From: Algibacter sp.
GTDB lineage: Bacteria > Bacteroidota > Bacteroidia > Flavobacteriales > Flavobacteriaceae
DNA: 50,104 nt
NCBI RefSeq assembly: GCF_029245835.1
Contig: NZ_JAQWOO010000036.1
Location: 1-50,104 of the forward strand
Direction of reading: 5' to 3'
The translations under genes and the position numbers were made by a program. Each line of letters opens with the position of its first letter. Within the stretch, counting starts at the first letter, position 1. Below are positions 1 through 50,104 of the stretch, in pieces. The notes below the pieces were generated by a model. The model made no database searches. It was not told the origin of the DNA and saw only the letters and a program-made list of their open reading frames with translations.

Positions 1-136
1 TGAGTTTGGCGATATAGAAATCGCTTTGCTCTATTTTAACAACATTATTATTTACTATTAAAACAAAGAGCGTCAAAATAAAACCTAAATGACCAAAAAT
101 AAAAAGATCGCCTAAATTGTTTTTAGACGACCTCTT
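1..136. repeat. Left copy of 136-bp terminal inverted repeat
   Basis: Bases 1-136 are the exact reverse complement of 49964-50099. Position i pairs with 50100-i, and identity is lost at position 137. The copy starts 17 bases beyond the stop of the S1/P1 nuclease gene and includes its terminator-like hairpin. The right copy has five more bases before the window ends, so the true repeat may extend past both edges. The likeliest explanation is a dispersed repeat at which the contig was broken. An invertible segment is possible. Confidence 0.9.
107..136 (-). terminator. Terminator hairpin of the S1/P1 nuclease gene
   Basis: On the minus strand, AGGTCGTCTAAA and TTTAGGCGATCT form a 12-bp stem containing two G-U pairs around an AACAA loop. 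A T-rich run follows. It begins about 20 bases after the nuclease stop codon and is a plausible intrinsic terminator. It lies wholly inside the terminal inverted repeat, so an identical copy exists at the right edge. Confidence 0.7.
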
Positions 137-153
137 TTTATCCTAAGTTTACC

Positions 154-936
154 CTACAATAAATCATTTAAAACTTTAGCCAATCGAATTCCGGCAATTT
201 GTAATTGACTTCTAGCTGTTTTTAAATGATTATAAGAATAGCGATACCTTAAGTTCTCATCTACATCAGCAGAACCATATACCTGTTTTGTTAATTCATG
301 TGTCTCATTAACCCAATCAATCACCGACCCTTCTTGAATTAATTTCACTTCTTTTTTAGTCAAAACATCTGCATTTTCAGCTAATTCATTATAACTCATA
401 TTAAAGCTTTCAATCATCTCAGTATCCCAAACCCTGTGTAGGTTAGAGTCTTCATAATGCCACTGAACTTTAAAGTCATTTCCACCTCTATCATCCTCTA
501 AGCCAATATGCATAGGTTGGTGTAAATCGCCAATCAAATGAATTAGAAGTTTTAAGTAAAAGGCCTTGTCTTTATCTGAAGCATTTTTATCAACTATAAT
601 CTTTTTACAGTAAGCAATTCCTGTAACTAAATCACCATTACTATTCTTTTTAGAATTCTCGTAGTTTTCATTCAATGGCATATTAATGTAGTGCCATGTA
701 TAAAACTCATTATAACGTCTATCAGATTTTATCTCATCTGCAAATGTAGAAACAAAGGCTAGCGATTTTCTTTTTAATAAGCGCTTAACTTCTCGCTTAG
801 CTTTACCTTTTAAGTAGTCATCGGCAATTTTTCCAACAACGCGATGTCCTGTTTGTCCCCAAAAAATATCTTCAGCATAACTTTTTAAGGGTAAAATAAA
901 AAAAGCAGTGATAAGACAGATGTATATTGATTTCAT
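154..936 (-). CDS. S1/P1 family zinc-dependent nuclease, secreted
   Basis: This 260-residue protein has a signal peptide (about residues 1-21) and should act in the periplasm or outside the cell. S1/P1 enzymes cleave single-stranded DNA and RNA to 5' nucleotides using a trinuclear zinc site. The usual ligand motifs are present in order: the early Trp and His of WGQTGHRVVG, the His in WHYINMP, the HLIGDLHQPMH block, GGND, and LHRVWD near residue 167. Length is normal for the bacterial family. The family call is secure but substrate preference is not. It is transcribed toward the left edge and ends at the hairpin inside the terminal repeat. Confidence 0.93.
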   Translation of the reverse strand: MKSIYICLITAFFILPLKSYAEDIFWGQTGHRVVGKIADDYLKGKAKREVKRLLKRKSLAFVSTFADEIKSDRRYNEFYTWHYINMPLNENYENSKKNSNGDLVTGIAYCKKIIVDKNASDKDKAFYLKLLIHLIGDLHQPMHIGLEDDRGGNDFKVQWHYEDSNLHRVWDTEMIESFNMSYNELAENADVLTKKEVKLIQEGSVIDWVNETHELTKQVYGSADVDENLRYRYSYNHLKTARSQLQIAGIRLAKVLNDLL

Positions 937-1182
937 AAACTTAATATTTATGCTAATTTATGAATATCACATTTAAAAACCTTATTTAAAAAAAGCGTTA
1001 ACAAAAATTTAATTTAAATCATTGTGACCTCAAAAAGAACCGTTTGCGTAATAAATGCGTAAGTATTATGTAGACACTTTTAAGTCGCTCCAGATTTTTT
1101 TACATTTTTTTGTAGAATTAAGTGACCCATAGAAAAACAATGTGTCTTAAACGTTAAACAAACTAAATAGCGAAAGCTAAAT

Positions 1183-1758
1183 TTGAAAACTCTTAACAAC
1201 ATTAGCAAACAGTCAGACGAAGACCTAGTAGAAGCAATTGTGAAAACAAACAATACATTGCTCTTCGAGACTCTATACGATAGGTATGCAGGACTAGTTT
1301 ATAATAAATGTTTTGGTTTTGCAAAAGATGGTGACGAAGCAAAAGATTTAACACAAGATGTATTTTTAAAGCTTTTTGTTAAATTGGCTAGTTTTAAAGG
1401 GAAATCGAAATTTTCAACATGGTTATATGCATTTACTTATAATCATTGTGTAAATTATGTAACTCGAAATACGGCTAAGAAGTTTGAAAAGCAATCAGTT
1501 GATTATAAAGACATAGAAAACCTTTCAGAGGAAGAGGAGGATGATAATAGCTTCTTAAGCATGAAAGTTGATAAATTAAAATTAGCATTAGAGCTTATTT
1601 CTCCTGAAGAGAAGATGATTTTATTATTAAAGTACCAAGATTTCTTAACGATAAAAGAAATTGGAAGTGCCTTAGATATTGGAGAAAGCGCAGTTAAAAT
1701 GAGAATTAAACGTGCTAAAGACAAGCTTGTAATAGTGTATAACGAAAACCAAAATTAG
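1183..1758 (+). CDS. ECF-type RNA polymerase sigma factor
   Basis: This 191-residue protein is an extracytoplasmic-function sigma factor. It has a sigma region 2 (about residues 25-95, with the DLTQDVFLKLF and FSTWLYAFTYNHCVNYV signatures) and a C-terminal sigma region 4 helix-turn-helix (about 130-185, ending in IKEIGSALDIGESAVKMRIKRAKDKL). An acidic linker, EEEEDD, lies between them. The start appears to be TTG, because no ATG lies in frame near the N terminus. A 59-codon gene begins immediately after the stop. No classical FecR or zinc-finger anti-sigma gene is next to it, so its regulation is not obvious. Confidence 0.92.
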   Translation: MKTLNNISKQSDEDLVEAIVKTNNTLLFETLYDRYAGLVYNKCFGFAKDGDEAKDLTQDVFLKLFVKLASFKGKSKFSTWLYAFTYNHCVNYVTRNTAKKFEKQSVDYKDIENLSEEEEDDNSFLSMKVDKLKLALELISPEEKMILLLKYQDFLTIKEIGSALDIGESAVKMRIKRAKDKLVIVYNENQN

Positions 1759-1938
1759 TGGATAATCCATTTAAACATATAAACCAGCCGCTTAAAGAAG
1801 TTCCAGAGGAGCTTAAGTCGAAGGTTATGAGTGATATTGCTATGGCAAAACTCATAATGGATTTAGCAGCACTGTTTTCATATAATATTGGTAATGTTAT
1901 AGAAACCGTTATGAGAAGTAGAAAACCAAATAATTAGT
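1759..1938 (+). CDS. Small conserved-looking protein downstream of ECF sigma factor
   Basis: This is a 59-codon gene starting with GTG directly after the sigma factor stop (TAG then GTG, no gap), so the two genes are almost certainly co-transcribed and probably translationally coupled. The product reads MDNPFKHINQPLKEVPEELK at the start, followed by an amphipathic to hydrophobic helix (about residues 23-50) and a basic tail. I recall similar short proteins after ECF sigma genes in other flavobacteria, but I know no assigned function. A membrane-peripheral partner or modulator of the sigma factor is inference. Confidence 0.7.
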
Positions 1939-1984
1939 ATATTAAAAAACCAACATAACCAACCCTAACAAAAATATATTAACA

Positions 1985-2812
1985 ATGGAAAAAGCAACAG
2001 AATGGAAGGATATAGCCATGGAATCTTTAATAAATATGTGGTTAGAAATTTCTAAAATATTTCCTAATATCATAGGAACCATTTTAGTGTTATTTATAGG
2101 CTGGCTTTTAACTAAGCTCATAGTCAAAATAATTAAAAAAGCATTAAAACTAGCAAAAGCTAATAAGTTAGATGATGCTATAAATGAAATAGAAATTGTT
2201 GAAGGTAAAAACCTGAAATTTGATACTATAAAAGTAGTATCAAATTTTGTAAAATGGGTGATGTATATCATGCTATTAATAATGGCATCAGATATTATGA
2301 ATTTAACTATGATTTCTGAGCAGATTAGTAACCTTTTAGGTTATTTACCTCAATTATTTGCTGCTTTAGTCATATTTACAATTGGACTAATTTTAGCAAA
2401 TCTTATTAAAAAAGGTTTAAAATCATTTTTTGAATCTATGGATTTATCTGGAGCCAAAATAATAAGCCAAGTTGTATTTTTTATCATATTGATTTTTGTT
2501 TCTATTACAGCATTAAACCAAGCCGGAATTGATACTGAAATTATTACAAGTAATTTAACTATGATTCTAGCAGCATTTTTACTGGCCTTTGCTTTAGCTC
2601 TTGGTTTTGGAGCTCAGAAAGTAGTAGGTGATTTGTTAAGAACATTTTATACAAGAAAAACATACGAGATAGGCCAGAAAATAGAATTTAATAACATTAA
2701 AGGCGAAGTTGAATCTATAGATGGTATCACAGTAACAATAAAAACAAAAGAAGGAAAATTAATAGTGCCAATTAAAGATATTGTAGAGAGTCAAGTAAGT
2801 TTGCAGGATTAA
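1985..2812 (+). CDS. MscS-like / conserved TM-helix mechanosensitive channel protein
   Basis: The 275-residue membrane protein has an amphipathic N terminus followed by about four hydrophobic segments (near residues 25-50, 85-105, 120-140 and 160-215). The last is the Gly/Ala-rich pore-like helix LAAFLLAFALALGFGAQKVVGDLL. A short soluble beta domain follows (about 225-275, IGQKIEFNNIKGEVESIDGI), which resembles the middle domain of MscS. Proteins with this arrangement belong to the small-conductance mechanosensitive channel superfamily and release osmolytes under membrane tension. It lies 46 bases after the sigma-associated gene and may share its transcript. A strong terminator follows. Confidence 0.85.
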   Translation: MEKATEWKDIAMESLINMWLEISKIFPNIIGTILVLFIGWLLTKLIVKIIKKALKLAKANKLDDAINEIEIVEGKNLKFDTIKVVSNFVKWVMYIMLLIMASDIMNLTMISEQISNLLGYLPQLFAALVIFTIGLILANLIKKGLKSFFESMDLSGAKIISQVVFFIILIFVSITALNQAGIDTEIITSNLTMILAAFLLAFALALGFGAQKVVGDLLRTFYTRKTYEIGQKIEFNNIKGEVESIDGITVTIKTKEGKLIVPIKDIVESQVSLQD

Positions 2813-2878
2813 CTTTAAGTTAGGGTTAAAATTTGGTTGGTTACTTTTCTGTAAACTAAAAAGCTCTCTGCATACTAT

Positions 2879-2912
2879 AATCCCTTTCATTAATTTGAAA
2901 GGGATTTTTTTT
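2879..2912 (+). terminator. Rho-independent terminator after MscS-like gene
   Basis: A perfect 10-bp stem (AATCCCTTTC at 2879-2888 with GAAAGGGATT at 2897-2906) closes an 8-base loop and runs into eight T residues. It ends the sigma factor / channel transcription unit. Confidence 0.85.
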
Positions 2913-2987
2913 AGAATGTATCTAGAATTTATTTTAACCTGCTTTAAGTCAAACTAAATATCTCATTTTCATTTGTTTGAAGAGAGG

Positions 2988-3003
2988 TTTTTTTTTTTTT
3001 TTT
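2988..3003 (+). repeat. 16-base poly-T tract
   Basis: An uninterrupted run of 16 T residues lies about 105 bases upstream of the PepSY-associated protein gene. Such a run is prone to slippage in replication and in sequencing. No function can be assigned. Confidence 0.8.
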
Positions 3004-3108
3004 GAATTTTTATTGCATGCACATATTAGAAAAAAAGTAATTTTCATGCTTAAACCTTTAACTAAAATTGAAGTCTAAATCGTGTAAACATTAAAAAACC
3101 AGTCATAA

Positions 3109-3624
3109 ATGGCAAAACGAAAAACTCCCTTTTCATTCCAAGTTAGAGTAATTCATCGATATTTGGGTTATTTTTTATCGGGCATAATGTTCGTATACGC
3201 TTTAAGCGGAATTCTACTTATTTTTAGAGAAACAAACTTCTTAAAAAGTGAAGTTATTGTAGAACAGCAACTGGAACCTAATTTAACAGGAAATCAACTA
3301 AGTGAAAAAATATCAAAGGCTGGAAAAATAAATAAAAAGGAGGGGGATATCTTATACTTTAGGCGTGGTAATTATAACCAAAAAACAGGGATTGTAACTA
3401 TAAAGAAAATGAAGCTCCCAATGGTTTTACAAAAAATGGAACGTTTACATAAAGCAACAACAAATAGGCCATTGTATTTTTTAAATATCTTCTTTGGTGT
3501 TTCATTATTGTTTTTTGTGTTGTCGGCATTTTGGATGTACACACCAAAAATGCCAATCTTTAAAAAAGGTTTATATTTTGCAGTTGGAGGAGTCGTTTTA
3601 ACCTTGGTGCTTTTGTTTCTTTAA
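3109..3624 (+). CDS. PepSY-associated transmembrane protein
   Basis: This 171-residue inner-membrane protein begins with VRVIHRYLGYFLSGIMFVYALSGILLIF, the His-containing first helix typical of PepSY-associated TM proteins. A soluble loop of about 75 residues follows, then HKATTNRPLYFLNIFFGVSLLFFVLSAFWMY and a final C-terminal helix. Members of this group are often linked to iron reduction or siderophore systems, but nothing nearby shows such a role. It appears to be a single-gene unit, with a terminator upstream and a 248-base gap to the convergent helicase gene in which I see nothing definite. Confidence 0.85.
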   Translation: MAKRKTPFSFQVRVIHRYLGYFLSGIMFVYALSGILLIFRETNFLKSEVIVEQQLEPNLTGNQLSEKISKAGKINKKEGDILYFRRGNYNQKTGIVTIKKMKLPMVLQKMERLHKATTNRPLYFLNIFFGVSLLFFVLSAFWMYTPKMPIFKKGLYFAVGGVVLTLVLLFL

Positions 3625-3872
3625 AGGATATTTTTTGAGCTAAACTGGCTGTAAAATTGAATTTTAATAAAAAAAAGTTTGACTGTAGGCTTAACGCTGC
3701 TTTTAACTTCAAGGGCGATTAATTTTAAAAATTAAAGCAATATTGGAAGTTGTTTTTAGGAAATAGAGTTTATATTTCTTTGATAATAGCGCATCATAAA
3801 ATAAATAACTCATACTAGTTTTACACTGGAGATATTTTTTGTTTGTAACAAGAATTAGTAAATAAAAACAAA

Positions 3873-5228
3873 CTACTTCCTCTTATTTCGTTTATTATAA
3901 TTTTTATCGCCCCTAGTTTTAGGTTTTTTATACTTGGCTGCGATTTTAAATTTATAGGAACCGCCTAAATTTTCTTTGGAGTTCTTTTCAGATTTTTCAT
4001 GAAATGCTGGTCCTGGTGCATCTTCATCCTTACGTTTGTTAGGATTGTTTCGTTCTTTTATTTGCGGACGCTCTTCTTCAATCAACTCGGTAGAAATCTC
4101 GACAGCTTCAGGAAGTTCCAAAACTGGTATGGTCATTTTCATTAAAGCTTCGATATTTTCAATAGCTTCTTGATCCTTTTTGGTAGTAAACACAAGAGCT
4201 TTGCCTTCGCGTTCTGCACGACCTGTTCTACCAATACGATGCATGTAGTTTTCTGGAAAATCTGGTGTGTCAAAATTGATGACATGAGACACATTGTCGA
4301 TATCCAATCCACGAGCCATAACATCAGTAGCGATTAAAATTCGGTTTTCACCATTTCTAAATTGCTCGATGCTTCGGAGTCTGTAATTCTGTGTTTTATT
4401 GGAGTGAATAACGCATAATTCTTCTTTAAAGAACTCATCTAACTTATCAAACAAACGGTCTGCCATACGTTTGAATGCAACAAAAATTAAAACCTTATTA
4501 TAACGTTCGGTATCATTTAACAGGTGGACTAATAGATTAACCTTTGTATAAAAGTTAGGCACGTTATAACGTTGTTGCGATATATTTTCAAGCGGCGTTC
4601 CAGAAACTGCAATAGAAACACGTTCTGGACTTTTAAAGAAATCGTTAATTAGCACATGGACATCTTGTGTCATAGTTGCTGAAAACATAATGTTTTGTCT
4701 ACGTCCTGGTAGAATATCAAAAATGTTAATCAGTTGGTGTCTAAATCCTAAATCTAGCATAACATCAACTTCATCAATCACTAATTTTTGTATCGATTTT
4801 AGTTGTAAAACACGACTTAAAGCCAAATCATATAAACGCCCCGGTGTAGCTACTAAAATATCTATACCTTCTGCAATGGCTCGCTTTTGTGTATTAATAT
4901 TTGTACCACCATAAACGCCTAAAACACGGTTGTTAATATATTTTGAAAGCTTTTCAATTTCATCAACAACTTGCACCACCAACTCGCGCGTTGGAACCAA
5001 AACTAAAACTCTAGGGTTTTCTTGCTCAGAATACTTTAAGCCTTTAAGAATAGGTAACATGTAGGCAAAGGTTTTTCCAGTACCTGTTTGCGCAATGCCT
5101 ACCACATCTTTCCCTGAAGCAATTACGTTAAATGCTTGCTCTTGGATAGGTGTAGGTGTTGTAAAGCCTAAATCGTCTAAGGCGTTAAAAAGTGGGGTGT
5201 TTATGTTTAGGTCCTTGAAATGAGCCAT
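3873..5228 (-). CDS. rhlE: DEAD-box ATP-dependent RNA helicase, RhlE-like
   Basis: The 451-residue protein has the full set of helicase motifs. These are the Q motif (GFTTPTPIQEQA, residues 21-32), Walker A (AQTGTGKT, 46-53), PTRELV (79-84), motif II, SAT (183-185), ATDVMARGLD, and HRIGRTGR near residue 332. Motif II reads DEVD (152-155) rather than DEAD. Val for Ala keeps the metal- and ATP-binding acidic residues. A basic, low-complexity tail (last 70 residues, Lys/Asn/Arg-rich) is typical of RhlE proteins and would bind RNA. The expected role is RNA remodelling in ribosome assembly, RNA decay or cold adaptation. It is a monocistronic unit. Confidence 0.92.
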   Translation of the reverse strand: MAHFKDLNINTPLFNALDDLGFTTPTPIQEQAFNVIASGKDVVGIAQTGTGKTFAYMLPILKGLKYSEQENPRVLVLVPTRELVVQVVDEIEKLSKYINNRVLGVYGGTNINTQKRAIAEGIDILVATPGRLYDLALSRVLQLKSIQKLVIDEVDVMLDLGFRHQLINIFDILPGRRQNIMFSATMTQDVHVLINDFFKSPERVSIAVSGTPLENISQQRYNVPNFYTKVNLLVHLLNDTERYNKVLIFVAFKRMADRLFDKLDEFFKEELCVIHSNKTQNYRLRSIEQFRNGENRILIATDVMARGLDIDNVSHVINFDTPDFPENYMHRIGRTGRAEREGKALVFTTKKDQEAIENIEALMKMTIPVLELPEAVEISTELIEEERPQIKERNNPNKRKDEDAPGPAFHEKSEKNSKENLGGSYKFKIAAKYKKPKTRGDKNYNKRNKRK

Positions 5229-5354
5229 GCTATTAATATGTATATTCTAATTCTTATAATTATGAATTCAATCTGTGATCTTTAAAAAAAACCAATACAA
5301 ATGAAACGTCAAAATACTATTATTTTGCTGGCAAAGTTAAGCTTATTCTTGGCT

Positions 5355-6245
5355 TTAGACTAAATGGTTGTTATGTATTTCAATTTTATAAGCGGCCTCA
5401 AACGTTTTGTTGGCATCTAAACTCAAAATGCCTTCTTTTTCTTTTAGGTTTTGGTTTGTAGTTTCGTTATCTGCAATTCCCAGCCAAGGCTCAATACAAA
5501 CATAATTCCCATTAGGTTTTGCCCAAATACCTAAATACGGAAAACCAGGATAACTAACAGATAAGATTTCTCCGTTTATACTGCTTTTTAAAGTTACTTT
5601 TTTAGATTTTAAATCTTTAAAAATTAAAGCGTCTTCATTAAACAAATCATGAGTTAATAAAAGCTTGTTTGTGTTATTAAAAACTGTTTTTGTTTTTGAA
5701 GATATTAAGCCATTTTGCATGTTAATAAAATGTCTTTTGGAATGCTCAGGATGTTCAAATTCTAAACAATAATCTTCATAATCCTCGTTCTTATAAACAG
5801 GACATTTAAAAGCAGGGTGTCCACCAAGTGAAAAATACATGGTTTTATTATCCTTGTTTTTTATGGTGTGCTTAACTTCTAAAGTATTATCTATAAGTGT
5901 ATAAGTTATTAAAAACTCAAATTGAAAAGGATAGTTTTTTAATAAACTGTCGTTTGCAATTAGCTTAAAAGTCAAACTGTTTTCAGTTTGCGCATATAAA
6001 GTTATAGCTTCATTATGTCTTACAAATCCATGTTTTGGAAGTTCATAATGAGTATTCTCAAAAACATAGGTATTATCTTTTAAGGCTCCAATAATAGGAA
6101 ATAGATTTGGTGCGTAACTACTCCAAACCTCTGGATCTGCATGCCACATAAAATCTGTTTTATTTTTAATAGAGGCTATTTTACAGAGTTCAGCTCCTAT
6201 TTTTTTAATAGCTATTTCAAGCTTATCATTTTTTAAAGTGTACAT
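5355..6245 (-). CDS. Aldose 1-epimerase family protein (LacX/YphB type)
   Basis: The 296-residue protein belongs to the galactose mutarotase-like fold. Recognisable blocks are the N-terminal GAELCKIASIK, PNLFPIIGALKD, the conserved LPKHGFVR (His about 73), LGGHPAFKCP with the second conserved His (about 164), and LGIWAKPNGNYVCIEPWLG with the catalytic-type Glu near the C terminus. Such cytosolic enzymes interconvert alpha and beta anomers of hexoses or hexose phosphates. The substrate cannot be told from sequence. It is divergent from pabB, with only about 80 bases between the two starts. Confidence 0.88.
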   Translation of the reverse strand: MYTLKNDKLEIAIKKIGAELCKIASIKNKTDFMWHADPEVWSSYAPNLFPIIGALKDNTYVFENTHYELPKHGFVRHNEAITLYAQTENSLTFKLIANDSLLKNYPFQFEFLITYTLIDNTLEVKHTIKNKDNKTMYFSLGGHPAFKCPVYKNEDYEDYCLEFEHPEHSKRHFINMQNGLISSKTKTVFNNTNKLLLTHDLFNEDALIFKDLKSKKVTLKSSINGEILSVSYPGFPYLGIWAKPNGNYVCIEPWLGIADNETTNQNLKEKEGILSLDANKTFEAAYKIEIHNNHLV

Positions 6246-6299
6246 GCTTTTCGTGTTTAAACTATTTTACAAAAGTCTTAATTTTTTAAGTATTCTAAG

Positions 6300-6307
6300 T
6301 AACTTTG
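6300..6307 (+). promoter_or_regulatory. Putative -7 box (TAACTTTG) of pabB
   Basis: TAACTTTG matches the Bacteroidota TAnnTTTG element and lies 17 bases before the TTG start of pabB. No convincing -33 TTG is visible at the usual spacing. Confidence 0.5.
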
Positions 6308-6324
6308 CTTCATAATATAATTAA

Positions 6325-7629
6325 TTGAGGACAAAACAGATTTATACTTTCGAGGATATCGAAAATTTTAAAATCCAGTTGTTAAACTGGGCGCAACAGT
6401 TTGATGATGTTGTTTGGTTAGATTCTAATCAGAATAGTAATAAAGACACCCAAAAACACTACAGCTATGATGCGGTTTTAGCAGTAGATGCGTTTACAAG
6501 TATTAAAACGGATTTTCATCAAGGATTTGAAAAACTTAAAGAGTATCAAAGTTATGCAAAAGATTGGATTTTTGGTTATTTGGCTTACGATTTAAAGAAT
6601 GATGTTGAAGTTTTAAAGTCTCAAAATTTTGATGACTTAGGCTTTTCTGATTTATGTTTTTTTCAACCAAAAAAGCTGTTTCTAATAAAAGATAATCAAG
6701 TTGAAATTCAATATTTAAATTTTGTTGATGATGAAATTGATGATGATTTATTTATTATAAAACGTGGCGTAGAAGTAGCAAGAGGCACAGTATTTTCAGA
6801 TATAAAAATAAAATTACGCATTCATAAGGATGCCTATTTCGATAAGGTAAATATGATACTAGAGCATATCCATCGAGGTGATATTTATGAAGCTAATTTT
6901 TGTCAGGAATTTTATGCTGAAAACACACAAATTAACCCGCTAGAAACGTATTATAAGTTAAATAGAATATCAAAACCCCCATTTGCATCCTTTATTAAAT
7001 TAGAAGATAAGTATGTACTTAGTGCTTCACCAGAGCGGTATTTAAAAAAGCAAGGCGATACTATAATTTCGCAGCCCATAAAAGGTACAGCAAAGCGTTC
7101 TATGAATGTAGATGATGATAAAACGTTGAAACTAAATTTATCAGAAGATAAAAAGGAGCGTAGCGAAAATATTATGATCGTAGATTTAGTGCGCAATGAT
7201 TTATCTAAAACAGCACTGCAAGGCAGCGTTAAAGTGGAGGAATTATGTAAGATTTATACTTTTGATCAAGTACATCACATGATTTCTACAATCACTTCAA
7301 AAATTGATTTAAGTACGCATCCTGTAGACATTATAAAAAGTACGTTTCCAATGGGTAGCATGACCGGAGCTCCTAAAATTTCAGCAATGAAAATTATTGA
7401 AGATTTAGAAGAAACCAAGCGCGGCATATATTCTGGAGCCATTGGTTATTTCTCGCCAAACGGAGATTTCGATTTTAATGTAGTTATTCGAAGCATTTTA
7501 TATAACGCAAGCAAAAAGTACATTTCTTACTCTGTAGGTGGTGCAATTACAGCTAAAAGCGACCCGTTAAAAGAGTATGAAGAATGTTTGATAAAAGCCA
7601 AAGCTATGCGAGAGGTTCTGGAGAATTAA
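6325..7629 (+). CDS. pabB: Aminodeoxychorismate synthase component I
   Basis: The 434-residue protein is a chorismate-binding enzyme. It converts chorismate and ammonia to 4-amino-4-deoxychorismate on the way to p-aminobenzoate and folate. The C-terminal two-thirds carries the family blocks: GDIYEANFCQEF, SASPERYL, PIKGTAKR, ENIMIVDLVRNDL, GSMTGAPK and SGAIGYFS. The lysine of PIKGT (K253) is the nucleophile that distinguishes PabB from anthranilate synthase TrpE, which has Ala there. The start is probably TTG, placed just after a TAnnTTTG box. The glutaminase PabA and lyase PabC are not in this window. It overlaps the convergent neighbour by 4 bases. Confidence 0.9.
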   Translation: MRTKQIYTFEDIENFKIQLLNWAQQFDDVVWLDSNQNSNKDTQKHYSYDAVLAVDAFTSIKTDFHQGFEKLKEYQSYAKDWIFGYLAYDLKNDVEVLKSQNFDDLGFSDLCFFQPKKLFLIKDNQVEIQYLNFVDDEIDDDLFIIKRGVEVARGTVFSDIKIKLRIHKDAYFDKVNMILEHIHRGDIYEANFCQEFYAENTQINPLETYYKLNRISKPPFASFIKLEDKYVLSASPERYLKKQGDTIISQPIKGTAKRSMNVDDDKTLKLNLSEDKKERSENIMIVDLVRNDLSKTALQGSVKVEELCKIYTFDQVHHMISTITSKIDLSTHPVDIIKSTFPMGSMTGAPKISAMKIIEDLEETKRGIYSGAIGYFSPNGDFDFNVVIRSILYNASKKYISYSVGGAITAKSDPLKEYEECLIKAKAMREVLEN

Positions 7630-8318
7630 TCCAGATGTTCTTTAAAATCTTCAATGGCTAATTCTAAAACTCGCTTTACACGTTTAGTTTCAATAGATTT
7701 TACTGTGGCTATTTCTTCAAAAGTTAATTTACCAAATACAAATAAATCTACAATATCAGAAACTCTTAAAGGTAGCCAAGTATAAAATTTCCCTAATAAA
7801 TGCTTATTCCGCTTTAATGATAGGTCAGAGATTTCTAAAGCATTTTTAATCGAAACGTTATTATCATCGTAGAGAAATACATGCTTAGTCTCATTGTCTT
7901 GATGATATGAAATATCGTTTAACTCATCATTCATTATAAACTCATAACCTCCATCAACAGTAAATGTTTCCTCCAACCCATCAAGTTCGTCTTCTAAAAT
8001 TGAATTGGTACTCATTGTGTTTTGATGGAATTTTTCTTTTTTAAACAATTCATCCAAATCAGAATCAACTATTTTAAAAAGTTTAATTTTTATAGTCGCT
8101 GCATCGTCATCAATGTTATAACCAGCCTCGTAAAACTTGGCTATACCTTCATCAATAATATCGTTAGATTTATACATGTTTTTTGGTATAATCCGTGTAG
8201 ATTCCGCAATATACAAACGATGCTTAATGTATGCTTGTAAATGTTGCGTTGCTGAAACTACTTTTTTATTGAATTCCGTTTGGGTAGCTTTATCGTTTAA
8301 TTTATCTGAAGTGCACAT
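7626..8318 (-). CDS. Sigma-70-like protein of unknown function
   Basis: This 230-residue protein is soluble and acidic. Its N-terminal part (residues 10-75) has a helical KVVSATQHLQAYIKHRLYIAE stretch that could correspond to sigma region 2. Its last 50 residues (LPLRVSDIVDLFVFGKLTFEEIATVKSIETKRVKRVLELAIEDF) resemble a sigma region 4 / HTH module. A central acidic linker of about 80 residues separates them. I do not know a named family. A divergent sigma factor or sigma-like regulator is inference. It lies between pabB (convergent, 4-base overlap) and tilS (divergent). Confidence 0.65.
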   Translation of the reverse strand: MCTSDKLNDKATQTEFNKKVVSATQHLQAYIKHRLYIAESTRIIPKNMYKSNDIIDEGIAKFYEAGYNIDDDAATIKIKLFKIVDSDLDELFKKEKFHQNTMSTNSILEDELDGLEETFTVDGGYEFIMNDELNDISYHQDNETKHVFLYDDNNVSIKNALEISDLSLKRNKHLLGKFYTWLPLRVSDIVDLFVFGKLTFEEIATVKSIETKRVKRVLELAIEDFKEHLD

Positions 8319-8418
8319 AGTTTAAGGAATTATGTTAGTTTTTTAAAGTTACAAAATTTATAAGGTAATCACATGATATTTGTCATTTGATAATTAGTTA
8401 AAGATGATTATATCATTG

Positions 8419-8426
8419 TATATTTG
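8419..8426 (+). promoter_or_regulatory. Putative -7 box (TATATTTG) of tilS
   Basis: TATATTTG fits the TAnnTTTG consensus and sits 5 bases before the ATG at 8431. A transcript from here would start at or next to that ATG, giving a nearly leaderless tilS message. This favours 8431 over the in-frame ATG at 8404. Confidence 0.5.
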
Positions 8427-8430
8427 GCTT

Positions 8431-9741
8431 ATGTTTAATAGGTTTAAGACTCATGTAAATTCAAATTTAGAGCTTCTTAGAAGTGCTAAAATAGTATTGG
8501 CTATTTCTGGAGGAATTGATAGCGTAGTTTTATCACATTTATGTAAAGATTTAAAACTAAACATAGCACTGGCACACTGCAATTTTAATCTAAGAGGGAT
8601 TGAGAGTGATGACGATGAAGACTTTGTTTTGCAATTAGCTGAAGATTTAGATTTTAAAGTTTTTATACAACGTTTTGATACTGAAGTTTACGCTAAAGAA
8701 AATAAGCTGTCTATACAAATGGCAGCAAGAGAACTCCGTTATAATTGGTTTGAAGAGTTAGCAGAACAATTAAAATTCGATTATATTTTAACGGCGCATC
8801 ATGCTGATGATAATCTAGAAACATTTCTAATTAATTTTACTAGAGGTACAGGTTTAGAAGGTTTAACGGGTATTCCAGAAATTAATGGCAAATTTGTGCG
8901 ACCATTGTTACCATTCTCAAGTAAGGCTATTGAAGCTTATGCTAAAGAAAACAATATTACATGGCGAGATGATAGTAGTAATAAATCTGTAAAATATTTA
9001 AGGAATAAATTACGGCACCAAGTTATTCCAATTTTAAAAGAAATTAACCCGAGTTTATTACAGAGTTTTCAAGCTACTTTAAATAATTTAAAGGATACAT
9101 CTGATATTGTTGAAGAAAGTACAAACGCTGTTTTAAAGAGAGCTATTGAAACTATAGACGGTAATCACATCGCTTTTAAGATTACAGAGTTTAAAAAAGT
9201 AAATAATCCAAAAGCTTATTTGTTTGAAGTTTTTAATACTTACGGATTTACAGAATGGAATGATGTTGTTGATTTATTGGATGCTGAAACAGGAAAGCAA
9301 GTGTTTTCAAAAACGCACCGCTTAATTAAAAATAGAACACAGTTGCTTTTGAGTGAAATTAATATAGAAGGAAGTGAAATGATTTCTATTTTAGAAAATC
9401 AAAACCAAGTACAAACCTCATTTGGAACTTTGTTTTTTGATGAAGCTGATGCTGTTTTTAGTAAAGAACCTAATGTGATTTATGTAGATAGAAAGAAGTT
9501 GGAATTTCCTTTAACCATAAGTAAACATAAAGAAGGTGATGTTTTTTATCCTATCGGAATGTCAGGTAAAAAGAAAGTTAGTAAATACTTTAAAGATGAA
9601 AAATTATCGCTTTTAGATAAAGAAAACACTTGGATATTATACTCAGGAAATGATGTTGTTTGGGTAATTAATAGGCGAGCAGATAACCGATTTAGAGTTA
9701 CAGAAAACACAAAACAAATTTTAAAAATTGAATTAGAGTAA
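8431..9741 (+). CDS. tilS: tRNA(Ile)-lysidine synthetase
   Basis: The enzyme attaches lysine to C34 of the tRNA-Ile with anticodon CAU, changing its identity from Met to Ile. It is essential in most bacteria. The ATP pyrophosphatase P-loop SGGIDS is at residues 26-31. [10 protein letters not shown], the [10 protein letters not shown] block, [26 protein letters not shown] and [10 protein letters not shown] follow. The last 100 residues form the TilS C-terminal domain. I chose the ATG at 8431 (436 residues) because it gives the usual spacing to the P-loop and follows a promoter box. An in-frame ATG at 8404 would add nine residues. Adenine deaminase follows one base after the stop. Confidence 0.93.
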
Positions 9742-9742
9742 T

Positions 9743-11377
9743 TTGAAAATTCAAGGACAAATAGTTGATATACAAACAAAACGCATTTACAAAGGAGAAA
9801 TCACTATTGTAAATAGAAAAATTACCGCTATTCAAGAGCAAGCTCATAATGTAAATCATTACATTCTTCCTGGTTTTATAGATGCACATATCCACATAGA
9901 AAGTTCCATGCTGGTGCCATCTGAGTTTGCTAAATTAGCAGTAAAACATGGTACAGTTTCTACTGTTTCAGATCCACATGAAATAGCTAATGTATTGGGG
10001 GTTGAAGGTGTGGAGTTTATGATTGAAAATGGAAAACAGGTGCCTTTTAAGTTCAATTTTGGAGCACCATCTTGTGTGCCAGCTACCAATTTTGAATCGG
10101 CAGGAGCGGTCATTGATTCTAATGGTATAAAATCACTTCTCGAAAATCCAGATATCAAGTATTTAGCAGAAATGATGAATTATCCGGGTGTGCTTTTTGA
10201 TGACGATGAAGTCATGAAAAAAATAGCTTGGGCAAAATATTATAATAAACCAGTTGATGGTCATGCACCAGGGCTTCGAGGAGAAGATATTTCAAAATAT
10301 ATTAATGTAGGAATCTCAACAGATCATGAATGTTTTTCTTATGAAGAAGCTTTAGAAAAACTTCAAAAAGGCATGAAAATTTTAATTCGAGAAGGTAGTG
10401 CTGCCAAAAACTTTGAAGCTTTAATCGATTTATTGCCAACGCATTTTAAAAACATGATGTTTTGCAGTGATGATAAACATCCAGACGATTTAATTATCGG
10501 ACACATCAATACACTTTGTGCAAGAGCTATAGCAAAAGGTATGGATGTTTTTAAAGTGCTTCAAGTAGCGTGTATAAACCCGGTAAAGCATTACAGTTTG
10601 GATGTTGGTTTATTACATGTTGGAGATGATGCAGATTTTATTGTAGTTGAAGATTTAAAAGATTTTAAAACGCTTCAAACGTATGTAAATGGTGATTTAG
10701 TTTTTAATAAAGACGAATCTTTATTTAAACAGGTAGCCTTCAAAAATTTAAATAACTTCAACTGTAATAAAAAAGAGGTTTTAGATTTTAGAGTGGCATC
10801 TTCAACAAAACACATTCGAGTTATAGAGGCCATAGAAGGTCAATTGGTTACCAATGAATTGATTGAAAAGGCAACAATAATAGATGGTAATTTAGTTTCA
10901 AATACGGATAAGGATATTTTAAAAATAACGGTTGTAAATCGTTATCATCCCGATAGCTATCTAAATCAAAAACCTGCTATAGCATTTATAAAGAATTTTG
11001 GTTTAAAAGAGGGGGCTATTGCATCTTCGGTTGGCCATGATTCACATAATATTATTGCTGTGGGCGTTTCTGATGAAGCGATTTGTAAGGCTGTAAATTT
11101 AATTATTGAAAATAAAGGTGGTATTTGTGCGATTTCAAATTCCGAAGAAAAAATTGTACCACTTCCAGTTGCCGGAATTATGAGTGATAAAGATGGAGAA
11201 GTGATAGGAAAGCAATACGCAGAACTCGATAAAATGGCTAAAACGCTAGGAAGTAAATTGAATGCGCCTTATATGACGTTATCATTTATGGCTTTATTGG
11301 TAATTCCTTCAATTAAACTAAGTGATAAAGGATTATTTAACGGAACCGATTTTAAGTTCACCCCATTAGAATTATAA
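9743..11377 (+). CDS. ade: Adenine deaminase
   Basis: The 544-residue amidohydrolase converts adenine to hypoxanthine and ammonia for purine salvage. Metal-binding and catalytic blocks are [14 protein letters not shown] (His49, His51), [26 protein letters not shown] and [10 protein letters not shown]. The C-terminal half has the HRYHPD-like and [12 protein letters not shown] blocks of the long AdeC form. Length is normal for the family. The start is TTG, one base after the tilS stop, so the genes are in one operon. Confidence 0.92.
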
Positions 11378-11417
11378 AGAGACTAATACCCATTAACCAA
11401 AAGCGATTAACTAATAA

Positions 11418-12377
11418 ATGCCAATAATAGAAACAAAGTATAAACCACCATTTTATTTTAAAAACGGATTTATTTCAACGGTATATTCAGGTTTATTCAG
11501 ACGGGTTACTTTAAAACAAGAAAGAGAGCGTATTACATTAAAAGATAACGATTTTCTAGACTTAGATTGGAGTTTTTCTGAAGTAAAAAGTGATAAACTT
11601 ATCATTTTATTACACGGATTAGAAGGCCATGGTCAACGACCATACATGACGGGAACTGCAAAATATTTCAACACTAACAATATAGATGCCATTTGCGTTA
11701 ATTTTAGAGGATGTAGTGGTGAGAATAATTTGAATTATCATAGTTATCATTCAGGATTTACAGCTGATTTGCATGCCGTAATTCAACATGCTATTACCTC
11801 TAGAAATTATTCGGATATTTATTTAAAAGGCATTAGTTTGGGTGCTAACATTATTTTGAAATACTTAGGAGAAGCTATAAATATCCCCAATCAAGTTAAA
11901 TCCGCTATTGCTGTTTCTGTTCCTGTTGATTTATATGGCTCTTGTAAGGAACTTCATAAATTAAAGAATAAACCGTTTCATGATCGGTTTTTAAAAGATT
12001 TAGTAAAACATTTAAAAGAAAAACAGCAACTTTTTCCAGAACAATTAAATATTGAAGCCATAAAAGATATTCAAACATTATTAGATTTTGATAATGTATA
12101 TACCTCCAGAGCACACGGTTTTGAGGATGCCTTAGATTATTATGTAAAATGTAGCAGTTTACAATTTCTCCCGAGTATAAAAACACCTACGTTAATTATT
12201 AATGCATTGAATGATTCCTTTTTATCATCAGAATGTTATCCTGTAAAAGAAGCTAAAAACAACTCTAACTTGTATTTAGAAATGCCAATTCATGGTGGTC
12301 ATGCTGGATTTATTGATAAAAATAATGTGTATTATAATGAAAAAAGGGCCTTAAGTTTTGTGAAAGAGACCAACTAG
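11418..12377 (+). CDS. YheT-family alpha/beta hydrolase
   Basis: The 319-residue protein matches the YheT/ABHD1-3 group of alpha/beta hydrolases. It has LLHGLEGHGQRPYM (oxyanion region), VNFRGCSGENN, the nucleophile elbow KGISLGAN with Ser140, an Asp in LIINALNDSFLS, and a C-terminal His in PIHGGHAGF, giving a complete Ser-Asp-His triad. It is cytosolic or membrane-associated, and the substrate is probably an ester or lipid but undetermined. It begins 40 bases after adenine deaminase on the same strand and may be the last gene of the tilS operon. No terminator is visible after it. Confidence 0.87.
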   Translation: MPIIETKYKPPFYFKNGFISTVYSGLFRRVTLKQERERITLKDNDFLDLDWSFSEVKSDKLIILLHGLEGHGQRPYMTGTAKYFNTNNIDAICVNFRGCSGENNLNYHSYHSGFTADLHAVIQHAITSRNYSDIYLKGISLGANIILKYLGEAINIPNQVKSAIAVSVPVDLYGSCKELHKLKNKPFHDRFLKDLVKHLKEKQQLFPEQLNIEAIKDIQTLLDFDNVYTSRAHGFEDALDYYVKCSSLQFLPSIKTPTLIINALNDSFLSSECYPVKEAKNNSNLYLEMPIHGGHAGFIDKNNVYYNEKRALSFVKETN

Positions 12378-12530
12378 TTTTTATTTTAAAAACACAAACA
12401 TAAGTAAACTTAGATAGGATAAAAGTTGAAATTGAGATACTTTAAGATATTTTTATTCGAGTTCATCGAGTGTTAAATTAAAGAGTAAGCTTCTTAATCA
12501 CTTTAATATCTTAATACCATAATTTATATT

Positions 12531-12936
12531 ATGCCAACATTCAACTTAAAAATCAACAACGAAACTTATATTGTTTAAGCAGATATGGATACACCATTAT
12601 TATGGGTTTTAAGAGGTATATTAAATATGGTAGGTTCAAAATATGCTTGTGGCATTGGGTAGTGTGGAGCATATAATGTTATGCGGGGTTGTTTGCTCCA
12701 AGTATCACAAGCAGAAGGCATGAGTATTACAATTATAGAAGGACTTTCCGAGAAAGGAGACAATCTTTACAACAAGCTAAGAAAGAAGTAGATGTGCCAT
12801 ACCTTGTACTCCGATTTTAGTTTTAATAAAGGTGGTTGCAGCTGTTGCATATGCCATTTATAAAGCCACTGGCAAACGTTTGACGAAACAGCCTTATATG
12901 ATTATTATGAATGTTGAAGAAAAAATTACTGGATAA
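12531..12936 (+). pseudogene. Decayed molybdenum hydroxylase operon (iorA/iorB-like remnant)
   Basis: Read through its stops, the first part resembles the small [2Fe-2S] subunit of isoquinoline 1-oxidoreductase type enzymes: MPTFNLKINNETYIV, stop, ADMDTPLLWVLRG, KYACGIG, stop, CGA. In-frame stops are TAA at 12576 and TAG at 12660, and the latter sits where the family has Gln in CGIAQCGAC. A frameshift near 12760 continues as LQQAKKEVDVP, after which the second iron-sulfur domain is missing. The sequence then jumps to VAYAIYKATGKRLTKQPY, which resembles the extreme C terminus of the large molybdopterin subunit, and ends at 12934. About 2 kb or more of coding sequence is gone. It is not functional. 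Confidence 0.8.
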
Positions 12937-13060
12937 TTAATATTTAGCATTATTTTGCTTTAAAAAAAAGGTGTATTGCCAAAAATGCTATAAACATAAT
13001 GGCTTTAATCGTGTAATTTTTTTTTACTTCGTACTTTTAAACAAATAACGATCATTTTTG

Positions 13061-15355
13061 ATGAGCAAATCTCCAATAGATAAAGCATTAACTCCAGAAA
13101 AATTTGAGAACTTAAAAACTAAAACGCCACCTACAAATACTGCCGGTTTAGGAGGTTTAATAGCTGCAACATCACACGCTATTAAGTATATTAAGCCTAG
13201 TAATATTTTAAAAATATCTACTAATATGAATCAAAAGGGTGGTTTTGACTGTCCCGGTTGTGCATGGCCAGATCCAGATGATGAGCGCTCCTCTTTAGGT
13301 GAATACTGCGAAAACGGCCTTAAAGCCATGGCAGAGGAAATGCAAAATAAACTCATTAAACGTGATTTTTTTGCATCTAATTCTGTAGATGAATTAGCTA
13401 AATTATCCGATTTTGAAATTGGTAAATCAGGACGATTAACAGAGCCTATGTATTTGGCAAAAGGGGCTTCTCATTACGAGTCTATTTCTTGGAATGATGC
13501 TTTTAAAAAAGTGGGTAAACATCTAAATGCTTTGGATCATCCAGATGAAGCTGCTTTTTATACTTCAGGAAGAACCACAAACGAAGCCGCTTTTTTATAC
13601 CAATTATTTGTTAGAGAATTCGGGACATCTAATTTGCCAGATTGTTCAAATATGTGTCATGAAGCAAGTGGAAATGCGCTTTCTGAAACTTTGGGTATTG
13701 GGAAAGGGTCGGTTACTTTAGATGATTTATATAAAGCTGAATTGGTTATGGTTATTGGTCAGAATCCAGCAACTAATCACCCAAGAATGCTATCAGCATT
13801 AGAGAAAACAAAAAAAAACGGTGGTAAAATAATAGCTGTTAACCCATTGCCAGAAGCAGGATTAATGAAGTTTACAGATCCGCAGAACCCTATAAAAATG
13901 TTAACTGGCGGTACAACATTATCTGATGTATTTGTTCCAATTACAATAAATGGTGATGTGGCTTTTTTTAAAGCGATACTGCTAAAGCTTTTAGAAAAAG
14001 AAGAACGACTAGGAGGTGTTTTTGATAAAACATTTATTAATGAATATACTGAAGGTTACGAGGCCTTTATTTCCGATTTAAAAACCTATAATTTTGAAAC
14101 ATGTTTGGAAGCTTCAGGTGTATCAAAAAGTATTTTTGATGATGCTTTTGATTTAATTCTAAATAACAACAAAATTATTATTTGTTGGGCCATGGGCTTA
14201 ACGCAGCATGAAAATGCCGTAGATAATATTCGTGAGCTCGTTAATCTATTATTATTAAAAGGTAGCATTGGAAAGGAGGGAGCAGGCACTTGTCCTGTTC
14301 GTGGACATTCAAACGTGCAAGGCGATAGAACTGTTGGTGTTTGGGAAGCCGCCCCTCAAGCTTTTTTAGATAAAATAGAAGCTAAATACGGATTTAAACC
14401 TTCAGTAAAACATGGTTATAGTGTTATTGAAACAATAAAAGCCATGTATGAAGGGAAAGTAAAAGTGTTCTTCGGTTTGGGAGGGAATTTTATTTCTGCA
14501 GTACCTGATACCGGATATTCTGCTCAAGCGTTAGCAAATTGTAATTTAACGGTTCATGTGAGTACAAAGTTGAATCGTTCGCATTTAGTAACAGGAAAAG
14601 AAGCTTTAATATTTCCTTGTTTAGGACGCGCAGAGAAAGACTATCAAAAAACAGGTGTGCAAACACAAAGTGTAGAGAACTCCATGGGGGTTGTATCTTC
14701 TACAAAAGGTGTTTTAGAACCTTGCTCTGATAATTTGTTGAGTGAAGTTGCTGTGGTTTGTGGTATTGCAAATGCTACTTTAAAAGGCCGTTCAAAAGTT
14801 AATTGGTTGGTCTATAAAGACGATTATAATTTGGTTCGTGAGGATATTGCTGAGGTTGTAGACGGATTTAATGATTATAATACACGATTAAAAAACCCAT
14901 CAGGTTTTTATTTACCAAATGGAGCACGTGTTAGAAAATTTAAAACTAAAACAGGAAAGGCTATTTTTACCGCTAATAAGCTTCCAGATTGGGAATTGAA
15001 AGACGATGAACTCATCATGATGACTATACGTAGCCACGACCAGTTTAACACAACGATTTATGGTTTAGACGACCGATATCGAGGTGTTTTTAATGAAAGG
15101 CGTATTATTTTTATGAATAGAGAAGATATGAAACTACGTAATTTAAAAGAACACCAAGTGGTTCATCTAAAATCAGAATTTAATGGTGTTGTTCGTAAGG
15201 CTGATAATTTTAAGGTTGTGGGTTATGATATTCCAAAAAGCTGTTGTGCTACATACTTTCCTGAAACTAACGTGCTAGTGCCACTAGATAGTTTTGCGCA
15301 TACTGCTAAAACACCGGCTTCGAAAAGTGTTAAAATTACTATTACGAATCTTTAA
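13061..15355 (+). CDS. FdhF/YdeP-family molybdopterin oxidoreductase alpha subunit
   Basis: The 764-residue protein belongs to the YdeP-like branch of the formate dehydrogenase H superfamily. It has the branch's hallmark CPGCAWPDP (Cys64, Cys67) instead of a full N-terminal four-Cys [4Fe-4S] motif. ISWNDAFKKVG, VIGQNPATNHPRM and QGDRTVG bind molybdopterin guanine dinucleotide. Cys199 in SNMCHEASG lies where FDH-H has Sec or Cys as the Mo ligand. The C-terminal molybdopterin-dinucleotide domain is present (MMTIRSHDQFNTTIYG). The true substrate of this branch is unknown; E. coli YdeP is linked to acid resistance. The ATG at 13061 is preferred over an upstream TTG. It lies upstream of nirB on the same strand. 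Confidence 0.88.
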   Translation: MSKSPIDKALTPEKFENLKTKTPPTNTAGLGGLIAATSHAIKYIKPSNILKISTNMNQKGGFDCPGCAWPDPDDERSSLGEYCENGLKAMAEEMQNKLIKRDFFASNSVDELAKLSDFEIGKSGRLTEPMYLAKGASHYESISWNDAFKKVGKHLNALDHPDEAAFYTSGRTTNEAAFLYQLFVREFGTSNLPDCSNMCHEASGNALSETLGIGKGSVTLDDLYKAELVMVIGQNPATNHPRMLSALEKTKKNGGKIIAVNPLPEAGLMKFTDPQNPIKMLTGGTTLSDVFVPITINGDVAFFKAILLKLLEKEERLGGVFDKTFINEYTEGYEAFISDLKTYNFETCLEASGVSKSIFDDAFDLILNNNKIIICWAMGLTQHENAVDNIRELVNLLLLKGSIGKEGAGTCPVRGHSNVQGDRTVGVWEAAPQAFLDKIEAKYGFKPSVKHGYSVIETIKAMYEGKVKVFFGLGGNFISAVPDTGYSAQALANCNLTVHVSTKLNRSHLVTGKEALIFPCLGRAEKDYQKTGVQTQSVENSMGVVSSTKGVLEPCSDNLLSEVAVVCGIANATLKGRSKVNWLVYKDDYNLVREDIAEVVDGFNDYNTRLKNPSGFYLPNGARVRKFKTKTGKAIFTANKLPDWELKDDELIMMTIRSHDQFNTTIYGLDDRYRGVFNERRIIFMNREDMKLRNLKEHQVVHLKSEFNGVVRKADNFKVVGYDIPKSCCATYFPETNVLVPLDSFAHTAKTPASKSVKITITNL

Positions 15356-15473
15356 ATTTTCGGTAAAATCTAAACCCTTAATTTTGCTAATAATCAATTA
15401 TTCTTATTGCTATTTGAGAAATTGACAATAATAACTCTTCTACGTAAATTTCTAAGAGAATTATATCTATAAA

Positions 15474-15489
15474 TAAGTATAAATACTTA
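15474..15489. promoter_or_regulatory. Palindromic operator candidate upstream of nirB
   Basis: TAAGTAT-AA-ATACTTA is a perfect 7-2-7 palindrome. The same 17 bases TAAGTATAAATACTTAG occur upstream of the nitrate reductase gene at 23603. In both places the right arm runs into a TAnnTTTG promoter box with identical spacing. The factor is unknown. The NarL-type regulator at 22780 and the Crp/Fnr protein at 49255 are candidates. Overlap with the promoter box would suit a repressor better than an activator. Confidence 0.65.
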
Positions 15490-15495
15490 GTTTTG
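15488..15495 (+). promoter_or_regulatory. Putative -7 box (TAGTTTTG) of nirB
   Basis: TAGTTTTG fits TAnnTTTG and lies 17 bases before the nirB ATG at 15513. Its first two bases are the end of the palindrome at 15474-15489. No clear -33 element is visible. Confidence 0.55.
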
Positions 15496-15512
15496 TGATT
15501 AAATACGTAATT

Positions 15513-18026
15513 ATGAAGCATATTATTGTTGTTGGAAACGGCATGGTTGGATACAAGTTTTGTGAAAAATTTGTAGAAAAATCTGAAGCTAAAGACTTTA
15601 AAATCACAGTTTTTGGTGAAGAACCAAGACCAGCTTATGATAGAGTTCATTTGAGTGAATTCTTCGAAAATCAAGATGCAAAAGCTTTGGAGATGGCTCC
15701 CGAAGCATGGTATGCCGATAATAATATTACATTAATTACAGGCGAAAGAGTTGCAGATATTACAAGATCTGCTAAAACGATTACTACCGCAAAAGACCGT
15801 GAGTTTTCATATGATTATTTAGTATTAGCAACAGGATCTGCGCCTTTTGTGCCACCTATTAAAGGGGTTGAAAAGGAAGGTGTTTTTGTATATAGAACTA
15901 TTGAAGATTTAGAAGGCATGCTAGCGTATGCCGCTAAACTTAAAGCAGAAAAGCCAAATGCAAGAGCTGCGGTTCTTGGTGGTGGTTTGTTAGGTTTAGA
16001 GGCAGGAAAGGCTGTTATGGATATGGGTTTAGAGCCTCATATTGTGGAGTTTGCTTCTAAATTAATGCCAAGACAATTAGACTCAAGAAGTAGTCAAGTA
16101 TTACAATTAAAATTAGAATCTATAGGTTTAAATATTCATTTAAGTAAAGCAACTAACCAAATTTTAGGCGATACCTGTATTACGGGTATGGAGTTTGGAG
16201 AAGATGATGTTTTGGATGTAGATATGCTTGTAGTTTCGGCAGGTATAAGACCAAGAGATGAGTTAGGAAAAAATTGCGGACTAGAAGTTGGAGTCCGAGG
16301 TGGTATTGTGGTTAATAACAATATGCAAACTTCAGATGAACATATTTATGCAATTGGTGAGATTGCTTTATACAATCAAATGATATATGGCTTGGTTGCT
16401 CCTGGTTATGATATGGCAGGTGTTGCTGTCGATCAAATTATTGGCAAAATACAATCGTTAATGCCAGATGATATTGATATGTCTACCAAATTAAAACTCA
16501 TTGGTGTAGATGTGGCTAGTTTTGGAGAACCTTTTATGCCTGCTTCAAAAGGCCATTCTATTATTTTTGAGAATAAAACACAGCATTTATATAAGCGAAT
16601 AAACGTGAGTCTTGACGGTAAATCATTACTTGGAGGCATTTTAGTTGGAGATGCTTCAGATTATAATATGTTGCATCAGATGTATTTAAATGGCATGGCA
16701 ATTCCTGAAGATCCATCACAATTAATTTTACCAGCTAGTGAAGGTGGTTCATCATTTGGGAGTGTTTTAGATTTACCTGACACCGCACAAGTTTGTTCTT
16801 GTGAGAGTGTTTCTAAAGGCGATATTTGTTGTTCGATTACAGATGGGGAATTTCAAAATTTAGGAGATGTTATTACAAATACTAAAGCAACAACAGGTTG
16901 TGGAGGGTGTAAGCCCATGGTGGTTGATTTAGTAAATGAAACTTTAAAATCCTTAGGTAAAGAAGTTAAAGAAACCATTTGTGAGCACTTTAATTTTAGC
17001 AGACAAGAACTATATGATTTAATAAAAATTAATAAAGTGCCAGATTACCAAGAAGCGCTTAACTTATTTGGTGAGGGTCATGGTTGTGAAACTTGTAAGC
17101 CTTTGGTTGCTTCTATTTTTGCTACAATTACTATGGAAACAGCCAATAGACAACCTGTTATACAAGATACTAACGATCGTTTTTTAGCAAATATTCAAAG
17201 AAACGGAACCTATTCTGTGGTACCAAGAGTTGCTGGAGGAGAGATTACGCCACAGCAATTAATTGTGATTGGTGAAGTAGCTAAAAAATACGATTTATAT
17301 ACTAAGATTACTGGCGGACAACGAATTGATTTATTTGGCGCACAGATTCATGAACTGCCTATGATTTGGAAAGAATTGATTGATGCTGGTTTTGAAAGTG
17401 GTCATGCCTACGGAAAATCTTTAAGAACGGTAAAAAGTTGTGTAGGTTCTACATGGTGTCGTTATGGTATGCATGAGAGTGTCACCTTTGCCATTGATAT
17501 AGAAAATAGATATCGAGGATTACGATCGCCGCATAAATTAAAAGGTGGTGTTTCTGGATGTATTCGAGAATGTGCTGAAGCCCGAGGAAAAGATTTTGGA
17601 TTGATTGCTGTTGATGGTGGATGGAATTTATACGTCTGCGGAAACGGTGGAGCAACACCTAAACACGCTGTTTTATTAGCTGAACAATTGGATGATGAAA
17701 CGGTGGTAAAATACTTAGATAGATTCTTAATGTATTATATACGTACTGCAGGACCATTAGTAAGAACTGCACCATGGTTGGATAAACTTGAAGGTGGAAT
17801 AGATTACTTAAAGCAAGTAGTGATTGAAGATTCTTTAGGAATTGCTGAAGAGTTAGAAACTGAAATGCAAGGGCTTGTAAATAGATATGAGTGTGAATGG
17901 AAAGAAGCTATTGAGAATCCAGAAATGATGAAGCGTTTTAAGCATTTTGTAAATTCTGATGATACCGATGATAATTTAGAATTTGTACCAATGCGTGGGC
18001 AAAAGATGCCTAAACAATGGGCTTAA
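15513..18026 (+). CDS. nirB: NAD(P)H-dependent nitrite reductase, large subunit
   Basis: The 837-residue cytosolic enzyme reduces nitrite to ammonium in six electrons. Domains in order are: an FAD/NAD(P)H oxidoreductase (residues 1-400; VVGNGMVGYKF and VLGGGLLGLEAG nucleotide-binding loops), two BFD-like [2Fe-2S] regions (CSCES...TGCGGCKP near 420-470, and a second ending in GCETCKP), a nitrite/sulfite reductase ferredoxin-like half domain, and the siroheme/[4Fe-4S] domain. The four cluster cysteines are C643, C649, C683 and C687 (C-x5-C and C-x3-C). Everything needed for catalysis is present. The ATG at 15513 begins MKHIIVVGNG, so I prefer it to the upstream GTG. nirD follows after a 260-base gap filled with repeats. 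Confidence 0.95.
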   Translation: MKHIIVVGNGMVGYKFCEKFVEKSEAKDFKITVFGEEPRPAYDRVHLSEFFENQDAKALEMAPEAWYADNNITLITGERVADITRSAKTITTAKDREFSYDYLVLATGSAPFVPPIKGVEKEGVFVYRTIEDLEGMLAYAAKLKAEKPNARAAVLGGGLLGLEAGKAVMDMGLEPHIVEFASKLMPRQLDSRSSQVLQLKLESIGLNIHLSKATNQILGDTCITGMEFGEDDVLDVDMLVVSAGIRPRDELGKNCGLEVGVRGGIVVNNNMQTSDEHIYAIGEIALYNQMIYGLVAPGYDMAGVAVDQIIGKIQSLMPDDIDMSTKLKLIGVDVASFGEPFMPASKGHSIIFENKTQHLYKRINVSLDGKSLLGGILVGDASDYNMLHQMYLNGMAIPEDPSQLILPASEGGSSFGSVLDLPDTAQVCSCESVSKGDICCSITDGEFQNLGDVITNTKATTGCGGCKPMVVDLVNETLKSLGKEVKETICEHFNFSRQELYDLIKINKVPDYQEALNLFGEGHGCETCKPLVASIFATITMETANRQPVIQDTNDRFLANIQRNGTYSVVPRVAGGEITPQQLIVIGEVAKKYDLYTKITGGQRIDLFGAQIHELPMIWKELIDAGFESGHAYGKSLRTVKSCVGSTWCRYGMHESVTFAIDIENRYRGLRSPHKLKGGVSGCIRECAEARGKDFGLIAVDGGWNLYVCGNGGATPKHAVLLAEQLDDETVVKYLDRFLMYYIRTAGPLVRTAPWLDKLEGGIDYLKQVVIEDSLGIAEELETEMQGLVNRYECEWKEAIENPEMMKRFKHFVNSDDTDDNLEFVPMRGQKMPKQWA

Positions 18027-18116
18027 ATAAAGCTAGAGGCTTGAAGTACGAAGTTTGAAGTGATGGTGTTTGCGGATAAGTTATTGACTGCGGACTGAAG
18101 ACTGTAGACTGAAGAC

Positions 18117-18240
18117 TGACCCGCGTTAGGGATTGCAGTGGAAAGCCCACAGCGATCCCGATAACTATCGGGAATGCGAGGACTTGTAACGTAAAGCCCG
18201 ACCTTTTGCGATCCTGCAAGGTTTTGAAAACCTTGTAGGT
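18117..18240. repeat. Flavobacterial-type intergenic palindromic repeats
   Basis: This stretch between nirB and nirD contains CCCGATA-AC-TATCGGG (18157-18172) and CAAGGTTTT-G-AAAACCTTG (18217-18235). They lie in GC-richer sequence unlike the surroundings, of the kind scattered between genes in flavobacterial genomes. Just upstream (about 18080-18116) is a short imperfect tandem of GACTG-A/G-rich units. Related AACCT/AGGTT palindromes recur at 22688 and 46047. They may form RNA hairpins that separate nirB from nirD expression. Confidence 0.6.
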
Positions 18241-18286
18241 ATGAGAAAAAGTGAACGCCATAAAAAAATAATTAAAATTTAATGAT

Positions 18287-18664
18287 ATGCAAGATATATT
18301 AGAACAATACCAAACCGTTACTAAGGAAGGTGCAAATGCATGGTTTAAAGTTGGAGTAGTTTCTGATTTTCCGGAGAACAGTGGGGCGTGCATCAAGTAT
18401 AAAACTAAGCAGATTGCGGTTTATAATTTTGCACGAACAGGAAAGTGGTATGCGACCCAAAATTTATGTCCACATAAAATGGAAATGGTATTGTCGTTAG
18501 GGATGATTGGTGATAAAGATGATATACCTAAAGTGGCTTGCCCGATGCATAAAAAGAATTTTTCGTTGGAGGATGGCAGTAATTTGGCTGGTGAAGATTT
18601 AAAAATTGCAACCTATCCTGTTAAAATTGAAAACGGAAATGTGTATATTGGCTTTTCGGATTAA
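18287..18664 (+). CDS. nirD: Nitrite reductase small subunit, Rieske-type
   Basis: The 125-residue protein is the NirD partner of NirB. It has the Rieske-like fold with a CPHK motif in ATQNLCPHKMEMVLSLG and a second CPMH motif in KVACPMHKKNFSL, followed by the C-terminal strands of the domain. Unlike the E. coli form, which lacks cluster ligands, both Cys-His pairs are present, so it could carry a [2Fe-2S] cluster. It is in the same orientation as nirB, but the 260-base intergenic repeat region suggests partly separate expression. Confidence 0.9.
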   Translation: MQDILEQYQTVTKEGANAWFKVGVVSDFPENSGACIKYKTKQIAVYNFARTGKWYATQNLCPHKMEMVLSLGMIGDKDDIPKVACPMHKKNFSLEDGSNLAGEDLKIATYPVKIENGNVYIGFSD

Positions 18665-18682
18665 CGATAAGTAATTTACTAT

Positions 18683-19267
18683 ATGAAGCCTACACGATTT
18701 GAAACTGCGATTGCATTAATTGATAAAGCTAATTCTGAAGATATTAACACCTATACATTAGCTGGAATAGACTACCCGAAGGAGTTGTTGTACTCTCAAC
18801 GAATGACCAGAAAGTTGCTGCAATTTAACCCAGATGCTTCTAAGGCATTGCAAATTGCGGCACGTGCGCAACACATTTGCAGATGGAAAATTGCTCGCGG
18901 TGAGTACCCTATGGACCGTGTGGGGTATTTAAAATGGCGAGAAACTTTAAAGAAAATGCATGCAGACTTAACTGCTGATATTTTAAAACAAGTTGGCTAT
19001 GATGATGAGTTTGTCGATAGAATTAGAAAAATCATTCTTAAAAAATTGATTAAAAAAAATGAAGAATCTCAAGCTTTAGAAGATACTATATGTTTAGTGT
19101 TTTTAGATTATTATTTTGAGGAGTTTGCTGCTAAACATCCTGATGAAAAAGTAATTGATATTCTTCAAAAAACTTGGATAAAAATGTCTGATGAAGGGCA
19201 ACAAGAAGCTTTAAAACTCAAGTTCTCTGAGAAATCTTTAGCCTTAGTGAAACAGGCTCTAGCTTAA
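18683..19267 (+). CDS. DUF4202 family protein
   Basis: The 194-residue soluble, helical protein matches DUF4202: RFETAIALIDKANSED at the N terminus, YSQRMTRKLLQFNPDAS, then the conserved RAQHICRWKIARGEYPMDRVGYLKWR block (residues 70-95), and FLDYYFEEFAAKHPDEKV. The His, Arg and Asp residues of the middle block look like an active or ligand site, loosely recalling HD-type proteins, but no activity is established to my knowledge. It begins 18 bases after nirD and ends 10 bases before the sensor kinase, so it belongs to the nitrite operon. A role in that pathway is inferred from position only. Confidence 0.85.
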   Translation: MKPTRFETAIALIDKANSEDINTYTLAGIDYPKELLYSQRMTRKLLQFNPDASKALQIAARAQHICRWKIARGEYPMDRVGYLKWRETLKKMHADLTADILKQVGYDDEFVDRIRKIILKKLIKKNEESQALEDTICLVFLDYYFEEFAAKHPDEKVIDILQKTWIKMSDEGQQEALKLKFSEKSLALVKQALA

Positions 19268-19277
19268 ATTTAAGCAA

Positions 19278-21092
19278 ATGAAGAAACCAAGTAATTCATT
19301 AGACCAAAGAACGTTTGATAAATTACGCCGTTTGTACATTATTGGTTTTAGTACGATTGCGGTTTCGGTAATTGTGAGTCAGATTTTAATTAGAACACAT
19401 CTTAGTGGACAGGAAAGTGATTCTACCTTAATAAATGTTGCGGGTAGGCAACGTATGTTAAGTCAGAAATTAACTAAAGATGTTGTGTCGCTAGCTTCTG
19501 AAACAGACCTTGAAAACAGAATTCTTTTAAAAAACAAAATTAAAGAAACCTTACATATTTGGGAGGTCTCTCATAATGCACTTCAGCATGGTAATGATAG
19601 CTTGGGGTTACCAAAAAAGAATAGCCGAAAGGTTATTGCTAAATTTAAACGCTTAAATCCTTTTTTTGATACCATACGTGTTGCTTCACAATCTATTATA
19701 AATAAAATTGAAAATATTCCGCCTTTGTCATTTGAGGATTATGCTTCAGATATAAAAAAGGTAAAAGGGAATGAAGATGATTTTTTGATGATAATGGATG
19801 ATATTGTTAATCAATATGATTTGGAGGCTGATGAAAAAGTGTCGTGGCTAGGTAAATTAGAAATTTGGTTAACAGCTTTAACCTTACTTATTTTATTAGG
19901 TGAATTCTTATTTATTTTTTGGCCCGCAGCAGTATCTGTAAAATCTACTTTAGCCGATTTATTATCGGCTGAAAAGCGTGCTAAAAAAATGGCTTTTGAT
20001 GCTGATGCATTAAGTATTTCTAAAGAGAAATCTATTAAAGAATTACGGGCTTTAAGTCGCGCCATGGACGATACGTTGTTGTTTGCACGTATTCTGCCAA
20101 ATGGACGTGTGGTGCATATGGGGAATAAGTTTTCGCGTTTATTTAAATATTCGAAATTTAATGAAATGGCTCTTTTTTGGGACGTACTTACCGTTGACGA
20201 AAATGAAAAAGAGGCTATTGAGGGCCTTATAGAGAAATTTAAAAAAACAGGATGGCAAGGAGAGTTTAAGGCCACAACTAAAGACAATGATGCCATTTGG
20301 TTAGAAATGGCAATTATACCCTACAGCCCAACAGATGAAAAGTCTGAGTTACTTATTATTGCTTCTGAAATAACAGAACGAAAAGTTGGGCAATTAGAAA
20401 TTGAACGCCTTACAGAAATGAGTTTTGAGGAGAAGATAAGTCAGCAGAAAATCATCTCGAGTAAGATTATTGAAAACCAAGAAAAGGAGCAAAACCGAAT
20501 TGCTAAAGACGTACATGATGGTATAGGACAGATGCTTACAGGTTTAAAATACAATCTAGAAAGTATTGATACCAAAGATGTTGCAAAGGCAACGGTTAAG
20601 ATAGAGCATCTTAAAGAATTAACCGAAAATATTATTAAAGGCGTAAGAACCGCAACATTTAATTTAACACCACCAGAATTATCAGACCATGGTATTGTTC
20701 CTGCTTTAGCTAAATTAACACAAGAATTATCTCGACTTACAAGTAAAGTTATTGTGTTTTTTAATAAAACAGAATTTAATCAACGGTTAGATTCGCTTGT
20801 AGAAATTAATATTTATCGTATAACACAGGAGGCTATTAATAATGCTATAAAATATGCAGAATCTTCACATATTTTAGTTTCCATGTCGCATAGTGAAAAT
20901 ATGCTAAGTATAGTTATTGATGATAACGGTAAAGGATTTAATCCAAGTCAAGTAAAGCATGTGAAGACTGCTGATGGTGGCATGGGGATGACCTTTATGA
21001 AAGAACGCATTAAGTACATTGAAGGCCGTTTGTTTTTAACCTCTGAGGTAGGTAAAGGAACTCGGGTGACTTTAAATATTCCGTTAAGTTAA
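19278..21092 (+). CDS. NarX-like nitrate/nitrite sensor histidine kinase
   Basis: This 604-residue membrane kinase has TM1 at about 18-38, a periplasmic region of about 150 residues beginning with INVAGRQRMLSQKLTKDVV, and TM2 at about 192-215. The periplasmic motif is the P-box-like signature of PilJ/NarX nitrate-sensing domains. A PAS domain (about 255-365) and a coiled linker follow, then a HisKA_3 module with phospho-acceptor His413 in RIAKDVHDGIGQML, and an HATPase domain (DDNGKGFNP, GGMGMTFMKERI). The NarL-type regulator at 22780 is the likely partner. It is co-oriented with nirBD and the DUF4202 gene. Nitrate as ligand is inferred from the P-box and context. Confidence 0.87.
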   Translation: MKKPSNSLDQRTFDKLRRLYIIGFSTIAVSVIVSQILIRTHLSGQESDSTLINVAGRQRMLSQKLTKDVVSLASETDLENRILLKNKIKETLHIWEVSHNALQHGNDSLGLPKKNSRKVIAKFKRLNPFFDTIRVASQSIINKIENIPPLSFEDYASDIKKVKGNEDDFLMIMDDIVNQYDLEADEKVSWLGKLEIWLTALTLLILLGEFLFIFWPAAVSVKSTLADLLSAEKRAKKMAFDADALSISKEKSIKELRALSRAMDDTLLFARILPNGRVVHMGNKFSRLFKYSKFNEMALFWDVLTVDENEKEAIEGLIEKFKKTGWQGEFKATTKDNDAIWLEMAIIPYSPTDEKSELLIIASEITERKVGQLEIERLTEMSFEEKISQQKIISSKIIENQEKEQNRIAKDVHDGIGQMLTGLKYNLESIDTKDVAKATVKIEHLKELTENIIKGVRTATFNLTPPELSDHGIVPALAKLTQELSRLTSKVIVFFNKTEFNQRLDSLVEINIYRITQEAINNAIKYAESSHILVSMSHSENMLSIVIDDNGKGFNPSQVKHVKTADGGMGMTFMKERIKYIEGRLFLTSEVGKGTRVTLNIPLS

Positions 21093-21141
21093 TTTAAAAA
21101 TATTTTTTTTAAACACATTACAAATAGAATCGTTTTAAGAA

Positions 21142-21149
21142 TATATTTG
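21142..21149 (+). promoter_or_regulatory. Putative -7 box (TATATTTG) before the metallopeptidase pseudogene
   Basis: TATATTTG lies 27 bases before the ATG at 21177 and matches the TAnnTTTG element, suggesting that the peptidase and RidA genes have their own promoter. Confidence 0.5.
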
Positions 21150-21176
21150 TAACCTCCCTTTGATACAAATCTAACG

Positions 21177-22248
21177 ATGAAAATTTTTAAATGTCCCAAT
21201 TGTAGTTCGACTGTGTTTTTTGAAAATACACAGTGCGTTAATTGTAAAAATACTTTAGGTTATCACTGGTATACAGATAAGTTTGCTATTCCTCAAACCT
21301 ATAATGCATCGTTTAATAATAACCTTAAATTTTGTTTTAATCATAAGTATTCAGTTTGCAATTGGTTAATCGAACAAAGCTCTCAAAAGTAAGTTCTGTG
21401 TGGCTTGTCAGCTTAATAGAAAAATACCAAACGAATCAGATAAAGAAAGTTTTGAAAAATGGCGGAAATTAGAAATAGCCAAACACAGATTGATTTATCA
21501 ATTAAGTAAATTGAAATTGCCTTTACAATCAAAAATTAAGACTGATGATGGTATTGCTTTCGATTTTATTTCAGCAAATAACAAAGAAAAAAAACTTACT
21601 GGGCATGCTAATGGTATAATTACCATATTACTTTCTGAGGCAGACTCTGTCCATCGCGAGCAACTAAAAAAACAAATGGATGAACCTTACAGGACATTAT
21701 TGGGTCATTTTAGGCACGAAATAGGACATTATTATTGGACACTTCTTTTTAAAAATAATGATTTGCAAAATTTTAGAAACCTCTTTGGTGATGAACAGAG
21801 CGACTATGGGGAATCTTTAAAAAGTTATTATAGTTATGGCGCGCCGCTAAATTGGAATGTAAACTATATTAGTAAATACGCCAGTGCACACCCCTGGGAA
21901 GATTGGGCTGAAACATGGGCGCACTATTTGCATATTATGGACACTTTGGAAACAGCTAATGCTTTGGGCATGTCTTTTTCGGCTTCAAACACACCTACGC
22001 AACAAAATATTACTACTACCATCTGTCCAAATCCTTATAAGATTCATAATTTTAAAATTATTTTTGATGCTAGTATTGCATTAACTTGTGCTGCAAATAG
22101 CTTGAATAGGTCTATGGGCTTACCAGATATTTATCCGTTTGTTATTCCAGCACCTGTTTATAAAAAATTGGCATTTATACATGCATTATTGTATAACAAT
22201 TATTTAAATAATATTGAGTTAAATGGATTTGAAGTAATTACGGCTTAA
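21177..22248 (+). pseudogene. Zinc-binding metallopeptidase (Peptidase_Mx type), frameshifted
   Basis: Two adjoining frames together give one protein. The first (ATG 21177 to the stop at 21390-21392) has a zinc ribbon (CPNCSS...CVNCKN) and ends in WLIEQSSQK. The second resumes with FCVACQLNRKIPN about position 21395 and holds the peptidase domain with HFRHEIGHYYW (HExxH) and YASAHPWEDWAETWAHYLH. At the junction AAGT is present twice in tandem (21387-21394). Removing one copy restores a continuous reading frame of about 355 codons, the usual form of this family. Either this is a young inactivating duplication or a sequencing error. The second part could conceivably be translated from the GTG at 21400. 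Confidence 0.82.
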
Positions 22249-22263
22249 TAAAAAAAGTACAAT

Positions 22264-22644
22264 ATGAAAAGAAAACTAATAAGTTCAGGCTCTGTATTTG
22301 AAGAAAAAATAGGGTACTCAAGAGCGGTTGTTCAAGGCAGTTGGATATTTGTTTCTGGAACTACAGGTTATAATTATGAAACTATGACTATTAGTGATGA
22401 TATTGTTGAACAGGTAGAACAGTGTTTTATTAATATAAAGGACACTTTAGAAAAGGTTGATGCTAATCTATCAGATATTGTTCGTGTCACTTATATTTTG
22501 ACTGATGCCAATGCTTTTAAAAAATGCTGGCCAATACTTCAAAAATACTTAGGTACAATAAAGCCCGCTGCAACCATGTTTTCTGCAGGACTTGCAGACG
22601 ATAATATGAAAATTGAAATTCAGGTTACAGCACTAAAAAGTTAA
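22264..22644 (+). CDS. RidA/YjgF-family protein lacking the catalytic arginine
   Basis: The 126-residue protein has the Rid fold: SRAVVQGSWIFVSGTTGYN, DIVEQVEQCFINIKDTLEKVDANLSDIVRVTYILTD and the C-terminal KPAATMFSAGL with IEIQVTAL. Classical RidA hydrolyses reactive enamines and imines and uses an arginine three residues into the PAR motif. Here the aligned triplet is P101-A102-A103, so that Arg is missing and the protein likely belongs to a Rid subgroup without this deaminase activity. It lies 15 bases after the metallopeptidase pseudogene and was probably in its operon. Confidence 0.88.
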   Translation: MKRKLISSGSVFEEKIGYSRAVVQGSWIFVSGTTGYNYETMTISDDIVEQVEQCFINIKDTLEKVDANLSDIVRVTYILTDANAFKKCWPILQKYLGTIKPAATMFSAGLADDNMKIEIQVTALKS

Positions 22645-22645
22645 A

Positions 22646-22661
22646 TACGTAGTATTACGTA
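22646..22661. promoter_or_regulatory. Two TACGTA hexamers 10 bp apart upstream of the NarL-type gene
   Basis: TACGTA-GTAT-TACGTA places two self-palindromic hexamers one helical turn apart, 7 bases upstream of a TACATTTG promoter box. This is a candidate binding site for a dimeric regulator, possibly autoregulation. TACGTA also occurs at 15441 and 15504 around the nirB promoter, but in such AT-rich DNA the hexamer alone is weak evidence. Confidence 0.35.
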
Positions 22662-22668
22662 ATTTTAT

Positions 22669-22676
22669 TACATTTG
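22669..22676 (+). promoter_or_regulatory. Putative -7 box (TACATTTG) of the NarL-type regulator gene
   Basis: TACATTTG matches TAnnTTTG and lies about 100 bases before the ATG at 22780. The leader between them contains an AGGTTT-TAT-AAACCT hairpin (22694-22708) of the dispersed repeat kind. Confidence 0.5.
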
Positions 22677-22687
22677 TAGTTATTAAT

Positions 22688-22711
22688 CCTGAGAGGTTTT
22701 ATAAACCTATA
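22688..22711. repeat. Dispersed AGGTTT/AAACCT palindromic repeat
   Basis: CCTGAGAGGTTTTATAAACC contains a short inverted repeat. It resembles the elements at 18217 and 46047, which share CCT(GA/CT)GAGAGGTTT or ACAAGGTTT arms. It sits in the untranslated leader of the response regulator gene. Confidence 0.5.
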
Positions 22712-22779
22712 GATCTAGAATCAAAATTAAAAATAAACCCAAATCGTTTTAAACGAAATGGGTCAACCTAATAAATGCT

Positions 22780-23445
22780 ATGGAAATAATTAATGTCGTT
22801 CTTGCAGATGACCATGTTTTAGTTAGAGATGGAATTAAAGCACTTTTAGAAGACCAACCTGGAATCGTTGTAATTGATGAAGCATCAAATGGAAAAGAAG
22901 CTTTAGAGGTTATAAGTAGAAACAAACCGCATGTTTTAATTGTTGATATTAGAATGCCAGAAATGAATGGAATCGAAGTGGTTGGAGAAGTAACGAAGTC
23001 ACATAAAGATGTTAAAACATTAGTATTATCTATGCACGATTCCGAAGAATATGTTGTTAAAGCTATTCAAGCAGGTGCAGATGGGTATTTATTAAAAGGT
23101 GCTAGTAAAGAAGAATTTTTAAAAGCGGTACACAAGGTAGCTTCGGGTGGTAAGTATTTTACGGGCGATGTGTCTGCTATAATCATGAATAATTTTGTAA
23201 ACGGAAATACGAATACCATAGCTGCTCAAAAAGAAACGCCAAAAGAAAATCCGTTTAAATTGACGAAACGCGAAAAGCAAATACTTAATTTGGTGCTTCA
23301 ATTAAAAAACAATAAAGATATTGCTGATGAACTTCAAATCAGCAAACGAACCGCCGAAGTTCATCGTTTTAATCTTATGAAAAAACTTGAAGTTAAAAAC
23401 CTGATGGAATTGAGTAATAAGGCAAAGGTGTTTGGTTTGATTTAA
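22780..23445 (+). CDS. NarL/FixJ-family response regulator
   Basis: The 221-residue regulator has a receiver domain (residues 1-120) with the acidic pocket DD near residues 10-11, phospho-acceptor Asp56 in VLIVDIRMPEMNG, and the conserved Lys in YLLKGASKEEF. A LuxR-type helix-turn-helix follows (about 155-215; LTKREKQILNLVLQLKNNKDIADELQISKRTAEVHR). The NarX-like kinase at 19278 is the probable partner, separated by the peptidase pseudogene and the RidA gene. As a NarL homologue between nirBD and the nitrate reductase gene it is the leading candidate to control both, perhaps through the palindrome they share, but binding is unproven. Confidence 0.9.
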   Translation: MEIINVVLADDHVLVRDGIKALLEDQPGIVVIDEASNGKEALEVISRNKPHVLIVDIRMPEMNGIEVVGEVTKSHKDVKTLVLSMHDSEEYVVKAIQAGADGYLLKGASKEEFLKAVHKVASGGKYFTGDVSAIIMNNFVNGNTNTIAAQKETPKENPFKLTKREKQILNLVLQLKNNKDIADELQISKRTAEVHRFNLMKKLEVKNLMELSNKAKVFGLI

Positions 23446-23602
23446 TTATTAATTTTTTTCTTTTATCGAATAAGTCCTAGTTTATAAGAATATAAAAAAC
23501 AGCTTTATTTTAAATCTTATTTTGCTAAATCTGCAAAATTCACTTCTTCAAATTATCAAACTAACATTTTTTATATTTATACTTAATTTTTAACATTGAA
23601 AT

Positions 23603-23618
23603 TAAGTATAAATACTTA
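23603..23618. promoter_or_regulatory. Palindromic operator candidate upstream of the nitrate reductase gene
   Basis: This is a second exact copy of TAAGTAT-AA-ATACTTA, followed by G as in the nirB copy at 15474. It overlaps the TAGATTTG promoter box by two bases in the same register, which argues for one regulator acting on both nirB and the nitrate reductase gene. Confidence 0.65.
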
Positions 23619-23624
23619 GATTTG
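23617..23624 (+). promoter_or_regulatory. Putative -7 box (TAGATTTG) of the nitrate reductase gene
   Basis: TAGATTTG fits TAnnTTTG and differs by one base from the nirB box. It overlaps the right arm of the palindrome at 23603-23618. Confidence 0.55.
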
Positions 23625-23809
23625 TAAGTAATGGTATTAATTAAGCTTAATGTTTAACTATTAAATGCTTACGATAAAAAAGCAAATTTTTGACTTAGTT
23701 TTTATGGAATTAAAGATTAAAGCAGTCTTATTTGAGGTATTCTAAATAATATTAAACAGGCTTGTATTAAGATAAATTATTGTTTTAATTAGTAATAAAG
23801 TTGGTCTCA

Positions 23810-26800
23810 ATGATTAAAAACGAAGTAAAAACAACGTGTTCCTATTGTGGTGTTGGCTGTGGGATTATTGTTAAAAAAGATAATAACAATACCGTTTTTG
23901 TTGAGGGCGATAAAGATCATCCAGTAAACAAAGGTATGTTGTGCTCTAAGGGCATGAATTTGCATTATGTAGCTAATGATACATCTGATAGGATTCTGTA
24001 TCCCGAAATGCGGTGGAGTCGATCGCACCCTCTTGAGCGTGTGAGTTGGGATGATGCTTTAGATAGAGCAGCTAGTGTTTTTAAATCGATTATAAAAAAG
24101 CATGGGCCAGATAATGTAGGATTCTATGTGTCAGGGCAAAGTTTAACCGAGGAATATTACATCGCTAATAAACTAACCAAAGGATTTATTGGTACAAATA
24201 ATATAGACACAAACTCTCGTTTATGTATGAGTTCTGCTGTGGTTGGCTATAAGAAAACCTTTGGCGAAGATAGTGTGCCAGTGTCTTATGAAGACATCGA
24301 ATTAGCAGATACATTTTTAATTACTGGAGCAAATCCTGCCTGGTGTCATCCTATTTTATTCCGTCGTTTAGAAAAACGAAAAGAAGACCATCCAGATGTA
24401 AAAATTATAGTTATAGATCCAAGAAAAACAGATACTGCTAATTTTGCAGATTTGCACTTACAATTATTACCAGGAACCGATGTTATTCTATACAATGCTA
24501 TTGGAAGATGCTTATATAAACGCGGTTTAATTGATGAAGATTTTATAAAAAATCACACAGAAGGATTTCAAGATTATAAGAGTTTAATTTTCAAAACCTC
24601 TTTAAAACAAGCTTCAAAATTGTGTGGCGTATCAGAAAAAGAGATTCAAAAAGCAGCAGATATTATAGGACTATCAAAGGGTTTTATTAGTATGTGGGCT
24701 ATGGGACTTAATCAAAGTGTGATAGGTTCAGATAAAAACGTTTCGCTTTTAAATTTATCATTAATTACTGGTCAAGTTGGAAAACCTGGTGCTGGTCCTT
24801 TTTCACTTACAGGTCAGCCAAATGCTATGGGTGGAAGAGAAGTAGGCGGTATGGCTAATTTACTAGCGGTGCATAAAGATTTATCTAATGCGGAACACCG
24901 TAGTGAAGTCGCTCAGTTTTGGGGTGTAGATAAAATTAATCCGAAACCAGGATTAACTGCCACCGAAATGTTTGATGCGCTTGAAAGTGGGAAAATGAAA
25001 GCCGTTTGGATTGCATGTACAAATCCGTTAGTAAGTTTACCAAATTTAAACCGCATAGAAAAAGCCATGAAAAACGCCAAGTTTGTTGTGGTACAAGATA
25101 TATCTCATAAATCTGATACCGTCGCTTTCGCGGATTTAGTTTTGCCTGCGGCTGGATGGTTAGAGAAAGAAGGCACTATGACGAATTCTGAAAGAAGAAT
25201 TTCATACTTACCAAAAGAAATTGAAGCACCAGGAGAAGCAAGACCAGATGTTGAAATATTCTGTGATTTTGCGCAACGAATGGGTTTCCGCGGATTTAGC
25301 TTTAATAATGCTAGCGAAATATACGACGAGTATGCATCCATGACCAAAGGAACCAATATTGATGTGTCGTTTTTAAATTATGATAGATTAAAAAGTGAAG
25401 GTACATTCCAATGGCCAGTATCAGAATACAGACATCAAGGAACACCAAGGCTTTTTGAAGATAAAAAGTTTTATACACCATCACAAAAAGCACAATTTAA
25501 TTTACCGAGTGCCATTGAAAACACATCGCTATTACCTAATAACGAGTATCCTTTAATTTTAACAACAGGTAGAGTTAGAGACCAATGGCACACCATGACC
25601 AAAACAGGAAAGGTATCCCGTTTAAAAACACATTACCCAACGCCCGTTCTAGAGATTAATCCTGTGGATGCTTTTTTGTATAAGATTAAAAATGGCGATA
25701 TAACAGAAATTAAAGGCGAAAATGGCATAGTAAGAGTAAGAGCAAAAACGACCGATACCATTAAAAAAGGCGTGGTATTTTTACCAATGCATTGGGGAAA
25801 ACAATTGCAAAGTAATTTAAATAGAGCTAATAATTTAACCAACACACATGTTGACCCCATATCAAAAGAACCCGATTTTAAGTTTACCCGTGTGGCCGTT
25901 TCAAAATATAAAAAAGTAGCTGAAAAAATTATTATTGTAGGTGCTGGAGCTGCGGCATTTAGATTTGTTCAAAATTATAGAGAACAAAATGAAACGGATG
26001 AGATTCATGTCTTTTCAAAAGAGCCTAATGTATTTTATAACAGAGTATTACTTCCTGAGTATGTTACCGAAGAATTATCTTGGAAACAACTTTTAAAGAT
26101 TAAAGAAAAGGAATTAAACAAGCTTAATATTAGCTTACATCCAGAAACATCCATTTCAAAAATTGATAAAGCGACCAAAGTGGTTACAGATAGCCATGGT
26201 AAAACTCATAGTTTTGATAAATTGATTTTAGCAACTGGGAGTCGCGCTTTTATTCCAAAAGATGTTCAAATAGATTTACCTGGGCGTTTTACCATGCGTA
26301 ATAAAAGCGATGCAGATAGTTTTAAGGATTATTTAGATGCTACGGGACTACCTCCAGAAGAGCAACATGTCGTTATTGTTGGTGGTGGTTTATTAGGTTT
26401 AGAGTTGGCTGCAGCTATGAAACATAAAAACACTAAAATAACGATTGTGCAACGTGGTTCGCGTTTAATGGAACGTCAGTTAGATAAAGTTTCTAGTAAA
26501 TTACTAGCATTAGATGTTCAAGAACGTGGCATTCAAATTTATTTTGACAATGAAGTAAGTACGGTATTTGATGATGAAGATACAGGCGATTTAAACATCA
26601 CTTTAAAAAGTGGCAAATTTATAACAGCAAATGCTATTGTTTATGCTATTGGAACGATTCCAAATATAGAAATAGCTCGAGAAAATGGCATAAGTTGCAG
26701 CAGAGGGGTTAAGGTAAATCAGCATCTACAATCTTCTCATCCTGATATTTTTGCTATTGGAGAAATAGCAGAATTTAAAAATCAATTATTCGGCATTACA

Positions 26801-27331
26801 TCTGCGGCAGAAGAGCAAGCCAATATTCTAGCCAATTTTATTGCCGGCGATATTAGCTGCTTTTATAATGGTTCGATACTCATGAATATTTTAAAATTTA
26901 ACGATTTAAATCTTTGTAGTATCGGGGATATTAGTGTACCCGAAAATGATGATAGTTACGAAGAAATCATATTTACAGACATTAAAAAACGGTATTACAA
27001 AAAATGTATTGTAAAAGATGATTTACTGGTTGGGGCTGTTTTAATGGGTGATAAAAATGAATTTGCCGAATTTAAAACCATGATTGAGAGTAAAATTGAA
27101 ATGGCAGAAAAGCGGGATAAATTACTCCGCGGATCATCGAATGATGTGCCCGTTTTAGGAAAACTCGTGTGTTCTTGTAGTCAGGTAGGTGCAGGAAATA
27201 TTGAAGAAGCTATTTTAAAAGGCTGTACAGATTTTACAGAATTATGTAATAAAACAGGTGCAGGATTAGGTTGTGGTAGTTGTAAGACTGAAGTTAGAGA
27301 GATGCTTCAAAATTCAAAAGTATTAGTATAA
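23810..27331 (+). CDS. Nitrate reductase fused to FAD/NAD(P)H diaphorase and BFD [2Fe-2S] domain
   Basis: This 1173-residue single-chain enzyme should reduce nitrate to nitrite in the cytosol. Residues 1-50 hold a [4Fe-4S] motif (C10, C13, C17, C45). The NasA/NarB-type molybdopterin domain follows, with Cys139 of SRLCMSS as the likely Mo ligand, QPNAMGGREVGGMANLL, and the C-terminal molybdopterin-binding domain (TTGRVRDQWHTMTKTG, about 590-690). From about 705 an FAD/NAD(P)H module (IIIVGAGAAAFRF, VIVGGGLLGLELA) resembles the N terminus of NirB. A BFD-like cluster domain ends the protein (CSCSQVGAG...GCGSCKTEV). Electron input is therefore built in. There is no signal peptide. The ATG at 23810 is preferred over a TTG nine bases upstream. 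Confidence 0.92.
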   Translation: MIKNEVKTTCSYCGVGCGIIVKKDNNNTVFVEGDKDHPVNKGMLCSKGMNLHYVANDTSDRILYPEMRWSRSHPLERVSWDDALDRAASVFKSIIKKHGPDNVGFYVSGQSLTEEYYIANKLTKGFIGTNNIDTNSRLCMSSAVVGYKKTFGEDSVPVSYEDIELADTFLITGANPAWCHPILFRRLEKRKEDHPDVKIIVIDPRKTDTANFADLHLQLLPGTDVILYNAIGRCLYKRGLIDEDFIKNHTEGFQDYKSLIFKTSLKQASKLCGVSEKEIQKAADIIGLSKGFISMWAMGLNQSVIGSDKNVSLLNLSLITGQVGKPGAGPFSLTGQPNAMGGREVGGMANLLAVHKDLSNAEHRSEVAQFWGVDKINPKPGLTATEMFDALESGKMKAVWIACTNPLVSLPNLNRIEKAMKNAKFVVVQDISHKSDTVAFADLVLPAAGWLEKEGTMTNSERRISYLPKEIEAPGEARPDVEIFCDFAQRMGFRGFSFNNASEIYDEYASMTKGTNIDVSFLNYDRLKSEGTFQWPVSEYRHQGTPRLFEDKKFYTPSQKAQFNLPSAIENTSLLPNNEYPLILTTGRVRDQWHTMTKTGKVSRLKTHYPTPVLEINPVDAFLYKIKNGDITEIKGENGIVRVRAKTTDTIKKGVVFLPMHWGKQLQSNLNRANNLTNTHVDPISKEPDFKFTRVAVSKYKKVAEKIIIVGAGAAAFRFVQNYREQNETDEIHVFSKEPNVFYNRVLLPEYVTEELSWKQLLKIKEKELNKLNISLHPETSISKIDKATKVVTDSHGKTHSFDKLILATGSRAFIPKDVQIDLPGRFTMRNKSDADSFKDYLDATGLPPEEQHVVIVGGGLLGLELAAAMKHKNTKITIVQRGSRLMERQLDKVSSKLLALDVQERGIQIYFDNEVSTVFDDEDTGDLNITLKSGKFITANAIVYAIGTIPNIEIARENGISCSRGVKVNQHLQSSHPDIFAIGEIAEFKNQLFGITSAAEEQANILANFIAGDISCFYNGSILMNILKFNDLNLCSIGDISVPENDDSYEEIIFTDIKKRYYKKCIVKDDLLVGAVLMGDKNEFAEFKTMIESKIEMAEKRDKLLRGSSNDVPVLGKLVCSCSQVGAGNIEEAILKGCTDFTELCNKTGAGLGCGSCKTEVREMLQNSKVLV

Positions 27332-27334
27332 TGA

Positions 27335-27387
27335 AACATCTATTGCTAAGTAAACTAATGATTCAAAGCAATGAGTATATAGATGTT
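27335..27387 (+). other. Intergenic hairpin between nitrate reductase and rubredoxin-tailed gene
   Basis: AACATCTAT (27335-27343) pairs with ATAGATGTT (27379-27387), and inside it ATTGCT can pair with AGCAAT. A run of A residues rather than T follows, so it is not a standard terminator. It could modulate or protect the message between the two genes. Confidence 0.45.
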
Positions 27388-27423
27388 ACATGTGACTATT
27401 AAAAAAATATTATAAATAAACAC

Positions 27424-28857
27424 ATGAAAGAACCATATCGATTACTAATTAACGGAGGTGTTCTATCTCCTGGCGAATTAAAATATATTTGTGAAGCAGC
27501 AGAATTTTTGGGCTTAGATGCCATTTCTTTTGGTTCTCGTCAGGATATTATTTTTCCTGAAGAAATAGATGAAACTAAATTTAGTCAGTTCGATAAAATT
27601 CAATTTGTAAAGCCGAAAAGAGATGGTATTGAAAATATTGCATCTTCGTACGTTTCCACTGAAATTTTACCAAGTACCTCATGGCTTACTAGTGATCGTT
27701 ATTTATATATTTTAGAACAGTTTAAGCATAAAACCAGATTGCGTATTAATGTCACAGACCCAAAACAAAGATTAGTACCATTATTTACAGGTAACGTAAA
27801 TTTTATAGCTTCAGAACATGAAGACTATTGGTATTTGTATTTACGACTTCCGGACTGGGAAAAAACAAAAATGTATCCCGCATTAATTTATAGTTGGGAT
27901 ATGGATAAGGTCGAACTAGCTATTGAAAATATTTTGATAGAAGAGCCAGAAACTATTGAAATGGTATTCGATTTAGTAAGTGACGCAATAGACACCAACA
28001 ACCGCACAGTAGATAAACCTTTGGAAGTCCCTTTTTACCCATTTCCATATTACGAAGGCATGAATAGAATTGGAACAGACCGTTATTGGTTAGGTTTATA
28101 TTGGAGAAATAATAGATATGATATTCCTTTTCTGAAAGCGATGTGCGAATTGTGTTCAGAAAACAAAATAGGTAAAATTTCCATTACGCCATGGAAATCA
28201 TTTATTGTAAAGGGCATCCCCCTACATTCAAAATTAAAATGGGAAAAGTTTTTAGGAAAGTTTGGAATTAATGTACGTCATTCTATGTTGGAAATGAATT
28301 GGCATTTACCAGTTAATGATCCAGAAGCTTTAAACTTAAAAAAATATTTGGTCACTAATTTCGATCAAAATGATATTAGTACATACGGATTAACTTTTGG
28401 TATAACTAGTCATGATAGTGATACTTATAATTTCACTTCTATTGTCATAGAAAAAAACAAAAAACCTGAAATTAAAGGCGGATTCAAAATAAGAGATACT
28501 TATAACTTATTGTATGCCAAAAATTTCGATCCAAATACACGAAAATACATCATGCATGTTCAAGATATTGATATGGTAGAATTACCTGGATTATTAATGG
28601 AATTAAGTCAGCTCTATTTTGATCAATTAGGAACAGAAAGAGAAGATGAAGATATGCAAACTACTGTAAAAACACCTACAGAAGAAGACGTGTATCAATG
28701 CTCAGATTGTATGACTGTTTATAATCAATTATATGGAGATATTACTCAAAATATCTTACCTAATACCACTTTTGAAAGTTTACCAGATACTTATGAATGT
28801 TCACTTTGTGAAGCTCCGAAAAGTAGTTTTGAAAAGAAAACTTTGGTAAAATTATAG
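27424..28857 (+). CDS. Rubredoxin-tailed nitrite/sulfite-reductase-like protein without siroheme ligands
   Basis: The 477-residue protein starts with LLINGGVLSPGELKYICEAAEFLGLDAISFGSRQDIIF, which resembles the ferredoxin-like half domain of siroheme nitrite/sulfite reductases. The body (residues 60-400) keeps a comparable two-half layout. However, apart from C24 the only cysteines before the tail are in MCELC, so the C-x5-C and C-x3-C ligands of the siroheme/[4Fe-4S] site are absent. The C terminus (about 415-470) is rubredoxin-like, with YQCSDCM and YECSLCEA binding one iron. It follows the nitrate reductase gene by 92 bases. An electron carrier or assembly partner for nitrate or nitrite reduction is inferred. 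The exact function is unknown. Confidence 0.75.
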   Translation: MKEPYRLLINGGVLSPGELKYICEAAEFLGLDAISFGSRQDIIFPEEIDETKFSQFDKIQFVKPKRDGIENIASSYVSTEILPSTSWLTSDRYLYILEQFKHKTRLRINVTDPKQRLVPLFTGNVNFIASEHEDYWYLYLRLPDWEKTKMYPALIYSWDMDKVELAIENILIEEPETIEMVFDLVSDAIDTNNRTVDKPLEVPFYPFPYYEGMNRIGTDRYWLGLYWRNNRYDIPFLKAMCELCSENKIGKISITPWKSFIVKGIPLHSKLKWEKFLGKFGINVRHSMLEMNWHLPVNDPEALNLKKYLVTNFDQNDISTYGLTFGITSHDSDTYNFTSIVIEKNKKPEIKGGFKIRDTYNLLYAKNFDPNTRKYIMHVQDIDMVELPGLLMELSQLYFDQLGTEREDEDMQTTVKTPTEEDVYQCSDCMTVYNQLYGDITQNILPNTTFESLPDTYECSLCEAPKSSFEKKTLVKL

Positions 28858-29251
28858 GTTTTGGTACTTAGTTAATTCTAATCAAAAACAATTCCCCGAT
28901 GCTTACATTTTAGTTTCCTCTAAAATTATTATTCCTGTTAAAACGGGAATTTAAATAAAGTGTTTCATTTTATATGTATAATGTAAACCTTCAAAATTAC
29001 TCTTTGGCTTGCACTAGGTGGTGCAGCAGTTATTAATTGAAATTACTGTAAAAGAAAATAGTGATTTTACATTGGTAAATGTTGCTAATAGATTCTGTAA
29101 TAGTGTTTCTATTCACCGATAGGTATTTGCTATTCATCTGCCGTAAAAGTTGTATGAGCTAAATTTATGTATTAGCCTAACTTATAGTCTTATTTTAGTT
29201 GAAAAGAATGGTTATTCAACCTAAAAACCTAAAATCAAATCATATTTAGAA
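28858..29251 (+). other. Intergenic region with hairpin and possible gene relic
   Basis: This gap of 394 bases has no intact gene. ATTCCTGTT (28931-28939) and AACGGGAAT (28942-28950) form a 9-bp hairpin with a two-base loop, likely ending the nitrate reductase transcript although the T-run is poor. Near 29000 a short frame reads KITLWLALGGAAVIN, then a stop, then NYCKRK. It may be debris of a small membrane protein, but it is too short to identify. Confidence 0.45.
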
Positions 29252-29728
29252 ATGAAAATAGGAATCATAATTGTGTTTCATAATAACGAAAAAGACTTTA
29301 ATGTAAACTTTCTAGCACAACAAATAGAGCGCGCTCAAAATTTAGAAATTTGTTTAGTAAATAATTGTAGTAAGGATAATACTTATCAATTACTATGTGA
29401 TATAAAGGAAATATGTAATACTAATAATGTTTCAGTTATTGATATGAAAAAATTCAAATCAGATATTTCAGCAATACGAGTGGCTGCTAAGTATATGTTG
29501 AATACCTTAAATTTAAGTTGTATAGGGTATATTTCGGCTATTTTATTGAATACTAAATATCATAACCTCAGTAAATTAATAGCGTCTGTTAACAAAAACA
29601 AAGAGCAAGTTTTTAGCCAATATATAGAAACAAAAGAAAATCAAAGCGCCAACACTTCCCTTTTTGAAAGCCTATTTTCTGTTATTAAGTACTTAGAGCA
29701 AATAAAAGAAAGTCCTGAGATTATTTAG
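29252..29728 (+). CDS. Short GT2-like glycosyltransferase-fold protein
   Basis: The 158-residue protein begins MKIGIIIVFHNNEKDF and continues with LEICLVNNCSKDNTYQLL, the opening strands of a family 2 glycosyltransferase (nucleotide-binding GT-A fold). It stops before a clear DxD metal motif or acceptor domain, so it is about half the length of a working enzyme. Either it is a short family of its own or a truncated relic that keeps an open frame. It stands alone, with AT-rich gaps of about 390 and 260 bases on its sides. Activity is doubtful. Confidence 0.65.
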   Translation: MKIGIIIVFHNNEKDFNVNFLAQQIERAQNLEICLVNNCSKDNTYQLLCDIKEICNTNNVSVIDMKKFKSDISAIRVAAKYMLNTLNLSCIGYISAILLNTKYHNLSKLIASVNKNKEQVFSQYIETKENQSANTSLFESLFSVIKYLEQIKESPEII

Positions 29729-29985
29729 TTTTCAATTTTAATTATAACTAAGCTTTAGTATGGTTTTAGTCCCTTAAAACCTGCTATGGTAGTATTAAAA
29801 CCTTTTTTCTACTCATCTACAGATAATTGCCTTTCAATTACATTTTAGAGCCACTCATCGAAATATAGTAGACATCCTTAAAATCTAATTTTATATTTGT
29901 TAAGGTATTGATTTTTAAGTAGTTGAAAAGCAAAAAAATACCGATTAAATGCAATATACATAAAAAATGTTAATTCCCAAATTAC

Positions 29986-32900
29986 ATGATAATGATTTTT
30001 AAAACTACACCAAAAAAGCAAATTTTACTTATTTTATTAATAGTATTTAGTATTGTAACCACCACAGCCCAAACTAATTTACCATACTTTACAAACTTTG
30101 AAGGTAATAATGGAGGATGGACCGATGGTGGTGATCGATCTAAATATATTGCTAACTATTTTGCAGGTGCTCCCCAAGGAAGAGGTTCTTGGGTGTTATA
30201 TAATGATGATGGTAATGACTCCTCTTTTTATAAAGATTTTAATTTAAGTGGCTATACAACAGTTACTATTTCTTTTTCATTTAAATCAAATGGTTTTGAT
30301 AACGATAAAGATTTCTTTGTAGTTAAGCTTGGTGGTACTACAATTTTAACATACAAGCATGATGATGATTGGAATGATAATAATATAAAATATACAGCCA
30401 ATATTAATTTAAGTTCAAGTAATTATACTTTTACAAATAGTTCTGAAATACGATTTGAATGCGATGCTGGTAAATCGGATTATATTTATTTTGATGAAAT
30501 TTCAATAACAGGTACAAGTCCATCACCTCCAGTAGCAGATTTTTCAGCAGATAATACAGCGCCATATACCAGTGATGTGGTTGCTTTTACAGACGCATCA
30601 ACAAATACTCCAACAAGTTGGGTATGGTCTTTTTCAAACCCTGGTAATGTTACATATGTCAACGGTAGCACGGCTACTTCTCAAAACCCTCAAGTATCGT
30701 TTAATACAACGGGGCTTTACACAGTTACCCTAACGGCAACCAATGCAGGTGGTAATGACGATGAAATTAAAACAAATTACATTAATGTAATAGAACCTGC
30801 CAGTGACAATCCTGCTACTTTTACAGTTAGCCAATCGGCAATTGCCCCATATACATTTTTTGATTACATTGCAACAGCAAATTCTAGTGGCGACCCCATA
30901 ATTATAGCTTATAATACTGTTAATTCTTTTGGAACGCCTACAACTGATGGTTCTGGTAATGCCCTAATAAACGGTAATGGTACTATTATTTTTGAAGGTA
31001 ATGTTGCTGACATAAACAGCACAATTAATTCGAATCCACTGAATCAATTAGAGCAAAATACAATTTATTATTTTAAAGCATGGTCGTTAGGTTCAGGTGG
31101 TTTTTCTCGAGGTATAGAGGTTAATGCCACAACTGCGGGCGTTGAAGCACCAAACTCTTTCACGGCAACGTCAAGTAACTCTAGTAACAATTCTTCTTTT
31201 ACAGCTACAGCAAACAGTTTAAATGATAATTTAATGCTTGTTTTTAATACCGAAGATGATTTCGGTGTTCCAGAAGATGGTGTTTTGTACCAAATTGATG
31301 ATGAAATAGGGAATGCCGTAGTACTTTTAAGTTCAGTAACGGCCGAAACCATAACCAATTATATAGATGATTTTTTGTTGTTTAATACGGTTTATTATTA
31401 CCGCATATATTCTGTGTCAAGCGGTATATGGTATTATTCTCAAGCTTATCAAGCAGATGATGTAACAACAATAACGGGTGATATTTGGCAAAATGATATT
31501 ACTACTGATACTCCAAACATTTATAACCCTTATACCATTGGCGATCAGGTAGCTACAAATATTTCAGTGTCTGGTATTTCTAGAGGCTCTGGTTTGATTG
31601 GAAATGATGATGATAATGATTACGAAGCAAGGAACTGGAATACTAGTAACAGTTTAAATCTTTCAGATAACGATTATTTTGAGTTTACTTTAACTCCAGA
31701 TACAGGATACGAAATTAACTTTTTCAAATTTTCGTATGACGCTTCAGATAGTAATGGAGATTTAAATAAAGTGGCATTGAGGTCGAGTGTAGATGGTTTT
31801 GCCTTAAATATTGGAGATGAAACAGATGGAAGGGATGGTGCGGATTTTGATTTAACTGATGATGCTTTTCAAAATATTACCGAAGCCATTACTTTTAGAA
31901 TTTATGGATGGGATGCAGATGATAGCGGTGTGGATTTTAGAATTAGAGATTTTGGATTTAAAGGTGCTATTTCCCAATATGCCATTTGGAATGGCACGAG
32001 TTGGTCTAACACAAATGGCCCAGATTTAGGCATGCGAGCTGTTATTGATGGCGATTATAATACTGGTATTGGTGGTACGCAAACAAGCTTTAGGTGTAAA
32101 GCGTTAACTGTTAATGCGGGCAACACATTAACAATAGCTAATGATACTTTTGTACAAGTAAACTACAATACATCAGGCGCCGGAAACCTTACTGTAGAAA
32201 CCAAGGGTGCTTTTGTACAAAGCGATAATGATGGCGTGTTTAACATAACAGGAACATCAAAAGTAAATAAAAGTACACCTTATAAATATGCATGGTATTA
32301 TTATACCTATTGGAGTTCGCCAGTAAAAAATATGGATATTGAAGTTGCTTTTCCTAATAGTAGAAGAAAATTCTATTGGGATGATACGTCTTCTAAATGG
32401 CAATCTGCAACCAATCAAACCATGCAAACAGGAGTAGGGTATACCATTACAGGTTCAGCAGTTGGGGTGCAAACAGTTTCGTTTGAGGGCGAGTTTAATA
32501 CAGGTACTATTACAACACCTACTATTTCTTATAATCCAGCTAACGATGAAAATTGGAGTTTAATTGGTAATCCATATCCTTCAGCTATTGATTTAGATAA
32601 GTTTCTTGGTACTAATGCGGCTGTTCTTGAGGGTGCAGCGTATTTCTGGTCTCAAGAAACGGCGCCAGTTGGAGGTCAATTTAGTGGTACAGATTATATT
32701 CCATTTAATGCCACGGGGAGTGTAAGTACAAGTCCAGATCGGGAATTTGATGGTTATGCGCCCTCTGCTCAAAGCTTTTTTATTGCAAGTAAGGCTTCAG
32801 GTAACGCTAGGTTTACCAATGCTATGCGTATGGCAGATATTGACAGTAATAGTCAATTCTTTAAAAGTGCAGGGGTTCCGCCAAAAGGATTTGATGTTGT

Positions 32901-33594
32901 TTACAACAAGTTGTGGCTTAATTTAAGTGCTGATAATGGGATATTCAGTCAAATATTAGTAGCTTATTTAAAAGGCGCTACAAACTTAGATGATGGTTTA
33001 GTTTTTGATGCTACTAAATTTGGTGAAGGTTCGGGAACTTTTTTGTATTCAACTATTGAAAACTCAAACCATAAATTTGTAATTCAAGCCAAAGATGTAA
33101 ATAGTATAAATGAAAACGAAAAAATAGCTATTGGGCTAAAAGCAAGCATAGCAACTACATATTCTATATCTATTGCTAAATTACAAGGTGATTTTTTAAG
33201 CAGAAACACCGTTTATTTAAAAGATAATTTACTTGATGTAATGCATAATTTATCTGCTAGTGATTATACCTTTACCTCTCAAATAGGGGAGTTTAATACA
33301 CGGTTTGAAATTGTATTTAATGGGCAAGCGCTTTCAAATGAAAACTTTACTATGAGCAGTGATACTATAAAAATTATTGAATTAAATAACGACGATATAC
33401 TGTTTAGCACCAGTAATAGTATCCTAATGAAAAAGATTAGTATTTATAATTTAATGGGGCAACATGTATTTGATATTAAAGCCAATAGTGCTTCAAAAAA
33501 ATATAACTTTAGAAATCAAAGCAGTTCGGTCTATTTTGCAAAAATAGCATTGGATGATGGTACAATTATAACAAAAAAATTCATTAAAAAATAA
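29986..33594 (+). CDS. T9SS-secreted multidomain surface protein with PKD domain
   Basis: The 1202-residue protein has a signal peptide ending near TTTAQ (residue 29). A jelly-roll-like N-terminal region (about 30-178) is followed by a PKD domain (about 181-266; PVADFSADNTAPYTSDVVAF to YTVTLTATNAGG). Then come two related repeats of about 110 residues containing NTIYYFKAWS and NTVYYYRIYS, a beta-rich domain, and the SLIGNPYPSAIDLDKF segment common in flavobacterial surface proteins. The last 75 residues are a type A T9SS sorting domain (KKISIYNLMGQHVFDI to GTIITKKFIKK). No catalytic domain is evident. Adhesion or polymer binding at the cell surface is a reasonable guess. Confidence 0.87.
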   Translation: MIMIFKTTPKKQILLILLIVFSIVTTTAQTNLPYFTNFEGNNGGWTDGGDRSKYIANYFAGAPQGRGSWVLYNDDGNDSSFYKDFNLSGYTTVTISFSFKSNGFDNDKDFFVVKLGGTTILTYKHDDDWNDNNIKYTANINLSSSNYTFTNSSEIRFECDAGKSDYIYFDEISITGTSPSPPVADFSADNTAPYTSDVVAFTDASTNTPTSWVWSFSNPGNVTYVNGSTATSQNPQVSFNTTGLYTVTLTATNAGGNDDEIKTNYINVIEPASDNPATFTVSQSAIAPYTFFDYIATANSSGDPIIIAYNTVNSFGTPTTDGSGNALINGNGTIIFEGNVADINSTINSNPLNQLEQNTIYYFKAWSLGSGGFSRGIEVNATTAGVEAPNSFTATSSNSSNNSSFTATANSLNDNLMLVFNTEDDFGVPEDGVLYQIDDEIGNAVVLLSSVTAETITNYIDDFLLFNTVYYYRIYSVSSGIWYYSQAYQADDVTTITGDIWQNDITTDTPNIYNPYTIGDQVATNISVSGISRGSGLIGNDDDNDYEARNWNTSNSLNLSDNDYFEFTLTPDTGYEINFFKFSYDASDSNGDLNKVALRSSVDGFALNIGDETDGRDGADFDLTDDAFQNITEAITFRIYGWDADDSGVDFRIRDFGFKGAISQYAIWNGTSWSNTNGPDLGMRAVIDGDYNTGIGGTQTSFRCKALTVNAGNTLTIANDTFVQVNYNTSGAGNLTVETKGAFVQSDNDGVFNITGTSKVNKSTPYKYAWYYYTYWSSPVKNMDIEVAFPNSRRKFYWDDTSSKWQSATNQTMQTGVGYTITGSAVGVQTVSFEGEFNTGTITTPTISYNPANDENWSLIGNPYPSAIDLDKFLGTNAAVLEGAAYFWSQETAPVGGQFSGTDYIPFNATGSVSTSPDREFDGYAPSAQSFFIASKASGNARFTNAMRMADIDSNSQFFKSAGVPPKGFDVVYNKLWLNLSADNGIFSQILVAYLKGATNLDDGLVFDATKFGEGSGTFLYSTIENSNHKFVIQAKDVNSINENEKIAIGLKASIATTYSISIAKLQGDFLSRNTVYLKDNLLDVMHNLSASDYTFTSQIGEFNTRFEIVFNGQALSNENFTMSSDTIKIIELNNDDILFSTSNSILMKKISIYNLMGQHVFDIKANSASKKYNFRNQSSSVYFAKIALDDGTIITKKFIKK

Positions 33595-33633
33595 CACTTG
33601 TTTTATTAAGTAGATTTCTAAAAACACAGAGTA

Positions 33634-33682
33634 AAAATCAAAGAAACTATATTACTACAATATAGTTTCTTTGATTTTATAA
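33634..33682 (+). terminator. Long hairpin terminator after the T9SS protein gene
   Basis: A perfect 20-bp stem (33634-33653 with 33659-33678) encloses an ACTAC loop about 40 bases after the stop codon. The right arm ends in TTTT. It is AT-rich but long, and should end transcription. Confidence 0.8.
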
Positions 33683-33771
33683 TATTATGAAAAAGTCTTA
33701 TAAACGTTGTTATTATGGGTTTTAGAAAGGTCTGTTACATAAAAATAAAAATTTATGTTTACATAATTAAT

Positions 33772-33800
33772 CATAATAAAGCATAATAAAGCATAATAAA
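33772..33800. repeat. Three tandem copies of CATAATAAAG
   Basis: A 10-base unit is repeated three times, the last lacking its final base, about 60 bases upstream of the esterase gene. A 10-bp period places each copy on the same helix face. It could alter promoter spacing if copy number varies. Confidence 0.75.
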
Positions 33801-33857
33801 ATATTCGTTTTAAATCAAAATTTTTTTGTTTTATAAGCAAGAAATAAAAATTAACAT

Positions 33858-34568
33858 ATGAACACCTATCTTTTAATTCATGGGTCTTGGCATGGGGCAT
33901 GGTGCTGGAACAAAATTATTCCGCTTCTTGAAAAACAAGGACACAAAGTTATTGCTCCAGATTTAACAGGACATGGCAAAGATAATACTCAAATTAAAGA
34001 GGTGTCGTTAAAATCTTATACAGATCATATTTGTAAAATACTAGACACTTTAAACGAACCAGTAATACTAGTTGGTCATAGTATGGGTGGTTTAATTTTG
34101 AGTCAAGTTGCTGAATACCGCCCAGAAAAAATAAAATTATTGATTTACGTTGCTGCTTTTGTCTTAAAAAATGATGAAGCTATATTATCATACATAAGGC
34201 AAGATTCAGAATCATTGCTTATTCATAATATTAATTTCAGTAAGGATATGAGTATAATAGGGTTAAAAGAAGATGCTATTAAAAAAGTATTTTATGAAGA
34301 TTGTTCTGATGAAGATATTTCTCGTGCAAAATCACTAATCGTCCCCCAAGCCGTTAAACCCATTAAGACCAGACTAAATATTAATAACGAAAAATTTGAA
34401 CTGATACCAAAAATATATATTGAATGCCTACAAGATAAAGCAATCTCTAAAACAATGCAAAAGAGAATGTATTCGAAATTTAGTTGGAAAGAAGTATATT
34501 CAATTGATAGTAGTCATTCGCCATTTTTCTCAGTACCAAAAACCCTTGTAGCAAGTTTTAATATCTAA
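33858..34568 (+). CDS. Alpha/beta hydrolase, methylesterase-like
   Basis: The 236-residue cytosolic hydrolase has HGSWHGAWCW (oxyanion loop), PDLTGHG, the nucleophile elbow LVGHSMGG with Ser75, an acid residue in YIECLQDKAIS and the His of SSHSPFFSVP. This is the pattern of the plant methylesterase / EstC group of carboxylesterases. The next gene encodes a BioC-like methyltransferase, so a BioH-like role, freeing pimeloyl-ACP from its methyl ester, is conceivable. The sequence itself is closer to general methylesterases. A weak hairpin with stem AAAACATG and a TTTTT loop (34572-34592) lies between the two genes. Confidence 0.85.
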   Translation: MNTYLLIHGSWHGAWCWNKIIPLLEKQGHKVIAPDLTGHGKDNTQIKEVSLKSYTDHICKILDTLNEPVILVGHSMGGLILSQVAEYRPEKIKLLIYVAAFVLKNDEAILSYIRQDSESLLIHNINFSKDMSIIGLKEDAIKKVFYEDCSDEDISRAKSLIVPQAVKPIKTRLNINNEKFELIPKIYIECLQDKAISKTMQKRMYSKFSWKEVYSIDSSHSPFFSVPKTLVASFNI

Positions 34569-34605
34569 AAAAAAACATGTTTTTCATGTTTTATAGTCCA
34601 AATTT

Positions 34606-35289
34606 ATGTCTGTAAAAACACAATTTTCGATAAACGCAATACATTATAATGAATATAACTTAATTCAGAATAATGTTATTAAGCATCTTTTAGATAAAAC
34701 CGATTCAAAACCAATTTCAATTTTAGATTTAGGGTGTGGTACAGGAAGATTATGCAATTCTATTAGCTGGACCGTTAAGAATTTTTATGCTGTTGATTTT
34801 TCAGAAGACATGTTGCTTATACATCCTAAACCGAAAGGAGTTAAATGTATTAAGGGAGATTTTAATGACATTAAGTTATTCCGTAAGCTTAGTCAGTTTA
34901 AAGTAGATCGTATTTTTTCTACATCTTCTTTACAATGGGCTACAGACCTCGATGCATCTTTCCGATACATCAAAAATCTTAATGCTCCAATTTCATTTGC
35001 TATTTTCACTTCAAATACATTTAAAACTGTTTTTGATACTGCTAATATTCCTCCTCTTTTGCGTAAATCAGAAGAAGTAACATCTCTTGCAAGTAAATAT
35101 TTTGATGCCAAATACGAAACTATAAAGTATACGCTTTCATTTAATAATCCATACGAAATGTTTCGCTACATTAAGAAAAGCGGCGTAAGTGGTGCGCGTA
35201 ATATCCTTGATTATAAAAGAATGAAGAATTTAATCAATAATTACCCAATAGATTATTTAGAATTTGAGGTACTATTCATCACTGAATGA
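34606..35289 (+). CDS. BioC-like SAM-dependent methyltransferase
   Basis: The 227-residue protein has the class I methyltransferase signature ISILDLGCGTGRLCNSI (about residues 37-53). YAVDFSEDML, GDFNDI and IFSTSSLQWATDLDASFRYI follow, the last being close to the LQW block of malonyl-ACP O-methyltransferase BioC. The C-terminal GVSGARN segment also fits BioC. BioC methylates malonyl-ACP to start pimelate synthesis for biotin. No other biotin genes are in the window, so the assignment stays at family level. It starts 37 bases after the esterase gene. Confidence 0.8.
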   Translation: MSVKTQFSINAIHYNEYNLIQNNVIKHLLDKTDSKPISILDLGCGTGRLCNSISWTVKNFYAVDFSEDMLLIHPKPKGVKCIKGDFNDIKLFRKLSQFKVDRIFSTSSLQWATDLDASFRYIKNLNAPISFAIFTSNTFKTVFDTANIPPLLRKSEEVTSLASKYFDAKYETIKYTLSFNNPYEMFRYIKKSGVSGARNILDYKRMKNLINNYPIDYLEFEVLFITE

Positions 35290-35342
35290 TGCATTTGTAA
35301 TTTAAAAAAAATATAGTATTGAGTAATGAAAAGAAAATTTAG

Positions 35343-35999
35343 ATGAAAAAAGAAAAGCCTAAAATTGTAGTTTTTGGCACAGGTGGTCATACAAAATCTG
35401 TAATTAGAATTATAGAAGCAGAAGCTAAATGGGATATTTACGGTTTGTTAGATGATTTTGGGTACCAAGACGAAGTTAATGATATTTTGGGTTATAAAAT
35501 TGTGGGGTATAGAAATGATATATCTCATTTACAAGCGGCAAAAATAGTACATGGTTTTGTTGCCATTGGTGATAACAATATTCGAGCAAAAATCACTAAT
35601 GACTTAATATCAAAAGGTATTAAAATAACAACTATTATACATCCAGGAGCTACAGTTTTGAATAGTTCGTCTATAGGTTATGGGACTATGATTCATGCAC
35701 AGTCAGTTATTGGTGCAGATAGTATAATAGGTAAAGGTGTTATAATTAGTGCATTGTCAGGTGTTGGACACGATAGTGTTATTGGGGATTATTCTCATTT
35801 AACACCAGGCGTATTAATAGGAGGAGGTGTTACAATAGGAGAGTTTTCTTTTTTGGGGCTAGGTGCAGTAGTTCTTCCTGGTGTAAAAATAGGCAAGAAC
35901 GTACAAGTTGCGGCTAACTCTGTTGTAAACAAAGACCTAGACGATAATGTTGTTGTGGCTGGAAATCCTGCAAGAGTTATAAAGAGAAATATACCTTAA
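35343..35999 (+). CDS. NeuD/PglD-family acyltransferase
   Basis: The 218-residue protein has an N-terminal Rossmann-like domain (KIVVFGTGGHTKSVIRII, VAIGDNNIRAKI) and a left-handed beta-helix of hexapeptide repeats (about residues 95-205; VIGADSIIGKGVIIS, SHLTPGVLIGGGVTIGEF) ending in the conserved VVAGNPARVIK. Such enzymes acetylate amino sugars or sialic acids with acetyl-CoA. The probable catalytic His is in SGVGHDSVIGD. Length fits the family. No sugar biosynthesis cluster surrounds it, so the acceptor is unknown. It starts 53 bases after the methyltransferase gene. Confidence 0.88.
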   Translation: MKKEKPKIVVFGTGGHTKSVIRIIEAEAKWDIYGLLDDFGYQDEVNDILGYKIVGYRNDISHLQAAKIVHGFVAIGDNNIRAKITNDLISKGIKITTIIHPGATVLNSSSIGYGTMIHAQSVIGADSIIGKGVIISALSGVGHDSVIGDYSHLTPGVLIGGGVTIGEFSFLGLGAVVLPGVKIGKNVQVAANSVVNKDLDDNVVVAGNPARVIKRNIP

Positions 36000-36233
36000 G
36001 AGTAAATAAGTAATAGTATTCCCCTAAACGCAGAAAAAAAAGAACTGGGGTATATAGGAGTAATTTGAAAATTCAACAAAATGACAATAATCAATAAGCA
36101 AAATATAAGTTCAATAAGCATTTTGCTTCTGTAATAGTATATCCATCACTTTTAGCTCTATAGTTCTAAAGGATGACTTTATAAGAGATACTAACCGATA
36201 ATTTTTTTTTAAACACATAAAATAACTTAAACT

Positions 36234-37019
36234 ATGAACAGAATAGAATACATAGAATCTAATATTGCAGAATTACGGTATAAATTAAAAACACATAAAC
36301 TATATGAAAACCTAAAACATGTTGATGATATAAAAGTGTTTATGGAAAATCATGTTTTTGCTGTATGGGATTTTATGTCGTTATTAAAAGCTATTCAATT
36401 AGAACTTACTTGCACTAAGGTGCCTTGGATTCCCAAAAAAAATGGCACACTAGCACGATTTATAAATGAGATTGTACATGGGGAAGAAAGCGATGTTAAT
36501 GAGCTAGGGGAAGCTAAAAGCCATTTTGAAATGTACTGTGATGCTATGAAGCAAATAGGGGCAGATACCTCGCAAATAGACTTATTTATTAATCTTATTT
36601 CATCAGGTAATGATTTGGAATATGTTTTAGATCAATTAGAAATAGAAGACGCCGTTTCAGATTTTATAAAATTTACGTTTCAAGTAATAGCTAGTAAAGA
36701 ATCTCATATTATAGCTTCAGTATTTACATTTGGACGAGAAGATGTAATTCCTGATATGTTTCTTGAAATATTAAAAAATTCAGATTCTGATAACATATCC
36801 AATAGCAAACTTATATATTATTTAGAGCGACATATTGAGTTAGATGGTGATGAACATGGACCATTATCTCTTAAAATGATTTCCGAACTTTGTGGGGATA
36901 GTGATGAAAAATGGGAATTCGCTTTAATTTTTGCTAAATTAGCTCTTAAAAAGCGTATTAAATTGTGGGATTCGATAAATCATTTAATTGAAAATAAAAA
37001 GACCATTGTTTACTTTTAG
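36234..37019 (+). CDS. DUF3050 protein, heme-oxygenase-like helical fold
   Basis: The 261-residue protein matches DUF3050: [78 protein letters not shown] and [17 protein letters not shown]. The spaced His/Glu/Asp residues, especially H-x3-D-x3-H in [10 protein letters not shown] and E-x-H in KESH, recall metal ligands of heme-oxygenase-like diiron oxygenases. A metal-dependent oxidase role is inference. It is the first gene of the H-NOX operon, 16 bases before the receiver gene, so it could be an enzyme serving that pathway rather than a sensor. Confidence 0.83.
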
Positions 37020-37035
37020 TATTTAAATTATATAA

Positions 37036-37449
37036 ATGATGAAATCTTTAAAAATTCTTCTTATAGAAGATGATATTATTGAAGTAATGAAACTTAACCG
37101 AGTTGTATCTTCTTTAAAGCTGAAACACAAAATAATTGAAGCCAATAATGGCGAGGAGGCACTCACTATTTTAGAGCAAAATACGATAATACCAGATATT
37201 ATCTTACTCGACCTGAATATGCCAAAATTAAGTGGTATTGAATTTTTGTCTATTTTAAAAAAAAGTAAAGATTTTAATTGTATTCCAACTATTATTTTAA
37301 CAACATCCAATAATTCTAGAGATATCTTAAAGTGTTTTGAAATTGGGGTTTCTGGGTATGTTATAAAACCCTTAAAGTATGAGGATTATGTTTATAAAAT
37401 CGAAAAATTACTAGCCTATTGGAGTATTAATGAAATAGTTGAAAAATAA
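37036..37449 (+). CDS. Stand-alone CheY-like receiver
   Basis: The 137-residue protein is a single receiver domain of the Rcp1 type. It has the acidic pair in LLIEDD (residues 11-13), phospho-acceptor Asp59 in IILLDLNMPKLSG, Thr in ILTTSNN and Lys111 in YVIKPL. It has no output domain. Its stop codon overlaps the H-NOX start (TAATG). It may accept or drain phosphate from the kinase at 37988 or from the HPt protein. Confidence 0.9.
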   Translation: MMKSLKILLIEDDIIEVMKLNRVVSSLKLKHKIIEANNGEEALTILEQNTIIPDIILLDLNMPKLSGIEFLSILKKSKDFNCIPTIILTTSNNSRDILKCFEIGVSGYVIKPLKYEDYVYKIEKLLAYWSINEIVEK

Positions 37450-37988
37450 TGAAAGGCATTGTGTTTACTGAGTTTTTAGAAATGGTTGAAGAAAAATATG
37501 GACTTGAAATGGTTGACGATATTATTGAAAATACCAATTTGCAGTCTCAAGGTGCCTATACTTCAGTAGGCACTTATGCGTTTTCTGAAATGTTACAGTT
37601 ACTTCAAAATTTAAGTCTAAAAACTAAAATATTAGTAGATGATTTGTTATTAATTTATGGTGAACATTTTTTTAATTTATTAGAAAAAAATTATCCAAGT
37701 TTTTTTTCGGTATACCATGACCCTATTCAGATGTTGGCTTCTATCGAGGATCATATACATGTTGAGGTTTTAAAAATTTACCCAGATGCTGAACTGCCAA
37801 CTTTTGAGGTCGTTTATAGAAAACAAGATACTTTAATAATGATTTACAAATCCAGTAGAGCCATGCATCATTTTGGTTTGGGATTAATGCATAAAACCTT
37901 TGAATATTTTAATTCTAAAGCGACTATAGTTTTAGAAAAAATAAAACAAGATGGTACAGAGGTTAAGTTTGTTATTACTAAAAATTAA
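37449..37988 (+). CDS. H-NOX heme nitric oxide/oxygen binding sensor
   Basis: The 179-residue protein is a stand-alone H-NOX domain, a cytosolic b-type heme sensor related to the heme domain of soluble guanylate cyclase. The proximal heme ligand is His104 in DHIHVEVLKIYPDAELP. The heme-propionate motif Y-x-S-x-R is intact as Y133, S135 and R137 in MIYKSSRAM. Stand-alone H-NOX proteins in Shewanella and Vibrio bind NO and inhibit a co-encoded histidine kinase. Here it overlaps the upstream receiver gene and the downstream kinase gene by single bases (TAATG twice), so coupled translation and direct interaction with the kinase are likely. Confidence 0.93.
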   Translation: MKGIVFTEFLEMVEEKYGLEMVDDIIENTNLQSQGAYTSVGTYAFSEMLQLLQNLSLKTKILVDDLLLIYGEHFFNLLEKNYPSFFSVYHDPIQMLASIEDHIHVEVLKIYPDAELPTFEVVYRKQDTLIMIYKSSRAMHHFGLGLMHKTFEYFNSKATIVLEKIKQDGTEVKFVITKN

Positions 37989-40474
37989 TGAGTAAAAATA
38001 AAATTGACATATTACAACGTGCTCTTAACCGAGAAAAAGCGGCTAGGAAGGAAGCTGAAAAAATACTAGAAGCAAAAGCTACAGAACTTTATAATTCAAA
38101 CAAAACGTTAGAAAAGTTAAATGCTGGTTTAGAATCGTTGCTTAATAGATCAGACTCCCAATTACAGGGCGTATTTGAAAATATTGTAGATGCTTATATT
38201 ATAATGGATTTAAATTTTAATATCCTTAAAATGAACAAGTCCGCTATGGCCATGTTAGGGTTTAATACTGATAAAGCAGACTACAATTTGTCAAAAATGG
38301 TGCAACCACATGATTATAAAAGGGTTGGAAATTCGTTCCAAGAATTAATGAAAGATGGTATTTTAACTGATTTTGAAATACAAATAAAAAATAATAATAA
38401 CAAAATCATTATTACCCATATTAATGCCAGTATTATTTATGATAAAGGAATTCCTGTAGCAGCTCAAGGAATTTTAAGAGACATTACAGCTTTAAAGGAA
38501 AATGAATTCATTACAGAAGTTATTAATAATATTACACAATCCATTCTTGGCACCATGGATATTTATGAAATAGCTTCAAAAATAACTGAGAAATTAGCAA
38601 AGTACCTAAAAACAGATGATTGCGTTATTTATGCTGTAAACCACGAAGAAAATCAGGTAGAACAAATTGCCGCCAGTGGCGAGAAAATTGATATTACTGG
38701 CGATATAGTAAACAGATTAAAATTTAATATAGGGAGTGGTATTGTTGGTTCGGTTGCGAAAACAGGTAAATCTGAAATTATACATGACACAAGTAAAGAT
38801 GCCCGTTATATAACTGATATTTCACGAAACTACTCAGAACTTACCGTGCCAATCATTATTGAAAACGAAGTAATTGCTGTAATTGATTCTGAGCATCCAA
38901 ATAAAAACCATTTCACTAAAGTTCAGCTTGGTACCATTGAAAATATTGCACGAATTATTGCCTTAAAAATAAAGAATGCCATAAGTTTAAACGAAAAAGA
39001 ACGCGCTCAAAAAAGACTTTTAAAATCCGAGGAGCGTTTAAGAACCTTAATATCCAGTCTTGAAAGTGGCATCCTTTTAGAAGATGAAAACAGAAAAATT
39101 GTTTTAACAAATTCTAAATTTTGTGAGATGTTTAACATTCCTGCATTGCCAGAGCATATGGTTGGTGCAGATTGTACCGATGCAGCAGAACAAAGTAAAC
39201 ACCTTTTTGAAAACCCCAATGGTTTTACTAAGCGCATAAAAAGTATTTTATTAAAAAAAGAAACCGTTTTATCTGATGAACTAGAAATGAGTAATGGAAA
39301 AATTCTTGAAAGAGATTATATTCCATTATTTAGCGGAAAGCATTATTCAGGTCATTTATGGAGTTATAGGGATGTTACACTTCAAAAAAAATATAGAAAA
39401 AGTTTAGAATCCCAAAGACAAAAATACAGCAGTATTATAGCTAATATGAATTTAGGTCTTTTAGAGGTAGATAATGATGATAGGATACTAATGTGTAATC
39501 AAAGTTTTTCTAAAATCTCGGGATATGACGAACAAGCTTTATTGGGCAAACGGGGAGGCGATGTGTTTCTAGATGAAAACGCTTTAAAACTATTACAGAA
39601 GCAAAGTGAATTGCGGCTAGAAGGGCAATCAAATTCTTACGAAATTGAAGTAAATAATAAAGCTGGAGAAAAACGTACTTGGTTAATAAGTGGCGCACCA
39701 AATTATAATTTAAACGGAAAAATTATTGGCTCCATAGGCATACACTTAGATATTACAGATCAAAAAAAGCTAGAATTAGAAAAGGAAAATTTAGTAGAAA
39801 TACTAAAAAATAAAAATGCGGAACTTCAAGAATATGCCCAAATTGTTTCTCACGATTTAAAATCACCCTTGCGGAATATAAGTGCCTTAACCACTTGGAT
39901 TAAGGACGATAATTTTACAAGTTTGAATGAAACTAGCTTAAAGTATTTTGATCACTTAGAACAAACGCTAGAGCGCATGGAAGCCTTAATTACTGGTATT
40001 TTAAAATATTCTAGTATTAACTCCGAGTCTGGACAAAACCAAACCATAGATTTAAACCATACTGTTCTTGAGATTATTAAAATGCTTCATGTTCCAGAAC
40101 ATATACATATTTCTATTAAAGGAGAACTTCCAAATATATATGGAGACAAAATAAAATTCCATCAACTGTTTCAAAATTTATTGAATAATGCCGTAAACCA
40201 CATTGACAAAGAAAAAGGAGAAATAGAATTAGGTTGTGAAATAAAGAGCAAAGAATATTTGTTTTATATAAAAGATAATGGTGTTGGAATTGATAAAAAA
40301 TACCATCAACAAATTTTTAAAATATTTTATTACATAACTAAAAATAAACATTCAACAGGTATAGGATTATCTATTGTGAAAAAAATAATAGAAATTTATG
40401 GAGGTGAAATTTGGGTTGATTCTGTGCCAAAAGTTGGGACTACATTCTATTTTACCATAAAAAAGACACATTAA
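37988..40474 (+). CDS. Cytoplasmic PAS-GAF-PAS-PAS histidine kinase (H-NOX partner)
   Basis: The 828-residue kinase has no transmembrane segment. In order it has an N-terminal coiled coil (1-50), a PAS domain (about 55-175), a GAF domain (about 180-335), a linker, two more PAS domains (about 345-465 and 475-600), a HisKA domain with phospho-acceptor His622 in EYAQIVSHDLKSPLRNIS, and an HATPase domain (LFQNLLNNAVNHI, IKDNGVGID, STGIGLSIVKKIIE). No receiver is attached, so phosphate must leave to a separate protein. The adjoining HPt and two receivers fit. The H-NOX gene overlaps its start and the HPt gene overlaps its stop, both TAATG. Confidence 0.92.
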   Translation: MSKNKIDILQRALNREKAARKEAEKILEAKATELYNSNKTLEKLNAGLESLLNRSDSQLQGVFENIVDAYIIMDLNFNILKMNKSAMAMLGFNTDKADYNLSKMVQPHDYKRVGNSFQELMKDGILTDFEIQIKNNNNKIIITHINASIIYDKGIPVAAQGILRDITALKENEFITEVINNITQSILGTMDIYEIASKITEKLAKYLKTDDCVIYAVNHEENQVEQIAASGEKIDITGDIVNRLKFNIGSGIVGSVAKTGKSEIIHDTSKDARYITDISRNYSELTVPIIIENEVIAVIDSEHPNKNHFTKVQLGTIENIARIIALKIKNAISLNEKERAQKRLLKSEERLRTLISSLESGILLEDENRKIVLTNSKFCEMFNIPALPEHMVGADCTDAAEQSKHLFENPNGFTKRIKSILLKKETVLSDELEMSNGKILERDYIPLFSGKHYSGHLWSYRDVTLQKKYRKSLESQRQKYSSIIANMNLGLLEVDNDDRILMCNQSFSKISGYDEQALLGKRGGDVFLDENALKLLQKQSELRLEGQSNSYEIEVNNKAGEKRTWLISGAPNYNLNGKIIGSIGIHLDITDQKKLELEKENLVEILKNKNAELQEYAQIVSHDLKSPLRNISALTTWIKDDNFTSLNETSLKYFDHLEQTLERMEALITGILKYSSINSESGQNQTIDLNHTVLEIIKMLHVPEHIHISIKGELPNIYGDKIKFHQLFQNLLNNAVNHIDKEKGEIELGCEIKSKEYLFYIKDNGVGIDKKYHQQIFKIFYYITKNKHSTGIGLSIVKKIIEIYGGEIWVDSVPKVGTTFYFTIKKTH

Positions 40475-40791
40475 TGGATGCGCCAAGTTTAATATATATA
40501 AATAAATTATCAAACGGAGATGCCGTTTTTTCAAAAAAGTTGATTACTGTTATGAAAGCAGAATTTCCTATAGAAAAGAGACTATATAACAAAAATATAA
40601 GTTTAAAAAGATTTAAATTAGCCGCAGAAAATGTACATAAAATAAAGCATAAAATAAGTATTTTAAGTTTTGAAAAAGGATACATGTTAGCAACTCAACA
40701 TGAGGAAAACTTAACTGATAACAATAATAGTTTAGAACAGAAATTTGAGGAGGTTTTAAACACAATTACGAAATATTTAAATTTAATATAA
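40474..40791 (+). CDS. HPt (histidine phosphotransfer) protein
   Basis: This 105-residue all-helical protein carries FKLAAENVHKIKHKISILSF. Within it, H55-x-I-K fits the HxLK core of HPt domains, making His55 the likely phospho-acceptor, with the helix continuing to EKGYMLA. The start overlaps the kinase stop (TAATG). The LytTR regulator gene follows 8 bases later. It would relay phosphate from a receiver such as the one at 37036 to the LytTR regulator. The family call rests on the motif, size and context because HPt sequences are weakly conserved. Confidence 0.8.
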   Translation: MDAPSLIYINKLSNGDAVFSKKLITVMKAEFPIEKRLYNKNISLKRFKLAAENVHKIKHKISILSFEKGYMLATQHEENLTDNNNSLEQKFEEVLNTITKYLNLI

Positions 40792-40799
40792 GATATTAT

Positions 40800-41537
40800 A
40801 TGAATTGTATAATAGTAGATGATGAAGCTACGGCAAGAGCAATTTTAAATCAATTGTGTTCAGCGATTACAGGTTTAAATGTTATTGCAGAATTTGAAAA
40901 TGTAGATCAAGTAATAGATTTTTTAAAACATAAAAAAGTAGATCTTATTTTATTAGATATTCATATGCCAGATTTTTCAGGCTTTGACTTTATTAATGCA
41001 TTAGAAAATGGAGAATTAAAACAAGCTCTTACAATAGTCCCTAAAATTATATTTACAACCTCTGATAAGAACTTTGCTATTGAATCTTACGAATATGATT
41101 TTGTTATGGATTATTTACTAAAGCCTATTTTGCCAAACCGTTTTAATAAAGCAATTAAGAAAGTAAAAAAAACAGTTTCTCAAAAATCAAAAATTAGTTT
41201 AGCAAGCAATTCTGAAAAAGTTTCAGATAATCAACTGTTTATAAATATCGATAAGCGCTTAATAAAAATAGATGTCTCAAGTATATGTTTAGTAGAAGCT
41301 AAAGGAGATTATATTAATTTAAAAACCGATAAAACAAATTACATAGTTCATTCCTCTTTAAAAAAAATTAAAGATAAATTACCTACTTCTCTATTTTTTA
41401 GAGTACATAGATCTTATATCATTAATGTTCATAAAATTACAGGAATTGAAGATAATACAGTGCTAATTAATAAAGATTTAATCCCTATTAGTAGGTCTAG
41501 TAAGACTGAACTAATGAAGCGGATTAATTTATTATAA
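40800..41537 (+). CDS. LytTR-family response regulator
   Basis: The 245-residue regulator has a receiver domain (1-125; VDDEATA, phospho-acceptor Asp53 in LILLDIHMPDFSG, Lys in YLLKPI) and a LytTR DNA-binding domain (about 145-245; IDVSSICLVEAKGDYINLKT, FRVHRSYIINVHKITGIE). It is the last gene of the H-NOX operon and the only member with a DNA-binding output. The pathway therefore ends in transcription rather than cyclic di-GMP turnover. Confidence 0.92.
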   Translation: MNCIIVDDEATARAILNQLCSAITGLNVIAEFENVDQVIDFLKHKKVDLILLDIHMPDFSGFDFINALENGELKQALTIVPKIIFTTSDKNFAIESYEYDFVMDYLLKPILPNRFNKAIKKVKKTVSQKSKISLASNSEKVSDNQLFINIDKRLIKIDVSSICLVEAKGDYINLKTDKTNYIVHSSLKKIKDKLPTSLFFRVHRSYIINVHKITGIEDNTVLINKDLIPISRSSKTELMKRINLL

Positions 41538-41928
41538 TATTCTTATTCTAAATAAAATTTCTTACCAATTACCATTCAACTTGTATATATGTATATTCAT
41601 GTGCAAAAAAGGTTCAACCATCGAATATAAAAACGTGTTAGATCAAAAATATAATATATTTGGGTTATAAATGTTTCTTATAGTATTAGAATAAAAGTAT
41701 TTCAATCAGTTTTTTATTTCAGAGTTTGGGACCAATATTTATAGTAGATTGAGATTTTTTATTAAGTTTTAATACATGGTTTTATTTTTTGGAAATATTT
41801 ATTTGAATTTTATTGATTAATAGCTAATTAAAACAAATTCAGTGTTAATAAAAACCTCAATTGCTATTGAGGTTTTTTTATTTATTGTAAATGCTTTTCT
41901 AATTTTCAAGAATTGATTTTAATTTAAT
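41538..41928 (+). other. Intergenic region after the H-NOX operon
   Basis: This AT-rich gap of 391 bases holds no gene that I can support. The only clear structure is the terminator at 41851-41879, about 310 bases after the LytTR stop, so the operon may carry a long 3' untranslated tail. A small RNA in this space cannot be excluded. Confidence 0.5.
41851..41879 (+). terminator. Rho-independent terminator downstream of the H-NOX operon
   Basis: AAAACCTCAAT (41851-41861) and ATTGAGGTTTT (41866-41876) form a perfect stem with a four-base TGCT loop, followed by T residues. It lies just before the small gene at 41929. Confidence 0.85.
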
Positions 41929-42285
41929 ATGGGAGGAAAAATTATACACCTAAAAGATTACAGGTTATCAAACAAATCATTAAACAAAAAGGTGGTGAAT
42001 TCTGCTGGTTATAATTACAATTCGAATTCGAATTCGAATCAAAACACCTCTAATAAAAAAACCGAAAATAACATAAGTTATGAAGCATTAATTTCCTTCA
42101 TAATTAAATATGGTATTAAAGTTCAAGAAAATGATTCAAAAATGTATACCGCATTAATGAATAAATATCATAAATCTATTATGTTTTATGGTGTAAAATA
42201 TTATTTGCCACTTTATAAATTTTATAAAGAAAAAAAAACATTATTTGATTATTTGATTGAAAATTATAATACCCATGAAAATTAA
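41929..42285 (+). CDS. Small protein of unknown function with Ser-Asn repeat
   Basis: The 118-residue protein starts MGGKIIHLKDYRLSNKSL. It has a low-complexity Asn/Ser stretch (about residues 29-45) encoded in part by an AATTCG repeat, and a helical Tyr/Lys-rich C-terminal half (EALISFIIKYGIKVQEND...YHKSIMFYGVKYYLPLYKFY). I do not recognise the family. It sits between two terminators, so it is transcribed alone. The composition is soluble and basic, with no signal peptide. Confidence 0.6.
   Translation: MGGKIIHLKDYRLSNKSLNKKVVNSAGYNYNSNSNSNQNTSNKKTENNISYEALISFIIKYGIKVQENDSKMYTALMNKYHKSIMFYGVKYYLPLYKFYKEKKTLFDYLIENYNTHEN
42019..42039 (+). repeat. AATTCG hexanucleotide repeat inside a coding region
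   Basis: AATTCG occurs three times in tandem plus AAT, encoding alternating Asn and Ser. Because the unit is six bases, copy-number changes would keep the reading frame and only lengthen or shorten the linker. Confidence 0.8.
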
Positions 42286-42429
42286 TATTAAATACAATTA
42301 GTCGACAAAAGACTGTTTACTATCTATAGTTAATCGTCATATATCGAAAATTATAATCTAACTGATACGTTTTTTATATATTTAAACTCTATTTCGTCTG
42401 AGAAGCGTTTTAGTTAATAGCAATTTACA

Positions 42430-42462
42430 AAACCAGCACTTTTTTAAGTGCTGGTTTCTTTT
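42430..42462. terminator. Bidirectional terminator between the small gene and moaA
   Basis: AAACCAGCACTT (42430-42441) pairs perfectly with AAGTGCTGGTTT (42446-42457) around TTTT. T residues follow on the plus side and a TTTTG tract follows on the minus side. It overlaps the moaA stop region and serves the convergent genes. Confidence 0.85.
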
Positions 42463-43468
42463 AGCCTCCAATAGTAATCATACTTCGGTTATTATTACGC
42501 AATTTAGGTTCTTCTAGTTTCTCTAAAGTATCCATACCACCTCTAATTTTAAACTTAGCTTTTACCGCTTTTTCAATGATTGGTTCAATCGATTTCCCTG
42601 CGCGTAGCACCGTTAATAAATCGGATTCGCCAGAGGAGAACAAACAGTTTTTTAATTGTCCGTTAGCTGTTAGACGCAATCTGTTACACGAATCGCAAAA
42701 CGGATTGGTTACAGAACTAATAATGGCAAAACTGCCTTTATATCCTTTTATCTTATAGTTTTTAGAAGTATCGTTTGGCGCATCCTGCAAGCGCTCAATA
42801 CGTTGCTCAGGAAAAGCATCATTAACAAAACTCATAACTTCAGCATAAGAAACCATTTTGGCCATATTCCATTTATTCCCATCAAAAGGCATAAATTCTA
42901 TAAAGCGCACTGAGATTGGTAAATCTTTTGTAAAATTGATAAAATCAATAATTTCATTATCATTAAACCCTTTCATTAAAACGGCATTTACTTTTACAGT
43001 GAAGCCTTCTTTAACGAGTAATAATATATTGTTGTAAACTTTTTTAAATTCTGCTCTTCGAGTGATGTGTTTAAATTTTCCTTCGTCTAAAGAGTCTAAA
43101 CTCACATTAATCTTTTTGACTCCATTGGCTTTTAAAACGTCTATAAACTTGTCAATAATAACAGCGTTTGAAGTTATGGAAAGTTCAACAGGAAGTGTTG
43201 CTAGTTTTTCTAAAATAACTGGAATATCCTTTCTAATTAAAGGTTCGCCACCTGTCAATCGAATTTTAGTAACGCCGTTATTAACAAAAGTTTTAGCAAT
43301 TTCATAAATTTCTTCATAAGTCATTAAACGACTTTTTGGAGATAATTTCACACCTTCTTCGGGCATACAATACGTACAACGTAAATTACATCGTTCAATT
43401 AAAGAAATACGCAGGTAAGCGTGGTCTCTACCGTGTGCATCTTGTAATATGTTTTTATCGTTTTTCAT
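42461..43468 (-). CDS. moaA: GTP 3',8-cyclase MoaA
   Basis: The 335-residue radical-SAM enzyme catalyses, with MoaC, the conversion of GTP to cyclic pyranopterin monophosphate, the first step of molybdenum cofactor synthesis. The SAM-cluster motif is ERCNLRCTYCMP (C27, C31, C34). The second [4Fe-4S] site is in NPFCDSCNRLRLTANGQLKNCLFS. LTGGEPLIR and the C-terminal Gly-Gly tail, needed for activity in known MoaA proteins, are present. It is the last gene of the minus-strand cofactor operon and starts one base inside the end of moaC-mogA. Confidence 0.96.
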   Translation of the reverse strand: MKNDKNILQDAHGRDHAYLRISLIERCNLRCTYCMPEEGVKLSPKSRLMTYEEIYEIAKTFVNNGVTKIRLTGGEPLIRKDIPVILEKLATLPVELSITSNAVIIDKFIDVLKANGVKKINVSLDSLDEGKFKHITRRAEFKKVYNNILLLVKEGFTVKVNAVLMKGFNDNEIIDFINFTKDLPISVRFIEFMPFDGNKWNMAKMVSYAEVMSFVNDAFPEQRIERLQDAPNDTSKNYKIKGYKGSFAIISSVTNPFCDSCNRLRLTANGQLKNCLFSSGESDLLTVLRAGKSIEPIIEKAVKAKFKIRGGMDTLEKLEEPKLRNNNRSMITIGG

Positions 43469-44379
43469 TAATCGTGTCTCGCACCTTTTAAAATTCTGAA
43501 AATATGTAGTACTGATGGAAAAATGGCTTCCATAGATTCTTTTGCACCGTTTGTTGAACCCGGTAAAGCCAAAACCAATGTGCTATTTATTGTTCCTGCT
43601 ACACTTCTTGAAAGCATGGCATAAGGCATTCGGTCTTGTCCGTAATTCCGGATGGCTTCTTCAATACCAAGGATGCGTCTATCCAGAATCGGTATTAAAG
43701 CTTCTGGTGTAACGTCGCGTCCTGAAAGTCCTGTTCCGCCTGTGTAAACAATTAAATCAATACCTTGTCCTTGGAAAGCTTTAGCTTTTTCTTGAATCAC
43801 ATCTTTTTCATCTGGAATTATAATGTATTCTGATATTTTAACATCACAAGATTCTAACTTCTCAATAATCGCTTTTCCTGCTTTATCTTCTTTTTGTCCT
43901 CCAGAAATAGTATCAGAACAAACCACAACCGCAGCAGTTAAATCCTTTCTAAATTTATCTTTAAAATCAGATTTTCCACCTTTTTTATTCAAGAGTTTAA
44001 TGGCATGAATCTCAATACCTTTGTCTATAGGTTTTAGCATGTCGTACATATTCAAAGCTACAACACTAGCGCCATGCATAGCTTCAACTTCAACACCAGT
44101 TTTGTAGATAGTTTTCACTGTAAATAAAACTGTAATTTCTAGGCCATCAATTTTGTATTCAATACCTGTAAACTCGATAGGCAAGGGGTGGCAGTCGGGT
44201 AAAATATCTGGTGTACGTTTTACACCAAGTAAACCAGCGGCTTTACTCATGGCAAAAACATTGCCTTTTGGAACGGTATCGTTTTCTATGGCTTGAATGG
44301 TTTCTAGTTTGCTAACCTTAACTATAGCTTGAGCTACTGCGGTTCTTAATGTGGTTACTTTATGAGTGATATCGACCAT
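43468..44379 (-). CDS. moaCB: Bifunctional MoaC-MogA/MoaB fusion
   Basis: The 303-residue protein joins two cofactor enzymes. Residues 1-140 are cyclic pyranopterin monophosphate synthase MoaC (MVDITHK, LPDCHPLPIE, VEVEAMHGASVVALNMYDMLK, KGGKS). Residues about 145-303 are a molybdopterin adenylyltransferase of the MogA/MoaB family (VVVCSDTISGG, IVYTGGTGLSGRDVTPEA, RSVAGTINSTLVLALPGSTNGAKES). The fusion couples the first pathway step with the later adenylylation. Both halves are full length. An inverted repeat lies between this gene and moaE. Confidence 0.94.
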   Translation of the reverse strand: MVDITHKVTTLRTAVAQAIVKVSKLETIQAIENDTVPKGNVFAMSKAAGLLGVKRTPDILPDCHPLPIEFTGIEYKIDGLEITVLFTVKTIYKTGVEVEAMHGASVVALNMYDMLKPIDKGIEIHAIKLLNKKGGKSDFKDKFRKDLTAAVVVCSDTISGGQKEDKAGKAIIEKLESCDVKISEYIIIPDEKDVIQEKAKAFQGQGIDLIVYTGGTGLSGRDVTPEALIPILDRRILGIEEAIRNYGQDRMPYAMLSRSVAGTINSTLVLALPGSTNGAKESMEAIFPSVLHIFRILKGARHD

Positions 44380-44406
44380 TTTTCGATTGTTATTTAGTTG
44401 TTTGTT

Positions 44407-44443
44407 GTTTAGTTGTTAGCGACTTAACGACTAACAACTAAAC
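44407..44443. repeat. Inverted repeat between moaE and moaC-mogA
   Basis: GTTTAGTTGTTAG (44407-44419) and CTAACAACTAAAC (44431-44443) are perfect 13-bp arms around an 11-base spacer. With no T-run it is more likely an mRNA-stabilising or processing hairpin inside the operon than a terminator. Confidence 0.7.
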
Positions 44444-44453
44444 TAAATACATT

Positions 44454-44897
44454 TTACGAGTTTACTTTCCATTGATGTGATTCGTCTTCAAAAATCTCTT
44501 TTCCAAAAACGGGGACATCTGCTTTTATCGCTTCAACAATATATTCTAAAGCTTCAAAAACCACTTTTCGTCTTGGTGATGATACAAATACAAACAAGCA
44601 TATTTCTCCTGCTTTTACAGTTCCTAAACTATGATAAATATGCATACAAGTGAGGTTGAATTTTTCAAAAGCCGATTCTCTAATCTCATGAAATTTCTGA
44701 TTTGCCATGTCTTCATAAGCGGTATATTCAATCGCTGAAACTTTTTTGCCATCAATCTCATCTGCTCTTACTTGTCCAAGGAAAATGTTATGTGCACCAA
44801 TACTGGTTTTGGTTTGGTGCTTATAAATGGAATTCCCTATAAATTCTGAAGTTATTGCACCTTCTTTAAATACGCTTTTTGGTTTTTTATCTTTCAT
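44454..44897 (-). CDS. moaE: Molybdopterin synthase catalytic subunit
   Basis: The 147-residue MoaE subunit joins with MoaD to insert two sulfur atoms into cyclic pyranopterin monophosphate. Family blocks are GAHNIFLGQVRADE, AIEYTAYEDMANQKF, HIYHSLGTVKAGEICLFVFVSSPRRKVVFEALEYIVEAIKADVPVFGKEIFED. These include the conserved Arg and the two catalytic-region lysines. Its start overlaps the end of moeB by 11 bases. Confidence 0.94.
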   Translation of the reverse strand: MKDKKPKSVFKEGAITSEFIGNSIYKHQTKTSIGAHNIFLGQVRADEIDGKKVSAIEYTAYEDMANQKFHEIRESAFEKFNLTCMHIYHSLGTVKAGEICLFVFVSSPRRKVVFEALEYIVEAIKADVPVFGKEIFEDESHQWKVNS

Positions 44898-45972
44898 TTG
44901 ATAATACTTTTATGTAATTATTTATTTCTGTTGCGCCTTGCTTTAAGCTGAAACAGTCTTTGATGTTAAGTTTAGTTAACAATTCAACTGCTTGTTTGCT
45001 TCTAACTCCTGTTTGACAAAAAAGGATTTTCTTTGTATCTGAATCAATCTTGTTTAAATTCTGTTCTAGTTGACTAAGAGGAATATTTATGACATCTATA
45101 CTTTTGACTTTTGGTAATTCTTGAGATTCTCTAACATCAATAAATATAATAAGTTCTTCTGATAGGATGTCTTCTATTGAAACTTCTAGTGTGTCAGCAT
45201 TACAATCGATATTTAAGTGATTCTTTTGAAAGTGATTTTTTTCTTTTAAGATAGATTGAAAAACGGCTTCATTTTTATTCACCTTTAATGTTGATGTTTG
45301 AGAGGTCAAAGCATTATAACATAACAGCTTTCCTGAAAGCACATTACCAATGCCTAAAACAATCTTTAAAACTTCATTGGCTTGCATACTTCCAATGATT
45401 CCAGGTAACACACCTAAAACACCTATTTCTGAACAATTTGGTACCGCATCTTTTTTTGGAGGCGTTGGGAATAAACACCGGTAACTTGGTCCGTTTTGAA
45501 AATTAAAAACTGAAACCTGCCCTTCAAATTTATAAATGGCTCCAAAGACTAAAGGTTTGTTTGTAATGATGCAAGCATCATTAACCAAATAACGTGTTTC
45601 AAAGTTATCAGAACCATCTACAATAATATCATATTGATTAAATAGTTCTAAAGCATTTTGATATGTTAACTGCATCGGATAAGCAATTATCGAGATATCA
45701 TCATTTAAATCTTCCAAACGTGCTTTTGCAGCAATAGCTTTGTTTTTTACTAATGAAGCTGTTCCAAATAAAATTTGGCGTTGTAAATTGGATAGTTCAA
45801 CATCATCAAAATCAATAACACCAATAGTTCCAATACCCGAGGCAGTTAGGTATTGCAGTATAGGGCAGCCTAAACCACCAGCACCAATAACCAATACTTT
45901 GGCATTAGATATCTTGTCTTGACCTGCTTGACCAATTTCTGATAAAATGATATGTCTGTTGTACCTACTCAT
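44887..45972 (-). CDS. moeB: MoeB-like adenylyltransferase with rhodanese domain
   Basis: The 361-residue protein activates the C-terminal glycine of MoaD. Its E1-like domain (1-240) has RHIILSEIGQAGQDKI, VLVIGAGGLGCP, the DGSDNFETRY block, and CLFPTPPKKDAVPNCSEIGVLG. A rhodanese domain fills residues about 265-361, with the active-site loop FCQTGVRSK, so the protein could also supply persulfide sulfur. It may equally serve thiamine ThiS, since ThiF and MoeB are close relatives. The cofactor operon context favours MoeB. Confidence 0.92.
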   Translation of the reverse strand: MSRYNRHIILSEIGQAGQDKISNAKVLVIGAGGLGCPILQYLTASGIGTIGVIDFDDVELSNLQRQILFGTASLVKNKAIAAKARLEDLNDDISIIAYPMQLTYQNALELFNQYDIIVDGSDNFETRYLVNDACIITNKPLVFGAIYKFEGQVSVFNFQNGPSYRCLFPTPPKKDAVPNCSEIGVLGVLPGIIGSMQANEVLKIVLGIGNVLSGKLLCYNALTSQTSTLKVNKNEAVFQSILKEKNHFQKNHLNIDCNADTLEVSIEDILSEELIIFIDVRESQELPKVKSIDVINIPLSQLEQNLNKIDSDTKKILFCQTGVRSKQAVELLTKLNIKDCFSLKQGATEINNYIKVLSNER

Positions 45973-45975
45973 AAA

Positions 45976-46092
45976 TTCCTGTGAAGGCAGGAATCTCTTC
46001 CTACCATTTTAATGCTATAAGTTTTCATAAACCTTTTGATTTATTTTTTATGCTTCAAACCTACAAGGTTTTTAAAACCTCTCAGGTAGGTT
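45976..46092. repeat. Flavobacterial-type palindromic repeats between moaD and moeB
   Basis: TTCCTG-TGAAGG-CAGGAA (45976-45993) is an element type common in flavobacterial intergenic regions. AACCTACAAGGTTTT with AAAACCT and CAGGTAGGTTTT (about 46047-46092) is a relative of the elements at 18217 and 22688. They fill the only sizeable gap (120 bases) in the middle of the cofactor operon. Confidence 0.6.
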
Positions 46093-46332
46093 TTACCCAC
46101 CAGCAAAAGGCGGTAATAATGCAATGTCTGCTCCAGTTAATTTAGTTTCAAATGAAACTAATTCTTGATTCTGTGCGACTTGAAAATCTTTAGTTTTTAA
46201 GGTGTTATATTTTCTATAAAGCGTTTCTAAAAGTTCTTTTATATAAGTTCCAGAAAACGCTATAGATTCTTCCTCTATATGTGTTATTTCTGTTAATTGT
46301 CCAAAATATTTAATAGTAATTTGCATTTTCAA
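46093..46332 (-). CDS. moaD: Molybdopterin synthase sulfur carrier subunit
   Basis: The 79-residue ubiquitin-like protein ends in ALLPPFAGG, the Gly-Gly tail that MoeB adenylates and that then carries the thiocarboxylate. It has the usual MoaD length and beginning (ITIKYFGQLTEIT). Its start overlaps the end of mobA by 23 bases, and it precedes moeB after the repeat-containing gap. Confidence 0.93.
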   Translation of the reverse strand: MKMQITIKYFGQLTEITHIEEESIAFSGTYIKELLETLYRKYNTLKTKDFQVAQNQELVSFETKLTGADIALLPPFAGG

Positions 46333-46894
46333 TGGCTTTTAATTCGGTTTGAGTATTCACATTCATTGTTGAGAACTCCTGTTTTTTTTCTAATACTATA
46401 TTTTTCGATATACAATTCATAATAGCAACGCGTAATCGTCTTTCATCTTCTTGTAACAGCGTTTTGAACGTGTTTATAATTTGTTTTTTATATAGGGCTA
46501 TTAATGGCATGGTTTTGCCTTTGCTTTCCACTTGAATAATTTCTGAAGTATCGTCTATAGCATCAATTAATTTTTGAAGTATTTTAGAAGTAATTAAAGG
46601 AACATCACAGCTTAATATTATATTGTATTCAGAAAAAGATGCTTCTAATCCAGAGCATATTCCAGCTACAGGGCCAGCATTTTTTGTTATGTCATCTACT
46701 CGTTTTAATCCAAAAATATCATATTTAGAATCATCTGAAACAATAATTATTTCCGAAACTAATGGTTGTAATGCATCAATGCTGTATTGAACAAATGGTT
46801 TGTCATTCAACAATAAAAACCCTTTATCAGTACCCATTCGAGAACTTTTTCCACCTGCTAAAATTATTCCTGTTATGTTTTTTTTATCAACCAT
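46310..46894 (-). CDS. mobA: Molybdenum cofactor guanylyltransferase
   Basis: The 194-residue nucleotidyltransferase transfers GMP from GTP to Mo-molybdopterin, giving the dinucleotide cofactor used by the nitrate reductase and the YdeP-like enzyme. Motifs are GIILAGGKSSRMGTDKGFL (residues 9-27), IIVSDDSKYDIFGLKRVDD, AGPVAGICSGLEAS and the metal-site SCDVPLI. The presence of mobA matches the DMSO-reductase-family enzymes encoded nearby. It overlaps moaD and lies one base after the permease stop. Confidence 0.93.
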   Translation of the reverse strand: MVDKKNITGIILAGGKSSRMGTDKGFLLLNDKPFVQYSIDALQPLVSEIIIVSDDSKYDIFGLKRVDDITKNAGPVAGICSGLEASFSEYNIILSCDVPLITSKILQKLIDAIDDTSEIIQVESKGKTMPLIALYKKQIINTFKTLLQEDERRLRVAIMNCISKNIVLEKKQEFSTMNVNTQTELKAIENANYY

Positions 46895-46895
46895 T

Positions 46896-47636
46896 TTAAG
46901 TGAATATTAATTTGAAACAAGCGATAATTAAAACGAAGGCTAATATGTGTCGTAAACGTTGATTTTTAATTATTTTACTACCATAATAGCCTCCAAATAC
47001 ACCTCCAATTAATGCGATTGCGACTAAAAGAAGAGATCCTTTTTCAATGGATACGCCACTATTCAATTGACCAATTAAAGCCGCTGCAGAATTCACCCAG
47101 ATAAAGAGTGCTGAAACTGCTGCAGCTTCCTTCATTTTACCCCAATGTAATAATAGAATTAGAGGGGTTAGTATTATACCACCACCAATACCAATAAGCC
47201 CTGAAAAAAATCCAATAATACCACCAACTAAAAGACCTTGCCAAAGTTTTACTTTTTTGATATTATCACTTTCCTTTCCAAAAATATTTAGCATTTTTAG
47301 AATAGCGAAGATGAGTAAAACAGCTAATATCTTTTTGTAAATAGAAGCATCTACCTCTAAAGTTCCGCCGAAATAAGCCAATGGAATTGAAGCAATAGCA
47401 AATGAAAAGAACAATTTTTTATTAAAAAACCCGGCTTTATAATAGTAGTAAAATGAAATTCCAGCTACAAATATATTGAGTAATAGAGCAGTGGGTTTCA
47501 TAGATTCTGGAGCGAAGGAAAAAAGCGCCATTAACGCTAAATAGCCACTAGCTCCGCCGTGGCCAACACTAGAGTATAGAAAGGATACTACAGGTAGGAT
47601 TAATAGAAATAGATATATGTTATCGTTTTGAAGCAT
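46896..47636 (-). CDS. TSUP (TauE/SafE) family membrane permease
   Basis: The 246-residue inner-membrane protein has about seven or eight hydrophobic helices and two related halves, each with a conserved small-residue motif: SVGHGGASGYLALMALF near the N terminus and GFFSGLIGIGGGIILTPLILL in the middle. TSUP proteins move sulfite, sulfoacetate and similar anions. It is embedded in the cofactor operon between the ModE-type gene and mobA, with gaps of only 0 and 1 base. Transport of molybdate, sulfite or another oxyanion linked to the pathway is therefore plausible but unproven. The direction of transport is unknown. Confidence 0.88.
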   Translation of the reverse strand: MLQNDNIYLFLLILPVVSFLYSSVGHGGASGYLALMALFSFAPESMKPTALLLNIFVAGISFYYYYKAGFFNKKLFFSFAIASIPLAYFGGTLEVDASIYKKILAVLLIFAILKMLNIFGKESDNIKKVKLWQGLLVGGIIGFFSGLIGIGGGIILTPLILLLHWGKMKEAAAVSALFIWVNSAAALIGQLNSGVSIEKGSLLLVAIALIGGVFGGYYGSKIIKNQRLRHILAFVLIIACFKLIFT

Positions 47637-47975
47637 TTAAATACGTTCTATTTTTTCCAGTTGTTCATCTAAAAATGCCCAACAATTTTTATTAATTTCA
47701 TCAAAAGCAGAAACTAAAGTTTTTCCATATTCAGTTAATTCTGCACCACCACCGCCTTTACCGCCAACACTATTTATGGTTACGGGTTTTTTTGCTGATT
47801 TGTTTACTGAGTCTAACAATTGCCATGCTTTTTTGTAGGATAAGTTTAAGGATTTTGCAGCTTTAGAAAGCGATCCGGTGTCTTGAATGGCTTTTAATAA
47901 ATGCACCCGACCTTCTCCCAAAAGCACTTTATCTTCAGACTCAATCCAGATTCTACTTTTTATTTTATAGCCCAT
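47637..47975 (-). CDS. ModE-type winged-helix protein without molybdate-binding domain
   Basis: The 112-residue protein matches the N-terminal domain of ModE: ALLEGRVHLLKAIQDTG-like sequence, then GSLSKAAKSLNLSYKKAWQLLDSVN (helix-turn-helix), and VGGKGGGGAELTEYGK (wing). The C-terminal TOBE molybdate-binding domains are missing, so it either senses its signal another way or binds DNA constitutively. It lies 9 bases after moeA and abuts the permease gene. It is the natural candidate to regulate this operon. Confidence 0.9.
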   Translation of the reverse strand: MGYKIKSRIWIESEDKVLLGEGRVHLLKAIQDTGSLSKAAKSLNLSYKKAWQLLDSVNKSAKKPVTINSVGGKGGGGAELTEYGKTLVSAFDEINKNCWAFLDEQLEKIERI

Positions 47976-47984
47976 AATAATTTT

Positions 47985-49163
47985 TTAAACAGGTAATTGT
48001 ATAACTTCAATAGTATCTCCTTTTTCAATTTTTGTAATGGCTTCTGGCGCATAAACTAGCGCATTGGATAGCGCAAACGTTTGTAACATAGATGAGTTTT
48101 GTCCTTCTAAAATTTTAACTTCACCTTCTTTATAAATAGCTTTTAAAAATTGTGGACGGTCTCCTTTCTTTTCAAAATATGACGCTGATTTTGCTTCAAT
48201 TCTAGGTAATTCTTCAGCATCACGATTCATCATTTTTTGCAGAGCGATATACACATAAACGTAAAAACAAGATAGGGCAGCAGCTGGGTTTCCTGGTAAA
48301 GCAAAAACTTGAGTATCACCTTTTTTTCCATAGAATAAAGGTTTTCCGGGTTTCTGTTTTACTTTATAAAATAGTGCTTCAACGTCTAATTCTTTAAGGG
48401 CTTTTCCAACAAAATCGTAGTCGCCTACAGAAATACCTCCAGTGATGATTACTAAATCATTTTCATTAATTACGGTATTTAGTTTTTCAACAGTTTTGCT
48501 GTAATCATCTTCAACTTTGTGTAATGTGACATCATAAAATTTTAAACTATAAAGCGTGCTCAATAGCATTTTTGAATTGCTTTCGTAAATCTTTCCGTAG
48601 CTTAAATCTTGACCTGCTTCAATTAATTCATTACCAGTGGTGACTATCGCAATGTTTGGTTTTTTAAAAACCGATACTTCGGTAATACCTAAGGAAATCA
48701 AATAACCAATAGCTGCAGGAGTGAGTTTAGTCCCTTTTTTTAAAGCTATATCTCCAGATATTACTTGCTCACCTAAAGGACGAATATTAAGTTCTGGTTG
48801 AATTTGATGTGCAATAGCAATAGTGTCTCCTTGTACTTCCACTTTTTCTTGCATCATGACTGCATTTGCTGAGTTGGGAACAGCTGCACCTGTAAAGATT
48901 CTTATGGCTTCTCCTTTTTTTAAAACCGGTTGATGCCCATCACCAGCTTTTACTTCTCCAATGAGATTATAAGATAAATTATCATGCAAATTCAGCGCAT
49001 AGCCATCCATAGCAGATTGCCTAAATGGTGGCATACTAATAGGGGATTGGATATCTTTATATAACACATAACCACCAGCTTTTTCAACCGATTTGGTAGT
49101 TTTTTTTAAAAGTGGTTTAGTGCTTGTTTTAACTAAATTTATAGCTTCTTTTATACTAATCAT
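47985..49163 (-). CDS. moeA: Molybdopterin molybdenumtransferase
   Basis: The 392-residue enzyme inserts molybdate into adenylylated molybdopterin. It has the standard MoeA blocks: PPFRQSAMDGYAL, IFTGAAVPNSANAVMMQEKVE, PLGEQVISGDIALKKGTKL, ITGGISVGDYDFVGKAL, KPGKPLFYG and ALPGNPAAALSCFYVYV, plus the C-terminal beta domain. It is the first gene of the cofactor operon, preceded by a promoter box at 49185. Confidence 0.95.
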   Translation of the reverse strand: MISIKEAINLVKTSTKPLLKKTTKSVEKAGGYVLYKDIQSPISMPPFRQSAMDGYALNLHDNLSYNLIGEVKAGDGHQPVLKKGEAIRIFTGAAVPNSANAVMMQEKVEVQGDTIAIAHQIQPELNIRPLGEQVISGDIALKKGTKLTPAAIGYLISLGITEVSVFKKPNIAIVTTGNELIEAGQDLSYGKIYESNSKMLLSTLYSLKFYDVTLHKVEDDYSKTVEKLNTVINENDLVIITGGISVGDYDFVGKALKELDVEALFYKVKQKPGKPLFYGKKGDTQVFALPGNPAAALSCFYVYVYIALQKMMNRDAEELPRIEAKSASYFEKKGDRPQFLKAIYKEGEVKILEGQNSSMLQTFALSNALVYAPEAITKIEKGDTIEVIQLPV

Positions 49164-49184
49164 TTACTCATCGTTATGTCTAAG

Positions 49185-49192
49185 CAAATATA
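49185..49192 (-). promoter_or_regulatory. Putative -7 box (TATATTTG) of the moeA-moaA operon
   Basis: On the minus strand TATATTTG fits TAnnTTTG and lies 21 bases before the moeA ATG. It suggests that the cofactor operon has its own promoter separate from the Crp/Fnr gene upstream. Confidence 0.55.
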
Positions 49193-49254
49193 ACGATTTT
49201 GATTTGTTTTAAATGAAACTGTTGGAAAGTATTTTGGGAGAAAAGGGACAAGAT

Positions 49255-49914
49255 TTATTCGAAATACTCTAATACTCTAATTTTATTTCTTGTTGAATAA
49301 ATTTTGTTTTCATCGTGTAATTGTTTTAGTATTCTTGTAATTACAACTCTAGATGTATTTAAATCATCAGCAATTTCTTGATGGGTTATATTTAAATCAG
49401 TATTGTTGCTAATTTTGACTTTATCGGTTAAGAATTTTAATGTTCTTTCATCCATTTTCATAAATGCTAGTCCATCGATGGATTCTACCATTTCTAATAG
49501 TCTAAAATGGTAACTATCAATAATAAAATGACGCCAAGATTTATAATTAGCTAACCATTCATCAATATATTCAACTGGTAAAAAAACAGCTTCTATAGTA
49601 GATTCAACAACACCTTTAAAAATGCTTTTTTTATTGTTAATACAGTTTACAAATGATATCGCACAAGTGCTCCCTCGTTCTAAAAAATAAAGTACTATTT
49701 CCTCTCCATTTTTTTCTTTGCGAATAATTTTCACAACGCCATCTAGAATTAAAGGAATATGGGTCATATCACTCCCTATGTCAATTAAAAGCTCACCATC
49801 TTTAATGGTATCAAAATGACCTACTTTAACAATTTTATCTATTAATTCTTTTTCAAAAATTTCAGAATAACAATCATGAATTTTTTGCCTTAATAATAAT
49901 TCTGGACTATGCAT
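49255..49914 (-). CDS. Crp/Fnr-family transcriptional regulator
   Basis: The 219-residue regulator has a cyclic-nucleotide-binding-like beta roll (about 25-120; HFDTIKDGELLIDIGSDMTHIPLILDGVVKII), a dimerisation helix, and a C-terminal Crp-type winged helix (about 165-219; NITHQEIADDLNTSRVVITRILKQLHDENKI). It lacks the N-terminal cysteine cluster of oxygen-sensing FNR, so the signal is unclear; heme, redox or no ligand are all possible. It is transcribed toward the cofactor operon, 91 bases upstream of moeA. Control of nitrate or cofactor genes is inferred from context. Confidence 0.9.
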   Translation of the reverse strand: MHSPELLLRQKIHDCYSEIFEKELIDKIVKVGHFDTIKDGELLIDIGSDMTHIPLILDGVVKIIRKEKNGEEIVLYFLERGSTCAISFVNCINNKKSIFKGVVESTIEAVFLPVEYIDEWLANYKSWRHFIIDSYHFRLLEMVESIDGLAFMKMDERTLKFLTDKVKISNNTDLNITHQEIADDLNTSRVVITRILKQLHDENKIYSTRNKIRVLEYFE

Positions 49915-49942
49915 TTTTAAAAAGTGAACGGTTGGTTACTAA

Positions 49943-49950
49943 CAAATATA
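49943..49950 (-). promoter_or_regulatory. Putative -7 box (TATATTTG) of the Crp/Fnr-family gene
   Basis: On the minus strand TATATTTG lies 28 bases before the ATG, just inside the right terminal repeat, and matches TAnnTTTG. The upstream part of the promoter would lie within 13 unique bases and the repeat itself. Confidence 0.55.
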
Positions 49951-49963
49951 GTCAATTATAAAG

Positions 49964-50099
49964 AAGAGGTCGTCTAAAAACAATTTAGGCGATCTTTTTA
50001 TTTTTGGTCATTTAGGTTTTATTTTGACGCTCTTTGTTTTAATAGTAAATAATAATGTTGTTAAAATAGAGCAAAGCGATTTCTATATCGCCAAACTCA
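49964..50099. repeat. Right copy of 136-bp terminal inverted repeat
   Basis: This is the exact reverse complement of bases 1-136. It contains the same hairpin (AGGTCGTCTAAA with TTTAGGCGATCT, about 49967-49995), which here reads as a plus-strand terminator with no plus-strand gene before it. Five further bases (50100-50104) follow to the window edge. Confidence 0.9.
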
Positions 50100-50104
50100 C
50101 TTTT

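Follow-up and report, generated by a model that had tools for sequence, protein, structure and literature searches.

Organisation of the H-NOX locus

What might an H-NOX haem sensor control when it is encoded in one row with a lone receiver, a histidine kinase, a putative HPt protein and a DNA-binding response regulator? This question is raised by a locus on contig NZ_JAQWOO010000036.1 of Algibacter sp. (Flavobacteriaceae), within a stretch of 50,104 nucleotides that was analysed as a whole and is referred to here as the window. A sequence-only reading had described six co-oriented genes at this locus, and the list of open reading frames together with Pfam searches confirmed that all six are situated on the + strand (36234–41537) in the order claimed, with the HPt label depending on relatives and predicted fold (see below):

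36234..37019, + strand: DUF3050 protein, haem-oxygenase-like, predicted di-iron (PF11251, E 4e-99); lineage-specific first gene of the row
37036..37449, + strand: stand-alone receiver, Rcp1/DrRR-like, phospho-acceptor Asp59 (Response_reg, E 5e-21)
37449..37988, + strand: H-NOX haem sensor with proximal His104 and Tyr133-x-Ser135-x-Arg137 (HNOB, PF07700, residues 2–160, E 1.4e-39)
37988..40474, + strand: soluble PAS-GAF-PAS-PAS histidine kinase without receiver (Pfam: three PAS stretches, GAF, HisKA, HATPase)
40474..40791, + strand: predicted HPt protein, presumed phospho-His55 (Pfam Hpt matches of relatives, predicted fold)
40800..41537, + strand: receiver-LytTR DNA-binding response regulator, Asp53 (LytTR, E 2e-20; Response_reg, E 7.5e-19)

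The junctions between these genes (i.e., 16 bases, TAATG, TAATG, TAATG and 8 bases, in gene order) match the window sequence exactly as described, and the Pfam domain sets agree with the earlier naming of the fourth gene product as a soluble kinase without receiver and of the sixth as a LytTR regulator. We consider it likely that the operon constitutes an NO-controlled His-Asp-His-Asp phosphorelay that regulates surface proteins and polysaccharide and in which every part is a separate protein. The parts, their conserved catalytic residues, their order and the DNA boxes can be read from the sequence, and the HPt fold is that of a predicted model.

Conservation of gene order

Comparison among relatives, to which the sequence-only reading had pointed, revealed the order receiver, H-NOX, kinase, HPt and LytTR to be intact in at least 121 of the 145 H-NOX loci that were mapped in the family, a count in which an inserted FIST gene and second kinase were allowed. 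One further locus (L148) falls outside the mapped set because its H-NOX was not found with the window query. The conserved core is these five genes. No operon of this kind with an HPt protein, a LytTR regulator or a DNA box was found described in the literature searched, which covered few subscription papers.

The DUF3050 gene, which had been counted as a member of the system, was rejected as a core member, since it is located at the operon in only 2/145 mapped loci (i.e., the window and L238, a locus from a metagenome-assembled genome), although 81 of the 199 family genomes carry the gene. By coordinates, it lies within 5 kb of the H-NOX gene in 2 of these 81 genomes. It is thus better described as a lineage-specific passenger outside the conserved unit. 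The fold given for its product was taken from PMC4520260, and a solved relative exists (9vwb).

The H-NOX protein and its presumed ligand

The intact proximal His104 and Y-S-R motif noted earlier are indeed present in the window protein and are near-invariant among the aligned H-NOX proteins, with His104 conserved in 145/146, Tyr133 and Ser135 in 146/146, and Arg137 in 139/146. His104 is also kept in six loci of one genus in which the H-NOX slot is filled by an H-NOX only 17–23% identical to that of the window. Moreover, at the position that we take to be the equivalent of Tyr140, judging by its spacing from the YxSxR motif, 144 of the 146 proteins carry Phe or Leu, which fits an NO sensor. 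Tyr140 is named as the O2-stabilising residue in H-NOX in the accessible part of PMC7356049. The closest solved relatives are the Kordia algicida H-NOX structures 6bde and 6bdd, to which the window protein aligns ungapped and over its full length of 179 residues (E 2e-82 and 1.5e-81, respectively). The same accessible text gives Kordia algicida as the organism of 6bdd, notes that of all crystallised H-NOX proteins this one has been studied least and describes no pathway for it (PMC7356049).

The presumed ligand of this H-NOX is NO. The main signal might instead be something other than NO, with the H-NOX reporting O2, redox state or haem, or with the PAS/GAF domains of the kinase dominating. 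The window kinase brings four sensory domains of its own, and a heme-free Vibrio cholerae H-NOX is able to sense redox in vitro according to the available portion of PMC8738867. Nevertheless, we deem this unlikely given the Phe or Leu at the presumed Tyr140 position and the addition of a FIST (NosP-type) protein in 77/145 loci. Nitrate/nitrite genes, put forward earlier as a plausible NO source, are present near the operon; since they appear to be assimilatory, supply of NO from them is a guess.

Receiver, HPt protein and proposed route of the relay

Because the stand-alone receiver is encoded directly upstream of the H-NOX in 141/145 loci, it looks integral to the system, and its Asp59 and Lys111 are present in 142/142 aligned sequences. 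A receiver-like pattern (searched as a regular expression) was found in only 1 of 146 first kinases, so that a four-step relay would need a separate receiver. In the LytTR regulator, Asp53 and Lys108 are present in 130/130 aligned sequences.

The window HPt protein taken alone yielded no match to Pfam Hpt (PF01627), and a member from another locus (L122) scored 22.2 bits vs. a cut-off of 24.6. Nevertheless, Pfam Hpt matched 26 of 40 HPt members at E 0.01 or better, and His55 is present in 129/129 aligned sequences. The AlphaFold model of the protein (pLDDT 94.8) retrieved HPt structures first in a Foldseek search (3myf, TM 0.78), with none at E 0.001 or better, and a PDB profile search with the 40 members gave weak matches, among which the HPt structure 1sr2 ranked third (E 0.42). 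The relatives' Pfam matches, the conserved His55 and the predicted fold together uphold the designation of the 40474..40791 product as a predicted HPt protein.

In the mechanism that we propose, NO would bind the H-NOX haem, which would in turn alter the activity of the soluble kinase from the same operon. Phosphate would then pass from the kinase His to the Asp of the stand-alone receiver, on to the HPt His and finally to the Asp of the LytTR regulator, this direction of the relay being the presumed one. The receiver could alternatively serve as a sink for phosphate or as an effector in its own right, with the kinase reaching the HPt protein or the LytTR regulator otherwise, and the pathway would then be branched rather than a linear four-step chain. 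Its resemblance to Rcp1/DrRR-type stand-alone receivers (phytochrome response regulators are among the solved structures closest to it) and its retention in some loci whose maps lack both HPt and LytTR (e.g., L135 and L137) make such a route conceivable, but we regard it as rather doubtful, as the operon supplies exactly the receiver that is missing from a His-Asp-His-Asp chain, and as the counts for receiver position (141/145) and for receiver patterns in first kinases (1/146) stand against it.

A possible second sensor branch in relatives

The window kinase has the N-terminal segment that is common to the H-NOX-linked kinases of the family, a signature recovered by regular expression in 136/146 first kinases. 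In 77/145 loci the first kinase is followed by a FIST (NosP-type) protein and a second kinase, a branch that is absent from the window operon. FIST N and FIST C domains (E 1e-37 and 2e-37) were identified beside the kinase in the one representative scanned of the cluster covering the 77 loci, and a PDB search at E 0.1 found no solved FIST relative. Two regular expressions for the second kinase matched 0/78 and 40/78 sequences, respectively. FIST genes near H-NOX have been reported in a group 1 cluster with representatives including Cellulophaga and Runella, as far as the accessible parts of PMC8738867 and PMC7108781 go. The presence of FIST and a second kinase in 77/145 loci suggests that a common output receives input from two candidate NO sensors that are unrelated to each other; the FIST protein with its own kinase would thus join the same HPt protein and regulator in about half of the relatives.

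A LytTR-type DNA box upstream of the operon

In 127/141 loci (vs. 1.9 in shuffles), the receiver gene is preceded by an AlgR-like box of 17 bp, mostly in duplicate at a spacing of 21 bp, as scored with a matrix derived from these same promoters; of ten loci outside the derivation, nine were positive. The box (CCATTCGTCKACACT) is a direct repeat that often occurs in two copies 21 bp apart, this spacing being found in 80/86 neighbouring pairs. Over all mapped loci, 401 sites exceeded 12 bits vs. 29 with the reversed matrix, and 86 of the 374 site clusters that scored over 10 bits have no gene starting in the 450 bp after them. When box and LytTR gene were tallied by locus, with kinship ignored and 4 truncated loci excluded, both were present in 121 and neither in 7, with the box alone in 3 and the regulator alone in 6. 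Another locus outside the tally (L229) has a box at 18.6 bits and no LytTR gene in its map. This co-occurrence of box and LytTR gene gives the LytTR output a line of evidence of its own, and the LytTR regulator would presumably bind the box.

A pattern search of 12 whole genomes gave 35 matches vs. 6 with the reversed pattern. By coordinates, 27 of the 35 lie within 35 kb of the H-NOX gene, all 27 on its strand. Matches near H-NOX numbered 0/2 in each of two genomes (G143 and G321) and 1/3 in a third (G164), and two others (G000 and G071) had no match over the whole genome. It could be argued that the 21-bp box is the binding site of a different LytTR regulator encoded in the cell, for which the operon would be just one target, as the genome of the window encodes three further LytTR domains and as the three tallied loci and L229 have the box but no LytTR gene in the operon as mapped. 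We consider this quite improbable, because box presence follows the operon's own LytTR gene (121 and 7 concordant vs. 3 and 6 discordant loci) and because most genome-wide sites cluster near H-NOX.

Genes of the exported-protein family DUF6923 carry the box in 44/49 cases. It precedes 96/1914 genes outside this family, with 60/134 in nine clusters selected for a closer look and 36/1780 in the remainder. The gene for a TPR protein that is common downstream of the operon carried the box in 0/34 cases and was not called a target.

Boxes and candidate targets in the window

In the window, boxes were located further upstream on the same strand:

29109..29146, + strand: paired LytTR-type box, two repeats 21 bp apart (matrix pair score 17.0), upstream of the 158-residue gene
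29252..29728, + strand: 158-residue protein, candidate target (open reading frame; weak glycosyltransferase-2 match, PF00535, E 5e-5)
29809..29867, + strand: LytTR-type box, three repeats at 29809, 29830 and 29851 with a 21-bp period (pair scores 15.6 and 11.7), ahead of the gene for the 1202-residue protein
29986..33594, + strand: 1202-residue protein with PKD domain, candidate target (PKD_4 over cut-off; weak Por_Secre_tail)

The sites claimed here score as 21-bp pairs, and the claim rests on this pair score, for which 200 simulated windows gave a maximum of 10.4. An isolated site of 10.9 bits lies on the minus strand at 13396, inside a gene. A simple degenerate pattern gave 3 matches in the window vs. 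1.48 expected, which is not significant. No box was found directly before the DUF3050 or receiver gene of the window, with nothing above 4.6 bits on the + strand of 36000–36233. Since the genome from which the window comes gave 0 matches to the strict pattern and 25 to the relaxed one (vs. 17 in the control), only the sites in the window are claimed for this genome. These boxes and candidate targets (29109–33594) are situated upstream of the six genes covered by the sequence-only reading.

The upstream box makes the 158-residue gene a putative target of the relay. The 1202-residue protein is probably exported, its T9SS sorting tail (Por_Secre_tail) scoring 22.2 bits, under the cut-off of 27. 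In L238 and in L230 (Jejuia pallidilutea, with the same type of operon), its homologue is the gene immediately before DUF3050 and is likewise preceded by a box (promoter alignment). In the proposed mechanism, the phosphorylated LytTR regulator would bind the AlgR-like direct repeat before its own operon as well as the box before exported surface-protein or polysaccharide-synthesis genes, and NO would thereby set attachment or biofilm behaviour.

Comparison with known systems

The earlier view of a kinase-HPt-LytTR relay with a lone receiver and a transcriptional output is thus supported by parts, residues, order and LytTR-type box, and fails for DUF3050 membership. What is added to it is the FIST sensor with second kinase in relatives, and the AlgR-like boxes with their likely targets.

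In the Bacillus Spo0 phosphorelay, the kinase, lone receiver, phosphotransfer protein and DNA-binding regulator are separate proteins, as in the window, but Spo0B and Spo0A belong to other families and the genes are scattered. In the Vibrio circuits H-NOX/HqsK-LuxU-LuxO and NosP/VpsS-LuxU, the HPt and regulator genes are located elsewhere, whereas the window has every component in a single operon, with the receiver as a protein of its own and a LytTR regulator as output. As far as the accessible parts of PMC6769237 and PMC8738867 go, these circuits are comparable to the proposed relay in that a haem sensor with NO bound regulates a soluble kinase, that phosphate travels via an HPt protein to a DNA-binding regulator and that signals from either H-NOX or NosP arrive at one kind of HPt protein; their kinase is a hybrid and LuxU is common to quorum-sensing receptors. 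The window locus was not assigned to the HqsK-LuxU-LuxO type, its kinase being without receiver and its regulator LytTR rather than LuxO-type.

In the Shewanella and Vibrio HnoX-HnoK-HnoB/C/D network, H-NOX controls a kinase that phosphorylates receivers, with cyclic di-GMP turnover as output; in terms of core genes, the window differs in having receiver, kinase, HPt and LytTR. H-NOX control of kinase signalling to receivers is stated in general terms in the available text of PMC8738867. Finally, the first nine box bases match the box of Pseudomonas AlgR, a LytTR-family regulator, in 8/9 positions (CCGTTCGTC vs. CCATTCGTC), and alginate and biofilm genes are among the AlgR targets, according to the accessible part of PMC4064291. 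In contrast to AlgR, the regulator here is encoded with H-NOX, its presumed box often comes as a 21-bp tandem, and the sites cluster near the operon.

For the family as a whole, we lean slightly towards an NO switch in which H-NOX and FIST/NosP-type haem sensors, each with its own kinase in one operon, would converge on one HPt protein and one LytTR regulator that would control, through its AlgR-like tandem box, local exported surface-protein and polysaccharide genes, and in which a distant H-NOX (17–23% identity) can refill its slot while most of the rest stays. For these Bacteroidota, the operon offers a self-contained candidate NO-to-transcription circuit; since its parts are named and its DNA site and targets are predicted, every step lends itself to testing. 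In turn, the dual-sensor operon would permit H-NOX and NosP to be compared inside one pathway.

The H-NOX operon and its recurrence in the family

The six ORFs that the sequence-only reading had placed in one orientation were all found in the window sequence, at the coordinates and with the junctions it had claimed:

36234–37019, + strand, DUF3050 protein
37036–37449, + strand, receiver
37449–37988, + strand, H-NOX
37988–40474, + strand, kinase
40474–40791, + strand, HPt protein
40800–41537, + strand, LytTR regulator

Pfam matches identified the first three window proteins as DUF3050, receiver and H-NOX, the fourth as a kinase with a GAF domain and three PAS stretches, and the sixth as a LytTR regulator with a receiver; the 105-residue fifth protein alone had no significant Hpt match. 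H-NOX (PF07700) occurred in 146/397 genomes drawn from the window's family (presumably Flavobacteriaceae) and in 27/395 drawn from the phylum. Flanking stretches were taken for 146 H-NOX loci from 143 genomes; the window's own genome, two fragmentary matches (G112, G327) and a match below the cut-off (G076:C2) were left out. Of these loci, 145 were mapped. Comparison of gene order across these relatives, as had been proposed, revealed the row receiver, H-NOX, kinase, HPt and LytTR regulator, with or without a FIST protein plus second kinase, to be intact in at least 121 of the 145 (66 with FIST, 51 without, two with DUF3050, one with a doubled kinase, and one with FIST and an extra gene ahead of the LytTR gene). 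Some of the non-intact loci end at contig ends, and in others HPt, LytTR or the pair of them do not appear in the simple ORF map used. In Ulvibacter litoralis (L132/L234), an additional kinase lies between receiver and H-NOX.

DUF3050 stands at the operon in 2 of the 145 mapped loci, and its proposed membership of the relay row was not supported. It was present in 81/199 family genomes, and appears to be a passenger confined to a single lineage of the operon. One account predicts it to be a di-iron, haem-oxygenase-like protein (PMC4520260), and the structure record of a solved relative states no function.

Alignment of the locus proteins showed that Asp59 and Lys111 of the receiver (142/142), His55 of HPt (129/129) and Asp53 and Lys108 of the LytTR regulator (130/130) were kept throughout. 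By regular expression, first kinases had an H-box in 140/146 and an N-box in 117/146, and a receiver-like motif in only 1/146. H-NOX His104 was kept in 145 of the 146 aligned proteins, the sole exception (L147) having Tyr in place of this proximal His in an otherwise similar operon. H-NOX residue 71 (window 37659–37661) is Gly in 70/146 and Ala in 68/146, and differs between 6bde and 6bdd; this position may correspond to the glycine hinge described for H-NOX proteins.

The identity of HPt was examined in the window protein and 39 of its 120 listed relatives, and 26 of these 40 matched Pfam Hpt at E ≤ 0.01. A model built from seven sequences (mean pLDDT 94.8) had five helices, and its best Foldseek matches were HPt domains (3myf, TM 0.78; BarA, 0.73; ShpA, 0.69), none of the matches reaching E 0.001.

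A DNA box precedes the operon in most relatives

Receiver-gene promoters shared the motif CCATTCGTCKACACTTA, the first nine bases of which match the AlgR consensus, as given in PMC4064291, at 8/9. A site of this 17-bp box scoring above 8 bits was present in 127/141 receiver-gene promoters, from which the matrix itself was derived, versus 1.9 on average once the promoter letters were shuffled. Two or three sites occurred in 83 of the 127, with neighbouring sites spaced by 21 bp in 80/86. Over all mapped loci, 401 sites exceeded 12 bits versus 29 with the reversed matrix.

Of ten loci counted outside matrix training, nine carried a site upstream of the receiver gene (L214, L224–L227, L229, L231, L232, L239); the tenth, L228, had none (4.3 bits). 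This count excludes repeats of training loci (L230, L233, L234), maps without an adjoining receiver gene (L235–L237), and L238, a locus of the DUF3050 type with no site before its receiver gene.

After four truncated loci were dropped, box and LytTR gene were both present in 121 of 137 loci and both missing in seven, with three having the box only and six the regulator only (uncorrected for kinship). The regulator-only loci include L069 and L109, of the DUF3050 type, in which the box is located further upstream. Outside this count, L229 carries the box, and its map shows no LytTR gene. Site clusters above 10 bits numbered 374, with 133 located before a receiver gene, 51 before a DUF6923 gene and 86 without any gene start within 450 bp.

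Candidate target genes

In the relatives, a box above 10 bits lay within 300 bp of DUF6923 genes in 44/49 cases, and both full DUF6923 members scanned matched a T9SS sorting tail, the score of one exceeding the cut-off and that of the other falling short of it. Nine other hand-picked gene clusters, whose names rest on one representative each, had the box in 60/134, and the remaining genes in 36/1780.

Boxes at the nine hand-picked clusters
CAP-domain protein: 10/10
Glycosyltransferase: 13/17
STAS: 12/25
Polysaccharide synthesis: 6/24
UDP-sugar dehydrogenase: 5/8
Three unassigned clusters: 6/6, 4/6, 4/4
TPR protein: 0/34

A DUF6923, CAP, STAS or polysaccharide-type gene was present in the examined flank of 96/145 loci. 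A strict box pattern matched 35 times in 12 whole genomes versus six times when reversed; 27 of the 35 lay at most 35 kb from H-NOX, all 27 on the H-NOX strand (control, 0/6).

In the window, 21-bp box pairs were identified before two genes:

29109, score 17.0, precedes a 158-residue gene
29809 (15.6) and 29830 (11.7), precede a 1202-residue gene

The next best pair on either strand scored below zero, and the maximum of 200 simulated windows never rose above 10.4. The 1202-residue protein has a PKD and a weak T9SS match. In Jejuia pallidilutea (L230) and in a flavobacterial MAG (L238), its homologue immediately adjoins DUF3050 and the relay on their upstream side, and likewise has a site before it (12.4 bits and 17.8 bits, respectively). 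Three further genes intervene in the window. Promoter alignment showed one box repeat to be nearly identical between Jejuia and the window; in L238 this repeat is not conserved. Relatives of a 118-residue protein without a family assignment (window 41929–42285) lie downstream of the relay in both L230 and L238.

A pair formed by a nitrate-reductase-like gene and a rubredoxin gene extends to 28857, and relatives of the second gene of this pair occur in the flanks of 15/145 loci. The region 13058–28857 is a nitrate/nitrite cluster with two molybdopterin oxidoreductases, a NirB-like reductase, a PilJ-domain kinase and a LuxR-type regulator. After the relay, the minus strand carries what we take to be molybdenum-cofactor-like genes (42461–46894).

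A candidate second sensor, and possible replacement of H-NOX

In 77/145 loci, two further genes follow that of the first kinase, one for a 377-residue protein and one for a second kinase (ca. 350 residues). The former consists of FIST N and FIST C (one representative scanned), the family of NosP according to PMC8738867. This insert is present in both same-genus genomes examined (L034, L046) and missing from the window operon. Elsewhere in the window's genome, contig C59 (L210:7618–10400) carries a separate FIST match outside the H-NOX operon, with three stop codons inside, and the adjoining kinase looks hybrid by sequence.

In six loci of one genus (g127; L224–L229), the receiver, the FIST protein and both kinases have scores typical of the family, and HPt was found in 4/6 and LytTR in 5/6. 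Their H-NOX reaches only 16–26 bits and 17–23% identity to the window protein, and has His104 and Tyr133 in 6/6, Ser135 in 5/6 and Arg137 in 4/6. Most of the relay is retained in these operons with a very different H-NOX in the slot, a pattern that suggests sensor replacement. The genus may be Flavobacterium.

Proposed mechanism

No published account of this operon turned up when mainly open-access literature was searched for H-NOX in combination with LytTR, flavobacteria, NosP, HPt and Bacteroidetes. NO is the presumed ligand because of general H-NOX knowledge and because the presumed Tyr140 position, its equivalence set by motif spacing, is Phe or Leu in 144/146 H-NOX proteins. The sign of control, the relay order and DNA binding by the regulator are predicted. 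In the best reading, H-NOX would control a His-Asp-His-Asp relay with each part on a separate protein, and the LytTR output would be directed to surface-protein and polysaccharide genes.
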